From Anthostomella pinea (lineage: Eukaryota > Ascomycota > Sordariomycetes > Xylariales > Xylariaceae), in contig CAUWAG010000006.1 of the NCBI GenBank assembly GCA_963556695.1, positions 2,728,001 through 2,792,000 of the forward strand: DNA of 64,000 nucleotides. Direction: 5' to 3'. Position 1 is the first letter of the stretch. Every line of letters starts with the position of its first letter. Made by a program: the position numbers and the translations under genes. Of the stretch, positions 1 to 64,000 are shown piece after piece. The notes beneath the pieces were generated by a model. That model worked only from the letters and a program-made list of their open reading frames with translations, made no database searches and was not told the origin of the DNA.

Positions 1-1344
1 GAGGGCCCTAGCATCTCGGCCGGAGCTCGGAGCCAGGCCGAGTATCTAGACGAACTCATGGCTTCCCCATGGGAGTACATGGACCTATTCGTGGATACCG
101 ACTTCTATGGCAGTATCTGTCTTCCTTACTGAGGGCATATTTACTCTTTCTTTCTATTATGGTATCTGGGGGCTTTATTTTTTTATCTTTTTTTCAATGT
201 CTAATGGGGCACGTGAGAACCATTGTGGCATGCTGCGGTACCTATTATAGCTCTAAAAGTACTGAACCTGGCGGTGCGCCCTGAAACTAACATTTGGGAC
301 CTCAGCCGATACTTCCCCTCACCCGGAGGAGGGGGGACATAGTGTGATCCGCCGCTTAAGTGTGGTGGCTGTTTACGGACTTGACCTGCTAGATGGGCAG
401 TGTATGTACATAGAAGACCTAGCCTAGCACGCCTGAGCGGCCTCTTGGAGCCCCTGGTTGACGCCGCTTCGCGGCAGTCCCCCCGGCGTTAAATGCTACA
501 ACAAGAACAAATCTTGACTCGGATCCTGATTGATGATAATGCCTTTGAGCGTGCGGTTGATAATGAGAGACGGGAAGATGGTAATGGAGGATGTTGTGTT
601 GGGAAGTAGATGGCGGCGTTTCAGGTGGGGCTTGGGGTGCGGTAAGGGGGGGCGAAAGAGCTGGCGGCCGGTGAGGTTCGGGCTGCGTATGCGGAAATTA
701 GGAGGTAGTGTTATGGTGGGCATGACTGGATCATGAGAGGATGATGTCCCTGCGTGATTTGAAAGTGATAGACATACATGAGTTGATGCTTGTACATTTA
801 CATGCGAGCGATTGACATCAACCAAATCTGGGTGATGCCGAACTGCTACCAGAGTAGGCCAGAGAGAACAATAACCATATCGGACATACTGGAATCAAAG
901 TCACTCACTCAAACGGAAAAAAGCGACAGTTTGTTTCAAAGCTCAGCAGGGTTCTCAATCGGGGTATTAACTATTACTACAGTGATGCCCGCTTTTCATC
1001 TTTCACCCTCTCATCCTCTCTCATCCATCCCCAGGGCATGTATAGCAGGCCTTTTCAACTCAAGCAGAACCACCCCTCTATGGACCATTCATTGCCCTTC
1101 GGTCCCCTTCGTCTAAGGACCATGACCTGACCTGACGCGAGGTATAGATAAAAAGAGAAAAACTGAACCGCCTTTTTGATGGTTCCCCGGGTATGCAAAG
1201 TAGTTTCGTAAGGATCGTAAGAATTAGATTTGTAGTTGTAGATGTTGTTTGTGTGACTGGTAGAGGCTCCGTTGGTCTACCGACATGTTGTACAGGGAAG
1301 TAGGTTGGTATGGTATGAAAAAGGACAAGCGTGGTGCTTGGTGC
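1..1344. other. No gene seen; downstream flank of the CFEM-like gene
   Basis: Only short open frames of low-complexity or unrecognisable translation occur here. Nothing in the stretch resembles a known domain, a tRNA or a repeat family. The part closest to 1345 is presumably the 3' UTR and terminator region of the minus-strand wall-protein gene. Confidence 0.5.
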
Positions 1345-3637
1345 TTATAGAGCGGCGACGGCCATGGCGACCATGCCCAGGAATCCCAGGCCGGAGCCGA
1401 GGTGGGCTGCACCGGCGGTGGCGAAGGCCGAGGTCGAGCTGGCGGTCGGGTAGACGCCGCCGGTGGCTGTGGTAAAGGTGGTCACGGCAGCGCTGGTGGG
1501 GTAGGGCGGGTTAGCTACAGCGCTGGTTCCGGCGGTTGTGGCGGCAGTGGCGGTGGCGGTGGCAGTGGCGGTCGCAATAGGAGCAGTGGCAGGGTAGGTG
1601 CCTGGCACGACGACGACATCAGAGGTAGTGCCGGCACCTGTGGCGGGGACAGTGGTGAAGATCACCTGAGGTGCGGTCATCGAGGTGCTGATGGTCACGG
1701 TGCTGCTGGAGCTGGGGATGGTCTCGCCGGCAGAGTTGGTGCAAGGGACAACGGTCGTGGCCGTGACCAGGACGGTGGTGACTTGAGACGGCATGGCGGT
1801 AGGAGAAGCGGTCAGGTAGGTGGTGACGGTGGCAGCACCGGTGGCGATGCCGGGGTTGGTGGGCACGAACGGAGCGCAGATGCCCTGGAAGTAACTGATA
1901 GCATCAGCAGTGGCCTGGTCGCTCTCGCCGTGGGAGTAAATGCAGTTGAAGACTTTCTGGGTGAAGTTGCTGTTAGGGCAGTAGCAAGCAGCGTCGGTGT
2001 TGTCCGTGCAGCCGACGGTGAACATCCAGGTGTTCAGGCAAGATGGGACAACGCCAGGGATGGTAACAGTCTCGCCGGGACCGGCAGGGACGCTGGAGGT
2101 GGAGCCAACCGGGAGGGTAGCGGAGGAGGCAACAGCGGTAGTACCAGTCTCACCGGGGACGGTAGTAGTGTCGGTCTCACCGGGGACGGTGGTAGGGTAC
2201 GCGGTAGCAGGTGAAGTGGGAGCGGTCTCAGTGGCGACAATGGCAGAGGTCTCAGTAGCAGGCGAAGTGGCAGAGGTCTCAACCGGTACGGAAGGCGACG
2301 TGGCCGGGCCAGTAGGACTGTTGCTTAGAGTCTGAGTCTCGGTCACGGGGCAGACGGTGGTAGAGATAGCGACGGTGACAGTGGTCAAGGCGGTGGAACC
2401 GGCAGGGCAGTTGGTCACCTCAGGACCGCAGCTGGTAATGGTCTGGATGGACGTGCTGTAGATAGTGGAGGTGGTGATGTAGCTGGTGACGGACAAGACA
2501 GTGGAGTCGGTGGTGAGAATAGTGGTGCCGCTAGACACAGCTTCGGTGCTGCTCGACGCGACAACGGTGGTTCCCGGGTAGGTGCTGGTGGCGGGTACGG
2601 TGCTGGTGGCAGGGGCAGAGACGGAAGTGGTCTCGGCGGTGCTGGTAGTCTCGGCAGTGCTGGTCGTTTCAGCGGTGCTCGTGGCGGGAGTAGTGCTGGT
2701 TGTCTCGGCGGTGCTGGTCGTCGTCAGAACAGCAGTGCTCGAAGACTCGACGGGAGTGCTGGAAGACGCAGCCTCGGTGCTGCTTGTAGCGACAACGGTG
2801 GTGCCCGGGTAGGTGCTGGTGGCGGGCACGCTGCTGGTGGCAGGGACGGAGACGGAAGTGGTCTCGGCGGTGCTGGTCGTCTCGGCGGTGCTTGTGGCAG
2901 GAGTGCTGGTCGTCTCGGCAGTGCTGGAGGTCTCGGCGGTGGTTGTGGCGGGAGTGCTGACAGCGTAGCTGCTAGTAGCGGTAGTAGGGTAGACGTGCGT
3001 GGTGGTTGAGGCACTTCCGCAGTCGAAGGCGATGGAGTGGATGCCAAGGCTGCAAGAACTCTTGCCCGTGTCGGGCTGGGAGGGGTAGACGACGGTGACA
3101 TCGGTGGCACCACCGCACTGGGAGTTGTCGACAGTGGTACCGGAAGACTTGCAAGACGATCGGTGCTTGCAGGTAGATCCGTCGGGCATGGAGTAGTGGA
3201 ACTCGAGATCGCAGTCGTGATCGGGAGTGACCTGGAAACTCGTGATGGAGGTCTTGCCGACGTCCTTGCCACAGCTAATCTTGGGACAGCTGCTCTTGTC
3301 CGTCTGGGCTGTACCGGTAATGCACTTGGACTGGAAGGTTCTGCCGCTGATCACGTCCCGCTTGCCGAACTTGTTGGAGCAAGTGAAGCCAGAAAAATCG
3401 AAGCCCTTGTACGAGGAGACAGAGCCAACGTTGAGGTCGGACCAGTCGAAACCGCCGGTCATGTCGGGGGTACAGGTGTTGTTTGTGTTGTCCGGGCAGC
3501 TGAATGAAGGAGCATTGTGGAAGCCCTGTTGGGGTCAGTCAATGTGCCAGTGAAGGGACGAGGACGTGCGGTCTTACAGTGGCAGTGACCTGGCTGAGGC
3601 CAGCAGCCAAGGCGATGAGCGAGAAGCTGTTCTTCAT
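1345..3637 (-). CDS. CFEM-like, Ser/Thr-rich GPI-anchored cell wall protein
   Basis: Two exons. Exon 1 (3578-3637) encodes a 20-residue signal peptide starting MKNSFSLIALAAGL. A 52-bp GT-AG intron (3526-3577, phase 0) follows, and exon 2 runs 3525-1345; the total is about 746 aa. The mature N-terminal ~150 residues form a Cys-rich globular domain. A long Ser/Thr/Pro/Val mucin-like stalk follows with repeats of ETTSTA and PATSTYPGTTVVA type. Next comes a CFEM-like Cys module (CLNTWMFTVGC, then CYCPNSNF, ending GICAPF), then more Ser/Thr. The C-terminus is a short hydrophobic tail after small residues (LGSGLGFLGMVAMAVAAL), typical of GPI-anchor addition. The CFEM part shows six Cys where classical CFEM has eight, so I call it CFEM-like. 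Inferred role: wall or plasma-membrane surface protein; some CFEM proteins bind haem or act in host contact, but nothing here shows that. The long plus-strand open frame opposite it is a composition shadow. Confidence 0.85.
2566..2911. repeat. Intragenic duplication in the Ser/Thr stalk of the CFEM-like gene
   Basis: Two near-identical segments, about 2569-2680 and 2800-2911, encode the same string on the minus strand: ETTSV, (S/A)VPATS or APATS, then VPATSTYPGTTVVA, ending SSSTEA. They differ at a few bases. Short ETTSTA units flank both copies in different numbers, so the stalk probably varies in length by unequal exchange or slippage. Confidence 0.7.
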
Positions 3638-6600
3638 TGTGTTTATGAAAAGACGATGTTGTTTGGGCTGTTGGTATAAGAGCGACTGGAAGTCTTCTAT
3701 ATCAACGAGAACGACCGTGTATATCAAGGAAAGGAATATTAATTTAATTGGAAGCAAGTTAAGCGAATGGGGCTTGACTTCCGAGAGAGAAAGAAAACCA
3801 ACCGCGGTTACAACCGTGCAGGAACGAAGGTGAGGATGGAAGGGGAATCTTGGGGAGGATAGGAAAATAGAAGTTGATATCCAGATGCGGGAGACAAGAC
3901 ATATATAGGTTCTCATGTTGGGCCGCTCTGAGCCAGTCGTCCGGTGAGGATACCTGTGTACGTAGCAGAAGTGCAGAGGTACTCCGGTCGAGGGTCCAGC
4001 ACTTGCAGGCATGGCCACGGGGTCAAGGCTTGGCCGTTAGCCTGTTCCCTCGTTATACCCATGGCCCCTGTCGACTCCGTTGGCTCTCGTTCCCTGTCCC
4101 AGGATCGAGCAGCGGTAGGGGGGTCCAACCAGGTACTAGTCTGTACCTGTAGAGGTGATCCAAAGCGGCATGGCTGCTGCAGAATAGGCAAAAGGAAAAG
4201 GTCCAGGATGCCGACAATGGCGTCGGGTTATGTACCTAGTGTGGAATACTGTATACACTGTACCGGGGGGGCTGGAATGGCACAGAGCGCGCGGCTGTTG
4301 GCTGGGGGTTCTTGGACGTCGAGGTGGTATTTTCAGGGGCAAGTGCACAGGTGGCCAGCCATTGGGCTTGACTTGAGCCCACCGTAAAGAGTGGACCTCC
4401 GGTGGCCTCCAGCCAGTCAAGGCGGCCCCTAAGCCATCGCTTCAGCCAATCACAGCTCTTGCGCATCATGAATTGGGCTATACCTTTGTACCTCTTGTGC
4501 TGCCTGTGTGAGGTATCTGCTGCAGCCTTTCTGCCTTTCTGTGCCCGATGGATCAGACGAGGGCACTCCTACCATTCCTGCTGACGATAGTTGCCTGAAG
4601 GGGAGACTCGTCATGTTTGGTGCTGCCAGAAATAAACCAGCAACGTGAGGCTTCAAAGGACAGGTAGGATTGAAACGGCACCTCCCGCGAGTGCAGCACA
4701 CGGGGCCAACTCAACGCGAAACAGAGGAGACCGCGGCGCCAGCAACTGACAGCCTCATATGGATGATTGATTGGCCCTCTTCGTATTGGCTCGGGGCTTT
4801 TTCGTTGCCTGCATGACTCCAGACTGACGAAAAGAAAGGAGACTCCCACAGCCCGTGTAGCTAGCTACCAGATCTCCTGCCCCTTCGGCCCCTCCATACT
4901 CTCCCTCAAAAAGAGAGAGAGTTCTGAAGTTTCGGCGTTGAGGTGGTGGAACATGAAACGAGCATAGCCACCTGCGGGTGGCAGCTCTAATGCAGGTACA
5001 ACGCCTGAGCTGCAGCATTGTCAGGTCGGGGGGAGGTCGGGGCTGTCGGGGCCGCAACCTTCCTGGTAATCTGCAGCCAGGGGGTGCGGCCTGGGCCAAT
5101 GGATCGTCTATCATATTGACAGAGACAGACTGCACGGCAACGATGCGTAGACGGGAAAAGTGGCAGCATATGATCCGATCAACAAGATGTCTGGGTCTAT
5201 TTCTGAAAAGGTCCAGGTCGTTGCTGCACTGTTCAGTCAGCAGTCAGCATTCAGCATCCTGGACGTCCACAAACCTACTCATTCCCATCGACACCTTGGA
5301 GGAATACACATGGACGGAAGTTGCGGAACTAGTGACGTCGATGTCAGCATCTTAATCGACGGTCACCGACGCCGCTCCCCCGGATGGCGACTGAGACTGT
5401 GGTTCACTTATCGCAACGGCGTTAAGACATGTCAACTCTGGTTGAACGTGTCTCATCGACGAGCACTGATGCAGTAGGTACCAATTGGCAGTATCGGGAT
5501 GCTCCGAGACCCCGAGTAGAGTGCACGATGCGGATGAACCCCATGCCTGGAGCCATGTGGCCCTCGCCAAGGCGCTGGGTGCTTGCTAACACTTTTAGCT
5601 GGGATCCATCGTGAGTCTGACGATGTTACGTCGCTTCGAAATGGCTTCTCGTTCGGGATAGTGGTGCCGCCGAAGCTACTATTATGCTGCTGGGTGTCAA
5701 TATCAAAGTCATAGACGCTCATAGGAGCTCGGCCGGTGCAGCTGATACAGATGCTTTTCATGATGATTAGAGGATTCGGCTTATGGTGTTGTCAATAGTA
5801 ACGCGCGCATACACATTCGCATCTTGTTTGCATCTGATGTATTTCCAGGACGGCGATTGGGTGAACGGGGCACGGCTTCAGGTGGATTAGCGCATAGTGA
5901 TCTGGCGCAGGGGTGCTGACAGGGCCCCTTGCCGCCCATTGTCGACGCTAGAGCTGTTCCGTCATTCGCGGGCGCCCAGTGAGCCCGCCCCGGTATTTTG
6001 TTCAGCGGGAAGGAGGAGCGATAGCGAAAGACTGTCCCTGTTTCACCTTTTTGCCAATGGGAGCTAGCAGTTTCACAGTTTCACTACCACTTTTTGTTCG
6101 GCGAGTTGTCCGACTTTGAAGTCCAATTTAGCAGATACCTGCTAGTAGCAGCAGTTGAGCTGCTGACTGCTGACTGCTGTCTAGGAGGTCACGCCGATCG
6201 AATCCGCCAGATGTGATCCTCAAGATCCTTGGTGTTGAACCTCCCAAACCTCGCAAGACTCCAGAGAGTCAAGTGGGACTGGGATACGCTCGTCACTCCG
6301 ATGAGCCAGGTTGCAAGGAGCTTCCATGTGGCATGACCTGATATCTCCCGAGTCCTCGCCCACATGCAGTTGACTGATCCGGCACAGTCCGCATACCCAC
6401 AGCCTGGGGCTAACTCTTCTTCTGTCCGTCTGCGAAAGGGGCGAATACGAACGAGCCGCATTACCTGAGACCTACCCATGGAAATGCTACGCTGTGGCAC
6501 TGTGCTACTGCTACCTGGCGACCAGTCATCTTCAGATTGGGCGCGTGCTCGAGCCTCGAAGCGACTGTGGGCTGATGGTGCAATGCCCCACGATTGGCTA

Positions 6601-9568
6601 GGTATGTCAACAACTCAATTCACTGTTCGGGACACTGGTCTCTGCTACCTGGGTGAACCTCAAAGCTAGACTGAAGCCAGTCCAAAGCATTATTACTGTA
6701 GTCATCTCATCTTAGAGCTGTCAACTAACCTAGCTGTCGGCCCCGGACGCCTCTCAAGTCCGTCGACGACTGTGGCGGCACAGAGAGAACGCCAGCTCAT
6801 GATAGCTGTCGAGGACAATTCGACGCCGTCGTGCTTGAATGACGAGTCGAAGCTCTCCGGCTGCCTCATCTGCCAAGCGAGCACCATGACGGCCCTGGGC
6901 CAACTGATCACAGAACGGACTCGAGTCCGTAGACCGGGATAGCCCGAGTTCCCATCTGCATCAGGCCACATTGGCAACTGTGCGTCTTCCAAAGGCGATC
7001 AAGCGTCGGTCTAGCAGTCTAGATGGGGAGATCAACAGGCACGGATACCCAAACCGGATTGAGGTGAGCCGACCGTCCAAGAGTCTAGGTGAGTAATCGG
7101 CAGCTAGCATCGTCTCCAGAGTCCAATCTCAGATCAACGATAGTGTCGTTCATAATCGGACATCAGCTCGCGGCCGAGATTTGCACAGAAATTGGGCGTC
7201 TCCTCGACTTGAGAAAAAGGATGCCGTCCCGCACACTGTCGCACCGCACAGACATCCGGGCAGCCACAGAGGTGCAGTTCGCCGAGGCGACGATTCCGCA
7301 GTGCAACCTCCAGTCTCCTTTGAAGTTTGGCCGTGTCGCCCGCGAACCCTGCTCCTAGATACCCTGTCCCGGTACAGCTTTCTTCAAGCAAGCTCTCTCG
7401 AATCCACGTATTCCGCCATGCTCTAATGCGCGCACCTCATGAGATCGGAAATCCGTCTTTCGAATTGTCCCTTTCGAGCCCGTGATTCGAGCACTACTGC
7501 ACAAAGGAATCCTCCATGTTTGGGCACTTTCAAGAGTCCCTCTTTTAAGAGTCCCTGCCTCTTGCCAAGCGGCCCAAGAGCATGGGTTGTGCGGGTATGG
7601 ATTGAGATCCAGGTCCAAATAACCACGTGGAGGGCACGTCGACTCTGCATGGTTCTCATCGAAGGATGGATGTCCTAATAAACCCATCGTGCTTGTATGC
7701 TGGCATTCATGATCCGTTGATCATCGTCTTCGCAAGGCACCAACTGGCGCACTGACTAGCTGTCAAGACGTCCATAATAAAAAGTGAGTGCAGACGTGAA
7801 ACGCGCAATCCGTTCATTTGGTTCTGATGTCTGTTGATCCTACAGGAACATCACGGAACTTAATCCACATGCGCGCCGAGAGCGGGCACAGGCCTGAGGC
7901 AGGCAGCCTTGCCCCCGTTGCCGTCGTGACGTGATCGCCGCCGCTGCCAGATCCTGTAGGATACGGTAGGAGCGCGATGGTTCCCAAAAAGCATTCCTCG
8001 TGGTCCCCTCGGTCGCGAGAATGGGAAGAAGATCAGAGATTCGAACTTTCTAATTGCTAATTATATCGCCAGCTCCGTCATCCTCGCCCACGATCGCGAT
8101 CGCGGCGGACCATAGGATGGACGATAGTGAACCGGAGGCGATGGGAAAGATACATTGCCGGCGAAGGCTTCTACGAGATGCCGGGTTGGTGCAGAGTCGG
8201 CAACGTCTGCCTGTCTGCCGTCGATGTGGATGAAACAGATCCCATTCGCGAATGCTGGCATCCAAACAATCAAATGGCTACAGCCTACAGACTACAGCTG
8301 ATGGGATGATCGCGAAACATCATAACACGCTCCTATATGCCGGCTTGTTAAGCTTACCGTAGGTTTTCTCTACTTTTTCTCCGACGCGCATCCAAGGCAC
8401 CGGCCGCGTCCCGTCCTGTGGATTGAGGATTACTCAGGCCTCCGCGCATCAATTCATGCGTTCCACCTCTTCGGAATGTCTGTCAGACAGCTCCATTTCC
8501 GTGTGATGAATGGGATACTTCAGTGCATGTATTCCTACTTCTTTGACTTGGCTGCCTCTTCGCCGAGCTGAGCATTGAAGTCTTCAACGTCTCGCTCTCA
8601 AGGAGATGAGAGGAGGTGGCTAAGGTATGAACAGCCCCCAAGAGCTTCGCAGTATCACATTCGTTTGCATGTCGTATCAGCTGAGGCCACATACTTCTAC
8701 CCAGACCGTCCCGCAAAGGATCCGTCTGGACGTGACACTGCTTTGCTTCTCGTCGTTACGACAGGTGATGTATGTATGTATTTACGTTACGTTACGTGCA
8801 TCCCCGTTCCTCAGCCGTACATAGACACACATACCAAACACATACACATACACGTATATAGGTTGGCAGGCGCAGTGATGCACCACACAATCAATGCCCG
8901 GCAGCCAAACAGGAGATGGCTGACCGGCTTCATTTCCAGGTACGAGGTACAAGGTCGACGCATACAGACTGACGGCGGGCAGAAGAGACGAAAGGATTCG
9001 CCGGCTTCGATCAGATCATGACTACATACCTTCCTTTCACATATTCCGATGCGCACTTCGTACCTAGGTACCGCAGCAGTCCAGTCCATCGGACGCCTCA
9101 CATCCTAATAAGTCAAAATAAGCATGTGAGCTGTGACGCAGAGGCAAAACGCCCGCTCTATTCTAAGCACAAAGCGGATGGATGGATGGTACGGCGAATT
9201 GAAATTGAAAGCTTGCGATGGACAGGTCACAACGGGCAGAAGCGCCGCCCCCAAATAACCGCCGTGGCCCAGCAGCTGTGTCGTCGGCGGCTATGGATGC
9301 GAGGTGTGGGCGGTACGGTACGACCCCAACTCGCAATTGCAATTCCGATCTGCAGCGGGATGTCTATTTTCTGCACTGCACTTCGGCGGCACGGGGACAT
9401 GTCATATCGTACCTAGATGCATGTATGCACGTCACGTCTAGGGCACACAACTAACCAAGTAGTAAGTAAGTATTCAGTGAGCATTGCCTCATCTCAAAAT
9501 ACCCTCCCTCCTTGCTACCTGCATCCAAGTCCAATCACGTCTGCCACTCTGCGACTCCGCGACTCTAG
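3638..9568. other. Gene-free stretch of about 5.9 kb
   Basis: No open frame longer than about 160 codons and none with recognisable protein character on either strand. The first few hundred bases upstream of 3637 should hold the promoter of the CFEM-like gene. Minus-strand frames between 6189 and 7687 lie in loose succession and could be remains of an old gene, but I recognise no motif. Short simple sequence (CACATA type) occurs near 8820-8860. I saw no tRNA-like B box here. Confidence 0.45.
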
Positions 9569-11675
9569 CTAGACGCCGCTACCTCCCTGCATCCGCTTGA
9601 ACCGCTCCTCAGCAGCGCGCGCCCTGCGCTCGCGATCCAGCTTCATGCGCTGCTCGGGCGTCAGGCCGCGCGCCTCGTCCTCGCGCCGCTCCTGCGCAGT
9701 CTTCAGCACGCCGCCGTCGAGGAGCCGGCGGCCCGGGCGCGCCCCCTTACTGCTGCTGCCACTACTGCTGTCCGGGACCTTCGGGCCCTCGCGCTGCAGA
9801 CGCTCCTCCTCGGCCTTGCGGCGCTCTGCCTCCTTCCTGTCGCTCTCGGCGCGCTCGCGCTCCTCGCGCTTCTCGGCTTCTTCGCGTTTCAGGGGCGTCG
9901 GCACCTTTGCGGCATCCCAGTCCCACAGCGCCTCGCCGAGCTCGTGTCGCGCTACGCGGAAGGCGTCGCGGGTCGCGCGGTCGCCCGCGAGGTCGAAGGC
10001 CGTCTTGCCCTCGCCGTTGGCGATTGTTGGGTCCGCGCCGCCCTTCCCCAGTAGCCCGGCCACGAGCGGTGCCGAGTTCTGGCTCGCGGCTAGGTGTAGC
10101 GGCGTGGGCGCGTGGTGGTTCTGCTGCGATTCCGCGGGTTGAAAGCGGAAGTCGGACGGCAGATCGTTGCTCTTGAGGTAGGAGAGCAGGGCTGGCAGCT
10201 TGGAACGCCGGATGAAAGCTTGTAGCTGTGAAGTGTGCAGCTGTGCCGTCTCTTCCGCCTCGCTCAACTTTGGTATCGCGGGCTTAGCGGGCTTCGAGGA
10301 TGTCGTCCTGGTGGATGTCTCGTGCTGCGCCTTTGTCGCTGCTTGGGCGGCAGCTGGGTCGAACTCCCGGACTTTCAGCCGCGTGAGCTCGATGAAGGAC
10401 CGCATCAGTTCGTTCTGGGTCGCTCTCCGAGTGCTGAACGGGAAGCCTCGTATCCGCGGGTCGTTCGCCCGCAGGACCTGCTCATCGTAGGGACCGTAAA
10501 GGGTCCGCCGATTCGTAGCGCCTGTTGCTCGGATGAAGAGCAGCTCCGACGTGTCGAGCAGAGTCTTCCAGTCGTGTAGGAGTAGCCGTACCTCATCTAC
10601 CAAAGCCTGCTCATTGTACCGACGTATGCTCGAACCGGCTGAGTGCGCATTGCCCTTTGCGTTGTCATTTGCCGATTGCGAACCACCCTGCTTCCTCCGC
10701 GTAGTGTACCGGTGGAAGGTCTTGTGCGCGAGAACGGTCGCCTCTCTGTTTAACGGCCCAGCATTTCCGTGTTTCGTCTGTCGCGGCGCGAGCGACACGA
10801 CCATCGCTGCGAAATGGCCACCTCCAATCATGCATAAAAATATATGTGGCCCCTTGTAGACAGCAGGCGCGAAATTCCCATCCGGCCCTGGCTTCGGTAC
10901 AGGTATCGACTCCAGTTGCTTCTTTTTCACCATCTGTACGGCGTCACTCTCGTTCTTGGTCTCTTCCGGTGCGAATATGGTGCGGTAGATACCGAAATAG
11001 TTATTCGCGGGTAACAGTGGCGAGCTGAACCATATTAAAGGCGGTTTGCCGCTGCCGCGTTGCTTCTTCCTCGTAAAACCGTCGTCGTCCTCCTCGGCTG
11101 GCGCATCTCCGTTGCTCCTAGCGCTCCTATCAGCCAGCGTAGCCTGTTTCTTCAAGAGCGCTGTCAGCGTGCTGTCCTTGCGCCCCGTCGCATCCTCGTC
11201 CTCGTCCTCGTCCTCCGTGTCTGAATAGTCGGACCCGGAAAGGCTCTCGTCTAGGGTCCCGATCAGTTTCTCGAACTCGGCCTCCGACACCGCCGCGCGC
11301 CCCCGCAGCTTCTGCTTCAGGTTGTAGTGATGCCAGTCCGACTTCAGGTGGCCCCGCTGGTCTTGCACGCTGGCAAACGACTGGCCGCACAGCGAGCATG
11401 CTTGAGAGCCGACGGAGGCGCGGAGGCTGTCGGAGGAGGAGCTTCGTGATGGGTGGTCGTTGGAGGATGGTATCGGGGAGGGTGCGGGCGTATCGACCTC
11501 TTGCCTCTCGGATTCGGCGGCGTCTTCTTGGAGCGTGAGGGTGGAGAGGACTTCGGGTGGGAGGTCGTACACTATCGTGTGTGGTGGGGTTAGGGGTTTG
11601 GCCTGCGACAGGGTGCGAACGGGAGACAATACCGTAAAGTGGCCTTTTCAGCAGCTCCTGTGTCTTCTTATCCAT
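9569..11675 (-). CDS. vms1: Vms1/ANKZF1-type peptidyl-tRNA endonuclease of ribosome quality control
   Basis: Exon 1 (11633-11675) encodes MDKKTQELLKRPLY plus one base. A 61-bp intron (11572-11632; GTATTG...ATAG, branch-like CTAAC) follows, and exon 2 (11571-9569) begins YDLPPEVLSTL; about 681 aa. Domains in order: a C2H2-like finger (CSLCGQSF...HLKSDWHHYNLK, about residues 95-120); an acidic linker; the Vms1 release-factor-like domain containing GGGHFAAMVVS and the catalytic loop RRKQGGSQSANDNAKG, whose Gln is the catalytic residue in yeast Vms1; ankyrin repeats (TPLHLAASQNS, GEGKTAFDLAG); and a Lys/Glu/Arg-rich coiled coil. The C-terminus matches the Cdc48-binding VIM consensus R-x5-AA-x2-R (RERRARAAEER). 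The known family role is cleaving peptidyl-tRNA on stalled 60S subunits, downstream of Rqc2. Splicing to TAC at 11569 restores the conserved start 'KRPLYVYDLPPE', so the next in-frame ATG at 11629 is not the start. Confidence 0.92.
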
Positions 11676-12049
11676 GGCTGGCAATGCGACTGGATTTATG
11701 ACTGTCTTGGAAGGGTCAATATGCAGTGGCTGGAAAACTACACGGTCTGGAAAGAAGTAGAGAGGCAGAGAGACGATGACGAAGTTGGCGCTGTGGTGGG
11801 GCAGCCCCCTCTTTACCGTTAACCATTTATTCGATGTAGGCCCCGCTATAGTAATAATTCCATCCGCGTTCTGACTCAACCGGCCAAGGGGAGAGACAAA
11901 TCAATCAGATTTCTACTCTGTCTGTAACGATTCCACGAATCCCAGGAGACTGTTTTGCACTGCCTCCAATATGGATCTATGGTAATCGAAAGCGGTATTG
12001 ACTTCACACGTGGAGTTCGTTGGTAGTCGTGGGTTGTCCACTTACCCCT

Positions 12050-12500
12050 TTTAAAGAAGACGTTTAATATAATTTAAGGTGGTTGTTATTTGTCCGCTAT
12101 CTGTTTATAAGACGCATTTTAATCTTTATTTTAATAGTATAAACTAATTTTAATAGCCTTACTTTTCGGATTGGGTTTTTTTTTTTTTTTTGGGACGGGG
12201 GGGGTTTATTAATAAAAGGTCGCTTTTAACCTTTTTAAACTTATAATTTATAATAAGAGCTTACTTTACCGTAGTAGTTTTTTGATAGTTTTTTTATAAG
12301 CCGTAGTTTTTAAATAAAGATTACAACAGTTTAATATTAGTTTTTTTTTAATAAGGTTATAAGTAAGTTCTTGGATTGTTTTTTTAAAGTTTTTATTCAT
12401 TTATACGAATTGAATATTATTAAAGGTTCTTTTAAAAGGAAGATACCGTCCGATTGTTTTAAAGATAGTAATAGCTGTTTAATATTAAACCTTAAAGCTA
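12050..12500. repeat. AT-rich, RIP-like degenerate tract
   Basis: Base composition shifts abruptly from mixed to strongly A/T-rich, with many TTTAA, TAATA and TTATTT words, a T14 run near 12177 and almost no CG-rich words. No open frame survives. This is the usual look of repeat DNA mutated by repeat-induced point mutation in Pezizomycotina. That reading is inference: I cannot compute a RIP index or identify the parent element. Confidence 0.55.
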
Positions 12501-12501
12501 G

Positions 12502-12703
12502 TGTTGGAACAGGCTTGAACGATCAATCATAATACTCGAGTATTGGGTCAAGGTCATGATGTTGCTGATGGTTGGATTGGGAAGTCTAGCTGGACCTGCA
12601 GGTCTGGCTAAGTGACCTCACAATCTGGTATCTAATCTCTTATCTAATCATACATGTGGGTTCTGTATGGACGGTTTGACTGTGGAATCACATGGATCCA
12701 ACA
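12502..12703. mobile_element. Candidate solo LTR (copia-like ends)
   Basis: A 202-bp segment begins TGTTGGA and ends TCCAACA. These are perfect 7-bp terminal inverted repeats with the TG...CA ends typical of Ty1/copia LTRs. It abuts the AT-rich tract. I see no second copy as a 3' LTR, no gag/pol frames and no matching 5-bp target duplication, so it may be a solo LTR with decayed flanks or a chance match. Confidence 0.4.
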
Positions 12704-14183
12704 ATAACCCCATTTTTCGGACCGCTCCTTCTATTTCCAGCTTGACTGGGCCAGTTCACTGCTAGCCTAAGATATTAATATTAAGCCACCATGCTAATTT
12801 GTCTCCTCTTTCTAGCTATGAGTTTCTTAATAACGCGCTCATCGGGGAAAAAGAGAAAGGCTGGAACCAAGCTACTCGATAGGGGAGCTACTTTGCTGCT
12901 TTAAGGATAAACATCATCCATACCTTCATTGGCTTGACTTCCACATACAGTTCAACACCGTGGGGGGTAGATACCCCCTTTCCCCATCTTCATCGCAAGT
13001 TGAACAGACCGAGACCAGCTAGCCGGACCTAAGTCAGACCGATACTCACATGTACAGTGATCTAATGTATCTCACACCGGTATGCAAGGTCCCGAACAAC
13101 TTAACGGATATCCACGGTGGATTGATATGGACGTGGATATCCACGTCAACTTAATCTACCGATACCCCTGCAGCTTGGGCAACTCACCAACGAGGCTATC
13201 GTGGGTTGATATTGACGTGGATATCGTGGATATTATTTTTCCTTTTTTAACTATATTAAAATATCCAAGTCATAGTGGGTCATGCCAAGGGTCATGGTGG
13301 GTCATGCCAAAGTACTTCTTATACTTTACAAAACCTTACTATTTTTAGGTATTTTTTCATATCAACGAATGTTGATCAATATCAACGGGACCCTTCTGTT
13401 GACTAACGTCAATCAACTTGATTGGGAAATTTTCAAAAAGCTTGGCAACCTACTTAACGAGACCCCTATATTTGTTAGATTTCAAAGTGTTCTATTAAGG
13501 AGAGGAATTCCAGCTACTCTGGAGCGGCCAGAATGGCCCTATATATATCCAAGATACTAAAGGAAAGGATACGTGGCCTTATATTGGCCACGTATGTGAC
13601 AGAGTCACAAATGGGGATGGTGATCCTGAAGGATGACTATGGATGGGCTAACGTAGCCCAGAATCCAACAATATTGACGTGGATTGAGTTGGTCGGGACC
13701 TTGCCGGTATGAGAGGCCGAAGCAGGAGTAGTTCCTTCCACTGTAGATATGGACTGCGCGCGGCAAAGACAGGGCGTCGCGGAGAGTGGCAAGATATGTG
13801 CGTAACTTGGCTGATGCTTACTCAATGCATCCGTGTAAGGGAGTATGATGGTATCGACTAAGACGTCAACGATTTCAGTTAGCCCGCGGTAGTGGGAGCG
13901 CAGCTCCTCCGTCCACGTGCTGGATGCGAGATCTGACTGGCGTGGTGGAGTCTGGGTTCGAGAGGGTCGATCGTAAGGTATATGTTAGGCAGGGTTTCTC
14001 AAACTTCCAGCCTCGACTCAGGGGGGGAAGTGCTGACTCCCTCGGGGAGATTGTGGTGTGGAATCCTGGTCCAGTCTGCTGTTTCTTTGTTCCCATGCCC
14101 TGGTGATTGACTCTTTGTTGAAGCGACGTTCTACATTAATCATGTGTGGAGGACATGGCGGATAACATGGCCAGTGTTGGGTA
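12704..14183. other. Repeat-derived stretch with recurrent palindromic motif; no gene
   Basis: No credible coding region. The word TTGATAT-n-GACGTGGAT occurs near 13122 and 13206, and a shorter form (ATATTGACGTGGATT) occurs at about 13671. At 13130-13147 it forms an 18-bp perfect palindrome, GACGTGGATATCCACGTC. A short direct repeat GGGTCATGCCAA occurs twice at about 13277-13312. A second ATCCAACA word lies at about 13664-13671. Together this suggests nested, decayed transposon sequence. Confidence 0.4.
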
Positions 14184-14360
14184 TCACTCTATGGTCTGTT
14201 GGTCTGTTGGTCACTCGAAGTTCCCAAAGCGGAGATATCTGGGAAGAGGACGATGTGCATAAAGGAAGCACTCTGTGGTTTGTTGGTTTGTTGGTTACTC
14301 GAAGTTCCCAAAGCATAGATATCTGGGAGGAAGACGATGTGTATAAAGGAAGCACTCAAT
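14184..14360. repeat. Two-copy tandem repeat, period 84 bp
   Basis: Copy 1 (about 14184-14267) and copy 2 (14268-14351) share CACTCGAAGTTCCC-like sequence, AGATATCTGGGA, GACGATGTG and ATAAAGGAAGCACTC, and the start of a third copy follows. Differences are mostly transitions (GTCTG/GTTTG, TGCAT/TGTAT). No protein function is evident. Confidence 0.8.
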
Positions 14361-14572
14361 CTCCCGTGTCCAGGAGAGAGGTCATAGGAACCCATCCAAG
14401 GTCTTCTGACACTCGCATCATAACTTCGAAATCCACATATCAACACGTCGGTCAGTATTGACCTACCTAACCCAACCGAATTCTTCGAGGCTCGGGCACC
14501 AACCTGTCGGTCCCACCTAAAGACACATCGTATCCCATCGAGACATCCATACTCTTCCAGAGCCAACGCAAA

Positions 14573-14713
14573 ATGGCCGACGCACTAGCTCCAGTAGGAC
14601 ATAAGAAGAGTATAGAGCAGCAGATTAAGGAGAAAGAAGATGAGATCGACCGTATGGAGAAGGAGATGATAAAGGATATAAAGGCAAACATCGAGCGTAT
14701 GAAGAGGATGTGA
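14573..14713 (+). CDS. Possible small coiled-coil ORF, 46 aa
   Basis: ATG to TGA with a highly charged heptad-like composition (beginning MADALAPVGHKKSIEQQ, then alternating Lys/Glu with Ile/Met). It reads like a short amphipathic helix or the stub of a larger coiled-coil gene. The ATG context (CAAAATGGCC) is good for a fungus. There is no homology I recognise, and it sits beside repeats, so it could be a fragment or chance. Confidence 0.3.
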   Translation: MADALAPVGHKKSIEQQIKEKEDEIDRMEKEMIKDIKANIERMKRM

Positions 14714-14861
14714 CGCAAGTCTCGAAAATTTACGGTGTTTGAAGCCCTGGCGGGCACACAACGAAGACAAGGTGGAATGCTTTTCCGGCGTGTAAGCAAG
14801 CAGTGCGTAAAGAGAGAAAAAAGGTGGGGACCGGGCTGGATTGACTTTTCATTTCTTTTGC

Positions 14862-14888
14862 CGCTGCGCCGTAGCCTACGGCGCAGCG
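14862..14888. repeat. 13-bp perfect inverted repeat with 1-nt spacer
   Basis: The arms CGCTGCGCCGTAG and CTACGGCGCAGCG are separated by a single C, giving a GC-rich cruciform or hairpin. A (GTTGGC)n minisatellite follows directly at about 14893-14930. No gene ends here that would make it an obvious terminator. Confidence 0.75.
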
Positions 14889-16455
14889 CGGATGTTGGCG
14901 TTGGCGTTGGCGTTGGTGGCGTTGGTGTTCGTTTGCGTTTCTCGACATTCTTTCGAACTTGGGGGCCACAGGCCAAGGACAACCGTGCCTTGACAGGTGT
15001 ACCCTTTACTGTTCCCCTTAAATTATAACCCTGGGTTTTGCCAGAGAGCTTGTGTTCTACTCGGTTAGGGACTAGCCATTACACTCATTTTTATTCATTA
15101 CCTTCACTCTGGAGATTAGCTTCAATATACGTTCGTTTACATGTGGCAAACTTGAGGAAGTTCGCTTTGAGCTCCTCGTCACTTCCGGCTCTGGACGTCA
15201 CCTAATTATCATGAGCTGCATTCCTCGGATACTTTTGCGAGCTTCGCTACCCTGACGTATCTAGAGTCCTACAACTTCCTCGGGAACAGGTTGGTACAAA
15301 TTCAAGAGCTGGGCCGTACCGTAGTCAGGGCACGAAGGCCCTCGCCTTTGTATGGCGGCCTACCAGCCCAGTGTCCCTATTCAGCTGCGCGCCACCTGTG
15401 ACATGGTCCTCCAGCTGCTGCCACTCGTGCCCCTTTTCTTAATCAACATCGCGACCGTGCTTATGTCATACGTACCTCATATATGCCAACACACCACAGC
15501 CACCATAGAGGAATACACAGTCATATAAATACGGAATACATGGCTCTTCTGCTCTTTATATCCTTCTCCAGTAACGCTCAAGGCATGCCATGTGGCTGGA
15601 TTCGGAATTTCAAAAGAGTGAGTAATACACCGCTCCGTCACTGCTGAGATCTGCCAAGTCATGTCAATGACACCCAGATGAGTCACAGCATGACCAGATC
15701 GAGCACATCGCACGTTCTAACTCAACGCTTATCAAGTAACCTGTCCTCAAGCGCGCGTTGGCGTGTTCGGATTCGAATCAACGCCGAATGAACAAGAACC
15801 CCGGGACCGGCGGCCTGTGTTTGCTTTCTGCGGCAAAAAAGGAAGAAGAGGCTTTGCGGTAGATTGCAAGGAGACCTGTGAGTTTATGCCCTCTGCTGCA
15901 ATTTAACATTGTATGCCTTGCGTGTGGCTAATCGCGCATTCGCGGGCAAGTTTGCCTCTTGATGGCCCGTATCAACGAATGAGCGATCAGTGAATGAGCG
16001 ATCAGTGAATGAGCACGTGGTGGACGGGATGAGAGGGTTCATGCTCTGATTTCAAGCCCCCCCCTTTGATTAAGTCTCTCAAGCTTGTGCTAGTCAGCGC
16101 TCACCGACAATATGCTTCTCGTGACACGCAAGAGATCACATCAACGGTCTGCATGTGAGGTGAATGCAAGGAGCAAACTTGGCAAACAGATACCGGCACC
16201 GAGCCCGAGTTGCACGGAGCCCAGATTGAGCTCTTCTCAGTGATTATTCGCCTGTTCGATACTTTCTGACTGAGTATAAATGTCAGTCTTTCCCACCTGG
16301 TTGCAGCTTTCAAAACCCCAACAACCACTACACACTCAACTCGCACAAACTACCGTACCCGTCACCGCTCGACCCCCTGCACGAGCTTCAGCAAAACGAC
16401 CCAATATCACCAGTCAGAAAAGCTCGAACTCGACCGCAAATCCACCACCATCAAG
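14889..16455. other. Intergenic, includes promoter of the first small secreted protein gene
   Basis: No gene seen. Besides the GTTGGC minisatellite at its start, it holds a 15-bp direct repeat GAATGAGCGATCAGT at 15977-15991 and 15992-16006, followed by a partial third unit that runs into a CACGTG E-box-like word (about 16014-16019). A TATAAA box lies at 16275-16280, about 175 bp before the start codon at 16456. Confidence 0.5.
16275..16280 (+). promoter_or_regulatory. TATA box of the first small secreted protein gene
   Basis: The word TATAAA lies about 175 bp upstream of the ATG at 16456, leaving a CA-rich 5' UTR that is typical of fungal genes. Confidence 0.45.
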
Positions 16456-16770
16456 ATGCTTTTCTCAATCCTCGCCTCCGCCTTGGTGGCCCTGGGAACC
16501 CAGGTCATCGCCATCCCCTTGACGCCCCCGGAAGGCCTCCACCACGTCGACTGCCCCGACTACGACACGTACCAGACGTTCTTGACGTGCTACAGCCAAG
16601 CCGTAGTCCATAACTGCGGAGGACTGATCGGTAACCCGGTCATCGCGTGCAAGCTCAAGTGGGGCACGTCGTGCGGTACGTATCTGCTCCAGGCCGCCGT
16701 CCATGATGAACTGTTGGAGACCTTTTTTGCTAATACTTACGTCTATATAGGAAATTATACTGTTGCATGA
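16456..16770 (+). CDS. Small secreted Cys-rich protein (effector-like), copy 1
   Basis: The signal peptide MLFSILASALVALGTQVIA is followed by IPLTPPEG and a compact Cys pattern: C-x12-C-Y-x6-C-x10-C-x6-C. A candidate intron (16676-16750, 75 bp, GTACGT...TATATAG) lies directly after the fifth Cys codon (TGC G|GT). Spliced, the protein ends GNYTVA (79 aa). The intron length is a multiple of three and has no stop, so unspliced reading also gives an open 104-aa product with the same end. The intron position matches that of the paralogue at 17730. Function is unknown; secreted small Cys-rich proteins often act at the wall or on hosts, which is inference. A more distal acceptor (about 16787) is also possible. 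Confidence 0.7.
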   Translation: MLFSILASALVALGTQVIAIPLTPPEGLHHVDCPDYDTYQTFLTCYSQAVVHNCGGLIGNPVIACKLKWGTSCGTYLLQAAVHDELLETFFANTYVYIGNYTVA

Positions 16771-17729
16771 TCGATTAGGCCTTGGTCTGGGACAAGGAGT
16801 GGCTCGGAACGGGAGGCTGGGATGTACTGCTGGCGGTCATGGTTTTTTTGGTGACGGATGGTGTGCGCCTGTCGACAAGGGCCTGTGGCTTTTCGAGAGA
16901 CATACTTGAGGGCTGGGTTAGTCAGCAGGTAGTTCTTCCAATGCAAGACTGCACTGCGTGATCACCACTGAGCTGCCATACCGATATCATCTCCAAGTCC
17001 CTTTCCGAAACGCTTAAACTACTGACATGTCGACATCATCAGTGCAGAGTAGAGCACTGCCTGATTGTAGGTATCCTGATGCTCTGCCTTTCATACCGAT
17101 CTCCCAGGGTTCTGCCTATGTGTTCAACAGCTACCTGCACACTGGTACTGGTTGGCGCGGATACATAGACCCCATAGCTCAAGGCGCCTTTCGATAAGAA
17201 GTCCAGTTTCCGCAAATGATGATCTACGAGCGTTCAACCCGCCAGTGTGGTTCAGAATGCTCTGGAACGCTCGCCGGGTACCGTGCCTGAAGCAATTCCC
17301 AGACGGCTGGTAAAACAGAGTTGTATCGCTTTCCCAAACTTGATGTCCGGGAACCTTGAATGGTCCTGATTGGCTTTGGGCCTTGTGATAATTTGGCTCA
17401 CATTGCTGCAATGCTGCATCGTCATATAAGCAAGGACTTCACAGCACCATTACGTCAAAGCGGGCATGGCGCAGGAACGGTATGGTAATCTCCGATTGTC
17501 AACGTGAACTAAGCTCATGAGTCTTGCGACTCGAGCTGCAGTACGCCGGTTGGCTACATAAGAAGTCCAAGTATCCCAAGCCTAGAGTCCTTCCCATCAT
17601 GCACATTCACCTTCGATCACTACCTCCGCGAACTACAGATCACAGTCGTTCCTTTCCATCCCCATCCTACCTTCTGGCCATACTGTCCAACATCCACCAG
17701 GCTATCCAACCTCCCCTAAGCTAGCCACC
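16771..17729. other. Spacer between the two small secreted protein genes
   Basis: No gene seen. The last 200 bp are pyrimidine-rich (CCATCC, CTACC words) and should be the promoter and 5' UTR of the second copy. Confidence 0.5.
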
Positions 17730-18057
17730 ATACAGCTACTTGCCCCCGTCATCCTCGCCCTCACCGCTCTAGCTGTGGCCGGCCCTTCCCAGCCACTAGG
17801 AAGAAGAGCCACTTGTGGAAGCAATTCAGCGGCATACGCAGACTGGAAAGACTGCTATACCAGTATGGCTAGCCGCTGCGATCAGTACGAGGTAAAAACC
17901 GGCTGCTTAGAAGTAAACGATCGAGTCTGCGGTATGTATCCACCCACCTCTCCTGCTCAACGAGCCAACGATCTCGATATCATACACGTAAGCACTTACT
18001 GACAGCCCGCAAGCCGAATCCATTACGCCCCCCGGAACCTGCACCTCATCATACTAA
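17730..18057 (+). pseudogene. Small secreted Cys-rich protein, copy 2; start codon reads ATA
   Basis: A signal-peptide-like frame (QLLAPVILALTALAVAGPS) leads into GRRATC and a C-x13-C-Y-x6-C-x7-C-x7-C array that parallels copy 1, including the C-Y-x6-C core. An 82-bp intron (17932-18013; GTATGT, branch-like TACTGAC, CAAG) sits after TGC G exactly as in copy 1. Exon 2 ends ESITPPGTCTSSY, supplying a sixth Cys. No ATG opens this frame: a perfect Kozak-like GCCACC precedes ATA (17730-17732) where ATG would be expected. Either the start codon was lost by a G-to-A transition, or a 5' intron ending in ATACAG hides the true start; I see no good donor for the latter. Otherwise the gene is intact. Confidence 0.6.
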
Positions 18058-19126
18058 GGGTGAGAAGAGTGCCTGCTTTGCGGGAAGTCGGGAGTTTCAA
18101 TGGCTACCGGACGACCCACGAGGCTATTCGGGGCGAGGAATGTGCTTGACCTTTTTCACATGGGGACACAGGGTCACATGAGGTTGGACGTTGGAGGCAT
18201 TGGTTGCTGGAGGCAGTGGTCGTTGGAGGCAGTGGTTCTTGGTTTCTTGATAGAGCTTACACATACCTAATGCAATGCGCACGCGGAAGCGCCTTTCTCT
18301 TCTACGACTTTCGATACGTTTGTTGCGTAAACTAAGATTAGCTGCTTCTGTTTACGTAGTTATTTACTACTCCCCTGCCACGAACCCGGTTCGGCCAGGT
18401 CTCATTGTTCATCGACTCATCGCCGCAATATTACCCTAAGAAACCGCCTACCAGAACCCGAGGACCGTCAAGACGCATCCCAAAACCCCTATCCATAAGG
18501 ACAGCTACATTCACATGTTCTGTGGCTGCGAGATTATGTCGACCAATACGGCGAGTAACTACTATCAGGTGCTTCACCATTGTGGCTCTTCGCGCGGGTG
18601 ATGAGCCTGCAACGTCGCTATGTGTAGTGGGGCCGAACAATAAAGGGGTGCACGCCAAGCTCTACAAATTGGCTAAGAACTGCTTCTAGCCTATCGAACG
18701 AGGCCTTACCCTTCAATCCTTTGATTTACTAGAGTATCGAGGCTCAAAATGCATTATCTATTTGTTAAGATCGCTTTCATCTTAGATATAATGCGGCTTT
18801 ATCTTTTCATTACTAGTCAATGACTAACATGAAGGGCGTTGGACACAGACATTGTTTGGTCATGGACAAAGACATCGCCGGATCTGACATACAAATACCC
18901 AGTGGTGCAGCGTCTATCCCGGCCCAGTCAATATTGTCCAACCCAAGAAACAAACGCAAGCTATCGTTGACCGAACCAACTCCTAGGCAAAGATTTCTGC
19001 CAAGTTACCTTTGCCATCATCTTTCCTAGGCTCAGCTTGTCGTTTACCCCTACTTTCCGTCATATCCCACACCTGTACCCTATTTTCTTTCAAGCCCACT
19101 AACAGCCACCCAACCAAGCGCTCAAG
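18058..19126. other. Intergenic; small tandem repeat
   Basis: A GGAGGCAnTGGT(T/C) unit recurs three times at about 18197-18240. A frame at 18405-18689 ends with a Lys-rich tail and two Cys, but it has no signal peptide or clear start. I do not call it. The promoter of the gene at 19127 lies at the right end. Confidence 0.45.
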
Positions 19127-20582
19127 ATGCCGTGCGATTGCCGAAAGATTACGAAGGTAGGTCTATGCCGGCACAAGGAGAGAATCGTAGAAAAGTGCGG
19201 CGTCGCCGAATTCAAGAGGAACCACTCCTGCCTGGGCGCTCTATTCCCCAAATGCCGACCTCTCAAGCGAGCGCTGCACATGAAGCGCGTCTGCAAGGTA
19301 TGCCACCAGTACTTCGCCGACCGCTTCGACGAGGAGGCCCCTCGTATCGTCAAGCAGTTCCTCGCTTACAAGGAGCTGAAAGGCTGGACCAAGGCGGCCA
19401 TGGACCCCGAGAGCATCCCCGCCGAGTGCTACCTCGACCCTAAGGAAAAGGCGCTGTGGCGCCTCAAGGGGACCCAGCCGTTCCGCGCGAAGAGCCCGAT
19501 GGCGTACAGCGGTCCGCTGGGCCCGCTGCCTCCTGTTCCGTCGTACCTTGCACCGACCCCTGATGAGGCTCAGGAGAGGTTTAAAATGCTCATGAACACC
19601 AGTGAGGACAATCTCAACAACCCCAGTGTCGAGAGCTTCGATCTTGCGGCGAGGGGAGAGTTGCCCAGCGACTACGATTACAGCCCTGAGACCAGTCATC
19701 GTAAGAAGGCCAGGACGCACAACTACCCCCCAGTTGTCGAGCATGGAACTGGTGAGATAATCGATCTGGACGACCTGGTTGATGCTGAGCCCGAGTATGT
19801 GCCGGCTCCCCAGGCCAAGGTGTCGAAGCCCGCACCGGTAGTGTACCATCAGCAGCCGCACCAAGCCCTGACGACCGAGAACCTGGCCGGCAACACCGTC
19901 CTCTACCATCCCAAGCCCAAGATTAGGGCCCTCAGACACGTCGGCCCGAAGATCGAGCAACCCGACTCAAAGGAGGAAGAGCTGTCGGAAGTCTCTCTCG
20001 TCAAGAGACTCACCCAGAACGCGGCCACGATGCGCATTGAGGGCTACGCGACCCCCGAGCCCGCCAAGGCTTTCAACCTGGAATCCGCGCCGCGCGGTCG
20101 CCGTGGCCGAACTCCCCCCCCCGGCCCCCGTAGACCGTCGCACTCCTCGCGCCCGCAGCCCCCTCGTTCCTGCCCTCCTGCGCACAGCGCCCTCAACATA
20201 CTTCGTGCACGCCTCGCACGACCGGACCTCCCCAACAGGGTCTTCAGTGCGGGGCGTCTCAGTGCCGCCCCCGCAGCGCCTCGACGGCGTCTTAGTGCCC
20301 GTGCCCGTCTGCGAAATCCACGGCGACCGCCACGATTTCGACTGCCGCGACTGTCGGGGCCACTACTTCAAGGAGGTGGGCGTGCCGTCCGACCTGCACC
20401 GGCTTGGGTGCCGCTCGACCCCGCCCCAGGTCGGGCTGGTGAGTGTCAGTACCCCCGTGAGTAAGTACTCGTGCGCCGTACAGGCCTGCTACTGCGATGG
20501 TAGTGATGACGACGACGACAAGTGTCTTTCGTGCCACGAGCGCGAGCGGCTTGGGGCCGAGATGGAGAGTGACTGGATTTGA
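19127..20582 (+). pseudogene. Cys-rich fungal protein, frame broken at a C9 run
   Basis: The N-terminus MPCDCRKITKVGLCRHKER continues with further Cys (EKCG, SCLG, PKC) and a CKVCHQYF pair, probably metal-binding. A Pro-rich, acidic middle follows. At a run of nine C (20114-20122) the frame changes. Reading eight C joins it to a downstream frame with more Cys/His pairs (VCEIHGDRHDFDCRDC; CAVQACYCDG; DKCLSCHERER) ending in TGA at 20580-20582, for about 484 aa. In the unshifted frame the protein would end at 20464 with Arg/Pro-rich text. A perfect donor and acceptor (GTGAGT...TACAG) bound an in-frame 45-nt segment at 20439-20483 that may be a short intron. The family is not recognised. The break may be a homopolymer assembly error. 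Confidence 0.6.
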
Positions 20583-21055
20583 AAGACCCTGGAGGCCGGT
20601 GAGTGAGTGAGTATCTTGGCGACCATGTCCATGTCGGCTGGTTGGTGGGTAACGGTAAGTCTTTTCGTTGAGTCTTTCTTTTTCAAATTTTCATGGTGGA
20701 GCTCGGACGAGCTATCTCTGCGTAGTTGCTTTCTCTTGTACTTGTATTGCTAGCGAGGTGCGCTGGATAGCATCCCACAATATCATAGTTGATTGATACC
20801 TTTCGAATAAGACAATATGAAATCCAACAAGTGACGGTATCTCGTAGTGGCGGTGAAGGCAAGAGATGAAGGGGGAACTACCTTCTCCTTGGCGGACAAT
20901 CATGGTCACAGATGATGAAGAGGCAAGGCGGTCTCCTGATAAGGAAACCTTGACATCATGTCCGTTCAGTTGGGGTCGCATCTCCCTGATCGGTGGCAGA
21001 AATAGGGTATATTTTATGTCCAAAAATGAAAGTCCAATAGATAGAAACAAGATCA
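20583..21055. other. Convergent 3' spacer
   Basis: This lies between the plus-strand Cys-rich gene and the minus-strand DUF3405 gene. No gene is seen. It is presumably two 3' UTRs. Confidence 0.5.
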
Positions 21056-22823
21056 CTACCTCTCCTTGACCGGGTGCAGCAGCATAGGTGGCAACGGTCG
21101 ACCCTCCTTGTACGCTTGCCATGTCTGCCCGGCAGCAGACTCCTCCCTGAACCAATAGCTCGCATCCCACCAAGGCGTTTCCACAAATCCGATCTTTGAG
21201 TAGAGCAGCGTGGAATACTCGCCTCCGGCCCTACTATGTGGCGGACCCTTGTGGATGTTGGCATCCAGTTCCTCCGCTCCGAACTGCTCGGTGAAGATGA
21301 TGGGCTGCGGGACCGCCACGGCCTTCAGCCCGTGCAGGAGGGCAAATGTTTCCAGTATGGATTCGCTGACGACCCACTGGCCTCGTTCTCGTTGGGCATC
21401 GCTCACGAGCTGTAGCAGACGTCGCGATGAGCGGGTGACGCTCACTACGGCAGCGCGTCGCGGTGTTGACAGTCCTTCCGCGAAGCCGTTGACATTGCCC
21501 TCATATATCCACTCCGTGCCCACAGGGTCGAATATGGGCATGAAGGTGATCAAGTCGGCATCTTCACCGATACCCCAATCACGTTCCGTGCGGGACGGTG
21601 GTTGAGGGCCTTTGGGAGTGAAGCCCGGACTGAGTGCTGGCCCCCAGACACCCGCGTCGCCTATCTCGGTGTCGACGGCGTCGACGAAGTTCTCGTACGA
21701 GTTGTTATGGAGAGCAGGGATGAAGAAACGTCCATTGCGCTCCCAGAGGTTACGCCGAGGTTGGGCGCGGGTAAACGTTGAGGCTGATTCCAGTGTGTCG
21801 TGGACGTGGCCTGTAAAACGCAGGTCCATCTCCAACTGCCAGACGTAGTCGTACTGTTGGAACTTCTGTGAGAATATCTGAAGTGCCTGGTACATCTGGT
21901 CTTGCGCTCTAGTAGCCCAGGAAAAGTCAGCTGATGTACTTCTGAGGGGGTACTGTTCACATATACGGACCCGTGCTCTTCGACTAGGGGATACCAAGCC
22001 TTCAATGTTCTTTCATTGAACAGAAAGGCCATCTCACGGAACTCCTCCGGGACGTAGTCCCTCATCGCTTGCTCGTAGGCAGCATCGTCTTCCTCCAGGT
22101 TGATGTCAGGGTTTTTGACGTGGACAAGGAGAAAGATCTGGTATCTTCCAACGCGCTGCAGAGAGACCTCGGCAATGAGCGCACGCAACCAGGCAAGTCT
22201 GTTGTCGGTGTACTCGTAAGTGTCCCACGACCGGAGCACAACTGCCGTTCTGCCTGTGTTCTCCGGTTGTGAGGCTTCGACTTCGGAGCCGGGCGCATCG
22301 GCAGGTTTGCGCCATGTCATGTCCATCTGGCTGTCAAGGGGTGACAACTTGTATTCCGCTGCAGCGCATCGGGTCTGTACATGGCCTACGAGGGTGTGTC
22401 AGCGAAGGGTGTGCGTTTGAACGGCAGGGTCAGAGGCTTACCCCATCTCACTTCGAACCAGTTGCGGCCGGGGATATAGTAGTATTGGTCCAGCCGGGAA
22501 CCGGGCTCAAGACATCGCCGTGGGTTCCCGAGCGCGCTGACGTCTCCCAAAAGAGGTGACAGGATGGTGTCGTCGCAATCGGTGTGATTAAGGTGGTCTT
22601 GACTGTAGTCATGGCCAGGCCAAATCTGACACGCAGCGGGTAGGGCAACATGAAGCACGGGCGACTGAACCGAAATGTCATCCGAGAGGAAGAGAAATGG
22701 GCGTGACAGCAAAAGAACCATCAATACGACAGCGGTGACTACCGTGAAACGTCGCGCAGTGATGGCTGACATGACACGACGCGGGGCATGCATAGGTATC
22801 AATGAATCGTAGTATTTGGGCAT
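21056..22823 (-). CDS. DUF3405 family type II membrane protein
   Basis: Three exons: 22442-22823, 21971-22385 and 21056-21908. Intron 1 (22386-22441, 56 bp) has a GTAAGC donor and is phase 1. Intron 2 (21909-21970, 62 bp, phase 2) has a less usual GTCCGT donor, a CTGAC branch and a CTACTAG acceptor; it joins 'LVEEHG' to 'AQDQMYQALQIF'. A signal anchor follows the short N-terminus (TVVTAVVLMVLLL). The luminal part shows the conserved VVLRSWDTYEYTDN, YQIFLLVHV, the YDYVWQLEMDLRFTGHV block and GEDADLITFMPIFDP of the family. DUF3405 proteins are fungal, probably Golgi or secretory, of unproven activity; acidic blocks such as QLEMD and GEDAD recall glycosyltransferases, which is inference. The start at MPKYYDSL is chosen; an in-frame ATG at 22979 is an alternative. 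Confidence 0.82.
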
Positions 22824-23862
22824 ATCAAATGGACGGAGGTCTGGACGGCAGGCATCTCTCCCTCTTAAAAGCTGTTCGGGCGCTGATGCGGTATTAGGGA
22901 GGCATCCTCTGGCCTTTTCTACTCGGACGGACTGACGGGGTGGAATGAAAGGTGCGTCAGCGATCAGCTGAACCGGCACAGCCTTCCTTCAGCGACCCAT
23001 CCTTACCAGAATGATAGAATCCTATCATTCCTATGGATGGTACACACATGCAGTTAAGGCAGAAGCGTACAGGCAACAAGGATTGTAACCGCTAGCATCT
23101 TTATGGGCCCATGGCCCCCACAACATCCCCTGTGTCGTATCGATGCACCTAGATGAAGCCCAAATGTACATGCTCTGAGATCTTCCATCATTGCTATTTT
23201 AACAAGTCATAGATAATGCTATGTGTAAGCACCCTAGAAGCATGTGTATTTGCGCTTCCTCCAGCTGTGTCAGTACACGTCGATAGAACTGGGGCCGTGG
23301 AGACCATAGAACCGTGCCAGCTAACCGCCAACCATGTGTTTCCCCTAAGCATGTTGGTTGTAGATATGCAGGACTGTTTGTGTAGCAGTCAGTCCTGTCG
23401 GCTCCCGATAAAGACGGCATGGACGCTGGTGCCGGGACGCACCAGCGCCTTTCGGCTACAGCTCTCATTGGACCGGCCGGGAGCTCCACAACCCATCACC
23501 GTTGCATCGGAGAGCCACCAGCATGGTCCCGCCTTGGCCCGGGCCATGCAGAGCGCATGGACAGACGCTAAGCGGGGCCGGCCAGCGGCCGGGGTGACCC
23601 TGTAGCGCTAGTTTCACAGTCTGGATGTCCCGTCGCACCTGTAGGGCCCTTGTATGCTTATTTCCACAGTTGCGGTGAGTTCAACCAACATCACCAGCAT
23701 CACAATTCGGTCAACGGTCGACGGTCGAGGGGACGGGAAAAAGCGCGGTGAGGCGCTTTATATTGCAGATATCTGCTCTGCTCTGCCCCGCGACTTGCCC
23801 GTGGACACGGGGCACGGCACCATTCATTCGTCGACTCCTGACACCGTACGACGAACGCCGCC
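22824..23862. other. Divergent promoter region with a repeat copy
   Basis: No gene seen. A 9-bp inverted repeat with a 4-nt loop (GAATGATAG...CTATCATTC, about 23010-23031) lies upstream of the DUF3405 gene. About 23456-23580 is one of two diverged copies of a GC-rich repeat (the other is near 25738). Confidence 0.45.
23456..23580. repeat. Dispersed repeat, copy A (partner near 25738)
   Basis: CTACAGCTCTCATTGG, a GCCGGGAGC word, CACAACC-ATCACCGT and GCGCATGG occur here in the same order as at 25738-25840. Substitutions are mostly transitions. The unit is not recognised. Confidence 0.6.
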
Positions 23863-24851
23863 ATGACGAACCTGGGCCCGCTCACCACCGTCTTCACGCC
23901 CAGTGGCACGGATTGCTCCTGAACCTTCATCGGTGCCAATGGGAACAACGAGTGGGCACAGTATGGTGTAGGTGGGCCCGCATCATCTGCCTGCCTGCCC
24001 AGTAGTTTTCAACCTTTCGACAATTACTTCTATTCGCCTGGGCTCTGTCCATCGGGCTATACTACTGCCTGCCAATCCCAAATTTTCATAACAACAGGCT
24101 CGACAACGCAAACGAAGGCCACTTGTTGCCCCATGTACGCACAGTCCACCATATTATCACGCGTCCTCTCCGACTCATGACAGCGAGTTGTCTTCGAAAG
24201 TTGAGGGTTGCTTTCCTACACAGTACAGTCTGCTAACCGTTGGCAAACAGCTCCTTCTCATGCCGCGATGATCGCGGCGATGATTCTTTTGCCTGCTTGT
24301 CGTGCTTTGACGGTCCCTTGACGCTGACAGTCAGCACCTATTTCTTCTCGACCAACTCGGCGGGGGCGACGACTGCGTTCCATGCGGGGACGACGACACA
24401 AGTTTGGGGGAGCCAATGCATCAGAGCCTATGGCCCAGTCATACATGCACAGGACGGAGACGTATTCGCCACCGCTTCGACTACTGTTTCGTCGTGGTCC
24501 ACCCAAAGTGACTCCAGCACGACCGCGCCCACTACGTCCGCTCCCACTACGTCGACTACGCCAACTTCAGCGGCTGACAACGAAGGGTCCAGCTCGAAGG
24601 GATTGAGCAGCGGCGTTGCAGCCGGGATTGGAGTTGGAGTGGGGTTGGGAGCAATTCTGTTGATTGGGACCATTGCATTCCTATTGATGAGGCGGCGAAA
24701 GCAAGTACCGCAGTCAGAACCCACTGCTCAAGACAAACCACCCTTCCAACCTGAGCCCAAGCCTCAACTGCATCCATGTCAGCCGCATCCATACGAGCTG
24801 TACTCGGACAGAGATCACGACAGGTCGTCACAACCCTCAGAGCTCGGGTGA
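23863..24851 (+). pseudogene. Single-pass membrane protein with Cys-rich ectodomain; in-frame TGA
   Basis: Exon 1 (23863-24134) starts MTNLGPLTTVFTPSGTDCS and is interrupted at codon 20 by TGA (23920-23922). The frame then continues TFIGANGNNEWAQYG...CLPSSFQPFDNYFYSPGLCP...CC to the splice site. Intron 24135-24250 (116 bp, GTACGC, TGCTAACC branch, ACAG; phase 2). Exon 2 (24251-24851) gives a Cys-containing region, a Ser/Thr/Pro linker, one transmembrane helix (GIGVGVGLGAILLIGTIAFLL) followed by RRRK, and a Pro-rich cytoplasmic tail. This is a common fungal architecture, resembling wall-stress sensors without a classical signal peptide; the role is not known. Only the one stop disrupts it, so a recent nonsense mutation, readthrough or base error are all possible. 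Confidence 0.7.
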
Positions 24852-25180
24852 CAGGTACATAGTGTTTGGCCATGAGATCTTTGTCGAGCGAGTTTGTTTC
24901 TTGGGTTCATTTAGAAGCATCGGCGGTTGTCTTTCTTCCAATTCCCAACCCTGAAGGCGGTCTGATTTTTAGGTGTTAATTATGGTAACTTTTGTTCATG
25001 TTGGGTTAGTAAGACTCATTAAGTGAGTAAATCTTGTACTTGTCATTTCCATTATGTCTATTGTATTCAATTCAGCTTAAATCAACCCGTTTCAGCCACG
25101 GAGCTCTCCTTCTTGACAAAATGATGATTATGACGTCTTTCCCTCTCCTCGAGGAGCGATTGCCTAGGCAGGTAGTAAAG

Positions 25181-25290
25181 CAAACGGACATCTGCTTATT
25201 TAGTCCCGGTGAAGGAACCACTGAATGCGACACACCCCCTAGACTTCGTCGTTGCTCGAACGAAGGATATAGGTTGGTTGTTGGTAGGAA
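25181..25290 (+). repeat. Diverged direct repeat, copy 1
   Basis: The series AAACGGACATCTGCTTAT, TTAGTCCCGGTGAAGGAA, ATGCGAC, CCCCCTAGACTTCGTCGT and TCGAACGAAG matches 25856-25955 (AAACGGATATCGGCTTAT, CTAGTCTCGATGAAGGAA and so on), with mainly C/T and G/A differences. Confidence 0.65.
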
Positions 25291-25737
25291 ATGTGGAACA
25301 GGCAGATGTGTGCCTAATAATAATACTGGGGCCGTGGCTGATCCCGACTCCTGCAGTCCTGTTCCTAGCAGCTCCTGGTTCCTGATACTGTGCATGATGG
25401 CTGTGCCTTCATATAGCACTGACAAAGAGACTGTTTGATAAGGCTGTAAGCACCAAGTCACCAACATATCAATTACGTGATTGAGAGAGTCAGAGCTCTG
25501 TTCTTTGGACTTGGACTTGGACCTCGGATGGCTTGCCTTATCGACACTGTAAGGGTATCGGGTATCTTGAGTATCCGAACTTGACAGCTTGAGTCTCTCG
25601 ATGGAGCGAAGGAAGGGGCACAGCTCCAGCTGGATTGATGTAGGATTCGAGTGACGCGCGCTTGAGCGGAGCCGCAATGTTGGAACTTAGGTACCTATTG
25701 AAGGGACCCACGGGTCACGGCCGGTCGACTAAGGTAC

Positions 25738-25840
25738 CTACAGCTCTCATTGGTTCAGCCGGGAGCACACAACCAATCACCGTCGCAGCGGACGCCGGAG
25801 ACCCAGCGCATGGGCGGGCTGCACCGGGCGGCTGGCAGTC
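25738..25840. repeat. Dispersed repeat, copy B (partner near 23456)
   Basis: CTACAGCTCTCATTGG, AGCCGGGAGC, ACAACCAATCACCGTC and CAGCGCATGG parallel copy A. It is immediately followed by copy 2 of the direct repeat at 25856. Confidence 0.6.
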
Positions 25841-25855
25841 TAATTATAGTAGAAA

Positions 25856-25955
25856 AAAACGGATATCGGCTTATCTAGTCTCGATGAAGGAATCGCTTAT
25901 TGCGACCATACCCCCAAGATTTCGTCATCTTTCGAACCAAGTAAATAAGGTTATA
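25856..25955 (+). repeat. Diverged direct repeat, copy 2
   Basis: Partner of 25181-25290 at about 660 bp spacing. The transition bias agrees with RIP acting on a duplicated sequence. Confidence 0.65.
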
Positions 25956-26720
25956 TTTAGGCTTGGGTTTCGAGTGGCTTGCCCTTTTGACGGACGACAC
26001 ATCGACACCCTTGAGGGTCTTTGGAGTATTGAACCTTTGGGGTCTTTTGGTTAAGGACTTACTAGAGACGCTGTCTATTGTATATTTGTATTTAACCTGG
26101 CCAGGATGACCCCGCTCCAGCATGGGCTACTCATCGCCGGTTCGCTGGCATGAGCCGCTTACTGGCCATAGGGGCATTGTTCTTTCATAATGCATTTGTG
26201 GTACCTGTTCACTCAAAGACAGGACCCCTTTCGGGGCTCTGGAACGGCGGGACAGGCTCTTTGATGTGAAGGGGTGCTTTGAGAGACCATCGCACAATGC
26301 TTGAACAATGGAATAACACTAGAGGTGATGGATTTAGGGGAAAGTGAGTGGGAGAAGTGTTTCTGGATGATGGGACTGCCATGATGAACGTGCTGTATAT
26401 GTCGATCCATATTGGCACTATTCCCAGCTACAAACCCAAGGGACGATACTGATGGAAGCTCATGGCGCTGCTTGAGCAGCTCAGCAGAGCAGGCCTCACG
26501 AACGTTGGAGCTATACATCTAGGCAGGGCGCCACGCAAGCTTAGCTGTCATCACTCAAGGAGAGGACAAACTATTTCAATGTTATGCGTTTCCGGATCAC
26601 TTAAATGCGTCCCTCCTATCATTGCAGCAGGGCTATGATGTGTCTGGGCCAAGCCTCCGTCTCAACGCCCGAGCGTTGGGAGGCATAACCATCCTAGTAC
26701 TTAGTGTTGTCCGTTATCAG

Positions 26721-28269
26721 TCAGACAGCAGCTCCCAAGACCCCAAGCACCTGGAAAGTCTGGATCAAGGGCGTCGCGTCCGCCTGCGTGATTCGGAAAC
26801 GGACCCGGCTCGTCTCGACAGTCGCGCTCAGCCTGTCGATGCGCTTATAGCCGAGAGACGTGCCTGTGATGAGTGTCTCGAATGTGCCATTTGTGATGGC
26901 GTCAATTGCATTACCCACCAATGCGCTGACCGAGAGCGATGTGTTCCTGGAGGATGAAAGCGTTGACGGTATACACGCCGCCCAGATCGACTTCCAGCCA
27001 GCCGCTCGTCTCCGAGTCGTCCATCGCCTAGTACGTATCGCCGTCGCCGTCAAGCACATTGGATGGTCCGTAAAGCGCGGAATTGCCGCCGCGAATGCTG
27101 CTCGCATTGACGGCAATGGACGACGTGAGCAGCTCGCGGTTGAGAAATGCATCACGCTGAGCCCTGAAATCCAAAAATATGTCCACGTCAGCGGCCGGGA
27201 TCTGCCCCGTCGTGTCAGGAGGGACGTCGAGCAAGAGGTTCACGCTCCGTCCCACCCAGCTCAGGTACATCTCCAACAGGGCATCGGCCGTCTTTGATGT
27301 CTCGTTGGCGTGGTAGAACCAGCCATCCCGCAGGCGCGCGTCAGCTTCGGCAGGCGTCCAGTACGTTCCGCCTCGCACCCCAGTCTGCAGCTCGCCCTCA
27401 CTGTAGCGCTCATCGTCCTGGGTCCGGTTGATGGAGTGCCAGTTCGTAGCCACCGTCCACCCGTCCTCGTTGCCGACCCAGCGGGCATCGACGCCCTGGT
27501 GGCCCCACATGACCGCGTTGGGCTGGTATTCGCGGATGATATCGCGAAACAACGTCCAGTTGAACGTCTGCACCGTGTCGGACCCGCTCGCGCCGTCGAG
27601 CCACAGCTACGACAGCTCGACGGCCGAGCCGTCGTCCAGCCGCATCGAGACCAGCTCCGTAAGCTGCTGCGCGTAGAACGCGTTGTAGTCGCCCGGGCTG
27701 TCGTCACCGAAGATCTGCGGCTCGTCGTTGGGCGTGCCGGCCAGGTGCGCCTTTGGCAACGCCGCGTCGCGGTGGATGTCCCACGGCGACAGGTAGATGC
27801 CGAAGCGAAGGCCGTGCTTCTTCGCAGAGGCGGCCGCCATGCGCGCCAAGTCGGCATCGAGGCCCTGCTCGACTCGGTCTCGTGCCCACGCCCCGCTGCC
27901 GATCTGGTATGTGGTCGTGTTCGTCTCCCATAGCGCCATGCCGTCGTGGTGTTTCGCCGTCAGGATCATGCCTGCCATGCCGGCGTCGGCGAAGGTTTTC
28001 GCCCACTGGTCTGTATCCAGCGCCGTCGGACTGAAAACATCAGGCGTGCTCTGGCTGCGCCCCCACTCTTCGTCAGTGAATGTGTTGTGCCCAAAGTGTA
28101 TGAAGGCGTAGAGTTCTAGCCGCTGCCAGTCGAGTTGTCGCCAGGACGGCGTCCGCAAGTACGTGGAGGGCGGAGCTTGAGCAAGCACCGCAGCCGCCAA
28201 CCAGCTTAGGGTGCCGATGAGCAGTATTGCCCATTGGCGGCCTGGAGAATCCCGTGCTCTTGACGGCAT
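26721..28269 (-). pseudogene. GH29 alpha-L-fucosidase, inactivated by two stops and a frameshift
   Basis: A signal peptide (AILLIGTLSWLAAAVLA) is followed by an uninterrupted GH29 fold: LYAFIHFGHNTFTDEEWG, ILTAKHHDGMALWET and GLRFGIYLSPWD. A TAG at 27607-27609 stops the frame just before LWLDGA, whose Asp is the expected catalytic nucleophile. The same frame then continues (NAVMWGHQGVDARWVG...GGTYWTPAEAD...NLLLDVPPDTTG) to a second TAG at 27028-27030, in a position that should be Trp before AMDDSETSGWLEVDLG. An extra G near 26914-26919 then shifts the frame before FETLITGTSLGYKRID and the GVLGAAV end. Repairing nothing but those sites would leave about 515 codons, full length for the family. 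So the gene is recently dead or badly sequenced. An intact homologue would be secreted and release fucose from plant or animal glycans. Confidence 0.85.
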
Positions 28270-29085
28270 CGCCGACTAACAACGGGATAGGCTGAGGCAC
28301 CTGAGAGTTGAGTATTCTGTGGTTTTAGTTTGGACTTCTCTATACCTTTACCATTTTGCAGGAGACGTGTAATAAGACTGCGAGTACAGCAACATGTCAT
28401 CAGCTCAAAGCGATGTGCCTATATGCCGTCGGAAGTATGCCCCCCTCATCTCTTTGATGCCGAGCCGGGTGGCAAACTCCTTCAGGAAGGTTGGTGGCCG
28501 AGGAGGGGCAACGAATTGTGGAGATGATTGTGGCATTTACCGTGATTCGCTTGATATACTTGCAGGTCTGCTGAGTGAAGTCCAGCAGATACAACAGCAG
28601 TGCCACGATCTCAGCTTGATGTACCTAAACTTGTACAAATGGAGGATCCAGAGTTCAGTCGGGGACTCGGGCTGTGTTCTTTGTCCGAGGTGCTGCTTTC
28701 CTTGATCAATTGCCAGGACTGGGTGGAATTTCTTCTCACCGCACATTAAGGCGCCCTTTTCAAGAGTTGTGCCCTCTGCATGTCGAGTTGAAGGTAGAGA
28801 CTTATCTTCGATGCAGACTTGGAGTGAGAATTCGGAATGCGCCAGCCACCTCCAAGTCCCTGGAACATTGAAGTATGTCAAGTTTGTGGCTGAGGCTGAG
28901 GCTGAGGCTGAGGCTTACTAAGCCACAGGCTGTCCAGATCAATGTCAGCTTCTGTTTCAGATGGACTTCCGTTTCTTTGACCCCGAACCAGCAATTCAGC
29001 AAGACCTCCAACCGCGTCGTACCAAGTGATCAGACTGGACTATCGTGATTCAATTACCTACTCATATCTGGGTAACTTCTCGATC
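28270..29085. other. Intergenic between fucosidase and F-box genes
   Basis: No gene seen. A (GAGGCT)n hexanucleotide run occurs at about 28889-28916. The region must hold the divergent promoters of both neighbours. Confidence 0.5.
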
Positions 29086-29958
29086 ATGACCCGCCTTCTT
29101 GATCTTCCTCCGGAGACCTTGATTAACACCCTGAAGTTCCTGGCTGAGGTCGACTTCTCGTGCTTGATCCGGGCGCAGTTGACCTGTCAAGCTTTCCAAA
29201 GCATCATTCGAAATATCGTGTTTGGCAGAGGGGCGGCATCTGGGAGTCCTTCAGTCCACAGTCTACTGCGGAGCAAGTTTCGCGGACTGTTCGACTCGAA
29301 AGACTGGAAAGGCTTGACCTCCCCCTATGATGGTGATCCCCGCACGCGTTTCCGCCAGTTGCCGTGGGCTGCGACAGACTCTACACGCGCTCCGTGGCTT
29401 CGGCCTGACGCGAGCTGGCGACAACTGAGCGTCACGGCTCTTCGGCTACCAATCACCCACCTCGACCTACTGAAAGCATCCTCCTCCTGGGGTCGCACAT
29501 CGTTGCACTATGCTCAAGTTGAACTTCCACCTCAAGGTCTGACAATGGGGCTGTTCTACGACCTTTTGCTCTCGGGGGCGTCGTGCGGTGGCGATATATC
29601 GTCTTGGCAGCTCGTGCTCGGCAAGAAGCTGGAGAGCTACGATGAATGGCAGCGGATGAATAATCGCGGTCTCTACGGTCCTTCAGACAACCAATTACGA
29701 TCGCTTTTCGTCGAGGACGGTAGTTCGAAGCAGTCTGCTATATTCTTTACGTCGAGTTCTTCTGGATGTGTTCTCCCGAGCTGGTCTCTCGAAGAGCTTG
29801 AGGCTCAGGCCCAGCTGTGGCAACCTCGAATCATTGGTGACCACCCACCGAAGTGTCTGCCCTGGCAGGGGACGTCGCTGAAGCCAGACACTACCTACGC
29901 TGATCAGGTATATGTGGCTGCGATGAATCCTCTTCCAGATGAGGAGGATGACCTCTAG
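29086..29958 (+). CDS. F-box domain protein
   Basis: About 290 aa from the ATG at 29086 (ATCATGACC). An upstream in-frame ATG at 29026 would add 20 residues unlike the family. An F-box motif opens the protein: LLDLPPETLINTLKFL, then LIRAQLTCQAFQSIIR. The rest, with two Trp-rich segments (RQLPWAATDSTRAPWLRP; SWRQLSVTALRLPITHLDL), is typical of single-exon fungal F-box proteins with no named substrate domain. The F-box suggests Skp1 binding in an SCF ubiquitin ligase. The acidic end PLPDEEDDL is followed by TAG. The frame is intact, unlike both neighbours. Confidence 0.8.
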   Translation: MTRLLDLPPETLINTLKFLAEVDFSCLIRAQLTCQAFQSIIRNIVFGRGAASGSPSVHSLLRSKFRGLFDSKDWKGLTSPYDGDPRTRFRQLPWAATDSTRAPWLRPDASWRQLSVTALRLPITHLDLLKASSSWGRTSLHYAQVELPPQGLTMGLFYDLLLSGASCGGDISSWQLVLGKKLESYDEWQRMNNRGLYGPSDNQLRSLFVEDGSSKQSAIFFTSSSSGCVLPSWSLEELEAQAQLWQPRIIGDHPPKCLPWQGTSLKPDTTYADQVYVAAMNPLPDEEDDL

Positions 29959-30116
29959 AGTCTGGTTGCAACAGAAGCAAAAGCCTGGGTGTCGTGTGGC
30001 TTGTCTCACATTCGGGATCAACCTTTGCTGTCTTTTCGAAAGCGGTGGTGAAGTAGATTTACCGCAGGGGCCCCAACCGCATCCCCAACGATTCCAGGAT
30101 CCTCAACCCGAACTAC

Positions 30117-31357
30117 CTAGTCAACCACCTCACAGGCTAACACGCCAACATTTGGGACCCACGAATTGTCTGCCCCGGGCCGTATCGAACGAAGGCTAGC
30201 GAGCACGCGCTCCATTGCTTGTGACACATCCAAACCGAAGGCGTTTGCTGGGAACAGCGGGATACCCGCGGAGTTGTGGGGGCAAGCATTTGTGCATTGG
30301 TCGTTGCACACATGGCCAAACCGAGGATGCGTAAACGGTCTCACCTCAACGAATCGCATACGCCCATCAGGGGCATAGAATGTGAGCGGCGGCACATATT
30401 CGCCGTCCTCTGCGCCTTTAGCGTCTGTATCGCCTCCATCGCCGTTCGAAATGACAGCAGAGGAGGCGGACAACGGCAAGGAATCGGATTCGTTCGCAGT
30501 AACACAACGTCTTATTGCTTCCGAACGAGCATAGAGATGCTTCATCATGTCCTCGCGCAGGGTGCAGCGTGCATCTGGAACCCAGTCCAGACGGTGCATA
30601 CTATAATCGATGAACCAGACCTTATCCACGCCACGAGCCCCTAACTTCCAGATTTGTTTCGCATAGTCTCGTGCGGCAAGTGAGGGGTCGTATACTATCG
30701 CCACGTGTGAGATCTTCTTCCGGTCGCAGTGTTGGGAGAGCGGCAGATAATCTTTCAGTTCTAGGATCAGGAAAAACGAATGCCCAACTTCATACTCTGC
30801 GGCTGAATGATAACGAGGTCTCGCTCGGCCTGGATACCAAAGTAGCGTGGTGCAGCCTCGGGTTCGTCCCGCATGATGAACGAGGATCCAGCGTGCCCTA
30901 GACGCCTCCGAATCCGCGCTCGAGACTCTTGACACGCGGTCCAGAGGCCTGCATCGCGGGCGTATGTCGAGGGGTTGGAGGACCTCATCCAGAGAGAACT
31001 GCATGAGGGTTCTTTGCCCATGGAACTTCTGAAAAGTTTTCCCGCCACTGAGCCAAGTTCGAGAGGGTGAAGTTGCCTGCCCGGAAGGAATTGCCCAGAG
31101 ACAATCTGCTCCACCACCGGCGACCTGTCCTCGTTACAGCATCCGCGCTCTTCATCGCGAACCGAGGCGCTGTGATATAGCGTCTCCGGGGTGTAGTATT
31201 GCCCCTCCAGATCTCCAGGAACAGGCAGACGAGGGCGTTGTTGATCCGGAAATAGTGCACGCGGCACGCCGGGGACGTCGGGGCGGATGGCAATGTCCCA
31301 GATCATGTCCCGAATCCCCTTGGGGAGCTCGCTGAAGCGAGGAAAGGTGGTAGCCAT
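30117..31357 (-). pseudogene. 2EXR domain protein, broken by three frame changes
   Basis: The start MATTFPRFSELPKGIRDMIW is a classic 2EXR opening (F-x-x-F-x-x-L-P...IRxxIW). The frame then breaks at a four-C run (plus-strand GGGG 31271-31274). The continuation CRVHYFRINNALVCL is in another frame, which breaks again near 30985-31005, where SSNPSTYARDAGLWTACQES resumes in the first frame. A third change at the T5 run (plus-strand A5, 30772-30776) leads to FFLILELKDYLPLS and a long C-terminal half with VWFIDYSMHRLDW and a Cys cluster (CNDQCTNACPHN), ending at 30117. All pieces are in order and nothing large is missing. 2EXR proteins are fungal, of unknown function. Homopolymer indels could be mutations or read errors. 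Confidence 0.75.
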
Positions 31358-32342
31358 GTTGGTAGATGGGCACTTGTGAGTAGTATTTATCATATATGAT
31401 GCTGCAAGGGAACGCTACGTCGCGTGGAGAAGTGAAGAATATATCTTCTGTGTTTTCGAATGAGACCTAGCTGAATATCAATGTTTGATGAGTCTTTTAT
31501 TCCGAGGTAGGATGAACCTGGTGTAAAGAGGCTTGCTCGAATCTGGGTGGATCCGGGGGTGAGTCAAATGTTGAATTTATTAGTAGGATAGCAAGCCAAG
31601 TTTTTCGTGCTCAGTCAAACTTTGAGTTTGGTCTCATCTGACCTGTTACCTTTTGAATCACTTGTCTCCTCCGTCCAGCCCACCTTTTTCCTTTCCAGGA
31701 CGTAAAGAAACAGCTCATGGTGAGCTTGAACTAAGGAGCCAGGCACGTACACAAGACCTTTGAAAGTCCCCACCTTACACTCGATGGCCAAGATTCTATG
31801 TATCAAGATAGTGCTAATTAATTACGGAGTGAAGGCTCTGTGATCAGCATCAAGTATAATATATTTGCACGTGAAAGCTACTTGTAGACTGCATTAACTC
31901 CCACTATATTTATGAAAAAGAGGTGCGTGGACGGAGACTTGTGAGGTGCTATCTTAAAGAGTATGTACCTACACACAGTAGCTTCACAGTCCAAACGTGG
32001 GACGTTGACGTACTCAATACTTACTCATACTCCAGTCGAACGCAGAAGGTATTCCGACATGTGACTATGCGTAACGTCGTAACAGGCCCCCGTTCCCCAG
32101 TAGCCTGATTCTCAACGCACACGAAGACATCATAGTTGCTAAGTCCCCATCGTATGGCATCATCCAGTGCGGGCAGTGCAGTAGGTGCTTGTGATAAAAG
32201 GCTTTATTGAAGGGTTGTGCTGTATTATATTGAAAAAGAGAAGACTGAGATACTGGAAAAGAGGAGACTGAGATATTGAAAAGAAAAAAACTGAGATATC
32301 TGCCTGACATCGAAACCGGCTTTCAACACGAACGCACTGCGC
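31358..32342. other. Intergenic, nothing seen
   Basis: Short frames only. A short near-repeat, GAGACTGAGATA(C/T)TG and relatives, occurs at about 32240-32300, close to the end of the minus-strand secreted gene. Confidence 0.5.
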
Positions 32343-32844
32343 TTACTTCGTACCCCAGCACGTCAAGCTCGCCGTATCGCCGATCATGCCCGGCAGGCAG
32401 AGAGCGTTGATGGACTGCGAATTGTCAGCCGCGGCTGCCTCGTCCCCGCGTGCAACCCCGTCGTATAATATCTCGAAACCGGTGTACTGGTCCTGGGCCG
32501 CCACGTCGGGCCGGCACGCGTTGCCGTTCGCGACGTCCATCAATGCCTCGGTCAGCCCCGCCTCGACTTCACCCTGCGTCGGTGAGGAACTCCGAGGCAT
32601 CAGTGCTGCAATCAAGCCGCAGCCCGTTGACGACGAAGTCGTTGCTCTGCACCGTCATGGCGTCGCGCAAGAGGTGCACCACCCATATATCGCAGGTGAG
32701 CACACCCAAGACAGGGTCGGTCCAGGTGCAGGCCGTGTCGTCTCGTGCGGCTAGGGGGGAGCCGGTGGTGGTGGAAGGGATGAGGGCGGCTTGGACGCTG
32801 GTGAGGGCCAAGACGGCCGGTGCTAGGCCGGTGGAGAGATGCAT
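32343..32844 (-). pseudogene. Secreted protein, frame broken in a GGG run
   Basis: The signal peptide MHLSTGLAPAVLALTSVQA leads into a predicted propeptide and a Cys-containing domain (DDTACTWTDPVLGVLTCD...NGLRLDCSTDASEFLTDAG), where the frame hits TGA. Dropping one G of the GGG (plus-strand CCC 32572-32574) continues smoothly as EVEAGLTEALMDVANGNAC and ends SLTCWGTK at 32343; about 166 aa. I found no intron with correct phase to bridge the two frames. The family is unknown; it is probably an extracellular small protein with about six Cys. Confidence 0.65.
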
Positions 32845-35183
32845 GGTGGGTGGCTTGCCGTGATGTTCAGCAGCGGGTTGTTATTGTGCCGTTGAAGTGA
32901 ATGTTGTTGAAGCGAATGCCGTTGAAGTGAATAGAGGCTGGAGGTGAGGTGGTGAAGGGCCTGTGTCGTCCATCCGTTCGAGACCAAGATACCGTACATC
33001 ACGAGGCTTATAAACTCCGAGCGCGTGAGATGACAGCTTGATGTTTGAATCCTCGTGTGATTAAGGGGCAGCGAGCCCCTGCCATATTCGTTATGGCGTG
33101 GGAGGTTGGAGGATTCAGCTGAAGGAACTCATGGGCTGTTCCTGGTCAATCAATGGGAGCTCCCCTGTGTTTAGGGTTGGGCGTCTTGCTAGATGGGTGA
33201 GTAAACACATGTTTCCGCTGTATAGATAAATGAATCCTATAGAGTCTAGACGCATTCACCTACTCAAGGTGGGATCGATTCCATGCAGCGCTGAGGATCG
33301 TGGGCTGCTTTTGGGTGAAGGCTCAACAGTGCCACATGCTGACCGTGGCGTAAAGATTCGGTGCCCTACGCTACCCGCGGCACAGCTATACCCCCTTGAT
33401 GTGAAAGTACGGCACGAACAGTCGACCCCTTGTCACCTTTCCACTGCTACATGGCACCACCGTGAAGTTGGGCGAGTCTGGAGGTATCTCGCTAGTTGGG
33501 GGGAGTTATTTTCATCGTATTGTTGGCTGTTGCCCCTGTGTCGATGTCCGTGGCGTACTCTCGCATTAAGCGGACCGCATGCTATGTGGCCACCTACGTA
33601 GGTCATACATCTACACTTTATACCACAGTTCAACAGTTCAAGTGATTTTAGTGAAGTGCACTCACTGAGATAACGTTAAACCTCATGGTGTTTGGGCGCT
33701 GCTCAAACCGAGCTTGGTGCCTGATGGAGATAGCTTCATCTCTCCAGTTGCCTCGATGGATCTCTCATAGATCAGTTTGAAATTCTAGGAGTCGAGAGGA
33801 GCCTGGAGCCTGTCGTTTCTTCTTATGTGCTGTGCCACTGGCTCTATTTTGCCCCAGCTCACAGAGGACCAAGAAAATCAGGAACGGCGGAGTGGGACAG
33901 GCATCGTTCCTTCTTGGCAGGGCATTCCCTATCATATGCATAGAATAGAGATGGGTTAGGAACAAGCCGAACGCTGAAGCAGCACGGTCAGAATCTGGGA
34001 CTTTTGGATATGATCAGTGGACGCTTTAGTGGCATCTCGTCGTCGTTACCAGCACGCCAACAAAAAACGCCTCGCGATTCCAGCAGGACGCAAGTGACTG
34101 CAACAGACTGGGAACCTCACCTTGGCCATATCTCGTCAGGAAATCCTTCTAGTTCTTGATGCCCACTCGGCTCGAGTGGCACAGTTGCCTGCATAGCGAA
34201 GACTTTGTGTATTCCTGAATATTGGCAGAACCACATCACTCCGGGGTTTCTCTCGTATAATTAACTCCCCCAGGTTTTTGATCGGACGATCAACATGCGA
34301 CCTGGCTTCCCCGGATTCACAGCCAATGAACCACACAACGTCCCACAGAACCACATCACCATACAACGTTCCTCGCGTTTCCGTTCGTGGAATCTCCTAC
34401 TCGAAAGCGGCATGCGCGCCTTGCTGGCCCTGAAGCTTGATATCGGGGTGCGAATACGTTATGCCACTGGGAAGCAACACGCTTCCGAGGCCCTGATGGT
34501 TTCGATACCAAAGACGAGGGAGAGTCGTACCGCTAGGTGATCCTCCTGGCGCAAGCAACCCACGAAAGAGCCAAGTCGTCAGCACAGCGAGTGCGCCGCC
34601 ATTTGCGGTGAATCTGAACACGGCAACCTCGCGTGTACAGTGCTCAGGCGAACAGTCTGCTGGTTAAGTTGATGGTTGAGAAGGTGAAGTATGATGGACA
34701 TATGGTGAACCGTTGCACACATCCCCCGAGGCAGTTTGGAGTTCTTGACGGCTGCTAGAGTGTTGGTCTCTTCGTAGCTTACGCAAAGTGATATCAGCCT
34801 GGGTTCTAGGTTGTGAACCTGCGCCTGAGCAGAACGAATCTGGGTGAGGTGTATGAGGGACGATACCGCACTATGCTTTTTCATGTTGGGAGTCATAAAA
34901 AAGGGTACCGTATCAAGCAGGGACCCGAGACTGCCGAGTCATGAGATGATGCATCTGGGCGACATATGTACTTAAATAGTTTATGTACTTAAGCGGGGTA
35001 TGTGTGATGACCGTCTTTCAGATGACGTAGTGTCGAACTCCTTCTTTGCGGCCCCACCAGATTCGGGTGCGGCATACATCTCACAACGTCAGTCTTTCTG
35101 AAAGTCATCCATCTCTCTGAAAGTCCGCGGGCAGTCTCACTGCATGGTAGGAAAGAAAAGGAAAACACAACGGCTCAGCAAAC
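32845..35183. other. Gene-free stretch of about 2.3 kb
   Basis: Short frames only on both strands, none with recognisable protein character. The last 300 bp form the promoter and 5' UTR of rqc2. Confidence 0.5.
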
Positions 35184-38100
35184 ATGAAGCAGAGATTCTC
35201 CTCTCTAGATGTCAAGGCCAGTATAACCAGTTCTGCGCCCCGTGCCTGTGTTCCTCGCGCATAGCGTTGCTGACTCGAGTCTCTCCTACAGGTCATCGCT
35301 CATGAGCTTTCCAAAAGTGTGGTATCCCTTCGACTCTCCAATATCTACGACCTCTCCTCCAAGATCCTCCTCCTAAAGTTCGCCAAGCCCGAGGTCAAGA
35401 AGCAACTCCTGATCGATTCCGGCTTCCGATGCCATCTTACCGACTTCGTGCGTACCACGGCCGCTGCCCCCTCCGTGTTTGTCCAGAAGCTGCGCAAGGC
35501 TCTCAAAACCCGTCGCGTCACCGCCATCTCGCAGATAGGAACCGACCGCATCATAGAGTTGAAGTTTAGCGATGGCCAATACAGATTATACCTGGAGTTT
35601 TTCGCTGGCGGAAACGTCATCCTGACCGACAGCGAGCTCAAGATCTTGACCCTGTTGCGCCATGTGCCCGAGGGGGAGGGCCAAGAGCCGCAGCGCCCTG
35701 GCCTAACATATTCGCTTGACAACCGCCAGAACTACGGTGGTGTCCCCGACTTGACAAAGGACCGCTTGCGAGCTGCGCTACAGACCACCGTCGACAGGAA
35801 TGCTACTTCAGTCGTGGCCGGCAAGAAAATCAAGAAGAAGCCTGGCGACGAATTAAGAAGGGGGCTTGCCACCACCATCACCGAGTTGCCTCCCATACTA
35901 GTCGACCATGCGATGAGGGTTACCGGTTTCGACTCCAAAGTACAGCCCGCAGCTGTACTAGAAAATGAGGCTCTCCTGGATCAGCTCCTACGGTCCCTCG
36001 AAGAAGCTCGGAAGATCGTCGAGGACGTGACTAGCTCTGACACGTGCAAGGGATACATATTAGCGAAAACAAGACCAGGTTCAGAGAATGTGCAAGCCGA
36101 ACCCTCCGAGGGCGAGCAGCAACCGAGGAAGGGCTTACTCTACGAGGATTTCCATCCGTTCCTACCTCGGCAGTTCGAAGAGGATTCAGCTTACACTGTC
36201 CTCACATTCGATAATTTTGATAAGATGGTGGACGAGTTCTTTTCTTCTCTCGAGGGCCAGAAGTTGGAATCACGCCTGACTGAGAGAGAAGCTGCTGCGA
36301 AGCGAAAGTTGGATGCCGCGAAGGCCGATCAAGCAAAGAGGATCGAGGGTCTGCAAGCAGCTCAGCAACTCAATATCCGGAAAGCCAATGCTATTGAAGC
36401 AAATATCGAGAGGGTCGAGGAAGCTATGGATGCCGTCAACGGGTTGATACACCAAGGCATGGACTGGGAAGATATCGGCAAACTGATTGACAGAGAGAGG
36501 CGGCGGAACAACCCAGTGGCTTCCATTATCATCCCTCCACTGAAACTTCACGAGAATACGATAACCGTACTGCTGGGTGAAGCTGAAGCCGACGAGGATG
36601 AAGACGATGAAGATGCCTACGAGACCGATTCATCCATGTCCACGGACAGTGGTTTCGCTAGCAGTGAGGCTTCTAGAGGAAAGAGCCGAGAGACCCGGCT
36701 CGCAGTCGACATCAACCTCGGCATCTCTCCCTACAGCAACGCGGAAGAGTATTACGATGAGCGAAAGACGGCTCTCGTCAAAGAGCAAAAGACTTTGCAG
36801 CAATCAGAGACTGCGCTGAAGAGCGCGGAGCAAAAGATCACGGCCGAGTTGAAGAAGGGATTGAAGCAGGAGAAACCGGTTCTTCACCCGGTTCGACGAC
36901 AACTATGGTTTGAAAAGTTTATCTGGTTCATCTCGTCCGATGGCTACCTTGTTCTTGGCGGCAAAGATGCTCATCAGAACGAGATGCTGTACAGACGGTA
37001 TCTGAAGAAGGGCGACATTTACGTGCACGCTGATCTCCACGGCGCGGCGAGCGTGGTTATCAAGAATAGCCCGAGTACGCCTGACGCCCCGATACCACCT
37101 TCAACCTTGTCCCAAGCTGGAAACCTCTCAGTCTGCTCGTCAAGTGCATGGGATTCCAAGGCAGCCATGTCGGCGTGGTGGGTCACCGCTGATCAAGTTT
37201 CCAAGTCGGCGCCTGCTGGAGAATTCCTACCTACTGGGTCCTTCATGATACGAGGAAAGAAGAACTTCTTACCTGCGGCACAGCTTGTTCTAGGGTTTGC
37301 CTTGATGTTCAAAATTAGCGAAGAGAGCAAGGCAAAGCACGTGAAGCATCGACTTTACGATGGTCCTTCAGGGACGGAACCTGCTCCAGAAGCCTCGACC
37401 TCGGCTGCCCATGCGCATCAGGAACCCGAAGACCAAGAGAGAAATGACATGGATGATGCCAGAAGTGATTCGGGAGACAGTGCGATAGATGTGCAAGAAG
37501 ATGGAGAGCCGCGAGCGAACCCTCTTCAGTCGTCAGATCACGATGACGAAGAAGACGCTGAACGAGACGCACCGGACGAGCCCGCTCCAACGGAACAAAT
37601 GCGGGACTTGGCCGTTTCGGAAGAGCCTCCCGCGTCGGACACTTCAAAGATGGAACATGATTCAGGCCTAGAGGATGATGAGGACGACGCGCAGGACACT
37701 GCAGGCAACGCAGACACGGCGCCCGCAACCACTTCCGATAACCAGGCATCCGCTGCGTCTGCCAAACAAGCGTCTCAACCGAAGAAACAACAGCCCAAGC
37801 GTGGTCAACGAGGCAAAGCCAAGAAAATCGCCGCCAAGTACAAGCACCAAGATGAGGAAGACCGCGCCGCCATCGAAGAACTCATCGGCGCTGCAGCAGG
37901 GAAGCAAAAGGCAGAAGCAGAAGCCAAAGCCAATGCAGAGCGCCAAGCACAGGTCGAAGCCACGCAGGCTCGCCGACGAGCACAGCACCAGCGGCAACAG
38001 CGGGAGATAGCGGAGCACGAAGAGGTGCGGAAGCTCATGCTTGACGAAGGCATGGAGACGCTCGACCCGGACGAGGTCGCCAGCCTCACACCTCTAGACT

Positions 38101-38474
38101 CCATCGTCGGCACGCCACTGCCCGGCGACGAGATCCTCGAGGTCATCGCCGTCTGCGCGCCCTACAGCGCCGTGGGACGGTGCAAGTACAAGGTCAAGCT
38201 GCAGCCGGGCGGGCAGAAGAAGGGCAAGGCCGTCAAGGAGATGCTCGAGTCCTGGAAGGCCGTCTCGGCCAAGAAGGGCGTCGTCGACGACCAGAGCCTC
38301 GACAAGGAGAAGATGTGGCCGAGGGAGGTCGAGCTCATCAAGGCCGTCAAGCCCGAGGATATTATTAATGTCGTCCCGGTCAAGAGTCTGAAGGTCATGG
38401 GGAGTCGTGTCGCCAGTGGAGGAGGCGCGGCTGGGAAGGGGAAGGGTGGTGCTAGGGGGAAGAAGAAGAAATAG
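35184..38474 (+). CDS. rqc2: Rqc2/Tae2 (NEMF), ribosome quality control complex subunit 2
   Basis: Exon 1 (35184-35216) encodes MKQRFSSLDVK, the invariant family start. Exon 2 begins at 35292 with VIAHELSKS, giving about 1071 aa. The 75-bp intron has a TGCTGAC branch and a CTACAG acceptor, but its donor reads AAG|GCCAGT, a GC donor. NFACT-N follows (RLSNIYDL, DSGFRCHLTDF, QIGTDRIIELKFSDGQYRLYLEFFAGGN), with the Asp-Arg pair that binds tRNA/60S in yeast. The two long coiled-coil arms lie at about residues 340-560. NFACT-R is WFEKFIWFISSDGYLVLGG...YVHADLHGAASVVIKN. An acidic, disordered stretch and Lys-rich helices precede NFACT-C (SLTPLDSIVGTPLPGDEI...KVMG) and a KKKK tail. The known role is binding stalled 60S-peptidyl-tRNA and directing CAT-tail (Ala/Thr) addition with Ltn1. 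Intact throughout. Confidence 0.95.
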
Positions 38475-41189
38475 ATAGATAGTTAGGTGATGGTGATAGT
38501 GATATGCATGTAGCTTTGAATACTCACATTTATTGTTGCATGAAAACGCACGGACTACTTTCTTAACCTAGGGTTCTCCTTCCGTGGACAGACAGGCCCG
38601 AACGTTTTGGCCGGACCATCATCACTTTGTCACTGACACCTCGTCCCATTTCGCCTTGTTCGTCCCTCGGTGCATTCGAGACCTGACCTGCCCGGCTCGC
38701 AACTCGGCTTCAAGGTGTCACGATGTGGAGACTCGGCCTCTTGTCTAACTACTCCGCATGTACTCATCTGTCACTTACTCTTTACGTACTTACCGGTTCA
38801 GGCGTCGCGATCGATTGTACGACCTAGAGCTGTCTACTACTGCGCCAGAATGAAGTGCTTTGATTACGGGTTGCTGTAAATAGGAAGCACGTCGGATCAC
38901 GACAAGATCGGTATTCTGCGTTCATGGGAGAACATATTCCCCATGTGATCGTGCTATACTGTAGTATGGCAGGCACCTCGTCTCCAGGCGCTTCATGTCA
39001 TGTCATAGATGGACCGTTCTTGAACAATGGGGAGGCTGTTGGCGCGAACTTCGAGAACTATGGAGACTCTGGCTCTGTGGTCGAAGCAGTGCTGTCTGGC
39101 TCTGGTGAGTTGATCAGAGCATCAATTACTGAAGAATCCTTGAGAAGGCGTGTACCATCTTTGCCAGCGCTCAGCCGTCCCAACATGACCAGAAGCGCAC
39201 CTTCTAGGCACTGACCCTATCTAGACTTTCCTGTTCGTGGGTTAGGTCAACGACGGAGGCCGAGGTCGAGAGATCGGGTATCTTGGACAGTAGCTTTCGT
39301 TTGGGGAGAATCTATGGGTCTGAAAAGACGTCGGCCTACACAGACTGGACGTGCAATGGTGATGACGGGTGAGATCCATCGTCAAGAAGGCATCGTACCC
39401 ACATGATACATCAACGAAGCCCATCATGGTTGCCGACCGACCATTTCATTTTTCATGTGACAGAAGCGAAATCTCCGTCGGCCAAATTGATTCTTTTCCA
39501 GATTACGAGTCCAAGACGCGTTTGAACGACGCAACCCCTTGTCTACGCCTTCCCCGCTTTTGATCGGATGGTAAGCTGCATAGCGCGTCTCGGCTCCGCT
39601 TGTTGTCGTAGCAACGAATTGGGGGTTTGATGGTCAGGGGCTACTAGCCGGGATCCGTCCGGGGGTCGCGCACATCACATCGAGATGCTGCAATTGTCAA
39701 TCCAGAAATGCCGAGGCGGTGGAAGGGCAGAAGGGACGAGATGGTTGTTGAGTCGAAGACGGGACCAAGGTCAATTTGAACAAATGACACTCGCCACGAT
39801 CCAAGAATCAATAGGACTCAGGAGTACAGTACTGTGTGAAGGTGCAAGAGAGCCAGCGGCAGCGCGGGTCAAAAAGCGCGGTCAGGCTAGGGGGAGATCG
39901 GGGGTGGACACACAGTGCCAGAGTGCTTGCTGCAGCAGGGAAAGCTCAGCTTACACGTCCTCGGCTCTGCATGCGGGCTTGCATGAGTCGCGACGCACAG
40001 CCCAATGAACAACAACCACGCCGTTGCGCGTCCATGGAAGATGCTGCTATGGTGCGTCAGCAAGGAGGCGAGGAGGTTGGAATGCGATTGATGCCCAGCC
40101 ATCTACCTTGTCAGAGTTGCGGTATGGTGTGCGATGGACCATGGTGTTGTATCCCCAGCCACGCCTCGAGAAGCTCCAACCTCTTCAACTGCAACTTTCT
40201 GTACATTGGGAACTGATGTCGGTGTTGCAAGTGCAACATGAGGAGAACAACCAATGTCCATTTGCAACTTGGAAGTCACTTTTCCTATGCATATTTGACA
40301 GATGCGACACGGCACCAAAGGAAATGATTGAATGTGACAGTTCAATACCTGGTGGCGCCAAGCTGGGGTCCTCGATAGGTCAGATTTCCTACTGTCGTAC
40401 CTGCTGGACGTGACGGGACAAGCTGTCCCAAACTGCAGGGGAGGTTGGACAGCCGACGATGGAGTGAATCGAGTGAAGGTACGGTGCTATACCTATCCAG
40501 CAAACCCGCCCGGATGGACATCCCCGGGCAAAGCAAAGGCTCTTGAAAAGACGACCTCAGGGTTGACCGTTTGGAGTCTGGAAGGGCTCCCAATCGGTTG
40601 CCATGGCCCATGAGTTACAGATTATTAGTGGTGGTTAGAGTGGCTCTAGCCTCTGGGGCGGCGGCGGTGGGAACTTGGAAGGGGCGGGGAGCTACGGGCA
40701 CAGTGCACCGTGCACCCCCGACCCTGGAGCCGCCAAGCAGCCCAAGGACCAAGGTACTACGGAAGAGTCCGAATAGGGGTACGATAAACAGACCGCCCAC
40801 CCCCTGGATCCACCCGAGTAAACAACACGGCACCACTTGAGCCCTGTACTTCAGCTGCCCACGCCCAGCCACGCCATCTTCCGAACAACACTCCCCCCCA
40901 GCCCGGCTCCAGTTCATCTGCAGAACCATCTCTCTCCTATTTCTTGCTCGCCAATCGTCTGTGCTGCCAGCTCACCTCTTCTTCCTCCTCCTCTTCTGAT
41001 CATCAACCCACCAGTAGTCCTGCCCAACAGCTCACCGCAAGACCGCAAGACCCAACCCGTCTCCGCTCTTCTCTTCCTCTCTGCCCGTCTGCCAGAATAG
41101 AATCGAGTCAAGAAGCGCGCCCCGTCCGCCCTTCTCTCTCCCTTCTTTTCTTTCAGATCTAGAAAGAAGAGCAAGAGAAATCTTCTTGA
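38475..41189. other. Long intergenic region upstream of hex1
   Basis: No coding region recognised. About 40.8-41.2 kb is pyrimidine-rich (CTCTTC, CCTCCTC words) and looks like a fungal promoter or long 5' leader leading into the hex1 5' exons. Confidence 0.5.
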
Positions 41190-42297
41190 TCTTCCTTTCG
41201 CCCAGTTCGAAAGGTAGTCGAGAAGAGGACTCTCGCGCACTGCAAAGTCGCCAATCTGGACTTTGAGGCCCGCGTCCCCGTCCCCTTCAGCATCTTCCCT
41301 CGCACCTACAAAGACGCCGAGGTCGCGACAACCACAGAGACCCACGAAGAGCTAGAGATCAACCTGCCCGCCAGCCACGACAAGCCCGGACGGGAAGGTC
41401 AATACTCTTCTGTCGACGCCTCCGCTCAGCTTCCTCCGCTTCCCCCGCGTCGAGAGCACCGCTACAGCGAAGAAGAGGTCCGTTTCACACGTGAAGAAGA
41501 ACGTCACCACCGTCCAGGTGTCCACCGCGAGGAGTACTCGTACGAAGAGCACAGGTCAGTTTGAAGATTTATATTTGTTTGGCAGCTTCCATCTGGGCTA
41601 TGGGATACAGCCATGGACTTCAGATTTCGTGTCTCACTCGGAGCTCTCTGACGGGCTCCATGTGATGACGGATGGGTTGGGTAGCAAGCAGAGCGGAAGC
41701 AGGCGAGCTTTGTGACGCGTCCGAGTGGCCATGGCCTCGCACTGTTGTATTGACACAACTTGGTTCGACCAATCTGAAGCCCCTGCTACAATTTCCGTTT
41801 TGGATCCCACCCATGACAGAGCTTGGACACCAATGGCCGGGCGTCTGTTGACCAAGTGACAACACAACAAGAGAAGCAATTTTGACTGACCATTGCCCTC
41901 GCTCTCCTACAGACCCTCTGCTGTCTACCAAGAGTCTCACCAGTCTCACCACCACCACCATCAACACCAGCACCAGCGGCCACAGAGCAGCTACTCGGAG
42001 ACTTCCATCGAGGTCGACACCAAGCACAAGCCCCATTACAGCCCAATTGACCGTATCGAGCACGAGTACCGCGCTCGAGTCCAGCCTTCCTACAAGGAGG
42101 ACATCCGCATCACCGGAACTACCGTAGACGCTCCCGCCCCCCAGCGTCCCTACTACCGGGACCAAGTCCGCGTCACCGAGGAAACCGTTGACGCCGCACC
42201 TCGCTTTGCTCCTTCATCTTCCTACCACAAGGACGTGAAGATCACCGAGGAGACGGTTGAAGCTCCCCGCCACAGCTCGGCTTACCAAAAGTCTAGA
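41190..42297 (+). other. hex1: 5' exons of a long HEX1 isoform, no ATG found
   Basis: A frame opens after TGA at 41187-41189 and reads protein-like text (DFEARVPVPFSIFPRTYKDAE...HRYSEEEVRFTREEE) to a donor at 41555 (AG|GTCAGT). A 358-bp intron ends at 41912 (CTACAG). The next exon (from 41913) gives RPSAVYQESHQSHH and three EETV-type repeats (ITGTTVDAP; VTEETVDAA; ITEETVEAP), then runs in frame into the canonical MGYYDEDG start at 42298. Long N-terminal HEX1 variants made by alternative splicing are described in some Pezizomycotina. I cannot locate the first ATG, so an additional 5' exon between about 40.6 and 41.2 kb is implied, or this is only 5' UTR with relic coding character. Confidence 0.6.
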
Positions 42298-42943
42298 ATG
42301 GGATATTACGACGAAGACGGTAAGTTGGACAGTTCATTATATAACTTGCATACACGGTCCACTAACATATCTCGTCGCAGGACACTACCATTCATTCCGC
42401 CACGGCCTACACAAGATGGCCGACCGAGTCTTCCACCATGACGGCGAGAGCCACCACTCGCACCAATCCGCCCCCCGCCCGGCCTCTTCGGCCGCCATCC
42501 CCAACACCGTCACCATCCCCTGCCACCACATCCGCATGGGCGACATCCTGATGCTGCAGGGCCGCCCCTGCCAGGTGATCCGCATCTCGACCTCGGGCGC
42601 CACGGGCCAGCACCGCTACCTCGGCGTGGACCTGTTCACCAAGCAGCTGCACGAGGAGTCCTCCTTCGTCTCCAACCCGGCCCCCAGCGTCGTCGTCCAG
42701 ACCATGCTCGGCCCCGTGTTCAAGCAGTACCGCGTCCTCGACATGCAGGAGGGCACCGTCGTCGCCATGACCGAGACCGGCGACGTCAAGACCGCCATCC
42801 CCGTTATCGACCAGTCGGGGTTGTACTCCCGCCTGTCGTCTGCTTTCCAGCAGGGCCACGGCAGCGTCCGCGTTCTCGTCCTCCATGACGGCAGCCAGGA
42901 GCTCGTTGTCGACATGAAGGTGGTCCACGGCTCTCGCCTGTAG
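42298..42943 (+). CDS. hex1: Woronin body major protein HEX1
   Basis: Exon 1 from 42298 encodes MGYYDED plus one base. A 61-bp intron (42320-42380; GTAAGT, ACTAACA branch, GCAG) follows, and exon 2 runs to TAG at 42943; 194 aa. The protein is the eIF5A-like HEX1 fold: VTIPCHHIRMGDILMLQG, RPCQVIRISTSGATGQHRYL, HEESSFVSNPAPSVVVQT, then VLDMQEGTVVAMTETGDV. It ends VVHGSRL; the C-terminal SRL is a peroxisomal targeting signal (PTS1). HEX1 self-assembles into the crystalline core of Woronin bodies, peroxisome-derived organelles that plug septal pores after wounding. The family is restricted to Pezizomycotina, which fixes the broad taxonomy of the window. A His-rich stretch (FRHGLHK...HHDGESHHSHQ) after the intron is species-specific linker. 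Confidence 0.95.
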
Positions 42944-43708
42944 ACGAGTGCCTGCCACTTTCTTGTCGCTCGCCCCTTTAAGTAACGATGTACGCAATCA
43001 ATCAACTAGAGTCATATAGCTTTGGCACAACACCCTGGCACGCTACGTTATCTTGCAGCATGTTTATACAGGCAATGGAGTCATGTTTGATCTCAAGTTT
43101 GGGCAACGGATCTTTCTTTGACTGGTTTATCGATATTGTAAGGAATGATATGGGTGCTGGCATATCCGCCGTAGATAGATAGCTCTGTATATGGTTGGTA
43201 ATACAAAACGGTGTTATCGCAGTCGAACATACCTAGAGTTATCGTGAATCTCATGGCTTGACTTGAAGCTATAGAACTTGTGGTAGTATAGAGCGTGTGG
43301 CGCTCTGTAGACTGGAACCATTCCTTGACTGGCCTCCGTCAATGTGAGACAGCTCGTCTTTACCTCCTTTTAAGCTTTGTCGAGTCTCACATTGGATGCT
43401 CAGAGCTTGCGATTCCACTAATCACGTCGACGCCTCCGTCCCTGTTTAGGAAATAGGAACACCTCTCGGCCCAGTCATGTCTATGCTCGTGATTATTAGA
43501 TTCATTACCCAACCCTTCAGCCAGCTACGTCATGGAAATTCTAGAAACTTCGGTTTGCGGGTTTTAGGGCCATCTCTCATTGATAAGAAACGTGGTTAGA
43601 AAGGAACAAACGTTTGATTACAGATTATTACGGTACATTGATTGGCGTGTACATCATGTGTGTCAGACCCCTCTACCATCCATCCATCCATCCATCCATC
43701 CATACGAC
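42944..43708. other. Convergent 3' spacer
   Basis: 3' flanks of hex1 and of the minus-strand Rds1-like gene. A (CCAT)7 microsatellite lies at 43676-43703. No gene is seen. Confidence 0.6.
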
Positions 43709-45464
43709 TTAGCCAGCCATGTACAACCCAAGAGCCACGATGTGCGGGTTCAACATCGAGATATTGAACGGCGTGACAAAGAGGTCAAGATCCGTAATCA
43801 GCACCGCCATGGTCCCGTTGATGATGCCGTCATCCCCATAGACGTAGCCCAGCGGCTGGTACGTGTACCCGGAATTGTTGCCCGTGAGCGTGAGGGGACT
43901 GTACGTCAGGTTCAGCTGCTGGCTCCACGCGACCCAGGCCGGAGCCCCGGCGTTGGTGGCCGTGACGTAGGAGTTGTTGGGCCCGACGGCCTGGCCGGGC
44001 GGGTCCCACTCGAACAGCACCTTCTTGCCGGGGAACGAGAGCGGCTCGGACCTGTTGTGCGCGATGGCAGGCCCGCAGTTCTCGTCCGTCCCCGTGGCGT
44101 TAATGCAGTTACCACAAGTAATGTTGGACACGGACGGGTCGCCGATGCGGTCGCCGACCTGCTCGCTGCCGTCCTGCGCGGTGTTGTTGGGCGCGACGCG
44201 ATTGATGTTGGCGTTGTTCAAAATGTGCAGCGTGGGGAAGTTCTGCCACGCGAGCCGCGTCTCGTTGGCCGGGCAGTAAGAAATGTACGGCGCCAGCATG
44301 GTCCAGGCCCACGACTGCGGCCAGCCGTTCTCGAACCACACGTCCATGGGCGTGAGGCCGGCCATCTGGCGGAAGATTTGCTGTTGGCGCGCCTCGGTCG
44401 CGATCGATTGGGCGAGGAGCTGCCCGACCTCGCGCGAGTCCAGGTGGTTGATGAAGCCCCAGACGCCCGACTCGCCCCACCGCGTCACGCGCTGGCAGAA
44501 GTCGAGCCACTCGCGCACCGTCGTGTACGGGTAGTTGTAGTAGCACTCGGCCGGCGCGCGCGGGCCGAGCATGTCGGTCAGGAGCGTGGCGTGGCCGCTC
44601 TCCTGGTTGGCCATGAACTCGATCAATGAGCGCGCCTCTGGGCCGAGCCCGGCGTCGAGGAATTCCTGGTCTGTGAAGCGAGCTAGCCCGTCGTCTGTAG
44701 AGGTCAGGAGTCAGTTACTACTATTTGCGAGCGGCTCAACAAGATGCGGGAAGGGGGCAAAATCTTATGAGACAGGACTGAGTAGGTGAAGCCCACTTCC
44801 AAAGTGCCCAAATAGAGGTTGATGTGACTCATGGAATTCACTTACGGAACAGGTCCAACTCAATCCATTCCTGGTACAGACCCAGCGCGATACTCTCAAA
44901 GTCAAAGTCGCTCTCGACCATGTACCGCGGCAGCGTGCCGTTCGTGCCCAAACCGCCAGCAGGCTCGTACGGCGCGGGAAAGGGGTGGAGCGGCACGCCC
45001 AGGGTGTTGTAGTATGTGGCCGTCGGGTTGGGCGGCAAAGCCGGGATCGACGCAGCGAGGGTCGTCGGCCCGTCCGCAGCCCCGATGGTCGTCGGGGTGC
45101 CGGTGTACGGGCCATGGTAGGTTGCGCTGGTGTAGCCGCTGACGTAGACCTGGACGCGGTAGCCGGTCGTCGACGGCTGCACGGACGCGGAGATCTGAGA
45201 CGCGGAAGTGTCGCAAGTGCTGGACTCGTCGGAAGCCTGGGAGTAGGCCCCGGTGCCCTGAGACCCGGAGTCCTGAGACCCGGAACCCGGAGACCCAGAG
45301 CCCGGAGTGGCGGTGGTTTGGGGAAAGGGCCCGTTGAGCACGTTGGGCTGCCCGTCGGGCAATTGGGGAACGGCCTCGACGGGGTCGGACTGCTGGCCCG
45401 GCACGGGTGACCCGTGGGCGTGGGCGGCCAGGAGAAGGCCGGCGAGGAAGTGACGACTTGCCAT
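43709..45464 (-). CDS. rds1: Rds1-like secreted ferritin-like domain protein
   Basis: Exon 1 (44846-45464) carries a signal peptide (MASRHFLAGLLLAAHAHG), a Gly/Ser/Asp low-complexity stretch (PGSGSPGSGSQDSGSQ) and a Thr/Ala/Pro linker. It ends WIELDLF before a 151-bp intron (44695-44845; GTAAGT...CTACAG, phase 1). Exon 2 (43709-44694) begins DGLARFTDQEF and continues with the ferritin-like helices: IEFMANQESGHATLLTDML, YNYPYTTVREWLDF and QSIATEARQQQIFRQMAG. The acidic/His spacing (E...H; E) matches the family. Total 534 aa. Related proteins include fission yeast Rds1, a nutrient- and stress-responsive protein of unproven biochemistry. The GTGC-type repeat just upstream of the ATG and a 13-bp x4 repeat further upstream lie in its promoter or leader. 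Confidence 0.85.
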
Positions 45465-45465
45465 G

Positions 45466-45489
45466 GTGCGTGCGTGCGTGCGTGCGTGT
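45466..45489. repeat. GTGC tetranucleotide run in the 5' leader of the Rds1-like gene
   Basis: About five GTGC units abut the start codon on the upstream side (minus-strand reading GCAC), so the run lies in the 5' UTR. Confidence 0.7.
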
Positions 45490-45630
45490 GAGTATGTGAC
45501 GTGCTGGATGTGGTGCGGTGTGGTTTGGACAAGGGTGCGGAAGCTGGTTCTTATGTATAGATGAGGGAGCAAGTCTAGAGCATCATGATGATGATTGCCG
45601 CGTAACACATCTCCTGCAGCCCGCTCAAGT

Positions 45631-45682
45631 CCCATTGCCTTGTCCCATTGCCTTGTCCCATTGCCTTGTCCCATTGCCTTGT
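45631..45682. repeat. Perfect 13-bp x4 tandem repeat in the Rds1-like promoter
   Basis: Four uninterrupted copies of CCCATTGCCTTGT. The unit contains CCATTG, an inverted CAAT-type word (CAATGG on the minus strand), so on the transcribed strand it gives four evenly spaced CAATGG words about 170-220 bp upstream of the ATG. Confidence 0.85.
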
Positions 45683-45689
45683 CCCCTAC

Positions 45690-46587
45690 CTTCCGCACTC
45701 GTTGAATATAGAACATCAACGATGACCAGTAGATGACCGACCCTTTCGGCAACGCACGGCCATATAGTGACGACAAGACGTCGAGTTTTCGTAACATGAG
45801 AGTTCGACATGTCACCAAGTTACGCGGATTCGCGTCATGGTTCGTTGGTGGTCCTAACCTCTGGACGGCCCATTTTAAGTTGCGACCAAGCAACTTTGCC
45901 GGTCTCGTTTGACTTCCCGAACGCCGGATGAACCCGCAGTAGTGCGGGAATCTCGGCTTTCGTGATGATCGTCTGAAAATGCTTGCGTAAGATCACTTGG
46001 AAGAGAAGGCCAACGCGGGAGTACTCCTTGGTAGGCAAGGTACACCACGTCAGGGGGGGACTCAGATCTAAAAGACAAGCGGGATTGGATTAGGAGAGCG
46101 TACGTGCGTGCAGAAATGGTGAGGCTGTCATCCATATTAGTGCAGCTTCAATGGAGGTCTGATCGTCGCGCCAAGTGAAAGGAGAAGGGCTTACTTTGGC
46201 TACTCCGCAGATGTGAGTTTGTGTGATTGAGATGATCATAATGCGCAGGCAGCAGTGGGATTGTAAGTCGCGGGCAAGGGTGAAATTGTGTGTGATGAGG
46301 CTGCCACTAGGCCAGAGCATGTTTGGGAGGTATGAAAGGTGATGTCTTGCCTGGCGCAGGAACAAGTATGGTGAACGACGATCCTTAGTATCTAATCCGG
46401 GGCTCACTTGTGTGTATCAACCTGTCCTCTCAAGTTTGTGTCTTGATGCGAAGATGTCTATCCCGGAACATCTTACGAAGACCGGCATCCTCCAGGCCGA
46501 GTAGCTCAGCCACGTCCATGCTTGGGCTGCCGAATTAAACCCATCTATCGACCATGCAGGAAAGGTTGCTCCGAGACCCCTTCTCTA
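45690..46587. other. Intergenic, nothing seen
   Basis: Upstream flank of the Rds1-like gene and 3' flank of the P5CR gene. No credible coding region. Confidence 0.5.
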
Positions 46588-47926
46588 TCACTGCCCCAGC
46601 GTCCGGCCCAGCTCTTCTCCCCGCGTCTGCGTGTGCTGTATGTTAGCATCTCCTCGCCTATTCTAGAAGAATAACGGAAAGGAACAACTAAGCCTGCTCG
46701 AAATGATAGGCTTGGGGTCTTGGGATGATAGGTTCGCGGTCTTGGGATGGCATGTTTCAAACGTACCGTCGCCGCATTAACAGCCTTGTCCACGATCCCC
46801 GCGAAACCAGAAGCCTCGAAGCTGTCCAGCGCAGCGGCCGTCGTGCCGTTAGGGCTGGTCACATTCTTGCGCAGCTGCGCCGGCTCCTCAGGAGACTCGA
46901 CGAGCATCTTGCCAGCGCCGAGACATGTCTGCGTCGCCAGGCGGGTGGCCTGTTCGCGCGTGAGGCCTAGCTTTGTGGCACTTTCAACTATAAAGCTGGC
47001 GTTAGCGTTGGGGCTTGTCTGGCCTGTTGGGGAACTCCGGAGTGTGACTCGCGATGTAGTGCCGGGATAGACCATCAAGATACACACGATAACGGGCATG
47101 GAGTAAGCAGAGAGCTTTCTTGGTACCGGGATAAACCATCAAGATGCATATGATAAGGGGCATGGAGTAACCAGAAAGGTGTCTTACCCAGGTGTTCCAC
47201 CATTGCGAAGAAATAAGCGGGTCCAGATCCTATGTATTCGAGTCAGCCTCAAGTTTCCCAATATGAGGCTTCGCTGCATTGCTCGCCTCCTAGTCGGGGA
47301 GGAGAGAGAACAGGGGCACACATCTATTTAGTTTCAATCTCATAAAATGCACGCAACGTACCTGACAGCCCCGTGACAACATCAATCAACTCCTCACGGT
47401 CCACCCACTCGACGGCCTTACTGACGCTGCGCACCAGCGCAGTCGCCAGCTCCCGTTCGGCTCCCGACACATCGTTCGCAGCAAACAGGCCCGACGCACC
47501 CTCTCCGACCAGCGCCGGCGTATTGGGCATGACGCGGACGATGTGCGGAGGCGCGGCAGCGCCCTCCTGACCGGTCGGTTTGAACCAGGCCTGCAGGCTC
47601 GCCAGCGTGATGCCGGCCGCGATGGAGATGACCAGCGGCGAAGAAGAAGAAGAAGACCACGCATCGGCCAGCTCCCGACACACGCCCTGCGCGACCTGGG
47701 GCTTGACGGCCAGGATGACGAGGTGGGCGTCGCGCGCGGCGTCGGCGTTGGACGTTGTGACCCGGAGACCCTGCGCCGCCATCTTGTCCCGGTTCACGGC
47801 CCACGGCTCCGAGACGACGATGTTTTGCTTGGCGATGCCTGTCACGGTCAGGCCGCCGATGATGGCGGCTGCCATGTTGCCGCCGCCGATGAAGGCGATC
47901 TTGCTTTCCTTGAGTTGGGACGACAT
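46588..47926 (-). CDS. pro3: Pyrroline-5-carboxylate reductase (proline synthesis)
   Basis: Four exons: 47362-47926, 47188-47229 (42 nt), 46767-46987 and 46588-46635; about 291 aa. The N-terminal Rossmann motif is KIAFIGGGNMAAAIIGGL, followed by VILAVKPQV, SIAAGITLASL and VRVMPNTPALVGEGASG. Exon 2 supplies the family signature GSGPAYFFAMVEHL; exon 3 carries KLGLTREQATRLATQT and the ALDSFEASGFAGIVDKAV segment; exon 4 ends RGEELGRTLGQ. It reduces pyrroline-5-carboxylate to proline with NAD(P)H, normally in the cytosol. The start at MSSQLKESK is chosen by family alignment over in-frame upstream ATGs. The last acceptor is tandem (CAG CACACG CAG), so two products differing by three residues are possible. 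Intron 2 is unusually long (200 bp) because of a tandem duplication. Confidence 0.93.
47059..47187. repeat. About 63-bp tandem duplication inside intron 2 of P5CR
   Basis: Two successive copies share G(C/A)CCGGGATA(G/A)ACCATC, AAGAT(A/G)CA, GATAA-GGGCATGGAGTAA and CAGA. The second copy reaches the 5' splice site of the intron. Confidence 0.8.
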
Positions 47927-50900
47927 GCTTGGATTGTGTTGGGTGATCGTAGGGGTGGAGGGCTTCAATGTTGTTGGTCTCGCTTGCACGTTGATCTTGG
48001 GTGGCCCTGAGACCGAGACCTGAGTCAGGAAGCGGGATTGATCGCAAGTGTGGCGCCTCTGGTGGCTGTGTTGTATGGCTGGTGAAAACACGCATACTCA
48101 ACTCAGTGCAGCTCGTCCAGCACTACGCTTAACATACCTCACTCAAATATCTCGTGATATAAGCAGCGATAGCGAAGCTCATATATTCCGAGTGAATAAA
48201 ATCCGGATGTCCATTGAAACGGCTCTGTCGACGCCATTTGCTTACATCTACGTATCGTATATCTATAGGCTACAGGCATGGCAAGACCTCTTTCGAGTCA
48301 CTAGCCTTTCCGAAGCCTTTGCCCCCTATTTACAGACATAGGGAGGCTATGATGGCAAGGACGAAGTGGGACGCGTAGGCTCTTCGCCATGAGAATCTCA
48401 GTCGACTTGACCAAACAGATGTTCATACATGTGTCACTCGGCGAGTGCTAGCATCGTACTGACTGGAGCTTACCTCCTAGATCAAGTAGATACTGAACAC
48501 TGGCTGTAGACATGGCGACTACACCCAAGCAGGCACGATACTAAAAGTCATACGGACATTGAGGATTATACTTCGTCGAAGGGGCAGATACCAGAGTACC
48601 CCGCTCGCTTCTGAAGAAGGTTCAACGATGGAAAGAAAATACCTCACACGATCTCCCCACGCGGGGAAGCCGCGAAAAGGCCCGCCCCATCCCGGCTAGA
48701 TGGTACTCCAGGATGCAAGCACAGGTGTCGAGGGAAGAATGGTCGACAGTAGAGCACACATGACTGTTCCTCGTCAGTCTGGGAAGAACGCGAGTGCCAT
48801 ACTGTCATTCCTACGTGAGCCGGTAGACCGTGCCAAGTAACAGCATGAGCAACTAGGTAATTAAGCACGCAAGAGTCCACGGGGGCATGAAGAAGGGCCG
48901 ACAGCGAGACAGATGAGGCTGCCGCGGCTATACTGCTTTTTCGCGGCAGCGGCGTGCATAACGACCGGCACCCCGGAGTTCGGTCTCGGAGAGCTCCCGT
49001 TCTTCCCCGCAGAGTGGATGACCGGCCGCATGACCCGTTTCTAAGAATCTCTGGGGCAGCGCGATCAGGTCCTGACGGTCTTGAGGGGACTGACTGCAGG
49101 CAAGATGCACGGTTGAGAGGTGGTGGTCCCCCTCTCTCCGCATGGCATATCCGCATGGGGGAAGACAGCGCACGCGGCGATGAGCTAGAGGTCTGAATCG
49201 GTGTTTCTGCGGGATTTGTGGTGTGACGTGTCACCCAGGGAAGCCCTGCTCTGGCGGTATGCTCACTCGTCGCGGCGGTAGACGCGGTCGGATTCGAAAA
49301 GCTGGCTGGACCGGCAGAGATGGGGCTCTCTGTCGCCGGCCGAGGCCTTGCATTAGCATTAGGACTGTATGCCACGGACGGAACGGGGTGGACGCGGGTG
49401 CCCGTTGAGGACGTTGGTTATTAGCCCGCCCGACTATTGAGGCCTCGGTCAAGGAACGACTGTGCGGCCCGCATAAGTGCCTTATGCATCGCTGGTTAGA
49501 GATGCACGAAGATAATCCGTCAGCGGCATGTCTCAAGAGACATTAAATGGTGTGTCGGTATGTTCTTGGAGCAGGACAAAGCGATCTAGCCGGCCGAAAT
49601 CTTCCGTGCATATGTTCTGTATTGAGACGTGTCTTCTACTCCTTCCTCTAGCTTGATCTTCGTGGGATCAGTGGGGGAGGTATGGGGAGTATAGGGGTTT
49701 TACATATGGTGATTCAATACGTGGAAGTCCTGTAGCCTCAGTTAGTCGCGGAATGTTGCGTCTCGCAATGTTCGTCGGTGCTATTCATGGTGGAGTGGTT
49801 CGTCGTGCGACAAAGCTGCATCGCCAGGATTGCCGCAACAAGACGAATACAACCTAGGATCGACAAGAGTCGAAGATTTCCCGGATCGAAGAGTAGATAA
49901 ACCTTCTGATATTGGTCAAAAGATATCTGTTAAGTGGACTGACGCTTCACGACGCCGCGAGGTTGTGAAGGTTAGGCGCTGCCAGCGTGTAACCATAGCT
50001 CTCAAACAACGGGATGTATCAGCGTCTACTTATTGGTAATAGTTAGTCTTCAATATATTCGCAATTATTCAGAAACTCACAACCTACCCAATGTGTTGTC
50101 GGGCCTGGTCTCGCCCGGCAGCCATGGGGCATCGATGTGACCAAGGTGACGCCGCTACACTGCCCTCGTGCCACTGTTCTAGTCCAGAGTCCAGGAGGCT
50201 GGGTACCAGCGGCATGGTCCCGCGGCTCTTCGGAGCCGAGACTAGAAACGTTCTGGAAGACTGTTCTGTTCGTGTCGTGTGGGAGAAGTGGAACAGGGTG
50301 ACGTGCAAAGTGTAGTAAAGTGACCACGCTCGCCTCACCATCGTGGCCTCCTGGTGGGTTTCTCTGGAGCCTGTTGCCAGATCTGGACGTTGACGTCTCT
50401 GGCCTCGGGTACGGAAATCTTTTTATTGGAGACATCTGAGATGAGCCCCTCGCTATTCTCATCTTACATGAAGCTTATCGCGAACGGGACAAGGTCAGTC
50501 CGCTAATCCTTTCAGTCCGGGGCTACTTCTTGGATGGCGACTGGAGGCTTCGAATGACAGCTGTGCACGGCAGACAGGGCATCGAGGCCTAGCCGCGCTC
50601 TGCCTTGTGCACTGCGCCAAGGCTTGAGAGAGGTCTGCCTATGCCGCGTCCGGCTTGGAAGCCTCACTGTCAAGTTGCTGGCCGGGACAGCCCAGTCAGT
50701 TGTCAGCAAGCCGAACGACTTCATCATGGGAAAGCCGCTTTGCCGTGAGGACAGTCCGGCCTCAGGTCCTAAGACCTCTTGGGTCTAGAGGCCGTTAAAA
50801 GCCGCGATGGCATTCCAGCAGAACCGCCGAGGTTCTAATCCGAAGCATTGACCTGTCTGCGGCATGAGACCTCGCCAGCGCGCCTTGTTGATCTTCTCAC

Positions 50901-52200
50901 AAATCCCGCGTGGGGTCGTCGCGCTGACTGCTGTCGCTCGACTGTGTGGCAGCCTGAGCGGTTGATAGTTCGCCACTTGGGCAGCTTTTTGACGCGGCTG
51001 TTGATCTCTCAGCAGACGTGGGAGGCGTCGGCAGTGCGACTGTTGCTGTTCTCTGACCTGTCAAAGCGACGGTGACACAGCAGCCAGGAGTAAGCATCTA
51101 GTGAGTTGATGTCGCGTGTCGTGTGTTGTCTTCACATGCAACAACGGACTCTCCCGCGGTTAAAATAAAAAGTCAAGTCTCTAACCCAGAGTAGACAGAC
51201 GGTAATGAGGCTTGGTGCGAGATGGACCCATTGGGTTCCAACTAACAAGTAATGGCGTCAAGGCCCAAATAGTGAACACCCATACCTCTTTGGCATCGTT
51301 GGCGCGTTGTCCAGAGTTCATCCTTGATGGCAAACGGACCAAAACGGAGACACAAGATGAGAAGGATTTGAAAAACAAACAGCCTCGAGTTCGATAGGCT
51401 TCGGTGAGTTCGAGCGACAGACGCTTGCCCCTGTATCGTCAAACGGTGCATCGCAGAGCTGATCAATATTATTATTACTCCAAGTCTGAGCAGTGAGATG
51501 ATGGTACAATCCTCAAGATCGAGAACGGGCGTGACGGGTTTCAAGTTGTGCTCTGATGAAAAGTGGGCCGTTCCAGACAATTTGGCCACTCAGGTCGCTG
51601 GAATTGATGGACTTGGCGGTTTACTTGGCAGCACTGCGGCATTGGGCCACAAGCATCTACGCCACAATTGTCAGCCGACAAGACGGGAACTTTGAAGTCC
51701 ACAGGATAAGCCATTTGCCGGACAAGTACACCATCCATGGATGATTGTACCTAAAGAAGTACCGCGCAGAGCTACCAGCAGCCAGTGCTGCTTGCGTCGG
51801 TACTTGTGCACTCGCTGCAGTCGAAGGTACATATGCATCGATACCTATCCACAACAGCTTGCAACATAGCAACTGCAGACATGACTGACATACGATGGAA
51901 CATTTCCATTAATAGCAGCGCGGAAGGTGTTCCTTCTGATTGGGACACATCTGCATCTCGTCCTCCTCTGTGAAGGATTTGGCTGACGACGTGGCACCGA
52001 CGCAGGCCGGCGTCGAGCCAACATACACATCATGCACTGGCAGCTGGCAGCTGGCAGTAGTAGCACCGCATAGAAGAAATGCACAAGCTGACCCCTCCCC
52101 ACTTATGTCGCACCCACGCCACCCCACACCTACAAGTATAAGTACTTCATACCTCTGCCACCTAATTTCAATACGCTAAGTATGCACGGACTATACTGCC
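47927..52200. other. Gene-poor stretch of about 4.3 kb
   Basis: Promoter of P5CR at the left. The longest frame, 243 codons on the minus strand at 48644-49375, is Ser/Pro/Arg-rich with no domain or intron-exon logic, and I do not call it. Nothing else is supported: no repeats of note, no tRNA-like boxes. Confidence 0.45.
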
Positions 52201-53470
52201 GCTTAAAGTCCGATTATAAGCGGTTAAAATTAATGATTAAGATTAAAGTCGGTTAATGCCAGATTTTAAAAGGTTGACAAACCGGTGGTATTGAGCGGTA
52301 GCTGCAATCATTGTTATCATTTCTTAGCTATCCCAATTGGGTGGTATCTGCACCTATTTGTACAGCTCCGGAGATGCCGGAGACGATCCTCTGGTCCACC
52401 TTTTCCTGAGTCAACGTACGATTTAAGGTGCTAGTCATAGCAGCCTCTTTGACTAGCCACCTGACTAGCCAGCACTCCACAGGGCATACACCCCTAGAGA
52501 TCCCTTGAATCTGACAGTTAATAATTAAAGTTAATTGTCAGATTACCAAAGGTTGATAAGCCGGTGGTGTTGAGCAGTAGCTGCAATCGTTATTGTCATA
52601 TTCATGTCTACCACATTGGGTGGCAGCTACAGCTATTTGAACACGTTGTCATGATTCAGTAAATATATTGGAAGGATATAGGGACCCTTACTGACTATTA
52701 ACGTATAACGAACTCTGGTTGAAGGAAAAGAAAGATCTGGAGATGCACCCAAATTGGTGGGCAGCTAGATGTGGGCAGTCGTCCCCCACCAGACCCAACA
52801 AGGTATAGATCAACCTGTCCTCCGATCAGTCACGTGCTCAATCACGTGACGCAGGGACCATGGAGACCATGGGGACCATCGCTAAACCCGATAGATGGTG
52901 GAACCATTACACACATCTGGTCATGCTAGAGTAGATGCTCCGGACCATCCTTTTACGAGCCAGCGTACGAGTCAAGGTACTAGTCATGGCAACCACCACG
53001 TGTCATGTAACTAGTCAGGTGACTAGTCAGCAGCACACCGCAGTACAGCCCCCTAAATCCGACATTAATAGATAAGGCTTAAGGTTAATAGTTCATACTT
53101 TAAATTACAGTGAAAGCTAAAAGTTTTTTTTAAAAATATAATAAAGTGTCAGATGTTAGATCCCAGATATAGTGCCCTTAAGAGCAGTACCCACTAGGGG
53201 CTGTCAAGAGAAGAGTGGATCCACCTTAGCATGGTGCAGTATGATATTTAGCTGTAGATTAGGCCTGCCAAGCATATTTGAAAATGACAACAATATTTGC
53301 AGCGACCGCTCACACCCCCAAGGCTTGTGGCCCTTCTAGAATCTCATATAAAGTATTATTAACAACTTATAAGCGGATTATAAGCGGTATATGCTTAACG
53401 CGTTAAAATTAAATAGCAAAGGTATGCTTAGCGCATATCTAGCGTATTGAAATGGCATAAAGTACTCATA
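52200..53470. repeat. AT-rich repeat block with two diverged copies
   Basis: Segment A (about 52226-52515) and segment B (about 52510-53070) share two modules in the same order. Module 1 (GGTTGA(C/T)AA(A/G)CCGGTGGT, AGCTGCAATC and TTGGGTGG) lies at 52272-52366 and 52551-52644. Module 2 (CAACGTACGA or CAGCGTACGA, AAGGT(G/A)CTAGTCAT, GACTAG words and ACCCCTA or CCCCCTA) lies at about 52400-52500 and 52960-53060. B carries about 290 extra bases between modules, with two CACGTG words. Differences are mostly transitions. The AT content of flanks such as 53060-53150 suits RIP. No coding remains. Confidence 0.6.
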
Positions 53471-55798
53471 TCTTAAATGGATACGGGCAGGGATAAATTT
53501 AAAAGTGGAGAGAGGTCAGCCGGTGCATATACTCGCACCGCATACCCAACACCAGGGACGCCCTCGTACAAAGGTACAAAGTGCAAGGCAACTAGGAGGA
53601 CGGCCGATGGCATCTCTACAGTCTGATCCATCTGGCATCTATCCCGTCTGTCCGAGCCGTGGCCAAGTTGCAACCTAACCGTACTGCAATTTCGGCGGTT
53701 GCTGACTGACACAATGGTTCAATCTGGTGGTTAATCTGGGAATCTGGTACGGCGTTTTATTACGTTACCAACAAAGTTGGCAAGTGCCCGTCCGGTGTCA
53801 ATGGTCATCGTTAGCTGCCGTCCCAAGCCTCTTTGGGAAGTCCCCTGACACCCCTGACACCCCTGACACCTCACTTTGGACTGCACCGGACTGCCTTGGA
53901 CGACCCTGAAGACGGAACCCCTGGCTGAGGTGGCAGCTGCCCCGGTGTCATCAGTGGACTGTGCCACCCATTCCTGCCCCTCCTGCCTCCTGAGTCCTGC
54001 CCTCCCACGGTCATCTATCCATGGTTTCTATTTTGCGCGGCGGAGGGGTGGACGTCATCGCTTGGGACATGTCATTGGATTCGTGGATTCCCGCCATTAC
54101 ACCTGTCCGAAAGTACCTGTTATTTCCATTTTCACCTGTCAACGGGACGACGGGACCTCCTCCAGGCTGCGCGTCCTCCCCTCCGTCGACCATCAGAATC
54201 AGCATCATCATCATCACCACCATCTTCGCCAGCGTCACCACCGCCACAACCAGGCTTCATCCTTCCCCCACCGATTCCCGATTCCCGATTCCCGATCCCT
54301 CCCGTCCCTTCAGTCTTCCCCGTGTCCACAGCTCGCATGTGAGGCTGCAGCTCCATTTGAACTTTTGTTGTCGGGAATCCATCAGGCCAACGACCACTTG
54401 GCCAGATAGATGTCTGGTGTCCTCCCTTTGGCACCCCACTTCCCTTCCTGCAATGCATGACACTTCTGCTGCTTGCCGCATCGACTATACAGAATAGCTG
54501 CATGCCATACCCACCCGCTATAATCTTTCTCGTGCACACTTGCTCGGCGATTCATTATTCATCCATTGACGTGTTCGCTGTAAAGTCCCGCGCAGTTTCG
54601 GTACACATATCTACATATCCCTTGCAGAGCCTCAACACTGGCCGAGTCGAGCAAGCAAGCAGGTTTCACCACCACGCTTCTCGAACCAACAGAAAACAGG
54701 TCCCCCCATTTCGAGTCGAAGTCAAAATCAAAGGCATTGTGCTTGTGCTGCCTGCTCCCGACACACAAGTCAGCGGGAAGCGACGCATGTAACCGAGGGG
54801 TTGTCGAGCTCACGAACGCCTCTCGTCTTGGTTGCGACACCATCAAAACGCCCGGCTACAGTGACAAAAGCTGCACATTGGCTGATCTACCGTCCATATG
54901 TAGCTGCATGTTCACATGATACAGTCCAGTCCTCATACGTCTTCGAGGAGCTTGACAACAATCAGATCGACAAGGCCATCGATACACCATCACTACACCA
55001 TCACATCTGCCGGCACCAAGTTGACCGACAGATCTGGAGTTGTCCTACTGTTCGAATCGCTTGGTCGCCCTGCCAGCCTGCTGTGATCTGCTTCCGACGT
55101 GGACAACCAGACTCGGTCGGCCTATGGGCATTGGGACCAGGTCATCAGTCATCAGCGGCACTATAACGAACTCGCACCTCCAACTCCAGTCCCGCGGGTC
55201 CTCGTGGCTCAACAGTAGTCTGAGTGGCCCAGATCATTTCACCGCTGCTTCCCGCCTGCAGCCCAACCCGACGCGCACAGCCATCACGCATCCCTCTCTA
55301 CCCCACGACGAGACCCTTATTATTACCCTTGGCGTCATTGGTATTGGCTTGCATGTGTTCTGACACGGTAGGTTCGCCATACTCTAATCATCTTGCCTGA
55401 CTTCTGCCCAGCGGCACCTGTCGGCTGGTGATCTCTGCATATTTACCATGGGATATATGAGCTAAGATGCATGATTTTCTGCAGCAGAGCATAGCGAAGA
55501 GAGACCGACCCATATTTATGATTCGATCAGCCGGCGAGGAGCTGCTTCGTCCTTTCGCCCCCAAGCCCAAGTCCACCCGGCCGGAACCTTCTACGGAACT
55601 TGGCTGAATTATCAAGCTAAAGCGGACTGACTGCCCGCTGTCCCACTTCGCTCCTGTCGTATTCACCTCGTCATTTCATTTCTGCGGACGCAACGACCTT
55701 CGGAATCAATTGCCAGCAGTTGTCCTTGGCCGCTGAAAGTCAGCGAGACTCCGAATCTGATCGTTGATCTCCCGAAAACTACTCCCAAGTGCTTCACG
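53471..55798. other. Long upstream region of the DUF8035 gene
   Basis: No gene called. It contains a 10-bp repeat CCCCTGACAC x3 (about 53844-53875), a TTCCCGA run (about 54272-54300) and pyrimidine-rich tracts toward 55.7 kb. It probably contains a long promoter and leader. A 158-codon frame at 54021 has no recognisable content. Confidence 0.45.
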
Positions 55799-58770
55799 AT
55801 GGCCGACCCGCGATATCGCTACTCGGGCCACTCGGGCCGTCGGTCACCTACCTACAACCCCGCGCGGGCTTCTTTGCCTGCGAATGTTGGATACAACTCG
55901 CATTACACTGGAGACGTCCATGCCGTTCCAACTGCTCGCTACGATGCGACCGTCCCCCGGAGAGCCCATGAACACAAAGCTAACCCGCCGACTGCTACAA
56001 TCACGACCTATAACATCACTAAAGACCCTGTTGCTCGAAGTACTAGCCGCACTGGTACTGGACGCCACCGCTCTTCGACGATCGACGCAGCGCCTCCTGT
56101 GAAGCCCATCATCGTGACGACGAACCATCACAGTCGTCCTCATGGTTCTTCATCTCACACATCATCCAGTGCCAGGGCCACCAGTCCGTCGCGCGACCCT
56201 TATCGCTCGAGCGAGGAGACTTACTATGCCCAGCCAGCATCCTCGATACGTGCACGAAGCCAACACCGTCATAGCCACAGCTACAGTCAGAGCGCGACCT
56301 TGGGTGATGAGTTCTATCGCCTGAGGGAACGGGTAGGTGGTGACGATAGGCTCCGGGCCCCAGTACGCGCGGGGACCGTACCTTTCGGTCATTCGCGCCC
56401 TCATTCAACAGTATACGCTAATACTGCAAATACTGGTACCACGGCGGTGGCCGATTACGAAGATGAAGGGTACGAGTACACAAAGCCCAGCGACCTGGCT
56501 AGGTACGACCTGGACCACGGGCGGGACCAGCGAAGAAGTCGGCGAGACAGTGTGGATCGGCCGTACTACCGGCCACATGTAAACGTGAGCAGTGACACAG
56601 CCCGGTATGACGCCCGTAGCCGCGCGAAGCCTCCGACATCCGCTGCTATTGACCGGTTCAACCGGGCTGCGGCATCGGGTATCTACGACCGTCCTTCGGT
56701 CACTATGCCCAGCTTACCAGTGGTTCCGGCTCCTCCTCCTGTAGAAGCTGTGCGTCGACCCGCCCCAGTAGAAGGGACCAGAAGCCCTTCAGTCGAACCC
56801 AGGGTATCACGGCCACGCCCAGTGTCGCTTTACCAAGAGACTCCTGCACGCATGTCACATGCCGACGATCTTTACAGGTCTCGCGACGATGAACGAATCC
56901 CCAGAGATCGTCGCGAGCGTGAAGAAGGATACCGTGATGACAACATCGCGGCGCGCGGCTTTGGCCTCCGCACAGACACTTTCGAACAGCCAATACGCCC
57001 GGCTAGCGCAATCACTCACAGAGACTTCGATGATCGTCGCGCGCGGCGCGATGTAGCAGACCGTGAGCCGAAACGTCGGTCTGATGAGTCATTGGATCGT
57101 ACTCGTGCCCACGAAAGAAGACCTATCGACGAACCGCGACCCCGTGTAGAGGGGAGCCGGGACCGTAGGGAAAGTGTGAGCCGAAGAAACAGCATCAGTC
57201 GGGCCCGCGAGAAGGTAGCCACTGGGTTGAGCGTCGCTGCCGCCGCTATGGGCCTTGCAGCCACCAAGGCAGATGACGACAGAACCTCGCCTAAACGACG
57301 GGAATCTGATGATGAGAAGGAGGCAGCTGCCTCACACCCCGCTGACAAGTACAAACCTCGAGATAGTGTCCTAGAGCACAAACCGTCTCTCAGGGAAGAT
57401 CCAATTGTTGTGGAGCAGCGACGAGAAGCCCGAAGAGAAGAGCCTCGAAGGGATGAGGTCCGAAGAGAAGAACCTAGAAGAGACGAGGCCCGGAGAGAAC
57501 CTCGAAGAGAAGAGGCTCGGAGGGACGAGCCCCGGAAGGATGAGGCCCGGAGAGATGAGCCTCGAAGGGAGGAGCCTCGAAAAGAACGTCCAGAACCTAG
57601 GTCGGGCTCCAGAGAGCGGGACTTGGAAAGGGAACGGGAACGGGACAGTGAGCGTGAGCAGCGCGAACGCGAAAAAGAGACGGACCGGGAACGTGATCAA
57701 CGTGACCGGGAACTGGAAAGAGAACGCGAACATGAGCGCCACCGACGAGAATCTGACGCCAGGCTTGGTGGAATGCCACCAGACCGAAGAGATGGCTCAC
57801 CTACACCCGATGCCTCAGAGAATGCTGCTCGCAGACGCCATCGACCCGCGGCGGCCTTCAATCCTACAGATACCAAAGGCTTGATGGACCTTAAAGCCGA
57901 ACTAGCAGCGATCGATGGCCAAGACCGACTAACAGAAAAGTCGGCCGCAAGGGCTACTCCGTCGGATAAGGATACTGGAGTGTCTGCGTCATCTCATAGA
58001 GCTGACGTACCCAGCGAGTCACGTGAGCCGTCTCCCCGTGGCCGCGATGCTGGCCCCTCCCGTGAGGACAAGCAAGTGCGAGTACTGTCCCCGCCGCGGG
58101 ACAAGGGCGACCAGAAACCCATCAAAGGTATCTTGAAGCAACCCAAAGTCAAGTTCCCAGAAGACAACCACCCCATCCGAGAGGGCGTCGCGCCACATAA
58201 GGATGACAAGACCAAGAAGGATGTTCCACCTGGTGCACGTTGGACTCGGATTCACCGTAAGATGGTGAACCCTGAGGCGTTGACCATTGGAAAGGAGCGC
58301 TTCGAAGTCCGTGATAATTTTGTCATCGTGCTGCGTGTCTTGAGCAAGGACGAGGTCCAAGCTTATGCCGTTGCCACTCAACAGCTCCGAGGTAAGTTCA
58401 TCAACCACAACCACAACCAGCAATCCGATTTTTCCCTGGTGGGAGCCCGCTAACAACGGTAACAGCGAGACGCAATCAAGAGGCTGAGAATGGGGTTGAG
58501 CATGAACGTCTCTCGGATGAGGAGCGTAATCGTTCTGACGAGGAGCGACAAAGACGTCACCGTCACCGCAGGGAACACGGGGACGACGAGTATCAGAGAG
58601 AACGAGATGCTGAGGGTCGGAACCGACGGCACAGACATGGGTCCGACTCGGATGAAACCGAAATCCGGCCAAAGGCGATCGAGTATGATGGCGGCAGCAG
58701 CAGTAGCCACCACCATGTTCGGCCTCAGCGAGACTACGAGTCAGTCGCAAGCTCGGATGACAGGCGATAA
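55799..58770 (+). CDS. DUF8035-type Arg/Glu/Asp-rich fungal protein
   Basis: Exon 1 runs 55799-58391, a 74-bp intron 58392-58465 (GTAAGT, CGCTAACAAC branch, ACAG; phase 1), and exon 2 58466-58770 (TAA); 965 aa. The first 600 residues are disordered and Tyr/Arg/Ser-rich (start MADPRYRYSGHSGRRSPTYN). An extended charged block follows, with about ten REEPRRDE-type repeats at 57410-57600 and long RERE/DRER runs likely to form a single alpha helix. The conserved domain is near residues 815-865: PPGARWTRIHRKMVNPEAL, FEVRDNFVIVLRVLSKDEV. The last exon is again Arg/Glu/His-rich, ending YESVASSDDRR. The domain is widespread in filamentous ascomycetes and has no proven function. The charged composition suggests RNA or scaffold interactions, which is inference. 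Confidence 0.85.
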
Positions 58771-60000
58771 AGCTGTGGCGATCGACTTATGATATACGAT
58801 TTGTTCCTTCCATTCTTTGCGATATCTGTTGGATCATGTGATATAGTAGAGAGATACCAAAGCATGTGTGAGGAGCATCTATGAGCTGCATTATCTAGGC
58901 AAGCGCCTCGCATTTATGTCTGAAGGGGGACTGTTGGGAGTTTGTACACTGTTCACGAGAGGTCAACGCTATCCAAAATTACCTTTTCCCTACGTGATGT
59001 ATGCTCCTGTGTTGACTGACGGCATCTTTGAATGTCCGAGGACTGCTTGTGATACTCGATGCCCAAGTACGAGCTGAAGATCCTAATGTGGTATCACCCG
59101 ATAAGTTACCGAACTCGGACGGCCTTGGGATCTGCTGCGTCTGTCTCACGGTGTCTCAACTCGGCCCGCACCCGCCGCAGTCTGTACCACACACGCCGTC
59201 ACCCTCGAACTCGGATCTGTGTCGCATGCAGTCTGCCCGACAGGCAGCCTTGCTTTTCGACGACGTTACTCAGCATGACTTCGGACTTTTCTCATCCTCT
59301 TACCTTCTTGCTAGTCTTGCTTACACGCTGTCATACGCCACCACGCTTTACACATCACACATCACACTCCAACCACTCGGTAAAGGATGCGCACGCGAAT
59401 ATTTTCAAACACACGTCAAAAGAAGGGCGGCGGGAACCATTTATGTAGGTCTGTGTGTGTGTGTGTGTGTGTGTGTGTATGCGTACATGTAATGGTGTCA
59501 CAGCACACGAATATGCTTAAGGTATATGCTCGTCATACGTAGCACTTGCCTTACATGGTCATATCGTGGCATACCTCCCTAGTATGTGTCTTAGACGCAT
59601 CATCAGGGTCGTATAGGGCTTGGCGGGACCGGATTCCTGGGAGTTTTGCTCGTGTTGTGGTGGTATTAACAGGTGGATTGGTAACACTATATGTGGTGTG
59701 TGTTGGAACTGATGTTTGTAACTGGTGTGGCGCTATCTACAAGTACCTGCTTGGACCTCTGCGGAAAATAGTTGCGTGTCGTGTCGTGTCGTACGGTCTG
59801 CTGGTGTTGGTGCTGCTTCTGTCCCTGGTATGGTGTGGTGTTGTGGCATATGCTCTGTATCACTGGTCCCGGGTCGAGCACGGCCTGAATGCCTAAGATA
59901 GCTTGCGGCGGCAGTGATGGCGATGTTGGACATCTGATGGCGTTTGGTATTTGGGCGTTTGGTTGCTTGGGAGGTGTCGTCAAGCTTACAGCGGTGAATA
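58771..60000. other. Intergenic; (GT)n microsatellite
   Basis: A (TG)14-type run lies at 59452-59479. Frames crossing it are low-complexity. A 116-codon hydrophobic frame at 59546-59896 has no domain and overlaps the 3' flank of the next minus-strand candidate, so I do not call it. Confidence 0.5.
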
Positions 60001-60556
60001 TCACGGTGGTTGACGTGGGACCGCGTGGTCAATGGAATGGGGCTTGTGTATGTGGTACTTGGACTTGTACTGCCTGAGAAAGGTGATCTTGAAGGGAGTC
60101 GAAGATGCGATGGGTCTTGAGGCGGCCAGCTCACGATATTGGAATTGTGGCGGACGATCCGTGCTATAGACACGATAGTGGGCACGTGTATTATCCCCTT
60201 CATCATAATGCATAAACTTGGTGTTGGCTTTGCCCGCCATGCCCTGATCACTACTTGCGGTCTTCGGTAGATTGACGTATTTCATGCCCTTGGTGTCATT
60301 ACTTGGCTTGCGACCTACGTGAGGCACATGGCACATGGCACATACGATTGAGGACTTGGGGCTTCCTAGAAATCCACGGCTTGGGGTGCTTCGCGTATCT
60401 GTCGTGGTCGTAGATAGGGGCGGGGACGACGTCCCTAGAGGCCACGAAGATGGTCACGAAGATGGGCCGCCAGACCTCGATTCCCGGCTTCGAGGCAGAC
60501 GAGCGACGACAAGCTGTCCACCAGGAGGTATGACTTCCTCCTCGATGGGACGACAT
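60001..60556 (-). pseudogene. Candidate gene whose frame is broken by a 7-bp x3 repeat
   Basis: Frame 1 starts MSSHRGGSHTSWWTACRR (60556; an upstream ATG at 60679 is possible) and reads IEVWRPIFVTIFVASRDV and PIYDHDRYAKHPKPW to PQVLNRMCHV. It then meets three copies of ATGTGCC (plus-strand GGCACAT, 60323-60343). With two copies the frame would continue into CHVPHVGRKPSNDTKG, ANTKFMHYDEGDNTRAHYR, STDRPPQFQYREL and KITFLRQYKSKYHIHKP to TGA at 60001. Both halves have similar, protein-like composition. A 31-nt GTATGT...CGTAG segment over the repeat would also restore phase but is shorter than usual fungal introns. Family unknown. It lies head-to-head with the gene at 60953. Confidence 0.4.
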
Positions 60557-60952
60557 AGGTGGACTTTTGCGGTTGGCAGTGCGATGTTTCTTCACTGTGT
60601 CGAGCGTGTCGTGAAGAGCATGTCGTGAAGAGCAGTCGCTGGTTATATCGAGGGAGCGGAAACACTTGTTCAGGGGCAATGGTCGATTATCGTTTTCCAG
60701 AGCCCCTCTGCTTCCTCTTTTGCGAGGTTATCTCAGGGCTTCGAATGAAGGCAACATGTCAAAATGTCGAAGCTGGTTGTTATTCGTACTGTACACCGCG
60801 CTATAATGAAACGTGGGTCTTCCTTGTAACCGCGATCTCACGCGTCAAATTTTACTCGTACATTTCGCTGGTCACCAACATTGCAATAAAGCTCTGGCAC
60901 TCCTGAGTCCTGGAGTCAACTTTGCCGCGGATCCTGTCTGACGAAAAAGTAA

Positions 60953-61623
60953 ATGAAGATGGATGCGCTCAATATGGAACGGATCGCCCGGGCGCCCGAG
61001 CCCGTCGTACGCGCAATTTTGAATGTCCTCTGCCGCGACACCAGGTTGCTGGACAAAGCCATAGTCGCTCTCGACATGATAGAGGTTTTGCAGAGGCAAG
61101 CGATCGAGCGCCGCCTTCAGACGGAACGAGCCACCGAGGGTAGCAGCGCCGCGACGGACACAGATTTGGACGAGGAGGCGGAGGACGAGGACACGGAGGA
61201 CAAGGCCACGGAAAACGAGGTCACGGAGGAGTCAGTCAACGGGGGTAGCGGCCCGAAGAAAAAGGCAGATACGGGTATGGAGTACTGCGTGCAGTGTGAT
61301 GAGCCCTTTTACGAGGATGAAAACCACAAGAAGGCATGCTGTTGGCATGATGGTAATGGGAGCCCCCTGCTTCAAAATGCCGGGAAGCTCATGCTCACTG
61401 TGATCTAGGCGAGATGGAACATGACTCCAATGCGGAGGAAGATGATGAGAACGAATACTATGACGACGGCATACCGCTTGAGAGAACGCCACAGCCTGAA
61501 ACCTCAATTTGGACCTGCCGCAACGACAGAGGCGATTCTGCTGGATGTAACAAAGGCTACCATAAGACGGCGAGTAGCAAACACAACAGTCGCTATGCTC
61601 ACCGGGAGGGGTTAGGGGACTGA
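60953..61623 (+). CDS. Small acidic Cys/His-rich protein, probably zinc-binding
   Basis: Exon 1 60953-61352, a 56-bp intron 61353-61408 (GTAATG...GATCTAG; phase 1), exon 2 61409-61623 (TGA); 204 aa. An N-terminal helical part (PEPVVRAILNVLCRDTRLLD, IERRLQTERAT) is followed by a long Glu/Asp/Thr acidic stretch. A metal-site-like region comes next: YCVQCDEPFYEDENH, CCWHDGEMEHDS, and IWTCRNDRGDSAGCNKGYH. The intron falls exactly between CCWHD and the next block, and splicing restores the family-like spacing. Without splicing the frame ends at 61408. Similar C2/CCxH plus C...C..GxH proteins are common and uncharacterised in ascomycetes. Confidence 0.8.
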
Positions 61624-62799
61624 GGGTTTGAGCTGAAGAGGTAGAAGCTGGCCTTGGGGCAAGTCACCCGCGATTGGGCAGACGAGAGATCTGGCAGTGG
61701 GTACCAGTACTTATTGCTTTACACGCAGGATCTAGTTCACGAAGAAAAAATGTGAGAAAAATGAGTTGGCAGGTCACTGGATGATGTACAGGTACGCCTG
61801 CCTGATAGCTCACTCACTCACGGTAAATCCCACCTGGAGCGTCCGAAGTGTGCAACCCCAAGATTCTCCAACCGGGAACTTCAGAGAGCATGGTTGCCAA
61901 CAAAACACCAACAAGCTTGACACATCGGCATACACATACACACCAAGTGGCGATAGGGCAAACCCAGCAAGCTCTGGATTATGTCCGAGGAGTTAAGAGA
62001 GCTGAAAGAAGCCTTCGGTGTTTTGTTCACCACTGCCATTGCTTTCCGCGCACGGGAAACCAGTCATCCCTACTTGAGTATAATCAAGCCACTTTGCATA
62101 AATAGTTCCATCTTTTACAGCTCCGTTACTCCAGCAAGAACAATCTGCTGCGAATGATGGCGGTACCTATCGATATATACATGATCATGTGATCACCGAC
62201 TGCGACTGCATGTACGGGTCTCGAGGGTATACTCCTAGATTTTTACATTTCCCGAACTGAACTAACTTCATGCCTCAGGTATAAAATGAAGGCATATGAT
62301 ACCATCAAGTCTGATCATTATCTGGTCATCAAGGGAGATAAGGTGCTCAAGGCTAGATGTTCGTCGGTACATCACTGAATAATGGACACCAGCTACAATG
62401 GGTGGGCATGCTTCGTTACTGAGGCTGTCATGGTTTCAATGGTTGATTGGGTTCCTCAGCAGCAGACTTGATGGTTGCTGTATCAGTCGAAGTAACCCGT
62501 TCAACAGTTGCCCACGCTGGGTAGCTGGCCAACGGCGAGGTTGCTGAGACTCCAGAACTGGTTGTCCCATAAGTCAATACTTCAGAACACTGCTCTACGA
62601 TCATGATGCAGTCCAATCTCTCCGTCCCACACATCATTATAGTGGGTGCTGTTACAACTTGCTGCTATCAGTTCCCTGCGTTCTGCGCTTTCACTCGGTT
62701 TGCCAATCTGTAAGTCACATCTCGTGCTTCACTTGTCAGAGTATTTACTGACGAGAGCAGCATACTCATCTGCATACCCATCTGGCCAGAACCGGCGTC
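61624..62799. other. Intergenic with promoter of the last gene
   Basis: No gene called. A CTGTAAGT donor-like word near 62707 could start a 5' UTR intron of the following gene. Confidence 0.45.
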
Positions 62800-64000
62800 A
62801 TGAACCGACCACCAAACGTCGAGATACTCGTACACATTGACGCTCCGTGTACTACGGCGAATGATGAGCGCTTACGCGCGATGGCATCAGCGTATATAGA
62901 CTTCAGTCCACGCAACAGGTCATATGTCGTTCCGCCCAGTAGCAACGAAACTCTGGTAATCCCAGATAGCCAACCGCGAGAGGTGCAGCCATGACTGCCT
63001 GGGGGGCTCGCTGCACCATCACTCAACTACCACCTCGGTCCTGCCCCGTCACCCAGTTCTTCATTCGATGGCGTATGGGGTAATTCAGACAATCCTCTTG
63101 CTCTCAGAGCACCACGACATCTCATGACATCGTCCCTCACCGGTCATCTCGGTCCAATTCAATCGCCCAGTGCTTCCTTCAGCAGTGTATGGGGCAACGC
63201 GGACTCTCCTCTTCTTCCAATGAGGCCTCCACAACAACTGCTTGTATTCACGGAGCAACCGTTTCAGGTGATGGAATCAGGGACATCAGCCCAGTCATCT
63301 CCGAGCGTATATATATTTTAGAGTCTCTTATTGCCCCTTATGGCCATGTCTTTGGGCTACATTTCCTCTTATAGCTTGCAACAGGACCCCCTTTGCGCCC
63401 GAGACATGCATCTCCTCTCCTTATTCTCCTCACAATATCTGAAAGGAGTAATTGCTGACTCTAGTTTGCTACTAGATGGAGGTCCAAGACTCAAACCCCG
63501 AAAACAATATCACTTGTGCCCAGCGCTCGTCCCCCACACGGGTTTTGGAGCATTATCTCCAACAATTCGACTCAGACTCGCTACCGGATCCTTCATTTTC
63601 CCAGCTGGGACATGATCCTGTCACTTCTTCTCTACACTCCAATCCCTACATTGATCCGCCGTCATTCGACCAGAGCGATATTCGCGAGGTTCCATATACC
63701 CCTCTCAAGAGATCATTTTCATCGGCGTCGCTCAGTCCTCCCAACAGCATTCACCGTCACGCGAAGCACCAAGCTATCGGAGCCGAGCAAGACGAGTTTG
63801 AGGATGAGATCATTGAGGAGACACGGTTCATGTCATTCAGTGACCCGCTTCCAACGAGAAGAAGCGAGGCAGACTTCGTTGTACCCAACTTAGTACACTT
63901 GCCAGCCATTAGCAAGCCTCATACGTTTGACGATGAGGATGAGATCATTAAGGAGACACGGTTCACATCGTCCACCGACGTGCCGTCAGCCACCAGAAGC
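62800..64000 (+). pseudogene. Uncharacterised fungal protein, 5' part only; in-frame TGA
   Basis: The start MNRPPNVEILVHIDAPCTT is followed by DERLRAMASAYIDFSPRNR and NETLVIPDSQPREVQP. TGA (62992-62994) then interrupts the frame, which continues without shift through LPGGLAAPSLNYHLGPAPS to two copies of a motif, SSFDGVWGNSDNPL and SFSSVWGNADSPL. An intron then follows, with its donor at 63268 (CAG|GTGATG) or 63307 (AGC|GTATAT) and its acceptor at 63475 (GCTGAC...CTACTAG). The next exon opens MEVQDSNPENN and runs open to the window edge, with a repeated DEIIxETRFxS motif. The opening resembles a recurrent ascomycete hypothetical family ('EILVHISAPS' type), from memory. If the TGA is real the gene is dead or recoded; the rest of it lies outside the window. 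Confidence 0.6.

Follow-up and report, generated by a model that had tools for sequence, protein, structure and literature searches.

Recent pseudogenes of fungal accessory genes are marked by premature stops, frame breaks and lost start codons in genes that have intact relatives, with housekeeping genes spared. The locus described here resembles them and differs in nothing in kind, except that its lesions are known from the assembly alone. Repeat-induced point mutation (RIP), which can create stops in fungal genes, is a second system to be compared. Premature stops in Sordariomycetes may also be corrected in the mRNA by A-to-I editing, as in the PUK1 type; fungal A-to-I editing favours U at position -1 and hairpin loops, and UAG is often affected, as outlined in PMC11156358. 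Finally, apparent lesions may arise during sequencing itself, and the residual consensus errors of Nanopore-only assemblies are addressed in the Homopolish paper (PMC8011154).

The window, a stretch of 64,000 nucleotides at C4:2728001-2792000, belongs to the 53.7-Mb, 16-contig assembly of Anthostomella pinea F5, a strain originating from a lichen thallus (PMC10763133). According to the genome paper, Nanopore Q20 reads at approximately 80x were assembled with Flye, and the result was polished by means of Racon and Medaka; neither "Illumina" nor "PacBio" appears in its main text, which reports no short-read polishing (PMC10763133). With Nanopore reads only and this type of polishing, single-base indels stay suspect. 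An initial annotation of the window proposed that six of nine genes between about 16.4 and 32.9 kb are broken, in contrast to lesion-free genes such as rqc2, and read this as recent relaxed selection, as in a change of host or lifestyle. The genes in question, together with one control, are as follows.

16456..16770, + strand: small secreted-protein gene, intact, with one intron at about 16676-16750 (ATG-started open frame; intron placed by the gene finder)
17730..17933, + strand: small secreted-protein gene, first exon, start codon missing (paralog L047)
19127..20582, + strand: apparent orphan gene with a frame change after about 20114 (C9 run at 20114-20122)
21056..22721, - strand: DUF3405 gene, intact, two introns (PF11885 matches flank an intron)
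23863..24851, + strand: gene of a four-member family with an in-frame TGA at 23920-23922 (intact paralog L042)
26724..28269, - strand: GH29 alpha-L-fucosidase with a C-terminal carbohydrate-binding part (Pfam, tblastn, alignment of relatives)
29086..29958, + strand: F-box gene, intact (PF00646 at its cut-off, open frame)
30117..31357, - strand: 2EXR gene in which one frame break, at about 30770-30820, is credible (PF20150, coding scores)
32343..32844, - strand: small secreted-protein-like gene, frame probably broken near 32575 (frame switch in the coding score)
35274..38474, + strand: RQC2/NFACT gene used as control, intact, 1066 open codons (PF05670, PF11923 and PF05833 in one frame)

At the level of the assembled letters, lesions are confirmed in three genes for which relatives serve as witnesses (in one case a single paralog), and two more, the 2EXR gene and the 32.3-kb gene, probably carry lesions as well. 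Some of the proposed lesions are thus confirmed, but a count of six is too firm, given the C9 run, two of the 2EXR indels and a lost start at 17730 that depends on one paralog.

The GH29 gene is interrupted three times: by in-frame TAG codons at 27609-27607 and 27030-27028, and by a break of the frame at about 26914. It is otherwise full length and collinear with all four relatives aligned by tblastn, two of which show small gaps, and no disabling change beyond these three was found against the four relatives. The PF01120 match flanks the first TAG on both sides. Both stops occupy columns that are invariant in 119 of 119 aligned relatives, and the three lesions claimed for this gene are borne out in the sequence. 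Little decay accompanies them, an observation made for GH29 only. At 101 other invariant columns the gene deviates once, and 113 of the 119 relatives, treated by leave-one-out, deviate at most once; of the 169 columns conserved to 95%, three are altered in the gene, with no more than three deviations in 101 of the 119 relatives. Stops and missense changes stand in a ratio compatible with neutral decay (p = 0.10 and 0.12). Being almost undecayed beside its lesions, the gene would, judged from its sequence, be either a very recent loss or the victim of an assembly error. The scarcity of missense changes beside three lesions counts against a reading as gene turnover, as an artefact would look alike. 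A further GH29 copy (L013, on contig C9) contains a TAA that is probably intronic and was left out of the lesion count.

In the public annotation, the GH29 product P0001 evades the first stop by means of a 24-base "intron", by which a conserved stretch is removed along with the stop, and the model terminates just before the second stop.

The first GH29 TAG raises the question of mRNA editing. It is a UAG with U at position -1 in a predicted hairpin loop, as in PUK1-type correction, and the predicted fold of -24.5 kcal/mol per 41 bases is reached by only 2 of 4000 GC-matched windows. The ATA at 17730 also lies in a predicted loop, at all three fold sizes. Such a position is, however, shared by 804 of 1500 random TA sites, and the second GH29 TAG falls in a loop at only one of the three fold sizes, while in the TGA at 23920 the A does not follow a U. 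Unlike in PUK1-type correction, the first GH29 stop, once edited, would not yield the residue that is invariant in the relatives, and the same gene contains a frame break, which cannot be edited. These last two features argue against rescue by editing. It is accordingly most improbable that some of the stops are corrected in the mRNA by A-to-I editing, leaving the genes conditional rather than dead. Hardly any credence is given to the corresponding model, in which the first GH29 stop would be conditional, with an editing site at the hairpin apex, and some apparent pseudogenes would be stage-specific genes. The strong hairpin might in addition make the site liable to mutation or to errors in the consensus.

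The gene at 23.8 kb belongs to a small family. Its TGA at 23920 is in frame within exon 1, and the paralog L042 (C5) is open at the corresponding place. The piece 3' of the TGA matches three further members in the genome, L042, L043 (C5) and L044 (C16), and a query with the intact L042 recovers the identical four members. In L043, exon 1 is interrupted by an in-frame TAG; L044 has a probable in-frame TGA, which a very short intron might avoid. In-frame stops are thereby present in three of the four family members, spread over three contigs, with that of L044 counted as probable. Downstream of the TGA, every frame scores negative for coding potential (best -10.1 for the 216-base piece and -17.9 for exon 2), which speaks against the 23.8-kb locus as a normal coding gene. 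Despite these scores, the TGA proposed by the initial annotation is confirmed through the paralog L042, which is open there.

Two small secreted-protein genes open the region. The 16.4-kb gene has a signal-peptide-like start, its exon 1 reaches a coding score of +12.4, and it matched no Pfam family. In the 17.7-kb gene, an ATA at 17730-17732 heads a signal-peptide-like stretch. The sole paralog found, L047 on C3 (49% identity), has a start codon opposite this ATA; it is in turn broken by an in-frame TAA. As no frame of the 17.7-kb exon reaches a positive coding score (best -8.3), the case for a lost start comes from L047. This paralog supports the proposed loss, but a single paralog and a negative coding score make for weaker evidence.

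For the 2EXR gene, three indels had been claimed. A single open reading frame holding 31357-30797 covers positions 1-92 of the 94 of PF20150, and the 2EXR family tolerates long inserts. With one open frame spanning the whole domain, two of the three indels are unnecessary. The third, at about 30770-30820, is credible: past about 30800 the coding signal shifts frame, with a score of +26.8 for 30120-30692. In the annotation, an intron of 101 bases at 30695-30795, with a low splice score (0.3), spans the shift. Searches with the C-terminal piece gave no paralog in the genome and, apart from its own product, no relative. In the 32.3-kb gene, the 5' piece scores +22.4 in one frame and the 3' piece +14.0 in another. 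The frame break claimed at 32572 is supported by this switch and by an event that the lax scan described below places at 32577, but it is unproven, and no paralog was found in the genome.

The C9 run at 20114-20122 is real and is one of three G/C runs of at least nine bases in 264 kb. The annotated product stays in the first frame up to 20129 and continues from 20188 in the other frame, across an intron of 58 bases with 72% GC and a splice score of -2.1. For 59 introns of strong predicted genes, themselves selected by this scoring, the 5th percentile is 0.14. In a protein search at E <= 0.001, the only match among those listed from 7989 candidates was the gene's own annotated product. Either a low-quality intron or a frame break in the homopolymer could account for the frame change. 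The run is present as described, but a lesion is not demonstrable in an apparent orphan gene whose annotation crosses the place by an intron.

This run is also the feature of the locus most like a Nanopore consensus error, as it is a long homopolymer in an assembly for which no short-read polishing is reported. It is unlikely that most of the lesions go back to faulty consensus calling in an assembly built from Nanopore reads alone and polished by Racon and Medaka, though this is the most serious of the alternatives. Such an origin would fit the nearly undecayed state of GH29 beside its lesions, and the extreme hairpin whose loop holds the first GH29 stop might mislead consensus calling. In contrast to such errors, only one of the four frame breaks, that at 20114, sits at a long homopolymer; around the other three, runs do not exceed five bases within 25 bases. 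Four lesions are substitutions. BUSCO completeness of the assembly is 97.9% (PMC10763133), and the eight genes scored in the window outside 16-33 kb are free of events. The argument of the initial annotation, that error should strike housekeeping genes equally, is a fair one and speaks against error as the main cause.

RIP was rejected as a cause. Its signature (raised TpA/ApT and a positive composite index) is absent from 16-33 kb, where the mean composite index of -0.44 equals the mean of a comparison sample from contig C2. The locus shares with RIP the creation of stops, and differs from it in this missing signature and in genes that lie outside repeats as far as tested.

The distribution of lesions was assessed with a gene finder trained on the A. 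pinea genome, in which frame shifts and in-frame stops were permitted at a cost under strict and lax settings. The whole window and the C2 sample, consisting of twenty 10-kb stretches (200 kb), were scanned. The 16.4-, 17.7- and 23.8-kb genes were not scored by the gene finder, and the counts consequently take in six of the nine genes initially considered. Under the strict setting, events were found in 1 of 14 window genes (GH29) and in 1 of 47 in the C2 sample. Under the lax setting, they were found in 3 of 14 window genes, all three among the six scored in 16-33 kb, and in 11 of 49 on C2; this setting yields false calls, such as pairs of opposite shifts in one gene, and several of its events are probably false. 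The C2 listing comprises 20 events, of which L027, L031 and L038 fall outside the count because overlapping opposite-strand calls win.

Elsewhere in the window, none of the eight scored genes shows a stop or frame event. Of the genes that the initial annotation named as free of lesions, RQC2 is intact and the 940-codon frame at 55631-58453 is open, but the name DUF8035 given to that frame is unconfirmed, as it has no Pfam match. Compared with the eight genes under the lax setting, 16-33 kb contains 3 of 6 against 0 of 8 (p = 0.055, Fisher). The contrast is real and not quite significant; that it is nearly so counts against ordinary turnover. It is also what an episode of relaxed selection, local or linked to lifestyle, would produce if it had struck the cluster at 16-33 kb. 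Compared with C2, however, the region shows no significant excess: 3 of 6 against 11 of 49 under the lax setting (p = 0.17, Fisher), and 1 of 6 against 1 of 47 under the strict setting (p = 0.22, Fisher). Given the three unscored genes and the false calls of the lax setting, this compares like with like but has little power, and it is no census. Inside the cluster, moreover, the DUF3405, F-box and 16.4-kb genes are intact.

Damage of the same type is found on C2, C3, C5 and C16. On C2, the enzyme gene L032 matches NAD_binding_4 positions 58-103 just before an in-frame TAG and positions 108-258 just after it. Twenty pieces beside candidate C2 events were sent to Pfam, which covers some events on one side only, and family matches were returned only for the two pieces flanking the L032 stop. 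Among the paralogs of the 17.7- and 23.8-kb genes, L043, L044 and L047 are interrupted and only L042 is intact. Since other contigs hold broken paralogs as well as a broken enzyme of an unrelated kind, and the region is no significant outlier against C2, a local or lifestyle-linked episode is unsupported and is regarded as improbable; the change of host or lifestyle proposed by the initial annotation is likewise unsupported. A literature search found no paper joining Xylariales, pseudogene and relaxed selection.

Scans of whole families were also considered as a genome-wide measure of lesions. Stop-bearing rows, counted by eye, amounted to 35 of 150 for HET, 8 of 100 for 2EXR and 20 of 139 for protein kinases. 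Since introns also place stops within matches, these counts were rejected as a lesion measure. HSP70 gave no clean housekeeping control, with stops listed in 9 of 21 rows; judged by nothing but their spacing, these mark the edges of exons.

The region at 16-33 kb thus probably reflects the ordinary birth-and-death turnover of accessory genes throughout the genome of a fungus of the Xylariales, with several genes of the region inactivated recently. The proposed inactivation of accessory genes is supported and seems recent, and the other scored genes of the window are spared, whereas a special cluster is unsupported. In such turnover, a dispensable gene would acquire a nonsense or frame-breaking mutation, selection would fail to remove it and more lesions would follow, while equivalent mutations in housekeeping genes would be purged. 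We infer that each lesion is carried by the DNA and not by the assembly alone, and that the affected genes are without function.

The finding calls chiefly for caution, as lesions are concealed by public annotation, for example by the short GH29 "intron" and by truncation at the second stop of that gene. Catalogues of CAZymes or secreted proteins drawn from such assemblies may score broken genes as live. If reads confirm its lesions, the GH29 copy would be a clean example of gene inactivation caught near its start.

The window's α-ʟ-fucosidase gene GH29 (26724..28269, minus strand) contains two in-frame TAG codons and one frame break. In the gene model of its publicly annotated product P0001, a 24-base GT-AG 'intron' is placed at 27587-27610, which removes the first GH29 stop together with a conserved LWLDG-type stretch. 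The first TAG lies within the six-base loop of an extremely strong inverted repeat (27592-27624, minus strand), with a predicted energy of -24.5 kcal/mol per 41 bases when folded as RNA. Equal strength was reached in two of 4000 GC-matched windows.

Two further pieces were searched against approximately 5.8 billion proteins. For 19127-20582 (plus strand), the gene with the C9 run, only its own annotated product was found among the matches listed, while 30117-31028 (minus strand), the C-terminal piece of the 2EXR gene, matched only the fungus's own annotated product. Both are therefore apparent orphans.

The window has a GC content of 46-64%, except for an AT-rich kilobase at 12001-13000 (36%). 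The composite RIP index is positive in two 2-kb bins of the window, one of which contains this kilobase.

Interrupted genes also occur on other contigs of the assembly. On C2, an enzyme gene (L032) has an in-frame TAG within its NAD_binding_4 domain, at L032:538-540 (C2:3615538-3615540). Paralogs of the 23.8-kb gene (23863..24851, plus strand) are interrupted by an in-frame stop on C5 (L043) and a probable one on C16 (L044), and a paralog of the 17.7-kb gene (17730..17933, plus strand) by an in-frame stop on C3 (L047). Around a short GH29 match, L016 (C5:1437437-1437571), stretches resembling GH29 occur in different reading frames, and this match is perhaps the remnant of another broken GH29 copy.
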